Origin: Chrysoperla carnea
Taxonomy: Eukaryota > Arthropoda > Insecta > Neuroptera > Chrysopidae
DNA length: 64,000 bases
Direction of reading: 5' to 3'
Assembly: GCF_905475395.1 (NCBI RefSeq)
Contig: NC_058337.1
Location: forward strand, 99,380,368 to 99,444,367
Shown here piece after piece: positions 1 to 64,000 of the stretch. The notes under the pieces were generated by a model, which searched no databases, had not been told where the DNA came from, and saw only the letters and a program-made list of their open reading frames with translations. The position numbers and the translations under genes are program-made. Positions within the stretch are counted from its first letter, which is position 1. Each line of letters opens with the position of its first letter.

Positions 1-454
1 TATCACTATATAAATTCTAACTACGTTTTGAGGTAAACGTTTATGAGAAACGATTTGATTTCTGTCTATATCACTCTTCTTATAATATTATTAGGTATTT
101 TTTTCACGATTTGTTATTTTTATTGCTTTGTTATCACGCCCTAAAGAGTGTGTTTGCCGCGTCAAATGAATAATATTTGGCCATTATAGTCTCCATTATC
201 GAAGCAAAATACAAATAAATTAGCGATTGTAATCACGTGTGTTTGAAAACATTTTCATATGAGCCCGTAACAAAAAAAAAGGCACTCATCGAACACCTAG
301 AAATTATAAGGTTAAAATGGCTGAAATGTTTACTAGTGTTTACTAGTGGTGGGCGTAATATGTGTTTCAAAAATTTTCACTTCACTATAATTTTTAGTTG
401 TTCGATGGGTTCCTTTTTCTGTTATGGGCTCTTATATACTATAGGTGGATTAGG

Positions 455-715
455 TTAGGTTATATTGGCTAGAACACACTTACGCTATAGAGCTGATTGT
501 GATACCATGTATGTATTTTACCACCTTTTCCGCTGATAATTTCATTTATCAGTTCTTCAATTATATTCAGAGGCTGAGTGCATCTCCTTCATGCATATAA
601 TATGCACAACACCAGCCCATCACAACTATTAATAAATTAATTTTTGTTCTGATGGCGGGAATCGAACCCGCTACCCTAGACATACCGCGAATGGAACTGA
701 TTACCCCTTAATACT
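455..715 (-). mobile_element. tRNA-derived SINE fragment in intron 3 of gene A
   Basis: The minus strand reads a tRNA-like B box and T arm (TAGCGGGTTCGATTCCCGCC at about 673-654). A non-tRNA body follows (GGGCTGGTGTTGTGCATA and GAAGGAGATGCACTCAGCC), and the element ends near TATAACCTAACC at about 455. The 5' tRNA half (A box and anticodon arm) is not recognisable, so it is a 5'-truncated or diverged SINE rather than a tRNA gene. Confidence 0.55.
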
Positions 716-748
716 ATAGGTAAAAAGAAAATAAAATTCTTTACTCAC

Positions 749-3700
749 CAATGGCATATTACCGTCTACCTTTTTTACGTAAACATTAAACATTTCTTTT
801 TTAAGTGTACTTCCATTGAGATATAAAGTCCAATCGTTTGTCAATTCATACTTTTCAGTATCACCATTCAATGTTAAAACGTATTCTTTAGAAATGACAC
901 AGTGTACCATTGAGTTTACACCACGCGCAATACTATCCCATTTAGAAAGAGTGAAAAATATGTTGGTCAATGACATATGTGTTTCCATACTCCAATAATC
1001 CCAAAAATGTCGAGGTATTCCTGTATAAACTTCAGTGTAACGTGGTGTATCAATTGTTACATCCCATTCTTTTCTGAATACTGGATAAACGACATCCAAG
1101 TGCATTGGCATTACATTTGTTTCAGTTTTAGTATTTCTTTGGGAATACATTGAATAAAGATAACGTAATGCATTAAAATGATTTAAAACCATTTGTACCA
1201 TTTCCAGTTCTACGTCATTGACAGTAACATCAATTGCATACCGATTTAAGTTTGAATGAGCAACAGCACATTCGAGTGGAACAGGAGCAAAATTCCATTT
1301 ACTAACAACTTCTGGTCGGCATTCGTTATAAGTAATTTTACGTTCTTTTAAGATGCGTTCTTGTTCTTCGCTACGAGTACCTTTAATGTCAAAATTAATG
1401 ACACCTAATTTGTCAACTTCACCAAGTGATAAAATAAATTTTGAATCTAAATTATCTTCTTTCATTTGATAACGTAAGTCAATACCAAGCTTACGTTCCT
1501 TGTTAACTTGGTCATTATGGGTAATCGACCATTTAAGTGCAGTTTTTCGTTCTGGTGCAGAAATGAGTAGCATAAGACTTGTATTGTATGTAGCAAAATT
1601 GGTGTTTTGTACCGATTTTGTGACACCATGTACCTCAATTTGAAAACCAAATGGATTTGTTTCCATCCATTGAATCTTTTCTCTTGGGGGACCCAATATT
1701 AAATTGAATTCCATATGGTCTAAGGTATCCAACGGTGTAAAACGAACACCATATCCACAGCTTCCATAACCACTTTGGAATAATTCTGATAAATATAAAC
1801 GTAAAAATTCAATGGAGATAAAATCATCATGTTTATCTTCGATGATGTTAATTTCTCGAAGACGTGTAATTAAACCGCCACGTGATAAATCACGATCACA
1901 ATCAAATATTTTCACTTCAACATGTTGTCCTAGTGTTTTACATTCTGTATCGTAGACTACAGTCTGAAAATAAAAGAACTCGACATGAACAACACATCTC
2001 TATCAATAAAGTCATATTTCCCCCTTATTTAGATGCTTTTTATTTAAATGGAATTTTTGTTTTGTTGTCTTTTTAAAGAGAGTGTAGACTCTCAAAGCCT
2101 TAAGAAACCCGAAAAACATGATTTTCGGGGAAGGGGAAGAAAGAAACAAAAAGTTAGAAAAATACTAACTTAACCTAATACACAAATTTTCAACCCTCTA
2201 ACTCGACTTTAAGGGGCTGTGGAAATGTGCATTGCTTTAAAAACCACGATAAAACATGATTTTGAGGTATCCTAAAGAACGGACTGGGCAGTTGTCACTC
2301 CTCAAAGGTACATTTTTTATACTAACTCATCTGCACACGGATTTTTAATCCTATAGCTCAATTTAAAGAGGCTGTATAGATGTGCATAGCCATAAAATAT
2401 TAATCCATAAAAACCTAGTTTTTATTATATTACTTTTTTTATTATAGTACTTTCTGGCCGCATTTGGCTCCAGAAATTTTGTGATTAGTAGTCACAACAT
2501 ATCGCAAGCGCGAAGTTGAATTTAGAAACTTTTTTAAATCAATAATATTATAATTTTTCAATCCATAGTAACATTGTTATTACAGCAAACGTTTTTGTTT
2601 GTTTTAAAATAATTTGAATATATTATTTTAACGATTATTAGACCTATTTTCGGCTGGAGATACAAATGAATGTTTTTATCATCGCCACAAGTCTGCCTAC
2701 AAAGTTTCAGCTCGATTGGATCACGGGAAAGCGTTAAAAATCGATCCTATGTTTTTGCGACAGGCAATCATACAGGTAAGTATGCAAACACTACAAGCTA
2801 AAATAAATAACGTAAAAAATAAGAAAAATTAAGAAAAATAGGTTTTCTTCTGAGAATTCGACCCCCCCCCCAAATTGCTGAAATAAGATCCCGCTTCTAT
2901 AACATGGATCTGCCTAGAAAACAACCCTAAATTTCCACTCATTTGAAGTAGGGGTCTCCTACTGATGCTCAAAAGTAGCGGAAATAAACCACAAATGTCT
3001 CTCTTTTTTGATGGTTAAGTACGTTCCGATCGAAAAACTGGTGGTATTATAATAAAATAGACATAACAAATAGAAGCCATGCTCAGATTTCGTGGAGTTT
3101 TTATGATTTTCAAAGCAAACAGAATTACCAAACTTTCGAATTATTAAAAACGTAAAACATGAATGCTGTTCTGGGGTGTCATGAACAGATTTTTAACAAA
3201 ATATCAAAGTATCAAAACGTTTGGATTTTTTCGATAAAAAATGAGTTAAAAAAAATTACACTTACATTTGTGGAGTAGGCATCTCCTCGAATAATTGATC
3301 TGCGAACTAAATTATCTTTATGGGATTGTACGAGTACCTCTTGTGCTTTTTCTCCTTTGATAAAAACAATATTTTCGTTAAATACTTGCATTCCGTTGAT
3401 ATTATCTGAGCTTAATTTACTAAGTTCCAATTTAAATCTGTTGAATGGATATATTTCCAATGTAACATTCACTCCAAATTTTAAATTTATATATTTATTT
3501 TTTTCAATTCCGTGCCATAAATCATTGATTGGATTGTATACTTTGAATTCTGTGTTGTGCATAGTCATTGACATAATTTGAAAAGAAAATTTCATAGTTC
3601 CTTTTTTATTAGCGTACATTTTGAAATAAATTGATTGAATGTGTGGAAGCATTTCAGACATTCGAATTGGTACTCCGAAATCGGTTGGTATAATTCGTTC

Positions 3701-6700
3701 GTATAAATATGGAATTTCAATAATTTTATCTTCTTTCGCGTCAATATCAATAAATCCTAAATCTTTAGCAATATTGGGTAGTATATTTCTAGTTTGTTGC
3801 GCAATAACGTAAGTCATAACAACCCTGCCTTCGTGTCTCATAATAAATTCAACGTACTTTGTTACGGAATCTTTTGCATTTATTTTGGCATAGTTTGGTG
3901 CAGCTATTCCAACATGCAGTGATAACATTTCTGTATCGAAACCATAAACACGTGACATAACTTTTGTGCGAAAAGTAAGGCCCTTACCAAATAAAAATAA
4001 ATTGTCTATTTTTCCTCCAAGTCCGGATTTCTCATCAATGAAATCGTTTATAGAAATACCTTCATATGAATATGTGACAATTGGACGACGACTCATTCGT
4101 AAAATTGCACGAGCTATTTCACTAATTTGATTTTCATTTTTTGGAGCGTACGTGATTTGGGTAAATGTTTCTAATGTATTGTAATGAAAATTGTACAAAT
4201 GTTCGTTAGTTTCGTGATACATTAACCAATAAAGCTGCATGAATCGATTCAATGTTGGGTTTTCAGTTCGTACATAAATATCATATGCAGCTATTCGTAA
4301 ACTAATATCTAATTCACGGTCACTAAGAATTGGCCATACGAGTTTAATCATTAAACTGGGATTCTTTTGGAATAATGGAGCCACTGACCATAAAGCTAAA
4401 GAACGTAAATTGCGATCAACCACCATTTTACCGGTTAGAATAGGAGCTAAAGTATGAATTACCGATTCCATTCCAATATTGCCTAGCGCATGTAGATAAA
4501 GTACTTGGATGTTATAATCTTGAGAACTTTGTAATTTTTGCATAAACAATTTCATAAATTTGTCAAGTACGATTGAATTTTCATCAACTCTAAAGTATGT
4601 GCGTTTTATTAACGAAGCGTATGCAAGTACACTAGCGCGATGAACACGACCGCCCTCTTCACCAAATTCCAGCATATCTTCAAGTTCGATCAATAATTTT
4701 TCATTTGGACAACGGACGTGAGTTGGTAGGTCGCGTAGTAATCTTACAACCATTGTTTCGTCAAGTTTTTGTTTCCGAATTAAATTACGGATAAATACAG
4801 CTGAAGATCGTGTTCCAACATGAGGCAATAATTGAATGAATACATTGAAGGTACGAAGTTCGTTAGGTTTATTTTGCGATTGTTCTTTGAATAAAGCGAA
4901 AGTGTGTTCTAATGTGTTCAAGTCAAAGTTTTCTAATACTGCGAATAAACTTTGTAGAAGTTGTAGTCCTTTGGAATCTACTTTTGTTAATGTAATATGG
5001 TTTTCGTGTATGAAATTTACGAATTCACCTAACCATGTAATAACTTTTGGTATTATAAGATCGTTATTATATTTAGCACGACCACCAGTGATGTCAACAT
5101 GAGCCATAATTGGTCCATCGCGGCATTTGGAAAGTGGATCTTCGTATTTTAATGAACGTAATACCATTTGGTTATTAATTACAAGTGGATTTGTTACTGC
5201 AATTTCTTCAACAAAAATAAACCGTTGATGTACTTTAAGTGATATCATTTCAGTGGTTGCTCTGAATTGAGCGTCGACAATATCACCCCGTGCTTCAATC
5301 ATTTCTATGCGAGCGTTCTTGTCCATTTGGTTTATTTTATAAATCCGGTTAGAGTCAACATCTAGGAAGTTGGCATTTCGCTTTAAATTGTAATTGTCTC
5401 CACATTGCCTTGGGTCGGCTGTCTTAATAACCATAATATGATCGTCTAGTGGTAGCACATCGTATGTAACGTTGCATAAACCATAAATGGTTTGTTCGCT
5501 TGAATATTCAACGTGACCTGCATTGTTCCAAGTTGTACCAAAAGTTGATACAACTTCAGTGTTAAACTGGAAAATTGATGCAATTGATTTTTTGATATTG
5601 TAGGACCATTCTTGGTCATTTGAATCAACCATCACAGCGGTTACAAGTTTGTTACTGTCATATTTAATTGCGAATGGTAGGGAAAGTGCTTCAGCTTCTT
5701 TTGGAATTGTCACGTAAACATGGTTAGTGACACTTTCTTGCATTGGACCATTTTCAAGATCAAAAACGATATTATCCAAACGAACCATTAATGTGTCTTC
5801 TTCATTCTTTTGGACATGGACTTTAGCTTGAAGTTCATATAATGAAGCGTATGATGCTGGTTGGTCTGTTCGTACGGTAACATGTGATTCATAATTGAAT
5901 ACTACTTCTTTTCCAGTTGTAAAAAAATCAATTTTTGATGCGGTGGCACTGTTTATAGCAGCGATAGTTAGGATGAAAGCTGCAAAAAAAAAACGTATTC
6001 AATTTATAATTACGATTTCTTTTATCATAACAATTTCAGATGAAAATATTTGCATACTTTTAAGAGCGTGTAAGCCGTCGGGGTTTTACTTTTTGAACTT
6101 TATTTTATTTAAACTATATATTGGGGCTATAATTTCGTGATAATAAATAACAGCATATGTATACAGGGTTGATCACGCTATACGACACGGAAGATTATGG
6201 CTAAACGGCTTGTTTTTATCAAAATTTTCTTTCAAGGGTAGATGCAGGTTATTGACTGTACATTCTAAAATTATTTTCGTGATATACAGGGTGATCGGAA
6301 ACGCTGAATGAATCTGTATATTACAAAAATAACTTAAAATCCACACCCAATGAGGCTCTGTCAACTTGAAATACTTTAGTCATAGCTTTATAAATATTAA
6401 ATTTGTTAAAATCACTTTATATCTGGAAATGTAAGTTTTTCATGAAAACGTAAACAGTTGATGGTATTTGAGAGTTAACAGTAACAATTTACTTTTGGTG
6501 TTGACATAAACCCTGTGTTGTATTTAAGTTAAACAAGTTATTATCTTTTAAAACTTGTACTTCTTTAGTCATTATTTTGGGACACCCTGTATACGCAAAT
6601 GAAATAAAAAACAGGATGTGTTCTATTTAAAAAAATACAATTTTGTTCCATTCCGCGTTTCCGATCACTCTGTATATTACGAAAATAGTTTTAAAATGTT

Positions 6701-7389
6701 CAGTCAATTCCCTTCTTCTAGCCTTGAAAGAAAATTTTGTTAAAATCAATCCGTTTAGCCATAATCTTCCATGTCGTATAGTTTGATCAATCCTGTGTAT
6801 TTGAAAAATGCTCATTACACCCTTTCATTTGATATCTAACACGGTATCATTAAATTAAAAGTTTTAGTTCATGACTTTATGTCCTCTAATGGTCGCCACA
6901 TCCAATTTAATGTGACGTCACATTGAATATAACCAACGGAGGATCAAGATGTTTTCAACGATATCTCATTTGTCAAATTATGATAAGTAGTTTAGAAGTT
7001 ATGAAGGAACCGATTAACATACACACATACATACCGGTCAAACACGTACCCCTCGCCGTCGTCTGGGCAAAAACTGACATTAATGAAGGTTGTTGGGTTC
7101 GAAGGGGAGCATAATTATGTATCAAAAAATATTTTTGACACAGACTTTTCAGATCATTGAAAAGCCGATTCTATTTCTGTGTGCATTGCTTTCGGTGTGA
7201 AATTGCTAATCTTGAATTGCGAGCGCTTTTACGTGCCGTAATCAAATTACCATTTGTATTCGAAAATCGTTACAAAAAGGAAAACTAATTCAGCATTCGT
7301 ACTAAAATTGTGTGTGGCAGACGTAAGACTTAACAATATTTTAACAAAAAAAATAAAATAAAAAAGCACATACCAACTATAGGACCCAT
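749..7389 (-). CDS. Vitellogenin-like lipid transfer protein, gene A (3' end outside window)
   Basis: Coding exons read on the minus strand: 7389-7374 (ATG GGT CCT ATA GTT G), 5979-3266 and 1963-749. All introns are GT-AG, with donors GTATGT, GTAAGT and GTGAGT. Joined, they give 1315 codons with no break. The protein begins MGPIVAFILTIAAINSATAS, a good secretion signal split by intron 1. Exon 2 carries the vitellogenin/lipoprotein N-terminal lipid-binding module (beta barrel, then helical repeats). Exon 3 carries the C-terminal half, up to the start of a D-like module (CVISKEYVLTLNG). Family knowledge: such proteins are secreted by fat body or follicle cells and carry lipid to oocytes. No last exon like those of genes B and C occurs in bases 1-748, so it probably lies beyond the left edge; loss cannot be excluded. 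No polyserine tract is present. Its 5' exon 2 matches gene B almost base for base, while exon 3 is closer to gene C. Confidence 0.85.
1964..3265. other. Intron 2 of gene A
   Basis: AT-rich intron with no ORF of note. It includes a C run at about 2862-2871 and two loosely similar segments (near 2150-2260 and 2330-2400) sharing the theme AGGGGCTGTGGAAATGTGCAT. No complete mobile element is visible. Confidence 0.5.
6159..6801. repeat. Inverted-repeat MITE-like element in intron 1 of gene A
   Basis: The outer arms are 6159-6240 (ATACAGGGTTGATCACGCTA onward) and 6720-6801 (its reverse complement, ending TGATCAATCCTGTGTAT). An inner pair near 6290-6320 and 6650-6690 (CAGGGTGATCGGAAACGC) is also inverted. 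The arms are clearly related but diverged by several substitutions. No transposase is present. Confidence 0.55.
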
Positions 7390-7439
7390 TGTTGAAAACA
7401 CAGTTCACCACTGTGAAAATTAATAACATTTACAATTGC

Positions 7440-7447
7440 CTTTTATA
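7440..7447 (-). promoter_or_regulatory. TATA box of vitellogenin-like gene A
   Basis: The minus strand reads CTATAAAAGGC, 51 nt upstream of the ATG at 7389. The same TATAAAAG octamer occurs at nearly the same distance in genes B and C, so it is probably the core promoter. Confidence 0.6.
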
Positions 7448-7489
7448 GTGATTAATTTAATAATTATGAAAAAAAAAAATTCACAGCTC

Positions 7490-7830
7490 AGGAGCTGCGT
7501 TAGCTAAGCGAATTGCCTCAGAGATTGAAAAAATAACACATTTTTTTAAAAATCAAATAATATGCATTTTTAGTTTTGTAAAGAATTTTTATTTTGAAAA
7601 CTAAGCGCTTAGAGATAAAATCACAAAAATATTTTTTTCCTTAAAATTGATAAGAAAAAATTCAAAATTTTGTACTTTGAGCACCCTCCACCCCTTGTTT
7701 ATCTGTCGATTTTTCTCAATAACGAACTTGACCTTTTAAATACTAAAGCATCAGTATAAAAGCAATTTTTTCAAAATTCAACCAGCAGTCTAAAAGCAAT
7801 AGCTCCATTTCCTTTGGCAATTCGCTAAAA
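7490..7830. repeat. Dispersed repeat family B, copy 1
   Basis: The segment around 7725-7830 (GAACTTGACCTTTTAAATAC ... AGCAATAGCTCCATTTCCTT) reappears reverse-complemented at about 33880-34110. This identifies a dispersed, noncoding repeat in the spacer between genes A and B. Ends are not defined; the upstream boundary is approximate. Confidence 0.4.
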
Positions 7831-8380
7831 ATATAATATGCATATTAATCCAGTGTTTTCCTGTTTGTTTGTTTTGTTTTTTTCACTTAAACTTGAGTCA
7901 GATTGATAACGATTTTATTACTGAGATATTTTGATGTCAGGTCAAAATTAATTTTTTACTACCTACTGATAACATATGATTGTGTTTATCCTCAAATTGG
8001 AAAGTAATATATTATTTTTGAAGTTTTTTGAAGTTTTTTGAAATTTTTGATATTTCTTATTTGATATTCTAAAAAGTTTTATTAGAAAGTGCTGTAGCGG
8101 GCTTAAAGTAATCGAACTTGTGTAATGAATAAATGAACTGTCTATACTCAAATAATTATATGAATTTTTTTTGTTACATAGCTTTTTCACTACATACAAA
8201 TATAAAACAATTCGCAACACTTTTATTTTAATGTTATTATGATAGATTGTGTGTATTGTAATCTCTACTATTGTAATCTGTGTTGACGGTATTGCATACT
8301 GCTGTTTAAATAGTTACAATCCATTGTTATCGTATCGTCTAGCAAATTCTAGAACCATCACGTATGTTCTGTTGCATATA

Positions 8381-8865
8381 TCTATATATATATAAAACAA
8401 AGTCGTGTTAGTTACACTACTTATAACTAAAGAACGGCTGAACCGATTTAGCTGAAAATTGGCAGGGAGGTAGTTTAGAGCCAGGAGAAGGGCATAGGAT
8501 ACTTTCGTTCGACAGCATTCCCGTGAGACTTGACATGAAACGTCAGTCACTATAAAACGTGGTATAACAAAAAAGAATCAGACTTGGAATAACAAAATGC
8601 AAATGACAGCTATGTAATTGACGTATAATGACAGATATGTAATGACGTATGGATGACAATTTGATATTTGTAAGAAATCAATAATAAAAATATTTCTATT
8701 AAATAAATAATTAACAATTATAATGTAATGATAGTGGCATTGATAATGTAAAACAATCCCTTCGAGTGTTATGGAAAGGAGATAAATGATATCAAGACAG
8801 ATGAAGGTTATAAAGCGGTGGTTTTGATTTTTAAGCCCAGTGAAGCGGGCGGGTATTAAGCTAGT
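8381..8865 (+). mobile_element. Helitron-like nonautonomous element
   Basis: It begins TCTATATATATATAAAAC directly after an A and ends with a GC-rich segment followed by CTAGT (8861-8865), after CCCAGTGAAGCGGGCGGGTA. The 5' TC, the 3' CTRR-T end and the lack of terminal inverted repeats are Helitron hallmarks. The inner text AGAACGGCTGAACCGATTTA is of a kind common in insect repeats. It has no Rep/helicase ORF and lies in the spacer between genes A and B. Confidence 0.5.
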
Positions 8866-9221
8866 CTTACTATAAAACGATATTGTTTGTTTCTTTTTTG
8901 AATTGTCTAGATTACATTTGTTTATAATATAGTACTATATGTGTGTGTTAATTGTTAACACCACAGTACCCTATCGTTAACAGTAAAGTATGACCCATGA
9001 ATATAATTTCAAAAGTAAATGTTTGTTTCTTATACTGCTTTCGATAGATTAAAGAAAGATCACTTGACAATCTATTTCAGTTTATATTCTTACGTTTTTG
9101 GTTTGAAATATCAATAGTTTTGCAAACGGATAGAGGAAAATTATTCAATTTTTTCAATAAAAGGAAAGGATGAGTACGTATTACGATGGAATTTCAACAT
9201 TGTAAATAATTTATAAGATAC

Positions 9222-9227
9222 TTTATT
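9222..9227 (-). terminator. Possible polyadenylation signal of gene B
   Basis: AATAAA on the minus strand lies about 92 nt past the stop codon at 9319. The surrounding DNA is very AT-rich, so chance occurrence is likely enough to keep confidence low. Confidence 0.3.
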
Positions 9228-9318
9228 AATTAAATATAATACAATTTTTTCAAAAAATAACATTCATTTTAAATTAAATTTGTAATATAAAAAATCTAAT
9301 TAAAATCTATATTTAAAG

Positions 9319-12300
9319 TTATAATCCAAACATAGACATAGCAGTAACAAAGCTTGCAGTGCTTATGCTAAAGTCCTGTTCTAACCCAGCTTCTGCACAA
9401 TGTCCGTCAAAATTTTGTATTAGTCCTGGATGAAGCATTGAACGTATTGTTCTACCGTCGTAAATTACATGGAGTCCATACAATCTTGTAGAGAACATGA
9501 TCATTTTTGGTGATTCAACCATTAAATAACTCCAGATTGGTTCTTCTGTGTATTTTCCAACAATTGGCGTAACCACATTATTATTTACTTTGATAACGAA
9601 TTCATGCCCTTCTGGTATGATTTCAATGACATCTTTTCCCATTTTTATTTGCATTGCCTGAAATTAGATATAATAGACAGATTACTTTAAAATAACTAGA
9701 ATTCAGACTTGGAAAGTAACTCAAAAACAAAAAGAGATATTTGGCTGAAATTGAAAAATTATAGTACGTTATTAGTCCGTAAGCTCTTATAATGTTGGAT
9801 TTTCATTATGTCCCGTTTTTAATATATGTATTTATGAAATATATCAAGATATACTGATTTCAGCCCCAAGTTTGTAACGCTTAAAAACATAATGCTAAAA
9901 ACAAAATATTGGTATAGGTGTTCATTAAATCACCTAATTAATCCATTTTCAGTTGTCTGTTTGACAACACGATATTAAGCTGAAATTTTTACAGCGTGCT
10001 CAGAACGTAAAAAGTGAGGTTTAGTTCTTAAATGAACAATAATGGTCAATTAGGACCCATCTTTTAAACCGTTAGAGATAGAACAAAAGTTGAAATATAA
10101 AAAATCTTCTTTATACAAAAATAAACAACTTTTGTTTGAAACATTTTTTCGTAAACATCACTGTTTACTCGTGAAGGTGTCAATTAGATATATAAACACG
10201 ACTGTGGCTACCTAAGAGTGACTTTTATCGAGAGTGACCGATCTTACTTTACTTACATGACGTCAAAAACAAACGATTGCATTATCAACACTGTCTATAC
10301 ATGGTATTTCAACAATTGTTTGTTTTTTCTTGTGTTTAAATACTTTTTAATTTTCAAGTAAAATGTAAAATTTTCCAAACTCGAGAATTTTTTCGAATTA
10401 GGGTAAAAAAATTCTTTACTTTTTTGTTTACTACAAGACAGTTTATTGAAAAAAGCTCACAATTTTTTTTGTATTAAAAAAGTTAACAGTTTTGACTGTC
10501 AAAATTATTCCTGTGTAACAGTCAAAAGGACACAACTATAATTTCTACGGCTAGAAAATGCGAGAAAATTTTTTCCTAATATGGGATTATTAAATAAAAA
10601 TCTGTCATTCTTTAAAATGTGGCGAAAAACTGTTACAATTTATTTCTAATGTAATATACAAGTACCATTCTCCTTTAAGACATGGTAGAAATTTCGTTAT
10701 GTCATAATAAACGAATCGGATGACTTTTATTTTAGAACTATCTTTGCGCCACCAAAAATAAGTTTGAAATGAGTGAATAAAATTAAGTTTCATACTCACC
10801 AAAGGTCGATTACCATTTACGTTTTTAACGAAAAAACTATAAACTTCACCTTCCTCTGCTGTACTTGCTTTAAGATATAAAGACCATTTTGACCAGTCGT
10901 TTGTTATTCCATATTTATGAGCATTACCATTTAACGTTAAAACATATTCTTTAGAAATAACACATTGCGCCATCGAGGTAACACGATCAATTCCATCCCA
11001 GTTAGAAAGAGTAAAGAAAATATTAGGCAATGAATTATCATCCAAATCCCAGTCTATCCATTCGTTTCGTGGTATTCCCAAGTAAATTTCATTGTAACTT
11101 GGTGTATCAACTGTTATATCCCATTCCTTTCGGAATATGGGATAATCTATATATAGGTGCATTGGCATTACATCATTTGTTTCATCTTTAGTAGTTCTTT
11201 TCACGTACATGAAATATCGATGACGTAAAGCATTAAAATGAGATAAAATCATTTTTACCATTCTGTTTTGGACATCATTGACAGCAACATGGATCGCATA
11301 TCGGTTTAAATTTGAATGCGCAATTGCACATTCAAGTGGAACAGGAGCTAAGAACTTTCCTGCAACCATTTCTGGTCGGCATTCGTTATAAGTTATTTTA
11401 CGTTCTTTCAATATACGTTGTTGTTCTTCGCTACGAGTACCTTTAATGTCAAAGGTAATTACTCCTAATTTGTCAACTTCACCCAGTGATAAAATTAATT
11501 TGGAATCTAAATGATCTTCTTTCATTTGATAACGTAAGTCAATATCAAGCTTACGTTCCTTGTTAACTTGATCTTTGTGAACGATCCACCATTTGATTTC
11601 ACCAATTCGTTGTAGCTCAGTAGTGCTTACATTAAGATGCGAATGATATGTAGCAAGATTAGTGTTTTGAACCGATTTTGTAGTACCTTGCATATCCATT
11701 TCAATGGTAATTGATTCTGCTACAAATCCAAGCATGTAGTCTTTTGGTTTAGACACTTCTCCTTTTGTAAACATAGTTACATCGAATTCCATATGATCGA
11801 AAGTCTCTAAAGGTGTAAGAATGACACCATAGCCGCAACGTCCATTACCAGTTGGGAATAATGTTGACAAATACAAATTTAATAATTCTAAAGTCATAAA
11901 ACCATCATTATTTTCATCAGTATTGATTTCTTGCAGACGTGTAATTAGGCCACCAGATGATAAATCACGATCACAATCAAATATTTTCACTTGAACATGT
12001 TGTCCAAGTGTATTACATTCTGTATCGTAGACTACAGTCTGAAAATAGAAAATATTACATTATTAATTAAGAATTTATCTCATAAGAGATAAATTACAGC
12101 TATTATGTTTTTTCGCATATTATTATAGTTACTTAATACTTAATGAGTGACTAATTTCGAAATAAAATTTTTTCAGGTATTCCTCGAGACAGTGCTGCAT
12201 TTAGGGAGGCACAATGTTAATTTTAATAGATAAATAAATAGACTTTTATTAATTGTAGTTTTGATTGATAAATACTATAAATTATTTTTAAAAAAAAGTT

Positions 12301-15300
12301 GAAAAACCAAGCAAATGAACTCCTCAGTAAGTATCCTGACGACTTAGAAGAAACATCAGGGAAGGAATATATTCATTTACATTATCTACTTAAAGACATC
12401 TAAGCAAATTTTGAAGGTATACGCTCGGCAAAAAACACATGTAATCTATTGTATTCACGAAATCTGCAAGATGTTTATCCTAATATAGATATTACTCTAC
12501 GTATTTTTTTTGAACATCCCAGATAAATTGTTCAAGAGAGAGACTTTTTCCACCCTGAAATGGTTAAAAAATAATTTACGTTCAACCATGGGGCAAGATA
12601 GACTTAATGCTCTTTCATTATTGTCAATGAAGTTGAATTAGTGCAAGAAATTGATTATAAAGATACCTATATACAATCGACGTTATTTCGCGCAAACTAA
12701 AGCCAGGAAGAAGAATGTGATTCTATAAGTGATTATTTAAATAAAATATTAATTATTTATTTTTGAAAAATTGTATTTAACTTTTAACAAATTTTATAAT
12801 TTATATTTGAAATTATATTTAATTTAATAAAATTTAATCCATAAAAATTAAAAAATACTTTAAAATTAGATCTTTAATTTCAATTATCACTCTTTGGAAA
12901 CTGATAATAGAATATTAGGATTAGGATACCAAAAAAAAAAAAAAAAGAAAAGAAAAATGATCACTACCTGACAAAGAAAAAAGGGCGGCATATCAAACCG
13001 TACCTAGGGCGGCTTCAAGCCTATATCCGCCACTGCCTGGAGCTAAAAGTGACTTTGTGAAGTTACAACAACGGTTCACAATTTGAGACACAGTAAAAAT
13101 TCCGGTCAAAAGTACAATGTTTTCCGATGCAAACCTTAGATCAAATTTAATATAGGCAGAAAAAAATAAGAAGTAAAATTATACTTACATCGGTAATATA
13201 GTCTTCTCCACGGATTATTGATCTTCGAACTAAGCTTTCTTTATGGGATTGTTTAAGTAATTCTTGCGCATTTTCGCCTTTGATAAAAGCAACAGTTTCA
13301 GTATGCACTTGTAATCCATTACCAGCATCTTTACTTAATGTTTTAATTTTAATTTGGTATACACCATCGTCTTTTTGTGAAGCAAAAATAGTGAATCCTA
13401 ATTGGAAATTCATATGCGAAATTTCTTCAATTCCATGCCATAAATCGTTGATTGGATTATATACTTGAAATGCGGTGTTGTGTAAAGTCATTGTCTTTAT
13501 TTTAAAATCAAATTTCATATTTTTATTTTCTGTATTGTCAATTTTGCCATAAATGGTGTAGATGTGTGACAGTAATTCAGGCATTCGAATTGGTACTCCG
13601 AAATCGGTTGGCATAATTCGTTCGTATAAATATGGAATTTCAAGAATTTGATTATGTTCATTTGTATCAATGTTAACTCCTAAATCTTTAATAATATCGA
13701 AGAATCTACGTGGAGTTAGTGTGTCCTCCACGTAAATCATAACAACTCTGCCTTCGCGTCTTACTATGAGCTCAACATATTTTGGAGCGGATTCTTTGGA
13801 TTTAATATCATTATTCGTTGGTGTAACAACACCAAAATGGAAGGAAAACATTTCTACATCAAAACCATAAACACGTGACATTGTTCTTGAACGAATGGTG
13901 ACATCATTTCCAAACGAATACATAGTATCAATTTTTCCACCAAGTCCAGATTCCTTATCAATGAAGTCTTTTACAAATATTCCTTCATTTTCATATGCGA
14001 CTATTGGATGACGACTCATTCGTAAAATGGCACGCGCTATTTCAATAATTTGTTTTTCATTATTTAAAACATATTGAAGATGGGTCATTGTTACCAATGT
14101 ATTGTAATGGAAATTGTAGAAACGCTCATTATTTTCAACTCGCATTAACCAGTAAAGCTGCATGAATCGATTTAATGTTGGCTTTTCAGTTCGTACATAG
14201 ATATCATACGCAATTGTTCGTAAACCAATATCTAACTTACGGTCACTGAGAATTGGCCAGATATATTTAATCATTAAACTGGGATTCTTTTGGAATAATG
14301 GAGCTACTGCCCATAACGCTAAAGAACGTAAATTGCCATGAAGCGGCAATTCACCGGTTAGAATTGGAGCTAAAATATGAATTACCGATTCCATTCCAAT
14401 ATTGCCTAGCGCATGTAAATAAAGTACTCTTATGTTATAATCTTGAGAAAGTAGTACTTTTTTCAAAAACAATATCTCATATTTGTCAAGTACCGTTGAA
14501 TTTTCTTCAACTCCTAAGTATGTGCGTTTGATTAATGTAGCATAAGCAAGTACACTAGCTACATGAACACGACTACCCTCCGTATCAAGTCCAAGCATAT
14601 CTTCAAGTTCGGTTAATAACTTTTCGTTTGGACAGCGTACGTGAGCTGGTAAATCACGAAGTACTAACACAGCCATTGAATCATCAATCTTCTTTTTACG
14701 AATTAAATTTCGGAGTAGCAAAGCTGAAGATCGTGTTCCAACATGAGGTAATAATTGAACGAATAATTTAAATGAAACCTGCGATTTTTCTTGTAATAAA
14801 GCGGAAATATGTTCTAATGTTGTTAAATCAAAGTTTTCTAATTTATCGTATAAATTTTGTAAAAGGTGCATTAATTTTGAGTCGGGTTTAGTTAACGTTA
14901 GATGATTTTCCTGTAACACATTTGCTAATTGATCTAACCAAGCATGAATTTTTGGTATTAAAATATCATTATTATATTTTGCTCGGCCACCAGTGATGTC
15001 AACATCAGTCAAAATTGGTCCATCTCGGCATTTTGAGAGCGGATCTTCGTATTTTAATGAACGTAATACCAATTGATTGCTAATTATAAATGGATTTGTG
15101 ACAGCAACTTCTTCAACAAACGTAAATCGTTGATGTACTTTAAGTGATTTCATTTCACTGGTTGCTCTAAATTTTGCAATAACAATATCACCTCGTGCTT
15201 CAATCATTTCTATGCGAGCGTTCTTGTCCTTTTGGTTTATTTTATAAATCCGGTTAGAGTCAACATCCAACAAGTTCGCGTTTCTTTTTAAATTGTAATT

Positions 15301-17639
15301 GTCTCCACATTGCCTTGGGTCGGCTGTCTTAATAACCATAATATGATCGTTTCGTGGTAGCACATCGTATGTAACGTTGCATAAACCATAAATGGTTTGT
15401 TCTCTTGAATATTCAACGTGACTTTCTTTTCGATCAAAGGTTGATAAAACTTCAGTGTTAAACTGGAAAATTGATGCAATTGACTTTTTAATATTGTAGG
15501 ACCATTCTTGGTCATTTGAATCAACCATCACAGCGGTTACAAGTTTGTTACTGTCATATTTAATTGCGAATGGTAGGGAAAGTGCTTCAGCTTCTTTTGG
15601 AATTGTGACGTAAACATGGTTAGTGACACTTTCTTGCATTGGACCATTTTCAAGATCAAAAACGATATTATCCAAACGAACCATTAATGTGTCTTCTTCA
15701 TTCTTTTGGACATGGACTTTAGCTTGAAGTTCATATAATGAAGCGTATGATGCTGGTTGGTCTGTTTGTACGGTAACATGTGACTCATATTTAAAAACTA
15801 TTTCTTTTCCATTTGTAAAAAAATAATTTTGTGATGCGGTTGCACTACTCAAAGCAATGATACTAAGAACAAAAGCTGAAAAGAAAATATTTTTAATTTT
15901 GACGCATCAAAGTTATTTATACCTAAACTGTACATCATAAAATCCTTATAAGAGGTTTGGTTTTCAGTACCCTATTAATAATTACTTTGATAGACTTGTA
16001 AAATCCGTCATTTATAAAGAAAAATGCGTAAAGAAAAATGGGACTTTCATTTTCCGGATAGTTGCGATGTAGGTAATAAAATTGTTCGAATTTGCTGGCT
16101 ATTTCACTCTATTATGAGTCGATTGGTAAAAATTCCATCTTTCTAGCATGTATAGAACAGAAAATCCTGATTTTTGGGTGCCTTTTCGCTAGCTCTCTTA
16201 AAATTTAACAATCAAGCACTTAAAAAGCAATTAGGCCAATTTCCGATGTACTAATGCCGTTGAATGTTTTTTTTTTGCCTATGAACGAGTTATCACAATG
16301 AATTATTTACTACAATAGTGTTCAAGAAAGCGAAAATATAATTTTGAAAATTTATAGATAAAAATTAGCCAAATTTTTATTTTTATTAGCATTCAGAAAA
16401 TGATTCGAAATCAAACGGATCTATAATAAAAATTTAATGTATAAATTTAATTAATAATTTTTCAATTTATTTTTCATTTGCTTTGGAATATCTAAATGAA
16501 ATTAGGTATAAGGTAGAAATTTGTGTTATATTTATGAGGCATAGTTTAAAAAACTATATGGTATGAGGGTTGTAGAGCTAATAAAACAAAAAGAAGTACA
16601 ATTCGGTCAAAACTTAAAAATTCCGTGTTTTACTATTCATTTTCTCTGCTTGTATGACTCGCAGGAAATCCGTTAAAGTATCAAATTGTAACGAAGTATG
16701 AAACGACAATTTCAAAAAAGAATCATTTTCTTCGTTAACAGTTGCTCTAAAGCCTCTGCATAATTATTAATCTCGCAGATGCATGATAAAATCGTAAAAA
16801 TATGGGGAAAAGCAAGAATTTAGAAAAAAAAAATTCGCATTTTAACTGTGTTTTCTCGTAAAATTTCAAACGTATTAGACCCATTTTTTTCGTTTTATCT
16901 TAGCTCTACAACTTTCTATTTTCTGTTTTTTATTAAAATGATTTGTTCTTTTTTTTATTCTTTTGCAAAAAACCGATATTTTACAACTTTCTGATTTTTT
17001 TTATTCAATTTCTGACACTCCGATTTTTTCAAAGTATGTAATCTTTTAAATTTCGAATATGAATTTAGAGAGCATCCCACGCTTACGCTCGAAATATTAA
17101 ATTTTACAATTATAATTAGTTTATATCTTTTAGTCCTCATAAATAGAGCGAATTTTCGCAGTTTAAAACAATAATTTATTACTTATTGAAATAGTTGTCA
17201 CGATCCTCGAAATAAAATTGTATATTCAGGAATTTCTTTTAAAAAATATAATTTAAAAACATACAAAAGTCTTAAATTTCGGTAAATATCGATATTTGCA
17301 ATTGCAATGGTTGGAATGGTTGCAATTTAATTTCAAGTATCGTGGTATTAATTTCAATCACTATGTCTCAACTCGAAGTTAACAAAAATCGTTATAATAA
17401 TTTATTATTCTATTTTTCTAATAATAAAACAAACAATCCCACGCTTTAAAACATTTAGATTAAGAATTACAATTTTTTTGTACCTTTTACTTCACGTTAA
17501 TTAAGCGTTTTTCACAGTTTAAAGCAATAATGTATTATTAAGTTTTTCTTTAATAGTAGAAACAGTAAATTATGGAAAATTTTCAAAAGTTAAAAATAAC
17601 TATTGAAATAATAAAGTACATACCAAATATAGGACCCAT
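9319..17639 (-). CDS. Vitellogenin-like lipid transfer protein, gene B (complete)
   Basis: Four coding exons on the minus strand: 17639-17624, 15875-13189, 12038-10800 and 9657-9319 (stop TAA). They sum to 4281 nt, i.e. 1426 aa, in frame across GT-AG junctions. The N-terminus reads MGPIFAFVLSIIALSSATAS, a signal peptide whose first five residues plus one base come from exon 1. Exon 2 (residues about 6-901) is the vitellogenin N-terminal module with a long helical region. Exon 3 (about 902-1314) has conserved blocks such as EVDKLGVITFDIKGTRSEEQ and the opening of a von Willebrand D-like module. Exon 4 continues it (EIIPEGHEFVIKVNN, then QNFDGHC) and stops where canonical D domains have GLCG. 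Typical insect vitellogenins are longer (about 1700-2000 aa) and Ser-rich; this one is neither. Introns 2 and 3 contain a dead hAT element and a family A repeat. An LLTP-derived non-yolk role is possible. Confidence 0.9.
9823..10332 (+). repeat. Dispersed repeat family A, copy 1 (diverged), in intron 3 of gene B
   Basis: This shares with 37068-37626 and 40838-41490 the landmarks CCCAAGTTTGTAACGCTTAA, GGTATAGGTGTTCAT, CGTTAGAGATAGAACAAAAG, TGTTTGAAACATTTTTTCGT and the terminal GGTATTTCAACAATTG. It is the most diverged of the three long copies and has no coding capacity. Confidence 0.65.
12190..13035 (+). mobile_element. Fossil hAT-family element in intron 2 of gene B
   Basis: Ends are CAGTGCTGCATTTAGG (left) and, reverse-complemented, CAGTGGCGGATATAGG (right). 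Flanking 8-mers CCTCGAGA and CCTGGAGC agree at 6 of 8 positions, a decayed hAT target duplication. Inside, translated plus-strand fragments at about 12535-12640 match the hAT C-terminal dimerisation region (ERSFSTLKWLKNNLRSTMGQ, DRLNALSLLS). Other fragments lie upstream (EETSGKEYIHLHYLLKD). Frameshifts and stops make it dead. It sits inside the intron in the orientation opposite to the host gene. Confidence 0.65.
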
Positions 17640-17690
17640 TGTTGAATACACAGTGTTAAATTCACCAAAAGGTACTATAATAATGAATCA

Positions 17691-17710
17691 CTTTTATATT
17701 TGCTTTTATA
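17691..17710 (-). promoter_or_regulatory. Double TATA box of vitellogenin-like gene B
   Basis: TATAAAAG occurs twice on the minus strand (17698-17691 and 17710-17703), 52 and 64 nt upstream of the ATG at 17639. The proximal box matches the spacing in gene A and the distal box matches gene C. The 5' leader also shares CCTTTTGGTGAA with gene C. Confidence 0.6.
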
Positions 17711-17944
17711 TTAAATATTTGATATGATTTTAGAAAAAAAAATTTTTTAACTTTACTTATAATTATTTACCATAATAGAGACTTATTTATTAATAATTTG
17801 CGGGGTCATAATAAGCTATTTTTTATTTCTTAGTTCATAATATTGATAAATAAAAATATGATCTTGAATTTATTGCATTTCAACGAAAAATATTATTCAA
17901 TTAATTTAAAACACTATTATTAGGTCAGCATGTTAATTTGTGGA

Positions 17945-18275
17945 ATCTTCCTGTAAAAATTACAAGTATCTCTTAATCCAAATCATATCTAAATCTGTCA
18001 AATGGAGTCATATGCGTAAGATAAGTGGAAAAATAATTTTTGTCTTTTCTAGCAATCAGGATCCTTAAAAAATTTATTAATTGTAATTCATTTTTTGTGC
18101 CAGAGGGGAGAAACATGACAGACTGAAAATATGAATAATAATTAAAAAATTTTTAATGATCCTGATTGCTAGAAATGACAAAAATAATTTTTACCCTTTT
18201 CTTATACGCATGTGACTTTATTTGACAGACATAATACATTTTACTTAATTCTAATAATTTTTATAGGAAGATTAC
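17945..18275. repeat. MITE-like inverted repeat
   Basis: Arms pair across a centre near 18110: ATCTTCCTGTAAAAATTA with TAATTTTTATAGGAAGAT outermost, then TGTCAAATGGAGTCATATGC with GCATGTGACTTTATTTGACA. The innermost pair is TCTAGCAATCAGGATCCTTA with TAATGATCCTGATTGCTAGA. There is no ORF. It lies just upstream of the gene B promoter. Confidence 0.6.
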
Positions 18276-18679
18276 ATTTATTTATAGTTATTTCTTCAGT
18301 AGCTTATGCAAAACGTCCTTGAATAGCAGTGTATTCCAATTATGGGTGGCGGGCGAAGCGATTGTTTTATACTGAAAAACAATCTTAAACTATAATTTTC
18401 CTATTATTACACCTATGAATAGGTACTTTCATCCTAGCTTTTAGGTAGCGATCTTATTTTTACATTTGAATTTGGGTTTATTTGAAAAATGAAGCGTTAT
18501 CTTTCATATAATCAGTCTATAAAAATGGCTGGGTAACGATTACCAAACAGACTAGTACATCATTAATTTATATTTTTAGAAGTCATTCTAGTCAAAATAT
18601 ATGCAGAAAAAAACGCAAAAATGGTAGGGTTGAAAGTTGGAATGTGAAATGAAATTTTTAATTCAGTATAATTTTATAT

Positions 18680-18960
18680 TTTTTAACCCCCGAACTAAAA
18701 AAGGGGTGTTATAAGTTTGATCGCTATGTGTGTGTGATCGCTATGTCTATCAGTCTGTTTGTTTGTCTATCTGTCTATGGCACCGTGGCACTGCGGCGCA
18801 TAAACCGATGAACCGATTTTGATTTTTTTGTTTCGTTTGATAAGTAATTTAACGGAGAGTGTTCTTAGCTATATTTCAAGTGCGAGTTTAGGGTTCCGTA
18901 CCCGGAAAATTTAAAAATTGGCTATGATCCCCGAAATCGGTTCAGTTTGTAAGAGGTTTT
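18680..18960. repeat. Dispersed insect repeat, copy 1
   Basis: Contains AACCCCCGAACTAAAAAAGG, AAACCGATGAACCGATTTTG and GCGAGTTTAGGGTTCCGTAC. A reverse-complement copy lies at about 50760-51070 in intron 3 of the TTC14-like gene. Confidence 0.55.
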
Positions 18961-19505
18961 AAGGGAAAAGTTAATTTAAAGAAGAGTCTTCTTAGGGCTC
19001 TAACGGTTAAGGTCAAGACTCAATATACCTATGGTGCTCATTTACACAAGTAATAGTGCTGGAATGGATTACTCAGAAAATGAACAAAAATTTTTTGAAG
19101 ACGTTTTTAAAAAAATTTCAAGCATGGTTTAATACCAAAATGACCACATTAGTGTCTGCCCAGTGTCTCCCCATTTTTGACATTTAAGTTAAAAACGGTT
19201 TTGGTCGAGAACCTTAAATGCCACAAACAAACAGGTACAATTTTAGGTTTTTCTTCAAACCTGAAAAGTTGACCACTTAAGTGGTCATAATTACGTTTTA
19301 ATTACGAATACCGGACTGTTCAAGAATTTCTTAGACAAAAAATGTACCACTTGACGGCCCAGATTTTTTTTTTTTTTTGGTAGGCAAGCTACTCAGGGAC
19401 TTGATGCGCAACAAGTTCATCAGTTTTCAGATAAATATCTCACGAGGTATTTTCACAGCCACTCTTTCAGGTAAATAATAAAGTACATAAATAGCATTCA
19501 AAAAT

Positions 19506-19511
19506 TTTATT
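19506..19511 (-). terminator. Possible polyadenylation signal of gene C
   Basis: AATAAA on the minus strand lies about 118 nt downstream of the stop at 19629. Position is plausible; the AT-rich context makes it weak evidence. Confidence 0.3.
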
Positions 19512-19628
19512 TAATTAAAATAATAATTAACAAAAAATAAAAATAAACAAAAACAATTTTTAAATAAATTTATAATTACAAAACAAACAAAAAATATATT
19601 TGGAGTATTCAACAATCAGAATTCATTT

Positions 19629-22600
19629 TCAATTTGTACGATCCTTAATAAATACAAACGCTAAGCCAGAGCTTGTTAATGCAATTTGTTTTTGATTTTT
19701 TTCACTTTCAACACAGTGTCCCTCGAAATTAAGTGCTTGAGTTGAAGGAGTCATTGTTCTAATTGTTCTACCATCATAGATTATATGTAGACCATGCATT
19801 CTAGTAGAGAACATCATCATTTTTGGTGATTCAACCATTAAGTAATTCCATTGACCTTCTTCTGTGTATTTTCCAACAACTGGTGTAACCATAACATTAT
19901 TTACTTTCATGACCAATTCATGTCCTTGTGGCATGATTTCTAATGTATCAGTTCCTATTTTTACTTGGATTGCCTAAAATTAAACAACAAGGAATATATT
20001 TTAAAAGGTCACGAATTTAAAAGAGGTTTAAGAGGTTTAAAATGCTCAAGTATTTATTAACCACTTGTGTTCAAATTCTTCCACGTGTTATCGAAATTAA
20101 GTTTTTTGTACGTAGGGGTGTGTACATAATTTAGTGGTATCATAAACTAACATTATTACATCCAGCGAACATGTTATGACTTCGTGATTTCGTTCAGCCG
20201 AAAAGTGGAAGGTCCATGATTCGACTTTCAACAAGTTTTTTCATACTTTTTTTAATTTAATAATATTATTTTAATCAATAGTTATCAGAAGAAAGAGAAG
20301 TTTGAAAAGCGTAAATTAAATAAGTGAATATAAAATTTCTAACTCACCAATGGTCGGTTACCATTTACTTTTTTAACATAAACATCATAAAGTTCACGTT
20401 TATCTGTACTTCCTTTGAGATATAAGGTCCATTCATTTGTCATTTCAGATCCTCGATAGTTGCCATTCTTTGTCAAAACATGTTCTTTAGAAATAACACA
20501 TTGTTCCATTGAGGTTACACTATCAATACTACCCCATTTCCAAATAGTGAAGAAAATGTTTGCCAATGAAATATCGTCCAATCCCCAGTAGCTCCATTCA
20601 TATTGTGGTAATCCTGTATAAACTTCAGTGTAACGTGGTGTATCAACTGTTACATCCCATTCCTTTCTGAATACTGGAAAAACGACATCCAAGTGCATTG
20701 GCATTACATTTGTTTCAGTTTTAGTTTTTCTTTGGGCATACATTGAGTAGTGATGACGTAATGTATTAAAATGATATAAAACCATTTGTACCATTCTGTT
20801 TTCTACGTCATTGGCGGTAACGTCAATCACATAGTGATTTAAGCTTGAATGTGCGACTGCACATTCAACTTTAACAGGAGCTAAGTATTTCCAAGCTACC
20901 ATTTCTGGTCGGCATTCGTCATAAGTTATTTTACGTTCTTTTAAGATGCGTTCTTGTTCTTCGCTACGAGTACCTTTAATGTCAAAGGTAATGACACCTA
21001 ATTTGTCAACTTCACCAAGTGATAAAATTAATTTTGAACCAAAATGATCTTCTTTCATTAAATAACGTAAGTCAATATCAAGTTTACGTTCCTTGTTTAC
21101 TTGATCATTATGAACGATCCACCATTTGAGTACTACATGTCGTTGTTGCTCAGAAAAGTTTACATTAAACTTCGAATTGTATGTAGCAAGATTGACGTTT
21201 TCAACTGATTTTGTTGCACCTTCTACATCAATTTCATAACCAAATGATTTTAAATCACCCTTTTGTTCACTTGATGAACGTGTTGTCACATTGAATTCAA
21301 TATGGTCAAAAGTTTCCAGTGGTGTAAAACGAACGCCATAACCATGAGATCCGTAACCTCTTTGGAAAAGAGATGATAAATATACACGTAATAATTCTAT
21401 TGAAATAAAATTGTCACGATCCATATCTTCGGTTTCGATTTCTTGAAGACGTGTAATTAAACTACCTCGTGATACATCACGATCACAATCGAATACTTTT
21501 ACTTCAATATGATGTCCAAGAGTGTTGCATTTTGTGTCATAGATTTTGTCCTAAAACAATTAATTAAAGGCAATTAGAAACTAGTGTAAAAAAACCATTT
21601 TTGTACTATTTACATCCAAAACCAGTTATGCATATGCATCCATAACTAGTTTTGGATGTAAATAGTGCAAAAATGCAAAATGGGTGTATTATAATAAATA
21701 AAAATAATAAGAAGTAGATGAAAATATCGTGGTTTCCCATGGATATAGCACACACACAAAGCATTTTCACCTTGTTACGTGACAGTCTTTGCCAGTTTGC
21801 TCACCATGGCAAGCCGCGTTAAGGAACTTCGTTCCAAAAAGTCGTTATAATATTTACACTTACATTTGTAATGTAGTCTTCTCCTCGAATTATTGATCTT
21901 CGTACTAAACTGTCTTTATGGAATTGGGAAAGTAATTCTTGTGCACTTTCTCCTTTAATATAGGCAACATTTTCGGTATGTACTTGTACTCCATTAACAG
22001 CCTCTTTATTAAATTTATGAACTTTAATATTGTATACAGTTTCTGCATTTTGTGAAATTAAAAGGCTAAATCCAAATGAGAAATCAATGTGTTTATTTTC
22101 TTCAATTCCATGCCACAAATCGTTGATTGGATTATAAACTTTGAATCCGCGATTATACAAAGACATAGATTTTATTTGGAAATCAAATTTCATATTTTCT
22201 TTTTGTGCAGTATCCATTTTGAAATAAATTGATTGAATGTGTGGAAGCATATCGTACATTCGAATTGGTACTCCAAAATCGGTTGGCATAACTCGTTCGT
22301 ATAAGTATGGAATTTCAAGAACTTTGCTGTCTACACTTTTTTCAAGGTTAATTCCTAAATCTTTAACAATATTTAAAAATGTTGGTACTGATGGTTCGTC
22401 CTCAGCATAAGTCATGACAATTCTGCCTTCATGTCTGATAATAAACTCAACATATTGCAATACAGATTCCTTATCATTGGTACTGATAGTAGTGGGTGTA
22501 GCAATTCCAACTTGTAGGGTTAACATTTCTGTACTATGACCATAAATTCGTGACATTATTTTGGTACGGATATTGATGTGACTTCCAAAAGAATATAAAT

Positions 22601-25600
22601 TATCGATTTGTCCACCGAGACCAGATTTCTGATCAATGAAGTCACTTACAAAAATACCTTCATTTTCATATACGACAATTGGGTGACGACTCATTCGTAA
22701 AATGGTACGAGCTATTTCCATAATTTGATTTTCATTATGTTGAGCGTATCGAAGTTGGGAAATTGTTACCAATGTATTGTAATGGAAATTGTAGAAACGT
22801 TCATTAGTTTCATCACGCATTAACCAATAAAGTTGCATGAATCGATTTAATGTTGGCTTTTCAGTTCGTACATAAATATCATATGCAACTGTTCGTAGAC
22901 TGATATCTAATTTACGATGACTAAGAATTGGCCAAATGAATTTAATCATTAAACTGTGATTTTTTTGGAATAATGGAGCTACTGCCCATAAAGCTAAAGA
23001 ACGTAAATTTCGTTGAACTACCATTTCACCGGTTAGGATTGGAGCTAAAGTATAAACTACTGATTCAAATCCAACATTAGCCAAAGCATGTACATAAAGT
23101 ACTTGGATGTTATAATCTTGGGAGGTTGTTAATTTTTTCATAAATAATTTGTTGTATTTGTCTAGGACAACTGATTTTTCATCAAATCCTAAGAATGTAC
23201 GTTTGATTAATGAAGCGAAAGCAAGTACACTAGCACGATGGACACGACTGCCTTCTTTACCAAGTGTAAGCATATCTTCAAGTTCGATTAACAATTTTTC
23301 ATTTGGGCAATGTAAATGAGCTGGTAAATCGCGAAGTACTCTTACAGCCATTGTTTCGTCAATCTTTTGTTTACGAATTAAATTACGGATTAACACAGCA
23401 GATGATCTTGTTCCAACATGAGGAAGTAATTGAACGAATAAATTAATGTTACGCATTTCTTTAGGCGAACTTTGTGATTTTTCTTGCAATAAAGCGAAAG
23501 TATGTTCCAGTGTACTTAAATCGAAAATTTCTAATACTGCATACAATTTTTGTAGAAGTTGTAATACTTTAGAATCGGGTTTAGCTAACGTAATATGATC
23601 TTCATGTACTAAATTTACCAATTGATCTAACCAAAGGTGAACTTTTGGTACTAAAACATCATTATTGTATTTGGAACGTCCACCAGTGATGTCAACATGA
23701 GAAATTAATGGCGTTTCACGGCATTTTGATTGTGGATCTTCGTATTTTAATGAACGTAATACCAATTGATTGGTGATTACGAGTGGATTTGTAATAGCTA
23801 CTTCTTTAACAAACACAAATCGTTGATGTACTTTAAGAGATTCCATTTCGGTTGTTGCCCTGTATGGTGCTAAAATAAAATCACCTCGTGCTTCAATCAT
23901 TTCTAAACGTCCTTTGTTGTCCTTTTGGTTTATTTTGTAAACTCGATTAGAGTCAATATTTAAGAAGTTTGCATTTCGTTTTAAATTAAATTTATTATCA
24001 CATGGTCTTGGATCGATGGTTTTAACAACGGTAACGTGGTCTTCATGTGGTAACACGTTATACGTAACGTTACATAATCCATAAAGGGTTTGTTCTCTTG
24101 AGTATTCTACATGACTTACTTTCCGGTCGAATGATCGATAAACTTCAGTGTTAAATTGCAAAATAGACGCAATAGATTTTTTAATATTGTAGGACCATTC
24201 TTTGTCGTTTGTATCAACGATCACAGCGGTTACAAGTTTGTTACTGTCGTATTTAATTGCGAATGGTAGACTAAGTGCTTCAGCTTCCATTGGAATTGGA
24301 ACGTAAACATTTTTGTCAGTTTTAACTCGTAAGGGACCATTTTCGAGATCAAATACGATATTATCCAAACGAACCATTAATGTGTCTTCTTGACTCTTTT
24401 GAACATACATTTTAGCTTGAAGTCCATATAATGAAATGAATGAGGCTGGTTGATCAGTTCGTACGGTAACATGTGATACATATTGAAATTCTACTTCTTT
24501 TCCGCTTGTAAAAAACTCATTTTGTAATGCAGTTGCACTGCTCAAAGCAAGTATGCTTAAGAGCACAGCTGAAAAAAAAATGTTTACTTTTAATATTTGA
24601 TAATAAATATATACATAATTATATTATCTAACCAATATTACATGAATATATATCAGAGTGCTACCCTAATCAGGTAGAAAGAAGTACCTCCTAGTATTAT
24701 TTAGATTTTAAAAAATTTAGAATGTTTTATGATAAAAAAATGAAATTAGGTATATTGCCTCTGTGCGTAGTCATAGCAGGGAGAGCTACATCGATTCGAG
24801 CGCTTCTAGTGGATAATTTTAGCGATAAAAGAGGCTGTTATGACTAATTTCCAATTGTTTATTTGTAAATGGAGGAAATGTGAAGATAAGAGACGAAATT
24901 GCATAAATAATATTTTTTAAATATAAATTAACATATTTTATAGTTAGTCATATTTGCACTCGAGTCAAACTATACGTTGGTTTTATGTGTCTAGATCATA
25001 TAGATAATACCATAGAGCTGTATAGACATAGGAAGCGCAATAAGTGAATATAGTTGATCGCAGTGAGAGAGGTAAAAAAAAGATATAAGAGAGACTAAAA
25101 TAGCTATATACACCTACTTTATCTGTCTCTCTACAGCTATATTCGCCTAATTATCTGTTCTCTTTCTGCTACGATTAATTGTTTGGCGGTGACTTTGCAT
25201 CTCAGCTCTATGTAGTATTATCTCTATGATCTAGATATATATATTTCTGCTTGTAACCTTAACTTTGATAAACGAGTTGTTTTATTAAGTAGTAAACCGA
25301 GATGATAATGGCCTGCGTCCTTCGTGGATAGCCAATATAACCTTATCTAAACAGAGAAGATAAAGTCCCGAAAAATTTAAAGCAACTTTATTGGATCTTT
25401 AATTATGAAACCAACAAAAAAGAGAATTCGTACATTTCTTTTTTCCCACCACTTCTTTTCCTTAAGTAATTATTATAACAGTAAATTTAATTCAACCTTA
25501 AAAACACTTGGTATATATTTCTTTCTACATTATAAAGACTTTTTTGTCAAACTTTTAAATACCTAGACCTAGGACATTCAAACACCGTTCATGCAATGAA

Positions 25601-25933
25601 AAATCGGATACCTATATGGCTAAATCGCTTAAAAAGAAATATACTCCAATGTATGTCTTATATAATTATAATATGGAATGAGTAATCATTGTTCTCGGTT
25701 GACGAAAGCAGTTTCGAGGCATTTTCATGTGAATAAGGGTAACACAATAGTTTATGACAAAATTAAATGAAAATTAATTTGAAATTTTATTTTTAATACT
25801 TAGAATTTTCAGTTATTATCTTTTAAAATTTAATAATTTCACAAAAGTAAATATAATTTTCTACTAAGTGTAATTATCGATATACCTTATTTAAATTACA
25901 ACAAATAAAATACATACCAACTATAGGACCCAT
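19629..25933 (-). CDS. Vitellogenin-like lipid transfer protein, gene C (complete)
   Basis: Four coding exons on the minus strand: 25933-25918, 24568-21864, 21550-20348 and 19973-19629. They sum to 4269 nt, i.e. 1422 aa. The first residues MGPIVAVLLSILALSSATA form a clean signal peptide. The codon after MGPIV is split 1+2 by intron 1, so an ORF scan of exon 2 starts falsely at a GTG (Val). Exon 2 has the lipid-binding N-terminal module, ending with a conserved Arg-rich motif (LVRRSIIRGEDYITN) shared by all copies. Exon 3 opens with DKIYDTKCNTLGHHIEVKVF and ends GNRPLV. Exon 4 holds the second half of the reduced D-like module (EIMPQGHELVMKVNN, IIYDGRTIR, LNFEGHC). Gene C has the shortest intron 3 (374 nt) and is the most upstream member of the array in the direction of transcription. 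Expected product: a secreted lipid carrier or yolk precursor. Its exon 2 is the most diverged of the three. Confidence 0.9.
21598..21675. repeat. Short perfect-looking hairpin in intron 2 of gene C
   Basis: ACTATTTACATCCAAAACCA at about 21606 and its inverted partner AGTTTTGGATGTAAATAGTG at about 21649 form a stem of roughly 35 bp around a GCATATGC-containing centre. This could be a tiny MITE or a structured intronic RNA. Confidence 0.6.
24991..25234. repeat. MITE in intron 1 of gene C
   Basis: Terminal inverted repeats run CTAGATCATATAGATAATAC (left) and the inverse of GTATTATCTCTATGATCTAG (right, ending 25234), with CATAGAGCT/AGCTCTATG just inside. The 244-bp unit is broadly palindromic and noncoding. 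Confidence 0.6.
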
Positions 25934-25995
25934 TGTTGAATATATACTGTTAACTTCACCAAAAGGCACTACTAACAATCACTTTAAAAATTTGA

Positions 25996-26003
25996 CTTTT
26001 ATA
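25996..26003 (-). promoter_or_regulatory. TATA box of vitellogenin-like gene C
   Basis: The minus strand reads CTATAAAAGTC, 63 nt upstream of the ATG at 25933. It is followed by a leader with GCCTTTTGGTGAAGTTAACA, which is nearly the same in gene B. Confidence 0.6.
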
Positions 26004-26905
26004 GTAAATATTCCAGATAAAATTACAAATTGCATTAGTCAGGCAATTTTGTGCAATTTTAATGTGAGGTCAAAATAACATTGTTTTTGATTGACTTTAT
26101 TATTAAAATGATAAAAATTGTACTGTAAAGTATTTTCTTATGCCTGTTGTCATGTTGCGTTGAATGCGTTCGATTTCTTATTTATCGTTTAAATTACAAG
26201 AAAAGGTAAGACTTTTCGGCATCGGTGTTAGTTCTCGAAACATCGAAGTCTGGATAAAAGATATTACTATTGTCAGAATATTATATTTAGTTACGCGAAT
26301 GATATAGGCATAATATTTTATGAATGAAAGCCACCCTATAAAAGATTTTGTCAATAATTTCGATGCAAAAAGATAAAAAGTAAATATTGAAACGATAATT
26401 TTAATGATAAAATGTCACAAATGCGAAATGGTGTACGATTTTTGTAATGATTGTAGCTCCAAAGTGGATCATTTTCGGACCCATTTGCATGCAAAATTCT
26501 TGCTTCTTAAAAGTTCTCTATCAATTTCCCAATCTTAAAAATACTGCCCCTTACTTTCTCTTTCTGTATTTGTTTTCACAAATATACATATACTGCACCA
26601 AAATCCTATTTTCCACGAACGGTAGGCAGGTTATCAAATCGAATAATTGTTCCTTTTTTGAAATTCGATTAAAAATACTAACAAATAAACTCACCCAAGA
26701 CCTAATATTATCATCTAATTCCATTCGGTTGGAATTCAATGCCCTTTTTTTATTTTCGAATAAAATGAGCTTGTATTTCAAATTTTTTTTTAACACGTAG
26801 TTACTCCAGTCGCTAGTCAAACATGAAAGGGTTAACAAGAAATTTCATTTGTTTCATTTCGTGTTTTTTGACCCGAGAATGGATTTATTATTTTGGATAA
26901 AAACT

Positions 26906-28162
26906 GAAGTAACTGCACGTTAAATAAAAGTTTTTTGTGTTTAATAACAAAATTCATTACTTTACAAGATTAAAGACTTAGGAGTTTGTTTTCATATAAA
27001 GGCTTAGAAGTTTCTATCTAGAATAATTTGCAATTTTACATGTTTCTAAAATAAAAACTGGTTGACCTAACTCATAAAATAAATTGACTAACTGAATATA
27101 TTGTACAAAGGTTGAAATGGTTTTTTGTGACTTAACTCCAGAGCGAAATGCTATTGGTTTTGGGTATGCTGACATTGTTTGGGTATGTTGACAAGATACA
27201 ATAGTCCACATAAAATTTAAGTTTAACATCAACCCATAGGCGTAGAAACTGGAGTTTTCTATTTCCAAACTCCCATATTTCTACGTTCTATTCTATATCT
27301 GGGAGAGCGTTGTGCGTGCCTTTTAGAGATGGCCTGTATTTACGATAAATATTCTAATATTGCTATATGTAGGTACTGCACTGCTTCATAAGTATACACA
27401 ATAGTTATTGCGATTATTCTGGAATATCTTGTACAATATTGACTTGAAGAACAAGATAACTAAATATTGAAATTGTAACTGCACATTAAATAAAAGTTTT
27501 TGTGTTTAATAACAAAATTCATTACTTGTCAAAATTTAAGGCTTAGAAGTTTGTTTTAATATAAAGGCTTAGAAGTTTCTATCGAGAATAATTTGCTATT
27601 TTACATGTTTCTAAAATAAAAACTGCTTTGACCTAACTCATAAAATAAATTGACTATAACTGAATATATTGTCTTAGTGTCCTTTCTCAAGTTGCTTGGT
27701 TTGTGAGCTACGTGATCCTATATTAGAATTGGTTTTTTGTGAATTAAAACCAGAGCGAAATGCTACTTTGGTGATGGGTATGTTGACAAGATACAATAGT
27801 CCACATAAAACTTAAGTTGAACATCAACCCATTGGCGGAGAAACTGGAGTTTTCTATCTACCAACTCCCGTATTTCTATGCTTATGCATGTCAAAATTTC
27901 AACTTTAGGACCGCTTCCAAAAAAGCAACTTTGTACTGAGAGAAGTTCAGCTAAATCGACTTATTTTGATATGTTATATATCTGGTAGATCGTTGTGCGG
28001 GTCTTTTATAGACAGCCTGTATTTACGATAAATATTCCAGTATTGCTGTATGTACTGCACTGTATTCATGTATTCATAAACATACACAATAGTTATTGCG
28101 ATTATTCTGGAATATCTTGTATAATATTGGCTTGAAGACCAAGATAACTAAATATTGAAATT
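26906..28162. repeat. Two-unit tandem duplication of roughly 0.6 kb
   Basis: Unit 1 (about 26906-27474) and unit 2 (about 27475-28162) share long blocks. These include AAATAAAAGTTTTTTGTGTT, ATATAAAGGCTTAGAAGTTT and GATTATTCTGGAATATCTTG at the 3' end of each. Unit 2 carries extra insertions. No open frame is conserved between units. Confidence 0.65.
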
Positions 28163-28730
28163 TATGAAAAAAGAGATTAATCAAACTTTTTTTAAACATT
28201 CGCATGTGGATGCTTTTTTGCAATTATAAGCTATTTATGTTTGCACATGCCAATGAAATCAAAAAATAAGATATAAATACTCGTCCAACATCCGTATGCA
28301 GATAAAATAATTTTCACAGATAGCCATTAGTATAAGATATTTAAGCCCATCCGAAAATGTTTTTCGTCCAGATCAATAGTTCTCATAGGTTCGAATATCC
28401 TGTGAGTTCTTCACAAGCTGGGCCCCACATCCAGTGTCCTAACTTAAAATTCATATTACCTAAATACATTATATATTTGAACTCCCCACATCCACACATT
28501 CATCCAAAATTTTACTTCGTGGCTTCTAGGCTGATGAATAATGAATAGACTTGTCTTTTCCAATGTGAGTTGAGCCTGGTAGTCATAATGAATATATCTA
28601 TGGCAGTCTGATTACAATAAGTGGTACAAAAGTTATTAAGTTTATTATAGCGGATATTTAACATCAATATTTTGGCTTGACCATTGCAGTAAATTCAGAA
28701 ATTCATTTATTCGTATCTTCCTATCAAATT

Positions 28731-28881
28731 TATATTGCACTAAAAAGTAGAAAATAATTTTTCTAATGAATCGCTCATCTCATACATGACTATTTGTAAA
28801 GCTCAAGTTAGACACGCTCAATTTACTACAAGGATGATTCGAATCGACTCAGGAAAAATTATTTCCTACTTTTTAGTACAA
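28731..28881. repeat. Small inverted repeat
   Basis: TTGCACTAAAAAGTAGAAAA near 28734 is mirrored by CTACTTTTTAGTACAAT near 28865. A second pair, AATAATTTTTCTAATGAATC and GAAAAATTATTTCC, supports a decayed MITE of about 150 bp. Confidence 0.45.
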
Positions 28882-29189
28882 TAAAAGCTTGTCCCTAAAA
28901 AGGTATTTTTATTACCTTTTTATTTTTATTTTAATTAATTTACATTAATATTTATACGATAATAACGTCACTCAATTGCTTTGCTTTCCCGGAACCGCTC
29001 TACTAACACTTAAACTTTATGGTATGGTATTAAAGCTCAAATTGACAAGAACCATCCTCGTACTTCGAGGAATATTATAAAAAAAGAATTAGCGAAATCG
29101 ATTCAGCTGCTCTCGAGATTTGCGCTTAGCAACATATTCAGCGATTCATTTTTATATTATAGATATTAAAGCTTGTATATACATAGAGG

Positions 29190-30530
29190 TAAATTTGTGG
29201 ATATATAAATATTAAAAGTTTATCAATGAATTTTTTGAAAATTCATCAAAATTTTATCTGTTAAAAATATCAGAGAAATAATTCATTAAATACAAAATTG
29301 TTTTAAAAATTATGCTCTAAATGTCGTCATGAAAATGATCATAGCAATTTTTCACACGTTTTTAAAACTATTAATTTTTAAACATATTATTCATCTGAAG
29401 TACATAAAAATTTTAACTGTTTTTTGAGAGTACCTAATAATATATTACTGTATTAAGACTAGGCTAACAATGCCTAGGAGTTTTAAGGCATCTACATAGA
29501 GTGTTTGTTAATTCGATGCCTTCCTTGATAGAAACTAGACTAGTACTGAAAAAGATAGATTTGGAGTTTACGAAAACATTTCATGAGGTGATTTAATAGG
29601 TACTACAGGCCGCACTGTTTGATTGTTGGTAATGTAATTCAGTGTACCTATACATATATTTTATCATAAATTACACAGGAACTAAATTTCTTCAAATCAA
29701 TTTAAAACAGCTAATTTTTCACCTTTTGTATTTTGTTAATTATCTAGTCTAGAGCGATTGACTAATATTCCGGATGTTGCCCGAGGCCCTACTGGCTCAA
29801 TTTTGTATATCCCCCCACCCTCCACTGAAACAGTTAAATGTCAAAATAGGACCAATAAGGTTTCTAGCAACATTCGGAGTATTAATCTATAAGCTTATCT
29901 GAACAAGAATCGATTGAAAAATGCAGCCCTCGCATATTTTTCACCTCAACTCAGTTTCGAAAAATAACATTTATTAGTCGGGAAATTATTAGTCGAGAAG
30001 TAAAACACATTACATGGCAGACAGCGGATCATGGTTTTTATACCATACGGGGGAAAATTTTTGTATGGATGTGTAGGTACAGCAAAATCACCATGGGACG
30101 TGCTTTTTCTATTTAAAAGAACTTTCTCATGCTGGAAATTTTAAAATTACTTTTATTAAAGTAAAAAAGATAAAGTTTTTTTAAAATCTGTTTTTACTCT
30201 TCTGAATGGAGCTAATCCCAAGATATTGAAATTAGCAAACTACACAACGATCGATGAATCGTTAATATAAACTGCACGTCACGGTCACGGTCACGTCGTT
30301 TGGAATTTGAAAATGTTTTTCATTTATTTGCTTAATTTAAAAAGTTTATAAAATTTATCAATGAATTTTGTGACAACTCATCAAAATTTTATCGGTTTTA
30401 CATTAGCTATAAATAATAATTCTTGAAATGCAAACATATTGATCATGACGGATGGCGTCATGTGATCACATTTTCACACTTTTATAATGATATACAATTT
30501 TTAAATCTTCTAAAATTTATTTATTTCTAT
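29190..30530. repeat. Pair of diverged direct repeats
   Basis: Segments at about 29215-29390 and 30345-30520 share CATCAAAATTTTATC(T/G)GTT, TTATCAATGAATTTT and a later ATGATCA/TTTTCACAC pattern. They are probably old copies of one noncoding element. No genes are seen between them. Confidence 0.35.
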
Positions 30531-30958
30531 TGTTATGTAGTACCTACTTTGCCAAGTAATTCGCCCAGGCGCTTTCTTTGTTTTGAATAGATAATTACAA
30601 ATTTTGAGGGCTTAATTTTTTGTATCTTTTTAATTTTTGTATCTATTTTAACAAAAAGGTTCTATTTTCATTTTTTCATATAGTTGTCCGTCTTCAAGTT
30701 ACCTATAAGCAGTTTAGTATTTGAGACAAACCTAAAATGGCCGTTTTCAAGACAAAAAACAATATTAAATAAATGAAAAGAAACATTTAACTGAGTTAAT
30801 TGTTAAAAAACCCTGTACCTATAGTTATTGTTGATTAAGCAATTTTGTTTTTTTTTTACGCTAAGTAAGTAAAGAAATATAGTAACTCCTAGACAAAAGT
30901 AAAACCTGTAAAAGGCTCATTAATTTACAATATTATAAATATCATAATTTGGTGTTAT

Positions 30959-31735
30959 AGCAAAATTAAATTTTTTGAATTCTGAATATCATAAAAGTTT
31001 AAAACTTCGATTTTTTTGATAACACAGAAAAATTTTGGGTCATTCTTTTCAGCTGTGATGTCAATTTTCCGCTACCTATCAATTATGTGCTTAATTCCGG
31101 AACCAGGACTCCACATTCTTGAGACCAATTAGAGCTAGGCTAATTTTGATCACATATTTGAAAAGTATGGCCCTAATTTAGTAGGATTACATACTTGGTT
31201 TATTAAAATTGGATAAAATTTGGATGTGATAGAGCAAAATTAAATTTTTTGGATTCTGATCACGTCATTAAGTTAAAAAAATTTGATTTTTTTGGTAACA
31301 CAGGCAAATTTGATCCGATCTTATTTTATTTTTTTTTTAAACCCCCTAATTTTGGGTCATTCTTTTCAGCTGTGATGTCAATTTTCCGATAGCTATCACT
31401 TATATGCTTAATTCCGGAACTAGGGCTCCACATTCTTGAAAGCAATTAGAGCTAGGTTAATTTTGATCACATATTTGAAAAGTACAGTCCAAATTTAGTA
31501 GGATTACATACTTGGTTTATCAAAATTGGATAAAATTTGGATGTGATGGAGCAAAATTAAATTTTTTGGATTCTGATGACGTCATAGAGTTAAAAAAGTT
31601 TTTTTTTGATAACGCAGACAAATTTGATCTGATCTCATTGGAATTTTTTTTGAAATCCACTAATTTTGGGTCATTCTTTTCAACTGTGATGTCAATTGTT
31701 CGCTAGCTAACACTTATTAGTTTAATTTCGGGACC
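30959..31735 (+). repeat. Tandem array of about 2.6 units of a 270-320-bp repeat
   Basis: Units start at about 30959, 31232 and 31550 with AGCAAAATTAAATTTTTTGG. Each has TGGGTCATTCTTTTCAGCTG and TGTGATGTCAATTTTC. The first two units also run on through TTAGAGCTAGG, TACATACTTGGTTTAT and AATTTGGATGTGAT. The same unit, inverted, forms the core of the hAT-type element at 34432-34974. Confidence 0.7.
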
Positions 31736-32309
31736 AAATCAACAATACCAGGTATCTACATCAATATAGTAATAATATTATGAATTTATTAATTTAATAT
31801 TAATAATAATATTAGTGTTTAATATTATTAATCATTACAATATTGGCTTTTCATCTCTGGAAAAATACATACAAGCTCAAAGTATGAAATATGTGTACTT
31901 ATAGTCTAAAAATAGAATCTTTACATTGTAGGTACAAAACAGTAAATATTTTGAACTTATTTTCATAAAGTAAAAAATTTATATAAACATAGTTCTTAGA
32001 TAGTCCAACAACACTAAGCAGGTGCACGATTGAGCGAGACATTAAAATTTAATTACAGGACTGACTCTAAATTTTGGATCCCGACGACGCAACTTGGGGC
32101 ACTTGTTCACCAGACCATTCTTTGATTTAAGTAATGTTTCCATGGCGGAGTCATGGTGTGGTTTTCAAGGCCACTAAGAGAAAATTTTGACCGTCCCCAC
32201 TTCTCAATCCTTTGAAAAAACACTATATATAATACACGATAATACATGTTGATTTTAGGAGGAACAAAGTTAACAAAATTTTTGAGCTTGTTTTTTATTA
32301 AGCGTGACT

Positions 32310-32510
32310 TTAATCGGGCGTGATATCAACAATAAAAGCGAAGTATTTGACACTCTTCTCTTCTTGCAATAAGGCTGATTTTACCTTTTGGACACAAAAT
32401 TCAATGAATTCATATTTAATATCGGCTGAAAGATAGTGTACCTCAAACGTTTGAGTTATTGTTGACAAATCTTCGCTTTCTCTCCAAATTTTTGCGAAGA
32501 ATCGGATCAT
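32310..32510 (-). pseudogene. Transposase fragment (hAT/ZMYM1-like, DUF4371 region)
   Basis: The minus-strand ORF of 66 aa contains HYLSADIKYEFIEFCVQKVK followed by VKYFAFIVDITPD. This resembles the segment before the catalytic Asp in DUF4371/ZMYM1-type hAT transposases (family pattern: LS.dIq.EfI...., ..k.fsiivD.T.D). The ORF is cut off immediately afterwards and no ends were found. It is a remnant with no cellular role. Confidence 0.55.
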
Positions 32511-33879
32511 AATGACTTATAGGCCAGTTTTCAGAGATTACTTATCTTCTGTGTGTCTCAAAATTGTGACTACTCTACTCGATTTCATACCCCGTTTTCC
32601 AAATGGCGGCGTTAAAAAAGCCGTATCTAGCTCCCCAGCGAATTACTCAAACTTAAAGTAATTGGGTAATATTAATGTTTTTCTTTTCGCTGATCTCAAA
32701 AAAGTAGGTACTTAAAAAAACGTGGGACTTTATATTACTGCGGATTGCCTAGGCTAGGGTTAGAAAACTCACTACTCAAATATCTCTTAGTGCAGGAAAA
32801 AATAATCTATGTAGTAATGGAAAAATTTATAATGCTCTGCTTCTACACCTTCTTGTATTTATTTTTTTTTAAATATTTTTATAAACATTGTTTTTGTTTT
32901 TTGTTTATGTTTTTCTAATATTATTTAACCTTCTGTTATGACTTATTAAATATTTTGACTGAAAAATTGACTGAATAAAAAATGATCAAACTAACTGAGT
33001 CAAATGGTGTGACCTGTGGCGCGTTCACAAAATTAGTGGTATATGTGCATTTATAATGCATATCAAAAAATGGATCCAAAAGCCGTCAAAAGAGAGATAT
33101 ATTCAATAGGTAATAGAAGTTTTATCGAAATATAAAAATCTATCTTTTTCAGGACAATTATATACCCGGAAAATTAACCTCCGCATTATTTAATGTAGAA
33201 TTTAAACAATATGGTTCGTTTGTACTCACAAAAAGAATATTTCTTCCTTCTGTGGTACTATTTTGTACCGCTCATTTTTCGAGATATTGAATATATTATA
33301 TACATGCGAAAGAGCGCAACTAATGAATAATTAATGAAGAAAATAAAAGGGAATAAATAAAAATTACGGTGTAAGAATCAAAAAATATAGGAACCAACCA
33401 CTTTGTATTAGTAAACATGTTGCAAATTCTATTGAATTCAGCTATAAACATTTGTTTCTTAGAAAAAAAACTATAAAAATGATATGATTTTTCGTTTTGG
33501 ATGTTTGTTATAAAACCGCAAAACCACAGCTGTAAGAAGAACATAATGGAGAAAAAAATATTTTGAAAAAATTCATTTTCTAATCATTATTTACTATGTT
33601 ATATGTACCTACAAAAAATGCATTTTTTAAGGTACAAACGAGGAAAATTATCTCCTGATAATCTGCAATATTCACAAAGATCATAAACAACTTCTAGAAC
33701 CCAACGCAAAAAACAGCATCTCGATTCATCTTACTTTAGAAATTTCGCGGTAAAATGTTAAGTTTCCTAATTTACATCTAAATTTTTATAGACTAATATG
33801 TATATACCAACAAAATTTTAGTTTACCATCTAAGACAACTGTATTTGATGTGATAATTTAGTTTCTTTTAATGAATTGC

Positions 33880-34210
33880 CGAAGGAAATGAAGCTATTGC
33901 TGATAATAGAATATTGAAACAATTTCTTCAAATGTTCACCGATTCTACCTAATAGTTGTCAAAAATGACCATCGTTATAATATACAATATATACATATCT
34001 GTACGTTTATGTGTCTGTAAACTCGCTAGCGGTCGCAATTTAATCCCTATTTGAATTAAATTTGGTATCAAAAAAAGTTTTAGTATTTGAAAGGTCAAGT
34101 TCCTTAATGTGAATATTTTCAACTTGAATAAAATTTTTGTATTTTTTAAGCAAAAAAGTACTCTTGTGATTTTTTCAAGAAAAATGTGAAAAATTAAATG
34201 TCATCAAGTA
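33880..34210. repeat. Dispersed repeat family B, copy 2
   Basis: GAATTGCCGAAGGAAATGAA and TTTGAAAGGTCAAGTTCC are reverse complements of landmarks at 7725-7830. It is noncoding and the boundaries are approximate. Confidence 0.4.
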
Positions 34211-34431
34211 AATTTTTTTTTTGTTTGTTAAAGATGTACCCGGAATAGCTTAAATCTTATCTCAGGTCAATTTGTTTTATTAAAAATTGTTAATCAAAAA
34301 AAAGTTTATACACTTCTGGTATTATATTTAGTAACAAAATCATGATAGAAAATCAATTTATTAGTAATATGCCTATTATAAACAGCAGTTATCTAATAAA
34401 AGTTTAAAGTCATTTCATGAGAATATTTCAT

Positions 34432-34974
34432 CAGGGCCGTAACGAGGGTTCATAGCGCCGATGGCAAGTATTTAGGTTGCGCCTTATATATATCGAGATC
34501 GGCTCTAATGATTTTGATGAAATTTCGTATACTGATGGTATTTAACATAACAGTAAAGGCAAAATGGGGGAGAGTTGCCAACTTTATGACGTCATCAGAA
34601 TCAAGAAAATTTAATTTTGCTCTATCACATCCAAATTTTATCCAATTTTGATAAACCAAGTATGTATTCCTACTAAATTTGGGTCATACTTAACAAATTT
34701 GTGATCAAAATTAACCTAGTCATAATAGATTTCAAGAATGTGGAGTCCTGGTCCAAAAGTAATGGCCCAAAATTAATAGGTTTCATAAAAAATTCCAATA
34801 AGATCGGATCAAATTTGCGTGTTATAAAAAAATCGATTTTTTTAACTTTATGACTTTATGTAAATAAATGAAAGTCTTTTACATGATTTTTAAAAAATAC
34901 GTTTTGTTTTGCACCTCTATTTCTGATGCGCCGGTGGTGGGTGCCTCTTTTGCCACGCCCTAGTTACGGACCTG
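34432..34974. mobile_element. Nonautonomous hAT-type element with 8-bp target duplication
   Basis: It starts CAGGGCCGTAACGAGG and ends, reverse-complemented, CAGGTCCGTAACTAGG. It is flanked by perfect 8-bp direct repeats TATTTCAT (34424-34431 and 34975-34982). The 543-bp body has no transposase and contains an inverted copy of the repeat unit arrayed at 30959-31735. The TIR and TSD lengths fit the hAT superfamily. Confidence 0.8.
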
Positions 34975-35899
34975 TATTTCATATCAATACAATATCATTA
35001 TCAATACAAAAAAAAAATAATTACACTTCAACTTCTTCTATTCCCATTTTACAACCTACAACCTTGCTACGTAGATTGTGCTCTGTAAGTAGTGTACTCT
35101 GTTGTAGATGAAGAAGGATTTCATTTAAATCCGATGATCTTCGGAAGTGGAAATTCGAGATACGAATCCCTAATTCTCTCTTGGTTGGCTTCTGACATAG
35201 GTTTATAGTTAAGGTGTAATTTAATTAAATATAGCACCGTTATATCGTGTTGACTACAATCGAATTGTATTTGTATGATTTTAGTCGCAGAAACAAATAT
35301 TCAATACGGTTAAAGTTCGAAAAATTTGAACAGATCGGCATTCGATTCGTTAGAGCGTCAGGAAATTTTGTGACCAAAATTGATTTATAAGAAATTAAAA
35401 ACATGGGGGCTTTTGGGGTCACTGAACACGAATATCACGCCAGAATTGGTTTCCGAAGTACCTGGTTCCCAGGGGTAAATAGTATCCCCGTCGTCTCCTT
35501 GAGTTTTCGGGAAATTAGTTATATAATCGGTCCAAACTCTTTACTTAGGAGTTTTTAGAGCCTCTGAATACGAATATCGCGAGAAAATTGGATGGTACCT
35601 GTGTATCCTTTATACTAGTTTAACTAATAGTTGTTATACGCATGTTGGATTAAAGGGAGCGCCGGGCTAGACACGGACCGCACTATCGAGCAGTGTTGTT
35701 TTATAAGATATTTTCAAGAAAATACAGATACATCAATAAATTTCTATTACCTAAACGTAATCAACATAGGTCATTTAGGTTACCAATGAAAACAAAAACA
35801 TAATAAATTTTTAGTCTTTTTTTTAAATTTTATTTAAGGTCACTTTTTAGTCGTCTTTGTGTCTGATATCTTATATATTTAAACGAGCAATTCTTGTAC

Positions 35900-35947
<48 letters not shown>
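35900..35947. repeat. (TA)n microsatellite
   Basis: About 24 uninterrupted TA units, followed by a dispersed-repeat sequence (ATCTTGGAAATGGCTCCAAC). Slippage and length variation are likely. Confidence 0.9.
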
Positions 35948-35949
<2 letters not shown>

Positions 35950-36073
35950 ACGATCTTGGAAATGGCTCCAACGATTTTCATGAAAATGAGTATGTAGGGG
36001 TTTTTTGGGGCGATAAGTCGATCTAGCTAGGTTTCATTTATCAGAAATGTCCCTTTATCCGTCTTTTCATGAA

Positions 36074-36335
36074 AAATTCATCAGACATCTATTGGTGTAT
36101 AACGTAGTTAATGAAATACAATGTAAATTATAACATAAAAAAAAGGAGGCGTTTGAGTAGTCTAAAGTGAAAAAATTCATCAGACATCTATTGGTGTATA
36201 ACGTAGTTAATGAAATACAATGCAAATTATAACATAACAAAAAGGAGGCGTTTGAGTAGTCTAAAGTGAAAAATATGACTCTTGCTGACATCTATTGGCG
36301 AATAACCGAGCAAAGCTCGGTCATCCAGATATTAA
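36074..36335. repeat. 99-bp minisatellite-like tandem duplication with hairpin end
   Basis: Two nearly identical 99-bp units start ATTCATCAGACATCTATTGG (36076 and 36175). A partial third follows (TGACATCTATTGGCG), ending in a GC hairpin CCGAGCAAAGCTCGG at about 36306-36320. The layout of microsatellite, minisatellite and terminal hairpin resembles nonautonomous Helitron/Helentron-type elements, but the ends were not proven. Confidence 0.6.
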
Positions 36336-37067
36336 TTAATAAATTATGTATAAATGTTAGTTATTTAATATCTATAAAAAAAAACTATAGATAGGTACTA
36401 AGATTTTAAAAACAATTTTCCGTAATTATTTTTGTCATTCAGATTAGCAAAAATAAATCCAAATTGCCTTTTTTGGATCTGACTTAGAAAAAGATAGATT
36501 GGTTTCAAATTTTAATATAGGTAAACAACGCCTTGATACTGGTTAACTCAACGTACACAATACATAGTATAAAACAAAGCTTCCGTTTGCCAGTCCCTAA
36601 TACCTATCAATGCTTAGATCTTTTAAAATACGCAACGGATTGTTTTCTAACAGATAGTGATTCAAGAGAAAGGTTCCTATAACATGCATAATATAGTAGA
36701 TTAAGGGGTTAAAAGGAATGTGCTTCAAAAAAGTTGTCGATTAAGCTCAAATATTGAGAAGATATACAACCATCTTCAAGAATTGTTTTGATCTATTTTT
36801 ATCTTTCGGGGGGGTGGAAAGGTGGAGCAAGATAAAGTGGGCATGAATAATCGAATATTTTCAAATATACTCAAGTGGGGTATCAAATAAAAAAGCATGA
36901 CTGAGACATTACAAAACTAACTCCTATGGAAGGAGATATGTTGAAGAGGAGAAAAGTTTATTAAAAGAGATATACATACTAAAAGTAATTCCTCAACCGC
37001 ATTTTTAATTAAACACATGGTAATGATAAATAAACAAGCATGGTAATAGACTTCGGAGAGTTCCATT

Positions 37068-37626
37068 GTTATACCATGTATATATGAAATATACATAGTA
37101 TATTAAGTTTAGTCCCAAGTTTGTAACGCTTAAAAATAATGATGCTAGGAAAAAAATTTTGTCATAGGTGTTCATAAAATCACCTAATTAGTCCATTTCC
37201 AGCTGTCCGTCCGTCCGTCAGTGTACACGATAACTCAAAAACGAAAAAAGATATCGAGCTGAAAGCTTTTTACAGCGTATTCAGGACGTAAAAAATGAAG
37301 TCCAGTTCGTAAATGAGCGTCATAGGTCAATTGGGTCTTGGGTTCGTAGGACCCATCTTGCATACCGTTAGAGATAGAACAAAAGTTTAAATATAAAAAA
37401 TGTCCCTTATCAAAAATTAAACAACTTTTGTTTGAAACATTTTTTCGTAAACATCAGTGTTTACCCGTGAGGGCGCCAATTAGGCGGAAATTTTATAATA
37501 TGTACTATACTTGATTATCAGTTATGTATGTGTCACATGTTTGTATGTGTAATGTGATAAAGAAATCAACACTGACTATGCATGGTATTTCAACAATTAA
37601 CTCAGTCAATTGTTTGTTTTCACTTG
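37068..37626 (+). repeat. Dispersed repeat family A, copy 2
   Basis: Runs from TTATACCATGTATATATGAA to CAATTGTTTGTTTTCACTTG and is close to the copy at 40838-41490 along most of its length. It includes the short CCGT repeat CTGTCCGTCCGTCCGTCAGT. It has no ORF that looks coding. Confidence 0.75.
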
Positions 37627-37938
37627 TTTTAAATTAAAATTGCAATATTTTAAATTGTTATACCCATAGATAATAAATATTTATATTATAATTGATTGTC
37701 TATGGTTATACCTATTCGATAGTTGGATATAAACCTACTTAGCCATAAATATTAACAAAATCAAGCATGGGAATAAAAAGTTAAACTATGTTTCGCTTTT
37801 TATTCTCAGGCGTTTTACAATGTAACGCTGCTAAGTTTTTTCCAGATGGCAGCATGATCTAAATTGACCCCGTGAACTAATTTGACGCTCAAACTCAGCG
37901 TCACGCGTCAGCATGGAAATACATCTTAATGTTTATAC

Positions 37939-38264
37939 CATGGAGGTTATAAAGAAGGAGAACGATCGCTCCGTGCTAAAGCATTAGCGCGCCTGTACCT
38001 GAAAATTTGTAGAATTTATAGGTCATTTTCCAGCCACCAGCCGCGCTGTCGTCGATAAGTAGTATCTGCGAAGCTAGCTGTTTATGAGTACAAGTAGATG
38101 AAGTTAGTTGCAGAATGTACAAATTGATATATCATTTCAAATTAGCGCACAACAGATCGCTTTTATTGATACTACTTAGCGGTCGCAGCGCCTCACTTAT
38201 TTTATCCATATTTCGGGGACAATATCTTCTATAGCGATCGTTCTCCTTCTTATAACCTTCATGG
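37939..38264. repeat. 326-bp MITE, family M copy 1
   Basis: Terminal inverted repeats: CATGGAGGTTATAAAGAAGG, continuing AGAACGATCGCT at the left, and its inverse at 38232-38264. The body includes the pair GCGCGCCTGTACC and GTCGCAGCGCCTCAC. A second, inverted copy is at 45368-45675. Confidence 0.7.
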
Positions 38265-38340
38265 CTTATACGCTCGGCTAAATAGTTATCTGTCACACTG
38301 TTCTCATTAGCACAATATGGCGACATACCAGTATAATATG

Positions 38341-39862
38341 GAGCTCCGTATAGTTAGCAGATAAAATTGTTATTTTTCACTCAAACTATTTCCATTCATT
38401 TGGGAATCGTTTGGGAGGATTTGGGAATATAATTTTAGAATTTGGGAATGATTAGTTTTCCTGTAATTAATGATTCTTTTTTCAGCGTATAGTTAGCAGG
38501 TAGGAAATTAAATCCACTTAATTTTTATGTTATTCGAAAGGAAATCATTTGGGAATTACGATAAACACGGTTTCAGAGTTTGGGAATGTATAATTAATTA
38601 ATTACACCTATTTTTTAGTTGATTGATAGGTTACGTTAATTAACCGTACACCAATTGAACCATTAATTGTTATATAGCAGTATGGCGCCAATATTCAAAT
38701 ATTACTGAATAATTTATTTTATAATTTATGTAAATGTTAAGTTTAATTTTTCATTAAAACTTTTCTTATTCAAATGGGAATCGTTTGGGAAGATTTAGGA
38801 ATATAATTTTATTATTTAGGACTGATTAGTTTTCATGTAATTAATTAGTTTTTCAAAGCGTATACTTAGAAGATAAAAAATTAAATTTTTCATCATTTCT
38901 ACGTTATTTGATAATAATTTACATGGAGACTAATCTAATTAATTAGGGAATCACATTAAACACGGTTTCATCATTTGGGACACTAAAATTATTTAATTCA
39001 TTACATTTATTTTTTAGTTGACTTTTTGTGGTTATTTTAATGGCGGCAATATTCAAATATTACTTCATTGACAATTTTTTTAATTTATGCAAATCTTAAG
39101 TTTTTTTTCCCTTAAAACTGTTCTTATTCAATTGGTAATCGTTTGGGAAGATTTAGGAATATAATTTTATTATTTATTTCCGCCATTAATATAACCACAA
39201 AAATCAACTAAAAATAAATGTAATTAATAAGTTAATTATACTTTCCCAAATGATGAAACCGTATTTAATGTGATTCCCAAATAAGTTAGATTAGTCTTCA
39301 TGTAAATTATTATCAAATAACGAAGAAATGATGAAAAATTTAATTTTTTATCTTCTAAGTATACGCTTTGAAAAACTAATTAATTACATGAAAACTAATC
39401 AGTCCTAAATAATAAAATTATATTCCTAAATCTTCCCAAACGATTCCCAATTGAATAAGAAAAGTTTTAATGAAAAATTAAACTTAACAATTACATAAAT
39501 TATAAAATAAATTATTCAGTAATATTTGAATATTGGCGCCATACTTCTATATAACAATTAATGGTTCAATTGGTGTACGGTTAATTAACATAACCTATCA
39601 ATCAACTAAAAAATAGGTGTAATTAATTAATTATACATTCCCAAACTCTGAAACCGTGTTTATCGTAATTCCCAAATGATTTACTTTCGAACAACATAAA
39701 AATTAAGTGGATTTAATTTCCTACCTGCTAACTATACGCTGAAAAAAGAATCATTAATTACAGGAAAACTAATAATTCCCAAATTCTAAAATTATATTCC
39801 CAAATCCTCCCAAACAATTCCCAAATGAATGGAAATAGTTTGAGTGAAAATATACGGAGCTC
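38341..39862. mobile_element. Foldback element (about 1.5 kb, long inverted repeat)
   Basis: Arms of about 0.67 kb (38380-39047 and 39180-39850) are mutual reverse complements with few differences, around a loop of about 130 bp. The loop itself resembles an inner segment of the arm. The outer ends are GAGCTCCGTATA and TATACGGAGCTC. The right arm lacks about 20 nt next to its end that are present in the left. There is no transposase. A shorter relative lies at 45683-46275. Confidence 0.75.
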
Positions 39863-39942
39863 AATAAAAGTGGTGAAATTATGGCTGTACATGTTAAAAG
39901 TGATTATAATGTTTGTTTCAATTCAAGAGAGAAGGGTTCACT

Positions 39943-40810
39943 CAGTGCTGGATTTACACTAGGGTCAGTCGGGGCTAGCGCCCAGGGCGGCAAATTTTCT
40001 AGGGCGGAAAAATTTGGAAAGTGAGAAAACATTTTCTATACAATATATAAATAACTACTAATTCTTTTAAATAAACATTTGATCTTTCAAGAAATATAAT
40101 TGCATTATGTATCAAATTAAAATTTTGTATATTATAATATATTAAATTTAAGGGAAAACTATATTAAAATAAAATTAATTTATTTCCATAAAGGTTTGAA
40201 AAAATAAAATTTGATATTTTTTTTTCTGGAATTGATAAATATAGTTTTTTTTTTGAAGAATTAAAAAAATTTTTTTTTCTCATGTTTATTGAGAACTCTG
40301 GACATAAAGCTGAAGATTTGCTAGTTGCTGTATTATCTGTTCAAGAGTTTTTTGATCTTGATCTCTCAGATTGTCAAAGTCAGTCATATGATAACGCGAA
40401 TAATGTATCAGGGATTTATTCGGGCTTACAGGCAAGAATTCATGAAATTATATCTTGCAGAACATGCTCCTTGTGCTGCTCATTCTATGAATTTAGTTGG
40501 AGTTCACTCAGTAGAATGCGCCCCAGAAGCTGCTTCATTCTTTCATACAGTACAAACTTTATACAACTTTTTTACTGCATCGACGCATCGCTGGGAAGTC
40601 TTACAGTTTCATACTGAAAAAAGAATTGCGTTAAAATCTTTATCTGCAACCACATAGTCAGCTCGTTATGAAGCGGTTCTTTTTTCTGCAATTAATTAGT
40701 TATTCTAATTCTTAAAAAATAAGATATCAAAACTATTAAAATAAAATTTCAGTCATAGGGCGGCATTCTCTTCAGTGCCCCAGGGCGGCAGAAATTTAAA
40801 TCCGGCCCTG
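39943..40810 (+). mobile_element. Nonautonomous hAT element with transposase relic and 8-bp target duplication
   Basis: It begins CAGTGCTGGATTTACA and ends, reverse-complemented, CAGGGCCGGATTTAAA. It is bounded by perfect 8-bp repeats GGTTCACT (39935-39942 and 40811-40818). The inside (40280-40690) encodes part of a DUF4371/ZMYM1-like transposase on the plus strand. QSQSYDNANNVSGIYSGLQA is in one frame; PCAAHSMNLVGVHSVECAPE and FFTASTHRWEVLQF are in another. The frames are separated by a frameshift, and a TAG replaces the expected Trp before SARYEAV. At 868 bp it is far shorter than an autonomous hAT. Confidence 0.85.
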
Positions 40811-40837
40811 GGTTCACTATGTTATTATGGTAGTTTT

Positions 40838-41490
40838 TATACCATGTATATATGAAATATACATAGTATATTAAGTTTCGTCTCAAGTTTGTAACGCTTA
40901 AAAATATTGATGCTACGAAAAAAATTTTGGTATAGGTGTTCATAGAATCACCTAATTAATCCATTTCCGGTTGTCCGTCCGTCCGCCCGTCTGTGGACAC
41001 AATAACTCAAAAACGAAAAAAGATATCGAGCTGAAATTTTTACAGCGTACTCAGGACGTAAAAAGTGAGGTAAAGTTCGTAAATGAGCATCATAGGTCAA
41101 TTGGGTCTTGGGTCCGTAGGACCCATCTTGCAAACCGTTAGGGATAGAACAAAAGTTTAAATGTAAAAAATGTTCCTTATCAAAAATTGAACAACTTTTG
41201 TTTGAAACATTTTTTCGTAAACATCAGTGTTTACCCGTGAGGGCGCCAATTAGGCGGAAATTTTATAATATGTGTACAAACTATACACTAAATGTCGGTC
41301 TGTAATGCAGAAACCTATAAAGTCATTTACACATGTACTATACTTGATTATCAGTTATGTCTGTGTCACATGTTTGTATATGTTACATAGAATATATAAC
41401 CTTACGGAATATGTAATGTGATAAAGAAATCAACATTGACTATGCATGGTATTTCAACAATTAACTCAGTCAATTGTTTGTTTTCACTTG
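40838..41490 (+). repeat. Dispersed repeat family A, copy 3, directly upstream of the zinc-finger ORF
   Basis: Same landmarks as 37068-37626, with about 100 nt extra near 41275-41410. It ends ...TTGTTTTCACTTG about 110 nt before the zinc-finger ATG at 41600, so it may supply the promoter or leader of that gene. Confidence 0.75.
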
Positions 41491-41599
41491 TCACTTTTTA
41501 TTTTTAAGTTCTGTACATGTGACACTCATATTAATAAGAAAATAACAAATTAAAATCTTTCTTTATTTATAAATACACATTTTAATGTAATTAATTAAA

Positions 41600-43660
41600 A
41601 TGTCAAGAGATTGTTGCGACATTAATAATCCGATTCTAATAAACAATGCGATGGTTTTAAAAAAACAAAAAAATAATTCGATGATACTTAAAAATGAAAA
41701 CAGTACAATTGAACAATTGCATTCTGAATTGATAAATAAACATGCTGCAGATGAATTATTAGAAATATCAAATTCAAGTGATGTTAGCGATGAAACATTT
41801 TCGCAACCAAATAATCTACTTGCGTTTCAAGAAAATTTTGTTTCAAGTGATGTTTATGAGAAAACAAATGTATCTCAAAGTAATTTTGTAATTAAAAATG
41901 AAAACATTAAAATTTCCGAACAACTTCATTCAGTGTTAATTATTAAAAATGATGTTAGTGATGAAATATCAGAAGTAAGTAATTCGAGTGACAGTGAATT
42001 GGGAATACTTGGGCAACAAACCAATATACTTGAATGTGAACGAAATTATAGTACAGACGATACGGGAGAAAAAGATATTGCGTGTGATGAAAAATTTAAT
42101 GATGCAAATAACTCAACGGTCGTTAAAAATAAAACTATTAAAGATGAACAACTGCATACAGAGATAATTATTAAAGATGATGCTGAAGAGGGTACTAGTG
42201 AAAGTGAAATATTAGAAGAAAATAATTCGAGTGATGATGAAATGGAAATATTTGGGCAACAAACCAATATACTTGAATGTGATGAAAAATTTAATGATGC
42301 ACATAACTCAGCGATCGTTAAAAATGAAAGTATTCAACAACTGCATACAAAGCTAATTATTAAAGATGATGCTGAAGAGGGTACTAGTGAAAGTGAAATA
42401 TTAGAAGATTCAAGTGATGTTGGCTATGAAACATATATTCACGCTAGAAACAAAACATTTTCATGTAATGTTTGTGATAAAGTATTTATGCGGCAAAAAA
42501 AATTAAATAGACATAAACTTATTCATACTTTAAAAAAAACATATTCATGTGAAATTTGTAAAATGTCTTTTTTGGGACATGCCCAATTAGTTGTTCATCA
42601 ACGATTTCATAATGTAAAGGTTGTTCTTGAACGTATTCATATTACTGGAAGTCTTCCGAGAGAAAGAAAATTTTCATGTAATGATTGTGACAAATCATAT
42701 TTTCGGTATACTGATTTAGAAATACATAAACGTATTCATACTGGAGAAAGGCCTTTTTCATGCAATGTTTGTAAAAAATCATTTCGCGCAAATAGTACTT
42801 TAAATCATCATAAAAAAACGCATACTGGAGAAAAGCCTTTTTCATGTAATGTTTGTAAGAAATCATTTTACAAAAATGGTAATTTAATTAGACATAAAAG
42901 AACGCATACTGGAGAAAAACCTTTTTCATGTGATGTTTGTGATAAATCATTTACGTCCAAGGCCAACTTAGTTGAGCACAAAAGAACTCATAGTGGAGAA
43001 AGACCGTTTTCATGCGACCTCTGTGATAAAACATTTAAGTGTCGATCTGGTTTACGAAGACACAAACGATGGCACACTAGAGATAAAACTTTCTCATGTT
43101 ATGTTTGTCATAAAAGATTTTTGCAAAAAGGCAATTTATACAGGCATGAACGCATTCATACAAGGGAAAAACCTTATTCATGTGACGTTTGTGATAAAAC
43201 ATTTAGCTATTCAAGTAATTTAGTTAGACATAAAGTTGTTCACACTGAAGAAAGGCCATTTTCCTGCGATGTTTGTGATAAATCGTTTAAAACGAAATAC
43301 GAAACAACTATGCACAAACAAATTCATACTGGAAAAAAACCTTTTTCATGTGATGTTTGTGATAAATCATTTACGTCCAAGGGCAACTTAGTTGATCACA
43401 AAAGAAACCATACCGGAGAAAGACCTTATTCATGTAAAGTTTGCAATAAATCATTTAGTTCTCAAAACAATTTAGCTAAACATAAAGTTATTCACATTGA
43501 GAAAAGGCCATATTCATGTGATGTTTGTGATAAATCATTTAAAACGAAACAAGTAAGAGCTAAACACAAACGAATTCATTCTAGAAGAGAGGAGCTTTGT
43601 GATTTTGATAAACCGTATTCATATGATATTTGTGAGAAAAAAATTTATTCATCGGATTAG
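41600..43660 (+). CDS. C2H2 zinc-finger protein (13 fingers) with acidic N-terminus
   Basis: A 686-aa single-exon ORF. Residues 1 to about 280 are acidic and Ser/Asn-rich, with internally repeated stretches (DDAEEGTSESEILE twice; FGQQTNILEC and LGQQTNILEC). From about 288 on there are 13 C2H2 fingers with TGEKP/TGERP-type linkers, implying sequence-specific DNA binding in the nucleus. The ORF ends when a finger (KPYSYDICEKK) loses its first Cys and an A-rich run (after GAG at about 43634) shifts the frame; finger coding continues downstream. No BTB, ZAD or KRAB domain is visible. It may act as a 13-finger factor, or be the front part of a longer damaged gene. The family expands readily in insects, so no orthologue is proposed. 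Confidence 0.75.
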   Translation: MSRDCCDINNPILINNAMVLKKQKNNSMILKNENSTIEQLHSELINKHAADELLEISNSSDVSDETFSQPNNLLAFQENFVSSDVYEKTNVSQSNFVIKNENIKISEQLHSVLIIKNDVSDEISEVSNSSDSELGILGQQTNILECERNYSTDDTGEKDIACDEKFNDANNSTVVKNKTIKDEQLHTEIIIKDDAEEGTSESEILEENNSSDDEMEIFGQQTNILECDEKFNDAHNSAIVKNESIQQLHTKLIIKDDAEEGTSESEILEDSSDVGYETYIHARNKTFSCNVCDKVFMRQKKLNRHKLIHTLKKTYSCEICKMSFLGHAQLVVHQRFHNVKVVLERIHITGSLPRERKFSCNDCDKSYFRYTDLEIHKRIHTGERPFSCNVCKKSFRANSTLNHHKKTHTGEKPFSCNVCKKSFYKNGNLIRHKRTHTGEKPFSCDVCDKSFTSKANLVEHKRTHSGERPFSCDLCDKTFKCRSGLRRHKRWHTRDKTFSCYVCHKRFLQKGNLYRHERIHTREKPYSCDVCDKTFSYSSNLVRHKVVHTEERPFSCDVCDKSFKTKYETTMHKQIHTGKKPFSCDVCDKSFTSKGNLVDHKRNHTGERPYSCKVCNKSFSSQNNLAKHKVIHIEKRPYSCDVCDKSFKTKQVRAKHKRIHSRREELCDFDKPYSYDICEKKIYSSD

Positions 43661-45110
43661 TTTAGTTAATCATAAACTAAATCACACTGGAGTCAAACCA
43701 TTTTCATGTGATGTTTGTGATAAAACATTTTTTCAAAAGGGAAATTTAGATAGACATAAACTTATTCACACCGGAGAGAAACCCTTTTCGTGTGATGTTT
43801 GCAATCAATCATTTAACGTTCAATCCAATTTGGTTAAACATAAACTTATTCACGTTGGTGACACGCCATTTAAATGTGATATTTGTGATAAAGCATTTCT
43901 AGTGCAAAGTAACTTAAATAGTCATAAACTTACTCATACTAAAGAAAAACCATTTTCATGTAATGTTTGCAATAAATCATTTAGGCACAAATCTAATTTA
44001 GTTGCGCATAAACACAGTCACACTGGGTTAAGGCTATTTTCATGTAATATTTGTAGTAAATCATTTATTACTAAAAGGACTTTAGTTATTCATAAACGTT
44101 GTCATACTGGACAAAAATCCTATTCGTGTGATGTTTGCGATCAGAAATTTTCGTTAAAACAATATTTAATTCAACATAAAATTTTTCATACAGGAGAAAA
44201 AAAATTTTCGTGTATTATTTGTAAAACAGCATTTGCTTATCGAAGCAGCTTTAAGCAAATATAAAATAATTCACACTGGAGTGAGACGTTTTTTGTGTGA
44301 TATTTGCGATAGACCTTTTAAAACGAAAAAAGATTTAGTTCAACATGAACGACTCCATAGTGGTGAAAAACCATTTGTATGTAATGTTTGTAATAAAGCA
44401 TTTGCACAACACAGCAGCTTCTACAGACATAAAAAAGTTCATAATAAGATACTTTGTGATATTTGTGGTAAAATATTTAAGTGTGAACAGGATTTAAATA
44501 AACATGAACGGATACATGGTGAAAATCCATTTTCTTGTGAAATTTGTAATAAATCATTTAAAAATCAAAGAAATTTAACAAATCACAAACGATATATTCA
44601 TAGAACAAAATTATTTTCATGTGATGTTTGTAAAAAATTATTTTCCATACATAGTCAATTAGTTCGACATAAACAGATTCCAGTAAAATAAAAACGTTCT
44701 CTTGTGATGTGATTTAATTAAACATAAACGAATTCATCCGAGAGAAAGATCATTTTCATGTAATGATTGTGATAAGACATTTTTTAAATCTTCTCATTTA
44801 GCAGTACATAAACGCATTCATACTGGAGAAAAGAAATTTTCATGTAATGTTTGTAAGAAATCATTTTACACAAATGGTGATTTAATTAAACATAAAAAAA
44901 ACGCATACTGGAGAAAAACCTTTTTCATGTGATGTTTGTGATAAATCATTTACGTCCAAGGCCAACTTAGTTGTTCACAAAAGAACAGATAGTGGAGAAA
45001 GACCGTTTTCATGCGACCTCTGTGATAAAACATTTAAGTGTCGATCTGTTTTACGAGGACATAAACGATGTCACACTAGAGATAAAACTTACTCTTGTTT
45101 ATTTATGTAT
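43628..45110 (+). pseudogene. Frameshifted continuation of the C2H2 zinc-finger array
   Basis: Finger coding continues in other frames. 43640-44264 has a partial finger plus six full fingers; an inserted A near 44252 (with His to Tyr) then breaks the next one. 44264-44691 has four full fingers and one whose last His is Pro, then a stop. 44700-45110 holds further fingers with a deletion and another extra A near 44901, ending in unrelated sequence (CLFMYYLNYV). The final part (about 44839-45096) is nearly identical to 42841-43096, so it is a recent internal duplication. The indels lie in A-rich runs, so assembly error is possible for some. Ligand losses and the deletion argue for real decay. 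Confidence 0.7.
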
Positions 45111-45276
45111 TACCTAAATTATGTAACTATTATATTCTCATAGATGCTGTAAATATAAAAGATGTTCTTAATAAAAAAATAAACTACTAGAATAATATTT
45201 TTTTCGTAAATTGGTGAAATTTTAAATTGAAAAAATTTTCAATGTTTTAAATTGATGACTGTGGATTTATATATCA

Positions 45277-45351
45277 CAAGTGAAAACAAACAATTGACTG
45301 AGTTAATTGTTGAAATACCATGCATAGTCAGTGTTGATTTCTTTATCACAT
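45277..45351 (-). repeat. Inverted end of dispersed repeat family A
   Basis: CAAGTGAAAACAAACAATTG through GATTTCTTTATCACAT is the reverse complement of the last 75 nt of the family A copy at 40838-41490. The zinc-finger locus therefore sits between inverted family A ends. Confidence 0.75.
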
Positions 45352-45367
45352 AACACATGCCTGAACC

Positions 45368-45675
45368 CATGAAGCTTATAAGAAGGAGAACGATCGCTAT
45401 AGAAAATATTGTCCCCGAAATATGGATAAAATAAGTGAGGCGCTGCGACCGCTAAGAAGTATCAATAAAGGCGGGCTGTTGTGCGCTAATTTGAAATGAT
45501 ATATCAATTTGTACATTATGCAACTAACTTCATCCACTTCGCAGATACTACTTCTTGATGATAGCGCGGCTGGTGGCTTAAAAATTAACTATAAATTCTA
45601 CAAATTTTCAGGGACAGGTGCGCTAATGCTTTAGTACATAGCGATCTTTCTCCTTCTTTACATATAACCTTCATG
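45368..45675. repeat. MITE family M, copy 2 (inverted)
   Basis: The body is the reverse complement of 37939-38264 (shared GTGAGGCGCTGCGACCGCTA and GAAATGATATATCAATTTGT). The ends are CATGAAGCTTATAAGAAGGA and its rough inverse at 45640-45675. Confidence 0.7.
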
Positions 45676-45682
45676 CCTGAAC

Positions 45683-46275
45683 CATTAATTGTTATATAGC
45701 AGTATGGCGCCAATATTCAAATATTACTGAATAATTTATTTTATAATTTATGTAAATGTTAAGTTTTATTTTGCCTTAAAACTGTTCTTATTCAATTGGA
45801 AATCGTTTGGGAAGATTTAGGAATATAATTTTATTATTTAGGACTGATTAGTTTTCATTTAATTAATTAGTTTTAATTAATTTTACATAAATTATAAAAT
45901 AAATTATTCAGTAATATTTGAATATTGGCGCCATACTGCTATATAACAATTAATGGTTCAGGTGTACGGTTAATTAACATAACCTATCAATCAACTAAAA
46001 AATAGGTGTAATTAATTAATTATACATTCCCAAACTCTGAAACCGTGTTTATCGTAATTCCCAAATTATTTCCTTTCGAACAACATAAAAATTAAGTGGA
46101 TTTAATTTCCTACCTGCTAACTATACGCTGAAAAAAGAATCATTAATCACAGGAAAACAAATAATTCCCAAATTCTAAATTTATATTCCCAAATCCTCCC
46201 AAACGATTCCCAAATGAATGGAAATAGTTTTAGTGAAAAATAACAATTTTATCTGCTAAGTATACGGAGCTATAA
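45683..46275. repeat. Short relative of the 1.5-kb foldback element
   Basis: Contains the inverted pair GAACCATTAATTGTTATATA (45683) and TATATAACAATTAATGGTTC (ending near 45960) around shared foldback sequence. It then has a single right arm ending TATCTGCTAAGTATACGGAGCT. It keeps the 20 nt missing from the right end of 38341-39862. Confidence 0.65.
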
Positions 46276-47270
46276 TATGGCGATGATTCATGACGTTATT
46301 ACTACTGGCCAGTATACTGATGTAGATGGTATTAAGTGAATATGATATTTATAGCAACAGTATGTGCATGCGCCAAAGTATAGCAATTTTAATATCCTTT
46401 TTTTATATGAATAAATTACTATCAAAGATTAACACCAGCAAATCGCTGTCAACGATTTCAATAAAGAAAAACTCGATTCTCGATAAATTTCAGTTTCTCA
46501 GTTATTCAGAAATTAATACTTCAACTTCTTGATAGATGGTAGTAGCTATTGAATCTAAGCATAATCTAAGCTTAGAACAAAATTAAACAGATTTCAATTT
46601 ATATTTTTTATATAAATATATTACTATCGTGTAATAAATTAAACGATTGATTATTTATCCTTTGAAACACTATCAAATGACTACAATAAAGAGGAAATAG
46701 ATTTTGAATATTAAATATTAAAGTTTTTCAGTTATTCAAATATATGCGCATGCGTCACAATAACACTGGAATATTATGTGGTACTCAATAATTGATGTAC
46801 TTTTTACTTATTACTAGAATTATTACAACGTAAATACTTATAATTGACCATAATTAATTATATACATAATTTATCAGACCATTATTTAATTCTATCAAAT
46901 ACCATCAGACGTTTGTAATTAACAAAAACTGTAGAAGCAGTCTGTTAATTTGGCACCCGTTATATTTTTCTGTAGTTAATGAATGAGGATATAATGTATA
47001 TTTTATTGCAATATCTATAAAATTTTATAAAATTAAAATAATTTTAAAAAAATTATTTGTTTCTAAAATTTATTTAACAAATAGATTGCCGCATTTTTTT
47101 AAACTTTTTTTAACAACGCTGTCACTATTTCCGTTAATGGCGCTGTTGTAGCAATCGACTACCGGCACTTGTTTAAGTATGGTAATAAAGTTCTCACATT
47201 GATTGTGTATTTTTATTAAAATAAAATTTGTTATTTGAGTAGAGTTCATAATTTATTATTGTGTTAAAAT
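46276..47270. other. Spacer between zinc-finger locus and TTC14-like gene
   Basis: AT-rich DNA with no convincing ORF or element. The segment close to 47100-47270 probably includes the promoter of the TTC14-like gene, but no clear core motif was identified. Confidence 0.4.
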
Positions 47271-47276
47271 GAAAAT
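47250..47276 (+). other. Possible 5' untranslated exon end of the TTC14-like gene
   Basis: A strong donor (AAAAT, then GTAAGT at 47277) and a pyrimidine-rich acceptor TTCCTTCTGTTAG ending at 47873 could define a 5' UTR intron just ahead of the ATG at 47899. There is no transcript support, and the exon start is not determinable. Confidence 0.3.
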
Positions 47277-47898
47277 GTAAGTCCTTATGAATTTGTTTTT
47301 GTAGTAGTGATTGCTTTCTTTTTTATTCCAGATATTTTTAATATAAAATTATCACTTTCATGTTTCGAGGAGGATATCCTTGAGACAACCATTTTTAATA
47401 GATATAGTTTTCCCACTTAAAATTAATTTCACAACTTGTTTGAGATTATTTTCAGTAATTTAAATCTGTATTTTTTATTTATGCATTTTTTTTTTGTTAT
47501 TTTAGAATAAAAATCCATTATTTTTTTAGTTTTTCTAAGAATTGTGGAAAAAATCAGCATTTTTTTTTTATATTGAGAAATTAAAACAATACTATAAATC
47601 GATAAGAAAAAAGGAATTAAATAATTTATTAATAATTAATACCTTGGTAACCATTAATAAACAAACATAATGTTTCTAGGCTTAATGCAGTCTTAATTTA
47701 AATAGGGATAAACTAATGTTTCTTATCAATATTTAAAATAGAAATGGTTTTTTAAAGGTAAAATAAATATGGTGTAACATTTTGGGTGTTAACAAATATG
47801 TTGGGTTTTGCTGGAAAGCATTTTTAGTAGCCATTTTAATATATAATTGTAATTTTGTGTTTCCTTCTGTTAGTACATTTTAAACGAAATAAATCAAG

Positions 47899-50800
47899 AT
47901 GGATACTACTTTGAATGCCGAGTTGATTACAAAATCGCTCAATTTTCATGGACAGCAATTACAAAAATTGTGGGAAGGTGAACGTGGTGAACAAGATTTA
48001 GCTAAACGAAATGTTAAAGACCCTGACTTCCATGTTTATGCTCAAAGACAGGCACATTTATCATTTCAAGATCGCGGCAAAAGGTTGAAATTACAACAAT
48101 TTATTGCTAAGAAAGCTGATGTATTATTTTCGAATGAAATATGTGAAGATATTCCACAATGTGATGTACCAAGTACGGATGATGTTTATGCAGTAATGCC
48201 TCCGTTGGAGGTTTATTTAAATATTGATAAGCAGAGTCGTCTACGATACTTTTTTCAGGTTTGTACTTACGTTAGGATTATGCTGCTAGTTATCCAGTCA
48301 AATTACACTTTCTAATCTCTATTCTATTCTCTCCTTCTATTTTATGGACTAATTTGACTGAATAATAGTATTGATGTTACAGTTCATTAATTTAATTTTC
48401 TTTACTCTAGAATGTGAAAAAGGGTGATTATATTTTGGGAACAATTGCAAGTAAATCTCCTTCTGGTATGATGCTTAAAGTGCTCTGTACTTTAGGAGCC
48501 CGAATGCGATATGTTGCTGATATTAATGTAAAGGTAAACAATAAAAAAATTTTCTATTTACTCAAATTCTTATGTTGAAATTCTATTATCCATACAAGCT
48601 AATAGTCAAAATACACAAAAATTATCCCGCTATACCTGCTGTTTTTAATTCTGTGACAGAATATTAAAATTTAATGAGAATAGAAATGTTTATCGATAAA
48701 TTTTTATGTTATGTTGTTCGATTTTCGATAGTTGAAAGTGTTCTATTAATGTTATAATCGTAAAAGTTGGATGAATTTAAATTTTGTAGAAACTTTATAT
48801 AATTAGCTTATATATTATAATAGGATAAAGGTATAATTTATCTTGCTACGATAACGATAGCCGCAGATGTAACGAAAAACTAGACTACCTCCCAATACGC
48901 AGATATTTTTAAAATATGATACTTGTATATTCTAAACCAAGGTTTCTACAGCTCCTTGAAAGGTACTGAAATCTTAGAATAGGTCTGGAACAAGAGAACT
49001 GGAATATAAAATTTTAAGTTCTCTAGACACCTCGTAAACTAATGCCCATAATTGACCAAGGGATGGAATTTAAGTTGGTGTTTAGGGAGAGGGGATAAGT
49101 TAATTGAAGGTTAGCATGTGATGGATTCATCTTAACATCTATAACGTGGTAGTCTTTGTTCAACTTAAAATTCCCTAGCAAAGCGGGTGAAACCCCGCAT
49201 GCACAAGAAATTCATGTAGCCATTTCTCTGAAGTTCTGAAAGTTTTATACATTTTTTAGTTTTCGATTCGTTATTTCAAAAACTGCTTTATATTTTATTG
49301 AAAAATTCATTCTATGCTTGGGAAAACTCACCATAAATTTTATTTTGAACATCTGCAACGGAGTGAGATAGAATAACCGAGTGGTGGGGAGCTTGAATTG
49401 AAGTCAATTTAAAAAAAGAAGATTAATTGAAGGTCAATTTAAAAAAAAATAGGATACATTCTGTTTGCTATAAATGAAGAAGTTTATTCCTTAGCTATTA
49501 TAATTTGAATATTCGGCATAAAAAAATCGATTCTAACACCAAAATCCATTCTTAAAAAATTCGTACTATTCGCACCACTTTTTAACTTATCGTTATTAAC
49601 AGTTAAAATTTTCAAATCAATTTGCTGTTAAGGTAGTATGTCACACAGACAGTTAACTGTGATATTTGTGCTGATGCTCCTTCAGTTTGATATTCTTTAA
49701 ACTATTTTTGATTATTAATGATAATTCTTTTTTTTTTAACTATAGGCTGCCTGCCCAACAGCGAATATAATATCCGCTGTTGATAAAAAAGGTGCTTCAC
49801 GAAGTTACATGATGAATGATTCAGTATGCTGTGAAGTGGTTGAAGTAGTTCCTGATTGTGACAAGATGGTGTGCAGTATGAAAGGAAATTCTCCTGCACC
49901 TCCTGGATGTCCACCATTAGGTCTTGTCTCATCCGATGATTTTCCATTATTATACAAGTAAGCTACAAATAATATTTTTCTTTTGAATATTTTGTAGGTT
50001 TGTTCAATATAAAATGCACTGCTTGGTTTAGCAAACTGTTTTTTCGAGTGAAGATACTTTTCTACCAATTATACTTAGATTCATGCGATTCCACTGCAAT
50101 TTGCCTACTTAAGAATAGAAATTTTTAAAAACAATTTGACATTCGTGATTTATTTTTGGGACGAAACACTACTAATAGTTAGCAAACTGGAAATTTTTTT
50201 ATTGATTTTTATTTCCTAATGATTGGAAACTATTGATTCAATCATTGGCTGATTTTTTCAACTTCTGATTCAAATTTTTAATAGGAATAGAGAACAGAAT
50301 GTTATGCAAAATTTAAATCGAATGGCAGCACTGTAATTTGTACCTAATTGTACAGGCGCACCTGTGTGTGAACCAAATGAGCACAATTATAGAAAATTAA
50401 ACACAAAAGTATTCTCACAGTTAAAGCAAAATCAAAGTGACTATTTTTGTACATGTTACATTGGCGCCTTTTGATTTTTTGTTTCGTAGAAGAAAAATTG
50501 TACTAGAAGCTGACATGGAAGTTGGGATTTAAATATGAAAGATGAAGTTCCCAAATTAAAATTTTGTTTCGTATGAATAATTTATTTGAAATTTATAAAA
50601 TTACTTTTTATGTCATGTAACATGGTAGTACCGATCATAATTGGTGATAAAAATTTAATGATTTAATCCCGAAATCGTTATATCCGTAAATCTAATTATT
50701 CCAAAATTTAGTCTTAAAAAAAATGAAAGCATTTTTTTTTCCGAATATATACAACATTTTGACCTACGATTTCGGTTAAAATTGCAGTTTTTTAAGGCTT

Positions 50801-53800
50801 AACCGTTTTTTATACACTTTTACCTTTTAAATCTCTATATCAAGTAAAGTTGACAAAATTTAAAAAATCCCCCAACAAATTTTGGGTATGGAACCCTAAA
50901 CTCGCGCTTGAAACATAACTAAGAACACTCTCCGTTCAATTACCTTTCAAACGAAACAAAAAAATCAAATCGGTTCATTTCTTTTAGGCGCTACGATACC
51001 ACAAACAGACAGATACATACATACATAGCGGCCAAACGTATAACACCAATTTTTTTAGTTCGGGGTTAAAAATTAAATGTAATTTGTAAACATCACTTAT
51101 TATAGTTACAATTTTAAGCTCTAGATGTCACAGCGAACCATGTCAGTTTCCAATGTTTTGATTTAAAGGAATGTTCGTGATTAATTTGATTAAATGAATT
51201 AATTCCTAAAAGAGTTATTCGGTCTAAACTGGTTTCTACCATTTATTATTTTTTGAACTTTGCAAAAATAGAATAATTAGTAAAGGTTAAATATTCTTAA
51301 GTAGTGCAACTTATAAGTAAACAAAATGTTTTGAAAGCAATTCGCATAGAAGTGACTTACAAACATTTTATTATTTAATTAGAAATGTAACCAATTTATA
51401 TAATGGAAGGAGAAGGAAAATCACACATTTTTCATCACAATTTTTTATTAACAAATCAATTTGACGTTACAGCACAAATGATCGTTTAAAAGGTTTAAAA
51501 AATCAAATTAAAGGTGTGCGTTATTTTCAAAACTACACACTAAATAAAAATTACAAAATGAACAAAAATCTGAATTGAATGAGCACAAATTTATATTTAT
51601 AAAAATAAATTCGATACCCCATTTATATAAATAAATATACATCAATAACTGCCACATATGTCTACTGCAATACTACTGAGAAGCAAGTGTGGCATTATTT
51701 TTTGATGCTTTAATTTTGCTAATTTCTACATCTGATCGTTTATAACAGGTGAGGATATTGATAGGTGTGGGTATTACATTTTAAATAAAAAACAAAATAT
51801 ACTTGGGGGAATATTAACCAGCAAACTACGATTTTTCATAATACAATCTAGAAAATTTTTTATTCATTATTAACAATAATTTTTCGTACTAAATTTTAAG
51901 GTTTTTAACGTAGTTCCAGCATGGTATTTGCAGTTTCTATGTTAAAGCAATGGTACAATTTTTTTTTCGACAGAATTTAACGAAAAATTAAATTTAAGAA
52001 TTTAATAATGCTTACTATTAATTCCCAAAGTTTCAGAAATTTTGACCGTTTAAAATGGGAAATAATTATGCCAACGTCCCAATTTCGATCAATTTACGTC
52101 AAAATTAATATCTCGAAAGTGAAAATTAATTTCTAAATTTTTTTTTTAGAATTTTATTGTATAAACATTTTTTTCTACTTTTTCTTCAATATATAATAAT
52201 ATCATAAAAAATAGTTGGAGAGACCGGACATTTTACATGCTTTAAATGGGACATGACCCTCAAAATCGCGAACTTTGTCTTTAAATATCTCGCGATCTAA
52301 ACGGTCAAAAATTATGAAATTTTAGGAATTCATAAATAAAGCTATTATAAACCCGAGAAAAAGAATTCGGCCAAATCTGTCGAAAAGTGATTTCATGCTG
52401 GTACTACCTTAAGGTGTTCTAAGTATGTAAAAACAGTACGAAATTATTTGACATTGTAAAAATACATTTGAAAACGAAATAATCATAACACGTACACTCC
52501 GTCATCTGAAGTATTCTAAGAAAATGTAATCTCGATTTCAATTACTCTAAATGTGTACAAAATATGTCTGGCCGACTACTAAGAGCTATTAAATAAATTA
52601 TTTTAAACTGTAAACCATACTCGTTTATGTTTTCAGATTAACATTACAAGTTTAAACAAGTTCAAACATGTTTTCTAGATCGTTACTAGGTACTAATGAT
52701 TTAAAACAACAATTATTTTCGAAATTTTCAAAATTATTTGTACAGGATTAGTTTGTGTTGAGCTAGTCATAATTTACTACTGTTTTTTTACATAATACTT
52801 TATAACATCTTCAATAGAGAAGTTACATTATTTTTTTTCATACAAATTCATATATAAAAAAAAAACTTGATTGTGACGTCTAGAAATCCGATGTTGACGT
52901 ACTGGCGTTTGAATTTCCAGCTTAGAAAAAAAATTCAATTGTTAGTAGAGTGAAATTACGCCTTGTGTATGGATTAAAAGTTCGAGCAGTGAAACTTTGG
53001 GGTTTTTCTTTTCACATCAAAATAAGTATTTTTTGAAATTTTTTACTTTCCCGGAGTGGTGTTTAAAAAACAAAATGGCGTCAAAAATGAAATTTTTTTC
53101 AGAAATTTTATCATTTTTATTTTATATTCGCAAAAGGAGACATCGGTGCATATCCAAATTTGGTAGGTTTGTATTCCATGTTAAGAACTACTCCTCATAA
53201 TTTTTTGGTGGGGTTTCGTCCCTTGCCCTCCCAGTTATATATATATGTATAAATACATATGGTAAAACAGTTCATTTGACTATAACTTGAAAAATATTCG
53301 ATTGATTTTAATGAAATTAATACCAATAGTAGGTTTTATTACTTACAACTTTCGTTTAAAATTTTAGCGAAATCCGTTAAATAGTTCGGCCAAAATTTCC
53401 AATTTAGGGAATTGTTTAAAATGGCTGCCATTTTATGCCATTTTGTCCTACGAGGTTAAATTTTTTTTTAAATTGTAGCATTTTTTATTATCTTTCGATT
53501 TTATAATAAGTGGCTTACCCGTAAAATGACTCCTTGATCCATATTTTTGCGAAAAACGGAAAATTTAACACTTTATGGAAATAATTGTTTGGGGGGTGTA
53601 TGGACGGGCTTTGGGGGGTGTTTTTTGCTTTGGCATGAGAAAACTATTTTTAAAAGAGGTCTCTATATGGTTTAAAGCAAAATTTTTAAGTTTTAACCCC
53701 CGTGCTGTAAGGGGGAAGGGGTGTATGAAATAAATGTATCTTAAAAGATTTTAAAAAGAGGTCAAAATAGTTTAAAATGCTAAAGTAACCCAAAATTTTA

Positions 53801-56800
53801 GATGTTTTTAATAATATAGTACTTTTTACAACATCCACCCCTTCCCCTCCCGCTTTCATATTTTTTGCAAATTCAAAATTTTTATGACGTATAAAGGGGT
53901 TTTTTGGGTCGCTGATCTCGAAATTTTGGGTTACTTTAGCATTTTAAACTATTTTGACCTCTTTTTAAAATCTTTTAAGATACATTTATTTCATACACCC
54001 CTTCCCCCTTACAGCACGGGGGTTAAAACTTAAAAATTTTGCTTTAAACCATATAGAGACCTCTTTTAAAAATAGTTTTCTCATGCCAAAGCAAAAAACA
54101 CCCCCCAAAGCCCGTCCATACACCCCCCAAACAATTATTTCCATAAAGTGTTAAATTTTCCGTTTTTCGCAAAAATATGGATCAAGGAGTCATTTTACGG
54201 GTAAGCCACTTATTATAAAATCGAAAGATAATAAAAAATGCTACAATTTAAAAAAAAATTTAACCTCGTAGGACAAAATGGCATAAAATGGCAGCCATTT
54301 TAAACAATTCCCTAAATTGGAAATTTTGGCCGAACTATTTAACGGATTTCGCTAAAATTTTAAACGAAAGTTGTAAGTAATAAAACCTACTATTGGTATT
54401 AATTTCATTAAAATCAATCGAATATTTTTCAAGTTATAGTCAAATGAACTGTTTTACCATATGTATTTATACATATATATATAACTGGGAGGGCAAGGGA
54501 CGAAACCCCACCAAAAAATTATGAGGAGTAGTTCTTAACATGGAATACAAACCTACCAAATTTGGATATGCACCGATGTCTCCTTTTGCGAATATAAAAT
54601 AAAAATGATAAAATTTCTGAAAAAAATTTCATTTTTGACGCCATTTTGTTTTTTAAACACCACTCCGGGAAAGTAAAAAATTTCAAAAAATACTTATTTT
54701 GATGTGAAAAGAAAAACCCCAAAGTTTCGCTGCTCGAACTTTTAATCCATATAACAGCCTTTTTTTGCTTAGATTTACTCCAGTATGTTAAATTACATAA
54801 AAAGTCAATTAAAAAAAAATTTTCTTTTAATTTATATTTATAAATTTTAGTAAACTTTCCAAAATTTAAAAACATGCAACTTCTCTATTAAGTAGCAAAC
54901 AGCCTACTAAGCAACTAAAAAGGCTTTTGAAAAAATATTTGAAATTTTCTCGAATCATTAAGATTAGCAAACCATATTTTAAAGAATCACTTCGTGATTT
55001 CCTTCTTTTCGTTTAACTCATTTTGTTTTAAAAATTTTTGTTTTAGTTAGACTCCTTACCGATGATCAATAAAAACTATACGATACGCTTGCAAAATATG
55101 TGCATGAGTTCATGTAATCCACAGTAATTCAATAATAAGTCGCTGTTATAATATCCAAAATTTTTAGAGAAAAAAAAAAGGAAAAATTTAACATTTTAGA
55201 TCTATAATTTTGATCTCTGGTACTTTTTATACTTATTTTACAGTTTTTGAGTTATTTGTAAGAATAAATTTTTGTAAAATGTGCAAATATTCGAAAAAAT
55301 GAAATTTTAACCCGTAAAGTACGTCACTTAAAACGCTCGTATTAAAATTATAACTATTTAAAAACTAATATGCATCCTTGTGTTAAAATCCTAATCGTCT
55401 GATGGTTGCTAGGTTGGATAGTCGATGATAAGAAAAGAATCTCTACACCTGACTGAGAAGTTCGGAGTTTTCGAGATATTCGGTTTTCGGCTGCTAGAAG
55501 GAGTAAAATTAAAATTATTTTCTGACATTACTTACTAAAGTTTAATTTTAAACACTTCGAGTAACTTTTTTTTACAGTGCTCGATAAATCCTAGTTAAAT
55601 CCCCCATCTAACAGTCGGAAACAGATTTTCAAAACGCCGGATTTCCCTGCTAGTAGCCAAGTGTAGAGGAAACAAAGGCCTTGTTGTTATCACCAACTAT
55701 CAACCTACCCATCATTTGACGGTTAAGATTTTTACACAAAGCGTAAACAATTTTGTTCGGTTAAATACGTTGTTTATTGAGATAATAAAGGCGTTTCTTA
55801 AATAAGACATGGAAAAGAGTTATAATTAGGTGTAAGCTTTAGATCATCACCGATCTCCATAAATACCTTAGTTAAAAATTAGTAAATAATTTTTATGTGC
55901 GTTATGGTAAGTAACAAAATCTTTTTCCTTATTCCATGTACTACAGACCCTACCAAATTAATTATATTTTAAACGTAAGCGATTTACTTGGTCATAGAAT
56001 TGGTACGAAAATTTATTGTTAAATGAATAAATTTGGCAACAGATATTTTAAATTTTGGATCATAAAATTAAAAAAATACATTTATAAAATTAACGAAGTA
56101 ATTATTTAATATATTGCACGCTTTTCAAAAAACGAATCCTAATATTCATAAAACAAAATCGTTTAAAAATTATTTCATATATTGTAGAGATCCAAAATGT
56201 ATTCAGAAAGGTGATCTAAATAAAAAAAAAACGTTATAAAAAAAAACTACTACATAAGACAGGATGTTTCAAAAATTTATATAAATGTATAAAATAAAAT
56301 TGTCGTTTTGAAGATAAATTCCATCTTCAAATAAATAAAAAAACAGGAAGAAGTTTTTAAAATATAATCAAAGAGTCACTTCTGTTTCAAAAGTATGTTT
56401 TATGTCTCACACACAAATTTTTACAGCATATTGTTTTTAAACAAAACAACTATCAAATTGATCTGAGCAATTTCGTTTTAATTTTATATTCAAAAGATAA
56501 TATTTGATGGTATGTATTTAGGGTTTTTACTACAAATCACAAAATTTCTTACATTATATATAATGTCTCAATTTGTTTAACACTTCCTGTTAGGCTATTT
56601 GGATAATAATTGGAGTTTTGTTTGTTCTTTGGTTTTGTTTAGAAAAGCATTGGATACTAAAGGGGAAACCTATGAAGCTGTTCTTGAAAAAAGTGTTGGA
56701 TTCAACAATCCGAATAATATCAACTATTTATTTGGTGTTTTTGGATTAAATTCCCAACCGTTAAGCAACATGCTTGGATTGAGGTAAATTTTATGCATTA

Positions 56801-59800
56801 ATTTGTTAAACTATCTAATATAATTCCAATCGCCGTACATAGCTGTTTTTGACAAAAGTGTTGTGTGTTAAATTTTTAAAGATTATAGCCTTAATACTTC
56901 CCAGACACAAGGAAACTTCGGGCATTTACAGCAGGGTTCTCGTCCGTCTCGTTATCAAGAAAAAATTTATTATAATTATTGCATCTTAATTTTCAAAAAA
57001 TAACTGTCAATTTCTTAATCTAATAATCAATATGTTTAGGTAATATGTTTTAAATAATTATTTTTAATTCGATTTTTTTAAATTTTAAATAGGTCTCGTT
57101 TTCCTCAACAAGAATATGCTAGCGAATTAAGGCAGGTACAAGCTAGCGCCTGGGCTTTTCGTAGTGTAGCTGACGGTATAAAACATTTTAAAGAAGGACG
57201 TCATACTGAAGCTTTTCAGTGTTTAAATAAAGCTTTAACAATTGATCCAAGAAATGTTGAAGGTCTTGTAGCGCGTGGTGCTCTTTATGCAAATAGTGGA
57301 AGTTTTCAGAAAGCAATTGATGAATTTGAAACAGCATTAAAATTAAATCCGAGCCATGCAAATGCTCGGAAATATATGGGTGAAACACTAGTTGCTTTAG
57401 GTCGTAGTCACGAAGAAGAAGGAAAAATTGACGAAGCGCGTAAAGCTTATCAGAATTGCTTGAATATTATACCATTCCATGAAGAGGCGCAACATTCTCT
57501 GGAATATTTACAAAATAAAAATAACACTAACAAAATTGTAGCATCTGATGATCTATTATTGCCTAATCTAGCTACATCATCAAATAAACAAGCACCTACA
57601 ACAAACACTGAAGTTACAGATTCATTAAAACAATTTCTACGTAGCGAAGATGAAGAGAAAAAAGAAAAGAAAAAGAAGAAAAAATCTAAGAATCGTAAAC
57701 GTAGACATCATTCTTCGTCATCAAGTTCATCTTCTGGAAGTACAGCAAGTTCACGTAGCTCTAGTTCGTCATCATCAAGCAGTTCAGATTCCAGTTCTGG
57801 TTCTAGTTCAGATTCGAAATCAAAACGTAAAAAACGTAGATCTCGTCGTGATCGCCATGAAAAACAAAAGTCACTATCACCATTAAGTAAGCGAATGGCC
57901 ATGATGGATCCTAGTCATGATACGCCCACTAGTTTTCAATTTAATAAACCAGCGGGTGCATCTTCGTCATTTGATTTTGGATTTGAGCAAGCACAAGACC
58001 CACCTAAGGCTAATAAAGATTTGGAATATGAATTAAAAGTTAGAAGTTTCTTAGAGCAGAATAAGGAAGATGATTCTGATTATGAAGATCGGGTAAGTTA
58101 TTTGGTCTTTATATTTACACATTTAATTATTTCTATTGTACAAAAAAATTTCGAGTATCAAGTTTGAGTAATGACAATGACAGTATATATCCAAGTTATT
58201 AACTATATAATAATTTATATGTTTTTTGTGTATTAAATTGTCAAAGATTACCTATAATTAATGAGGATTCTATGTGTTGGAAATAATATTTCAAATTCAC
58301 CACAAATCCTAGATCAAATTTTTGTATACGTATTTCGACTACAATTTAGTCAATATCAATAAAATTGTGAATTTATTTTGTTACAGGTTAGAAAATTTTT
58401 AGAAGAAACGGCTCGTTACAAAAGTAAGAAGTCAATTGAGGATAAAAAGAAAAAGAAGAAGAAAGATAAGAAATCAAAGAAAGAAAGTAAAAAGAAACGT
58501 AAAGAAAAAAAACTAGCAAAGGCACAGGCTAAAGAATTAGAATTAAGAGATGCATTACGTAAGGAGCTAGGTTTTTCAACTAAAGAAAAAAAGAAGAGCA
58601 AACGATCATCTTTAGGATCGGATGAAGAGGATTATTTACTTCGCAAACATGGAATTAGCAAAAAGTAATTTCTTTTAAATTTGATTAATTTTGTGTTCTG
58701 TGTTTTATTATTTTCAGTGTTTAGGTATAGAATTTCAGTCAGTATATGTTCAAAATTGGCTATATAAATTAAATTGATTATTTCTGGAATCGTCACTATG
58801 GCAAGTAGCAGTTTCCGTGGATTATAAAATATTGCGTACAAAATAATGTTTTTACTTACATGTGTAAAAAAAAGAATAGATTGCTGATTGTATGAAATGT
58901 GGATATCTAAAATTCACTACAAAACCCAGTTATTCAATTAGAATGAGACTGTACTTAGCTTGTAGTTCGTAATGTGTGTTACTTTCCAGGACTTGAGCAA
59001 GTTTTAATGTTGGCTAATTTTAAAAATTATATAAGTGATTACTATAAAGATAAGCTCTCACATCAAGATTTAAGCTCTCGTGTTTTTTCAAATAAATATA
59101 ATTTTTAATGAAATAAAATGGTGATACATTTGAACTTATTATACAAATATTCTAAAAAGGAAACAGCACTTTAGGCGAAAGTACCAAAAAGTTGTCTATT
59201 TTGCATGAAGAACTTCTTTTTAAACAACTTCACTAAAGCCAATTTTCATAAATAACAATGGAAAAAGTATATTATATGACAACAAACGTTGATCGCCGTA
59301 TATATTGAATTTTTTACAGATTGGATTGGATTTAATTTTTAATCTATCCGAAGTGTATGTAACTAAGCAAAAAAATGTCGATTTGATAAATAATTTCAGA
59401 AGATGTTTTGCCGATTTATTAAATTTATTTATTTAATGAAAATTTAAATTTATTTCAAAAGACTGGTATTTTAATTATAATTGAATTTTTTGTTTTCCTG
59501 GCTATCTTTAAAAGTTAGTTAAAATAATTTTCATTTTTCCAGACTTTTGGATAGTCTACCGGATCTTGATGAATTAGAAACAAAATTAAGTGCTTATTAT
59601 GCCATTGAGAAAGCTGAAAAAAGGTAACGTTGATATTTTAACACAATCAGTAATTTTTGCTAATGTTTTATTTATATTCCAGTAAAAATCGCAGCCCATC
59701 TTCTAGTCCAGTCCAGCGTTTTGATAATTCACCCTCACCAACTAGGGAACAGAAAGCTCGTCAAACAGTTGCTGAAGCTGCAGCAAGTGCTCAAAATGCA

Positions 59801-61214
59801 GCTTTTCCAAAATGGCGAATGCAAGTTGGAAATACCAATGCTTCAAGTAGTGGTTCTAGGTACAATTAATCGAAAGTAACATTTAATAAATTAATAATAC
59901 TGATAAAATTATTTGATTTATAGATTTAAAAAGAAAACAGATCGTGAGGATTGGGATGAAGAGAAACCCACTAAAGAACCAACTCCTAAATTAGGTCCTA
60001 GCGCTGAAGAAAAAGCTATTAGTATTCGAAAGGCAATGGCTATGAAAGAGACTCCTAAAAAAGAACCTCAAGAGCCACCTAGACGTCGCCCTCTTGGTAG
60101 CCCTCCTCCAAAACCACCACCACCAAAAGCTCCTCATTCTATTAACACATCGGGGCCAGTGGTTCTCGATAAATTCGGTAATTTTCGTATTGCATCACCG
60201 AATACAGCTAAAAAATTACAACAAGACGAGGATTTACCTCCTTTACCTCCTGGTGCTCCCCCTCCACAAAGTATTCCATTCCCGAAAAAATTAAATAGGC
60301 CTCCAGAGCCTCCCGGCCCACCACGTTCTTATAGTAGATCGCCAGGACGTAAACGACGAACACCAAGGTCTAGAAGCCATTCCAGATCAAGCAGTCATTC
60401 ATCTAGATCGCGCTCTCGATCTCGAAGATCTCGCAGTCGTTCTCGATCTTATTACAGTCGATCTCGTTCCCGTAGTGGCAGTCATTCATATTATTCACGT
60501 AGTCGTTCGCGTTCACGCTCACGATCTCGTTATTATGATCGTCGTGGCGGTTATCGTGGTCGATTTAATGACCGCGGAACGTACTATAAACCGAGATTCC
60601 AAGGATATAAATCTCGAGGATTTGTTAGTCGCGGAGGAAGTCGTGGTGGCTATAGAGATTATAGAGATCGAGATCGCGATGATAGGTATTACGATCGTTA
60701 TCGTGGAAGAGGTCGACCTTATAACAGAAGTCGAAGACCAAGGGGTCGGTTTGGGCGAGGTGGCTATCGAGATGATAGATACAGAAGATACGATCGTAGG
60801 TCAGATTCTCGTAGCATAAGTGGAGATCGTAGTTACAGTAACGATTCAGATCGTGATCCAATGACTAAAGTAAATGAGGAAAAAGAAAAGATTAATAAAT
60901 ATATAGATAGCAATGATCCACCAACTAAACACGATGGACCTTTGAGTGAGGGTGAAGATAGAGATGATTATAATGGAGATAAAATGGTAGATCGTCAACA
61001 GTATGAAGGTAAATGGGCAGATAAAGAGGATGGTGAACATAATGGACAACCGCCAGAACCACCACCAGAACCCTCGACATCTGAAAGTAAGGAAAAAATT
61101 CCATCTGAAACAAATATCGAGGAAATGGATAAATTTTTAACTAAGGTAAAAAAGGAGAAAAGAGAGGAGATGATTGAGCGTAATAAAGATGTATTGAAAA
61201 GTAAACCTTGGTAA
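47899..61214 (+). CDS. TTC14: TTC14-like protein: S1 domain, TPR repeats, RS/RG-rich tail
   Basis: Nine coding exons: 47899-48258, 48411-48533, 49746-49957, 56643-56783, 57093-58092, 58387-58664, 59543-59623, 59683-59859 and 59924-61214. All are GT-AG and in phase; 3663 nt, 1220 aa. Residues about 120-230 form an S1-type RNA-binding domain ([20 protein letters not shown]). Residues about 215-280 ([30 protein letters not shown]) match the TTC14 signature segment. Residues about 295-425 are TPRs ([39 protein letters not shown]). A Ser-rich run, Lys-rich coil, Pro-rich segment, RS repeats and an RG/DRY-rich region follow. Likely a nuclear RNA-associated protein; the biochemical role of TTC14 is poorly defined. 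The S1-TPR part is sure. The long tail is joined by splicing logic rather than homology, so transcript data would settle whether exons 7-9 are always included. Confidence 0.85.
50760..51070. repeat. Dispersed insect repeat, copy 2 (inverted)
   Basis: The sequence GGAACCCTAAACTCGCGCTT ... ACACTCTCCGTTCAATTACC ... TTTTTTTAGTTCGGGGTTAA is the reverse complement of 18680-18960, with moderate divergence. Confidence 0.6.
52968..54751. mobile_element. Near-perfect 831-bp inverted repeat (foldback/hairpin) in intron of TTC14-like gene
   Basis: Arms 52968-53798 and 53921-54751 pair at a constant coordinate sum (107719) wherever compared, i.e. with no net indels, and only rare mismatches were seen (for example near 52988). 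The loop is 122 nt. The 66-residue frame at 52997-53200 on plus recurs identically on minus at 54519-54722, confirming identity; it is not conserved coding. No transposase is present. The intron transcript would fold into a dsRNA of about 830 bp. Confidence 0.85.
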
Positions 61215-61423
61215 ATTTCAGGCCTAGTCATAAACACAACACAATACCATCCTGTCCACCAATACAGACGAACAGACATTAGTTCTTTAGAGTTCTATGT
61301 CCTTAAATTAAAGTAAGATTTCTAATCATTTTTAATCATATTCCTAGGGAAATATTGCCGTGATATTTCTTTATGAAGGTTCAGTTTTGATTTTATTTTG
61401 TATTAGTTGTAAGTTTCATTATT

Positions 61424-61434
61424 AAATAAATAAA
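61424..61434 (+). terminator. Polyadenylation signal of the TTC14-like gene
   Basis: Overlapping AATAAATAAA about 210 nt after the stop at 61214, at the end of a plausible 3' UTR. Confidence 0.5.
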
Positions 61435-61449
61435 AATTTATTTATAACA

Positions 61450-64000
61450 AATTCTTGTATTATTAGTTATTACTCTCCCTATAAGTTGATTGTGGTTGCA
61501 AGTTTCTCTTTCTGTAAGTCTATGTGAAGTTTCGGAAGTGAGGTTATTTATTAATTTATTTGGTAAGTAAAACTAATTAAAATAATACATTTTATTACAA
61601 AAGTTAAATTAAACATCAATACAATACTTTTTTTCGAATAGTTAAAAAAAATCTTTAAATAATTAATATTTGGGAGTAATCAAATTTTTAGGTTATGTTT
61701 AGAATTTAACAAATAAACAAATTAAAACCTTAGAATTTATGAGAACCATAAATAGTAGGTACGCTTCTTTATTGCATTCTTTGATCAATAGAATTAAAGA
61801 GTTTATTTTAAATAAAAATGTTGTGTTTAGAAATATAAATTTTATAAATATAATATATAATTCACATTCATTTACAAACGGAGTGAGCACACGGATTTTT
61901 GGAATGTAGTTAAAAACCAATGAAAGAAAAAAGAGAATTCTATTAATTTTGATATTCTGCTAAGATTCAATGTTGTAATTGTAAAATTAAACCCTTATTA
62001 TTTTTATTTTTTATAGTTCGCAAGTGTGTAGCAAGGTGGCGCATGCTAAGTTATAAATATTTTTGTTAGGAAAAAATGAAATAAACAATTTATTATACTC
62101 TTAAAAATAAATTAAATTTTTATTATATTTTATGCTGTTTTATAATATTTTTATTTAATTTAGTATATTTTCTTTAACTTAGGTAAGTGGTGTTAATTAT
62201 TTTATCATTTACTATACTTTTCGAACTTTCTGTCATTGACTTACCTAAAATAGAAGTAAAATAGTTAGTACCTATTTTATTTTATTTTACGATTATAGTT
62301 GTTATTCAAGTTGCTTGCAAAAAAAAAAAACAAAAACAAAGGGTAAAAAGTTTGCAACTGTCAACAGTTGAAAAATCGAAATATTGAAACGTCAAAAAAA
62401 GAAAACCTTGTAGAAACCAAGAAATTTATCTCCATCAATTCTAAAATTATCCAAATGAAGACAAAATGTTTTATAACAATTTTGCTTCAATATATGGGCT
62501 TAGCTATACATACACTACCTAGAGTTACTCGCTAGATATACTTAAACTGAGCGACGCGACGTTTATCCCAGAAAATTCCCGGAACAGTTTGTCATACTAC
62601 AATAAATGCTTATTGATAAGTTTTGCAAAGAAACCTTCATCTTGCCTTATTTTATATAAGGTATGGACTTCAGCATTACCATCAAGCATCAATTGTTTCA
62701 ATCGAATTTCTTCTTCAATTTCTTCCAGCATTTATAGGCGTGATAGAATATTGCGATCACTCATTTTACTTACACTTTAGTTTTTAACAGTCAAGTATTA
62801 TTATGTTATTATTTGAGTTTGTTTTTAACTCTAATGTAGTTCTTTCTTTCATACAATAGTGTAGGAAGTGTTTGTTAAAATTTTTTTAATATAATTATCT
62901 CTCTTCAACCAGCAATACTTTATACTATTATTATAGTCGTTTCCGTTCAACAATAAAATTTATTAACTTGGCGTTATTATTTCTCAAGATTGAAATGGCC
63001 AATAATTTTTTTTCTAAACTCTAGAATACTTAAATACATCAATGTTTTTTCTAGAATTAAAAAACTTGTGAAAAACACAACCTCTTCTATGCTCTTCATG
63101 TTAGTTATCCGAAGTTTAATTATGTTTATCTTGAGTTAGAGACGGTCAATCGACTTCAAATTTTTATGGTAATAGTATTATAATATCTTTAATAAGTTAA
63201 AAAAATCTAGATTTTTCTGACAATATGCCCATAGTGAGACAACAATATTAAGAGCTTATTATTCTTGAATCAATCTGTATGTCTAATGAAAGCTAGTTAT
63301 GTAATATTTTGTATATTTTATACTGTTTGAGTTAGATTGAGGTTGTTAAAGCAATATCATAATCTAAAAAAAGCCTTCGTTTTGAATGGTTTGAATGTAC
63401 ACCTCTTTTGTTTATCTGTTCCTTTCCTGCATGTGTAGAATCCATTTAAATTAAATAACACAATAATGGCATTGTGAGATATGAAAAAGAGACGTCATCT
63501 GAAATATATTTCCTTGATATTGAAAGAAAACTTTTCATCTGAAAGGAGAAAGAACGAATAAGAATGAACGGACGGACTATTACAACTACAACAAGAAGAA
63601 AGTGGAAATGTTTCTAAAGAAGAACACAAGTACATACGCTCTATTCACAACAATTGTTCACAATTCAAAGACGATCTTTTGATGAAATCGATCGGCCGTC
63701 ACCAACAATACGTAACTATGCATACGTATACAGGCTGATTTTTTAAAAGATCACAGATTCTTTTTGTACCCACAATTATGTGTCGAAACGGAATAGAAAA
63801 TCAAAAAACTGAAACATGTATATCTCTTTTTTAGGGGGAACCAAAATATAGTAGATATTAAGTTTTCTTATATAGGATGTCTTCACGATTAAACATAGAT
63901 CAACTTTGTTGTATTTAAAACCACGTATTTTTTGTAGCAGATTGTTCTTCTTTGGGCAAAAGAAAAAATTTTTTTCTAGTCCTCAATTTTGACACATGAT
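61450..64000. other. Intergenic DNA right of the TTC14-like gene
   Basis: AT-rich sequence without recognisable genes or transposon ends, apart from a short disrupted minus-strand ORF at 62597-62764. Confidence 0.5.
62597..62764 (-). pseudogene. Short disrupted ORF, unknown (coil-like)
   Basis: On the minus strand, ATG AGT GAT CGC ... reads MSDRNILSRL. A TAA follows, then MLEEIEEEIRLKQLMLDGNA and further charged residues (LYKIRQDEGFFAKLINKHLL), ending at TAG. The even mix of Glu, Lys, Leu and Ile and lack of low complexity look protein-like, such as a short helix or coiled coil. I do not recognise the family. It could be a processed-gene fragment, or an exon if the TAA is a sequence error. 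Confidence 0.3.

What the first reader, a model, noticed from the sequence alone, without database searches (positions are those of the whole stretch)
52968..54751. Long, near-perfect hairpin inside a TTC14-like intron
The 831-bp arms have almost no mismatch and a 122-nt loop. Because the intron is transcribed, the RNA could form long dsRNA and feed Dicer-2 to give hairpin-derived endo-siRNAs, or be edited by ADAR. Such perfection means recent origin, conversion between arms, or selection.
Basis: partly seen in the sequence, partly recalled or inferred. Interest (0 to 1): 0.7.

Follow-up and report, generated by a model that had tools for sequence, protein, structure and literature searches.

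The report
Self-correcting palindromic transposon in lacewing intron
The long hairpin is one copy of a common, gene-less, palindromic jumping element of a green lacewing, and its two halves are nearly identical most likely because one half gets copied onto the other, which makes the family a useful natural test bed for how palindromes evolve.

Summary
The hairpin is real and its coordinates are exact: 831-nt arms, 830/831 identical, 122-nt loop. It is not a one-off. It is a shortened (1,843 bp) copy of a non-autonomous foldback DNA transposon with roughly 500 copies in this genome, very probably Chrysoperla carnea. Complete copies are about 2,044 bp: two unlike short ends, two ~958-bp arms, a ~67-bp spacer, and a 3-bp target duplication (46 of 49 end pairs examined). 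The window copy lost the spacer plus part of one arm; its '122-nt loop' is arm sequence. Copying between arms keeps them alike. The window copy differs from the family consensus at 10 scored arm sites, all 10 in both arms. Its 2-bp insertion was found in the assembly only in its own two arms. The spacer lies either way round, 17:19 in 36 chromosome-1 copies. One copy contains an inverted copy of 373 bp of its own flank. So 'conversion between arms' is supported; siRNA and ADAR editing are untested. No transposase partner was found. A known kind of element with unusually clear self-correction and flipping.

The parts
52940..52942 (.). target-site duplication TGT (left)
   Evidence: identical to 54786-54788; 3-bp duplication in 46 of 49 end pairs
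52943..54785 (+). whole foldback element, 1,843 bp, shortened copy of a ~2,044-bp family
   Evidence: both family ends present, TGT/TGT; alignment to consensus
52943..52967 (+). end A (25 bp, begins TAGTAGAGTGAAAT)
   Evidence: 493 genome occurrences with up to 2 mismatches, control 0
52968..53798 (+). arm A, outer 831 nt
53799..53920 (+). inner 122 nt of arm A; unpaired in this copy (the reported 'loop')
   Evidence: found twice, in opposite directions, in 27 of 31 fetched loci (L032 in part; L033, L034, L038 once)
53920..53921 (.). deletion junction: 191 bp of consensus (983-1174, spacer plus inner arm B) missing
53921..54751 (-). arm B, 831 nt, 830/831 identical to arm A
54752..54785 (-). 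end B (34 bp; on the minus strand begins TACTGGAGTAAATC)
   Evidence: its 14-mer found 406 times, control 4, a few chance matches included
54786..54788 (.). target-site duplication TGT (right)
53649..53678 (+). stretch with the 2-bp insertion, arm A
   Evidence: 30-mer with up to 1 mismatch found at two places in the assembly, this one and 54041-54070
54041..54070 (-). same 2-bp insertion, arm B
53050..53080 (+). stretch with the 7-bp deletion, arm A
   Evidence: 31-mer with up to 1 mismatch found at three places: both arms here and C3:25809849
54639..54669 (-). same 7-bp deletion, arm B
49958..56642 (+). inferred host-gene intron (GT..AG) holding the element
   Evidence: exons inferred from ORFs, TPR domain downstream

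Best explanation
The hairpin is a copy of a non-autonomous foldback DNA transposon, presumably moved by a transposase encoded elsewhere that cuts targets with a 3-bp stagger. The two ~958-bp arms of a copy recombine with, or template, each other (gene conversion or replication template switching). This erases differences between arms and, when resolved as a crossover or its equivalent, flips the ~67-bp spacer. The window copy suffered a deletion starting at the arm/spacer border that removed the spacer and 122 bp of arm B, leaving 831-bp arms and an asymmetric loop of former arm sequence. Shown here: family, ends, target duplication, variants shared by both arms of one copy, both spacer orientations, one copy with an inverted copy of its own host flank. 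Inferred: the enzyme chemistry, the transposase source, and whether most events happen in resident copies rather than during transposition.
For: Many copies with the same two ends. 3-bp duplication in 46 of 49 end pairs, among them 19 of 20 short chromosome-1 copies. Window arms: 10 scored variants from consensus, 10 in both arms, 0 in one. The 2-bp insertion was found only in its own two arms; the 7-bp deletion in both its arms plus one C3 place. In 28 copies, the two arms of a copy differ by 7.5 sites on average against 17.4 between copies; summed distance 211 against shuffled mean 477 and minimum 380 in 5,000 shuffles; 73 private variants sit in both arms (20 of them in L041), 139 in one. 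Spacer 17 forward, 19 inverted in 36 chromosome-1 copies; 16:12 in the first 28. Seven orientation changes on a tree of 27, at least three forced by starred branches. L013: 373 bp of A-side flank present inverted on the B side, 372 identical.
Against: The first 31 loci were those whose arms were most like the window arm, not a random sample. A shared private variant could stem from a source copy now lost or unassembled, or too diverged for my patterns, rather than from copying in place; the C3 place with the 7-bp deletion and two further places with the 264G change show that relatives sharing single variants exist. In only 18 of 28 copies is a copy's own other arm the nearest arm; 3 tie and in 7 another copy's arm is nearer, so copying is incomplete. 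The innermost 96 bp is least homogenised (58 single-arm against 10 both-arm variants). No GC bias of shared variants, which some conversion systems show. The tree is poorly resolved (2 of 24 inner branches starred, 19 open). No A-A or B-B elements among the ends compared on chromosome 1, so copying rarely reaches the ends. No transposase found.
Confidence: 0.76

Rival explanations
1. The arms are alike simply because the copy is very young: it inserted recently from a source that already had identical arms, and no copying between arms occurred at this site.
For: The family is not old; relatives such as L009 share some of the window copy's variants in both arms; the 7-bp deletion also occurs at one C3 place.
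Against: The 2-bp insertion is in both arms here and was found nowhere else (up to 1 mismatch). Independent identical changes in two arms are implausible, so copying happened in this copy or in a lineage now represented by it alone. Both spacer orientations are common.
Confidence: 0.17
2. The locus is a functional hairpin-RNA gene: the intron transcript forms long dsRNA that Dicer-2 cuts into siRNAs silencing the family or other targets, and selection keeps the arms matched.
For: It lies in an apparent intron, and a transcript could pair over 831 nt. Hairpin-derived siRNAs from inverted repeats are reported in flies (PMC10317233, PMC10292708, PMC5392987: search listing only).
Against: It is one of hundreds of dispersed copies with transposon ends; arm matching is a property of the family, so no selection at this locus is needed; no RNA evidence was available.
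Confidence: 0.12
3. The inverted structure or its perfection is an assembly or read-folding artefact.
For: Inverted repeats can produce chimeric long reads (recalled).
Against: Unlike ends A and B pair into 83 elements on the first 122 Mb of chromosome 1, 46 of 49 pairs examined have matching 3-bp duplications, and the window copy has its own variants. The matching assembly was made from PacBio reads (HiFi libraries named in PMC10116181, section 0 part 1 of 2 read), which should exceed the 1.8-kb element (read length recalled).
Confidence: 0.03
4. Arm matching and spacer flipping happen only during transposition (for example through a hairpin intermediate copied by repair), not in resident copies.
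For: Would also give about 50:50 spacers and variants shared by both arms.
Against: L013 holds an inverted copy of its own host flank, so at least one event happened after insertion at that locus; this is a single case.
Confidence: 0.25

Closest known systems
Tc4 of Caenorhabditis (fold-back member of the Tc1/mariner group)
   Same: Fold-back transposon with a 3-bp target duplication (TNA; PMC11071193 passages; the original paper PMC51441 is not held). Long arms with a short central loop (recalled).
   Different: Tc4 targets CTNAG; here targets are A/T-rich but varied, with no fixed CTNAG. No transposase found to compare.
Drosophila foldbacks: FB, Galileo, Tetris
   Same: Foldback structure, non-coding or defective copies, rearranged copies and solo arms; no autonomous copy found for Tetris (PMC4079207 abstract and sections 10 and 17; PMC3573991 abstract).
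   Different: Tetris has 8-10 bp duplications and ~220-bp tandem repeats in its arms; Galileo belongs to the P superfamily; here the duplication is 3 bp and no tandem array was found in the element.
Insertion-sequence inversions by TIR-TIR recombination (ISWpi1, Wolbachia)
   Same: Interior inverted by recombination between a transposon's own inverted repeats (PMC3004938 abstract and Discussion).
   Different: There 2 of 22 loci with 23-bp TIRs in bacteria; here about half of the full-length copies examined, ~958-bp arms, in an insect.
Template switching between inverted repeats in yeast; human Y palindromes
   Same: Arm homogenisation and spacer inversion (PMC8604942 abstract and passages); arm gene conversion and rare inversions in Y palindrome P6 (PMC3723533 search listing only).
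   Different: The yeast cases are short repeats in genes; Y palindromes are large single loci, not a mobile family.

Membership tests
Foldback (FB-like) DNA transposons | long inverted arms making up most of the element, short central domain, no coding capacity | tested here: met
   2,044-bp consensus, two ~958-bp arms, ~67-bp spacer; four ORFs in or overlapping the window copy gave no Pfam hit above cut-off
Foldback (FB-like) DNA transposons | mobile: dispersed copies with target-site duplications | tested here: met
   46 of 49 end pairs with 3-bp duplication
Foldback (FB-like) DNA transposons | tandem repeats within the arms (Tetris, PMC4079207; classical FB, recalled) | tested here: not met
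   TRF found no array in the window copy (window 48000-62000); foldbacks without them are known (recalled), so this bears on subtype
Mutator-type foldbacks | 8-10 bp target duplication | tested here: not met
   duplication is 3 bp; 4-bp identity in 0 of 49
Tc4 | CTNAG target with TNA duplication | tested here: not met
   duplications such as TTT, TAT, AGG, TCC, CTT occur
Tc4 | DDD transposase | tested here: inconclusive
   no autonomous copy found by end searches
Zator / AcademX / CACTA / PIF-Harbinger | 3-bp (AcademX 3-4 bp) duplication | tested here: met
   TSD lengths of Zator and AcademX from PMC10045372 passages, CACTA and Harbinger recalled; not sufficient for membership
Zator / AcademX / CACTA / PIF-Harbinger | family transposase | not tested
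   no coding copy in hand
hpRNA (endo-siRNA) locus | 21-nt Dicer-2 products from the arms | not testable with these tools
   no RNA data

The most novel reading that the evidence does not exclude
A mobile, self-correcting palindrome: an insect transposon whose arms are continually recopied onto each other in place and whose core flips until its orientation is random across the genome. Hundreds of unlinked inserted palindromes would then be replicate recorders of arm-to-arm copying, of breakage at the hairpin tip and, in one copy, of capture of Rickettsia DNA.
Probability: 0.55. Interest if true: 0.6.

Novelty: new variant of a known kind. Interest (0 to 1): 0.45.

Why it matters
Long palindromes are mostly studied as single large loci (human Y) or engineered constructs. 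Here one genome carries hundreds of copies of the same ~2-kb palindrome at independent sites, many with marked ends, a marker spacer and private variants. From it one could measure how often arms are copied, how often the spacer inverts, how far copying runs and where palindromes break. It also warns that near-perfect arms are not by themselves evidence of recent origin or of selection for hairpin RNA.

Tried and rejected
Autonomous partner: searches for end A or end B followed by different interiors found family copies, two copies (L042, L043) with another abundant repeat inside end B, and a handful of 14-mer matches with other interiors (6 of 10, control 1; 6, control 2), few enough to be mostly chance; two of those share three more letters of end A and were not read. 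One search had a badly placed ambiguity letter and did not exclude the family; it was used only for end-B counts and positions. Coding origin of the arms: no Pfam hit above cut-off in four ORFs. Viral collection: exact end A gave 0 matches. GC-biased conversion: tested, no sign. Galileo paper searched for conversion or inversion terms: 0 passages.

Breakpoint hot spot at the arm/spacer border: only suggestive. W breaks at 983, three half elements end at 978-982, and 4 of 46 breakpoints that I listed by hand fall within 12 nt of a border (p = 0.026). Of 20 unpaired ends read on chromosome 1 (13 of 14 A, the 14th being L038; 7 of 15 B), several stop near there, but I read only the 900-1100 offset, so that view is biased.

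Rough rate: the within/between ratio implies about one copying event per site per copy over the family's life; this assumes a star-like family, independent arms and my non-random sample, and is only indicative.

Rows dropped: L013 and L032 from arm counts; L013, L032 and W from the tree; W and L041 from the positional bins; from the lists A ends beyond 122.2 Mb and 2 end-B matches with non-family continuations; 4 of 40 full-length chromosome-1 copies because already fetched (with them:20). The short copies are the first 20 of 27 up to 1,310 bp.
Full report
OBSERVATION. The inverted repeat is exact as described: arms 52968-53798 and 53921-54751, 831 nt, one mismatch, 122 nt between. It lies between putative exons of a plus-strand gene; consensus splice letters put the intron at about 49958-56642 (read by eye). 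The exon ORF at 57082-58167 has TPR repeats. Five other ORFs of the gene region gave no Pfam hit (47893-48315 and 59907-61214; three short ones), so the name TTC14 is not independently shown here.

WHOSE GENOME. Contig C1 is 139,979,878 bases long. The paper on Chrysoperla carnea assembly inChrCarn1.1 gives its longest scaffold as 139,979,878 bp, 337 scaffolds, and chromosomes 2, 4 and 5 of 100.74, 77.48 and 76.43 Mb (PMC10116181, section 0 part 1 of 2 read). C2, C4 and C5 are 100,744,152, 77,476,099 and 76,427,138 bases, and G000 has 337 contigs. C3 (94.12 against 94.41 Mb), C6 (38.56 against 38.62 Mb for X) and the total (559.5 against 560.2 Mb) differ slightly, so it may be another version of that assembly. 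The window is very probably from the common green lacewing.

FAMILY. A search with one arm gave 42 matches, two of them the window's own arms, the best others 98% identical; 40 of 1,255 first-look candidates were scored. I fetched 31 loci, the ones most like the window arm. In 28 of them both ends were recognised; 25 of these 28 are 2,041-2,052 bp and follow one plan: end A (25 bp), arm, spacer, arm reversed, end B (34 bp). The others are shortened (L023, L032) or enlarged (L013), and L033, L034 and L038 have one end only. The 2,044-bp consensus was computed from 28 copies, the window copy included and L013 left out. End A occurs 251 + 242 = 493 times with up to two mismatches, control 0; a 14-mer of end B 406 times, control 4. 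On the first 122 Mb of chromosome 1, 97 exact A ends and 98 B ends pair into 83 elements; 40 are 2,030-2,060 bp, the rest 63-2,025 bp. The ends are imperfect inverted repeats of about 14 bp (TAGTAGAGTGAAAT / TACTGGAGTAAATC). A 3-bp duplication flanks 46 of 49 pairs; L012, L015 and L114 fail. It flanks the window copy (TGT/TGT). L042 and L043, copies with a nested repeat, read TTA and ACA by eye.

THE WINDOW COPY. Relative to the consensus it lacks 191 bp (983-1174): the spacer and the inner 122 bp of arm B. The reported loop is the surviving partner on arm A. It is one of many deletion derivatives. All 20 short ones read have internal deletions; most remove the centre, while L106 and L117 keep at least part of it; 19 of 20 keep matching 3-bp flanks.

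WHY THE ARMS MATCH. Relative to the consensus arm the window copy has ten scored differences (nine substitutions, one 2-bp insertion); all ten are in both arms and none in one only. The single T/C arm mismatch was left out of that count because the consensus itself has it. A 7-bp deletion, not scored there, is also in both arms. In the assembly the 2-bp insertion is found at two places, the two arms here (up to 1 mismatch); the 7-bp deletion at three, the two arms plus C3:25809849 (up to 1 mismatch); the C-to-G change at arm position 264 at four, the two arms plus two single places (exact). Copies too diverged for these patterns would be missed. Across 28 copies the two arms of one copy differ by 7.5 sites on average against 17.4 between copies. 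Shuffling partners 5,000 times gave a mean of 477 and a minimum of 380 against 211 observed. Of the private variants, 73 are in both arms (20 of them in L041) and 139 in one. A copy's own other arm is its nearest relative in 18 of 28, tied in 3, and not nearest in 7, so the process is incomplete. Differences between arms are most frequent in the innermost 96 bp. There is no GC bias in the shared changes.

SPACER FLIPPING. The ~67-bp spacer is forward in 16 and inverted in 12 of the 28 first copies that keep it (five were read from the printed sequence because the anchor string was mutated). In 36 further full-length copies of chromosome 1, taken without regard to arm similarity, it is 17 forward and 19 inverted. 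On a poorly resolved tree of 27 copies built without the spacer, orientation changes seven times, at least three times across starred branches; it is not clearly clustered (53-56 of 500 shuffles as low). This is what recombination or template switching between inverted arms predicts. Both outcomes together, arm homogenisation and spacer inversion, are described for template switching in yeast (PMC8604942 abstract and passages).

AN OVERRUN. Copy L013 (C2) has end A at both sides. Its A-side host flank of 373 bp is repeated, inverted, between the B-side arm and the last 77 bp of arm B plus end B. Of the 373, 372 positions agree, and the outer ends still have matching 3-bp flanks CTA. The simplest reading is that synthesis templated by arm A ran past end A into the host flank and then rejoined arm B at a T-run. 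That would have happened after insertion at that locus. It is a single case, it trusts the assembly there, and part of the flank looks by eye like the abundant repeat of L043.

WHAT IT WORKS LIKE AND WHAT IT IS. It works like other foldback elements moved in trans and, in its arms, like a self-correcting palindrome. By structure it is a foldback DNA transposon. The 3-bp duplication excludes typical Mutator foldbacks; the lack of a CTNAG target excludes a strict Tc4. Zator, AcademX, CACTA or Harbinger relatives remain possible, but no transposase was found.

THE RNA IDEA. A transcript of the intron would contain an 831-bp duplex. Nothing here shows transcription, dicing or editing. Because hundreds of copies exist, siRNAs would match the family at large, and arm identity needs no selection at this locus.

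NOVELTY. Ten literature searches were made. In the listings of those on foldbacks and orientation (20, 50, 57, 81) and on lacewings (68, 90) I saw no description of this family or of a 1:1 spacer flip in a foldback transposon. The listings were capped, few papers were opened, and most subscription papers are not held. Inversion by recombination between a transposon's own terminal repeats is reported for ISWpi1. I rate it a new variant of a known kind. On rechecking, confidence in the main explanation was lowered slightly (0.78 to 0.76) because in 7 of 28 copies the nearest arm belongs to another copy.

Noticed in passing
L120/L092/L121 (C1 about 116678971-116680843): One scrambled copy of the family carries an 847-bp stretch 97% identical to the Rickettsia sp. 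MEAM1 (Bemisia tabaci) chromosome inside its A arm, beside a short inverted piece of the element: endosymbiont DNA apparently captured at a break. Its 3-bp flanks do not match (AAT/AAC, by eye). The encoded frame had no Pfam hit above cut-off and no plasmid match.
   Followed up: partly
window 38374-39850: A second, unrelated long hairpin (arms 641 nt, 97%, 195-nt loop) from another repeat family: 110 matches, 40 of 171 candidates scored, many in internally repeated arrays. A second foldback-like family in the same window.
   Followed up: partly
window 3212-5998, 13147-15906, 21819-24623 (minus): Three tandem ORFs of 928, 919 and 934 aa with Vitellogenin_N lipoprotein domains.
   Followed up: partly
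L042, L043; L043:56-635: A ~580-bp repeat with 9,835 first-look candidates (40 scored) is nested in end B of two copies that still have 3-bp flanking duplications TTA and ACA.
   Followed up: partly
window 45676-45962: A perfect 81-nt inverted repeat with a 125-nt loop.
   Followed up: no
window 41591-44691 (plus): ORFs rich in C2H2 zinc fingers; only the first one was put to Pfam and confirmed.
   Followed up: no
C1:114972370-114972570 (L122): Two copies lie back to back with their A ends about 164 bp apart.
   Followed up: partly
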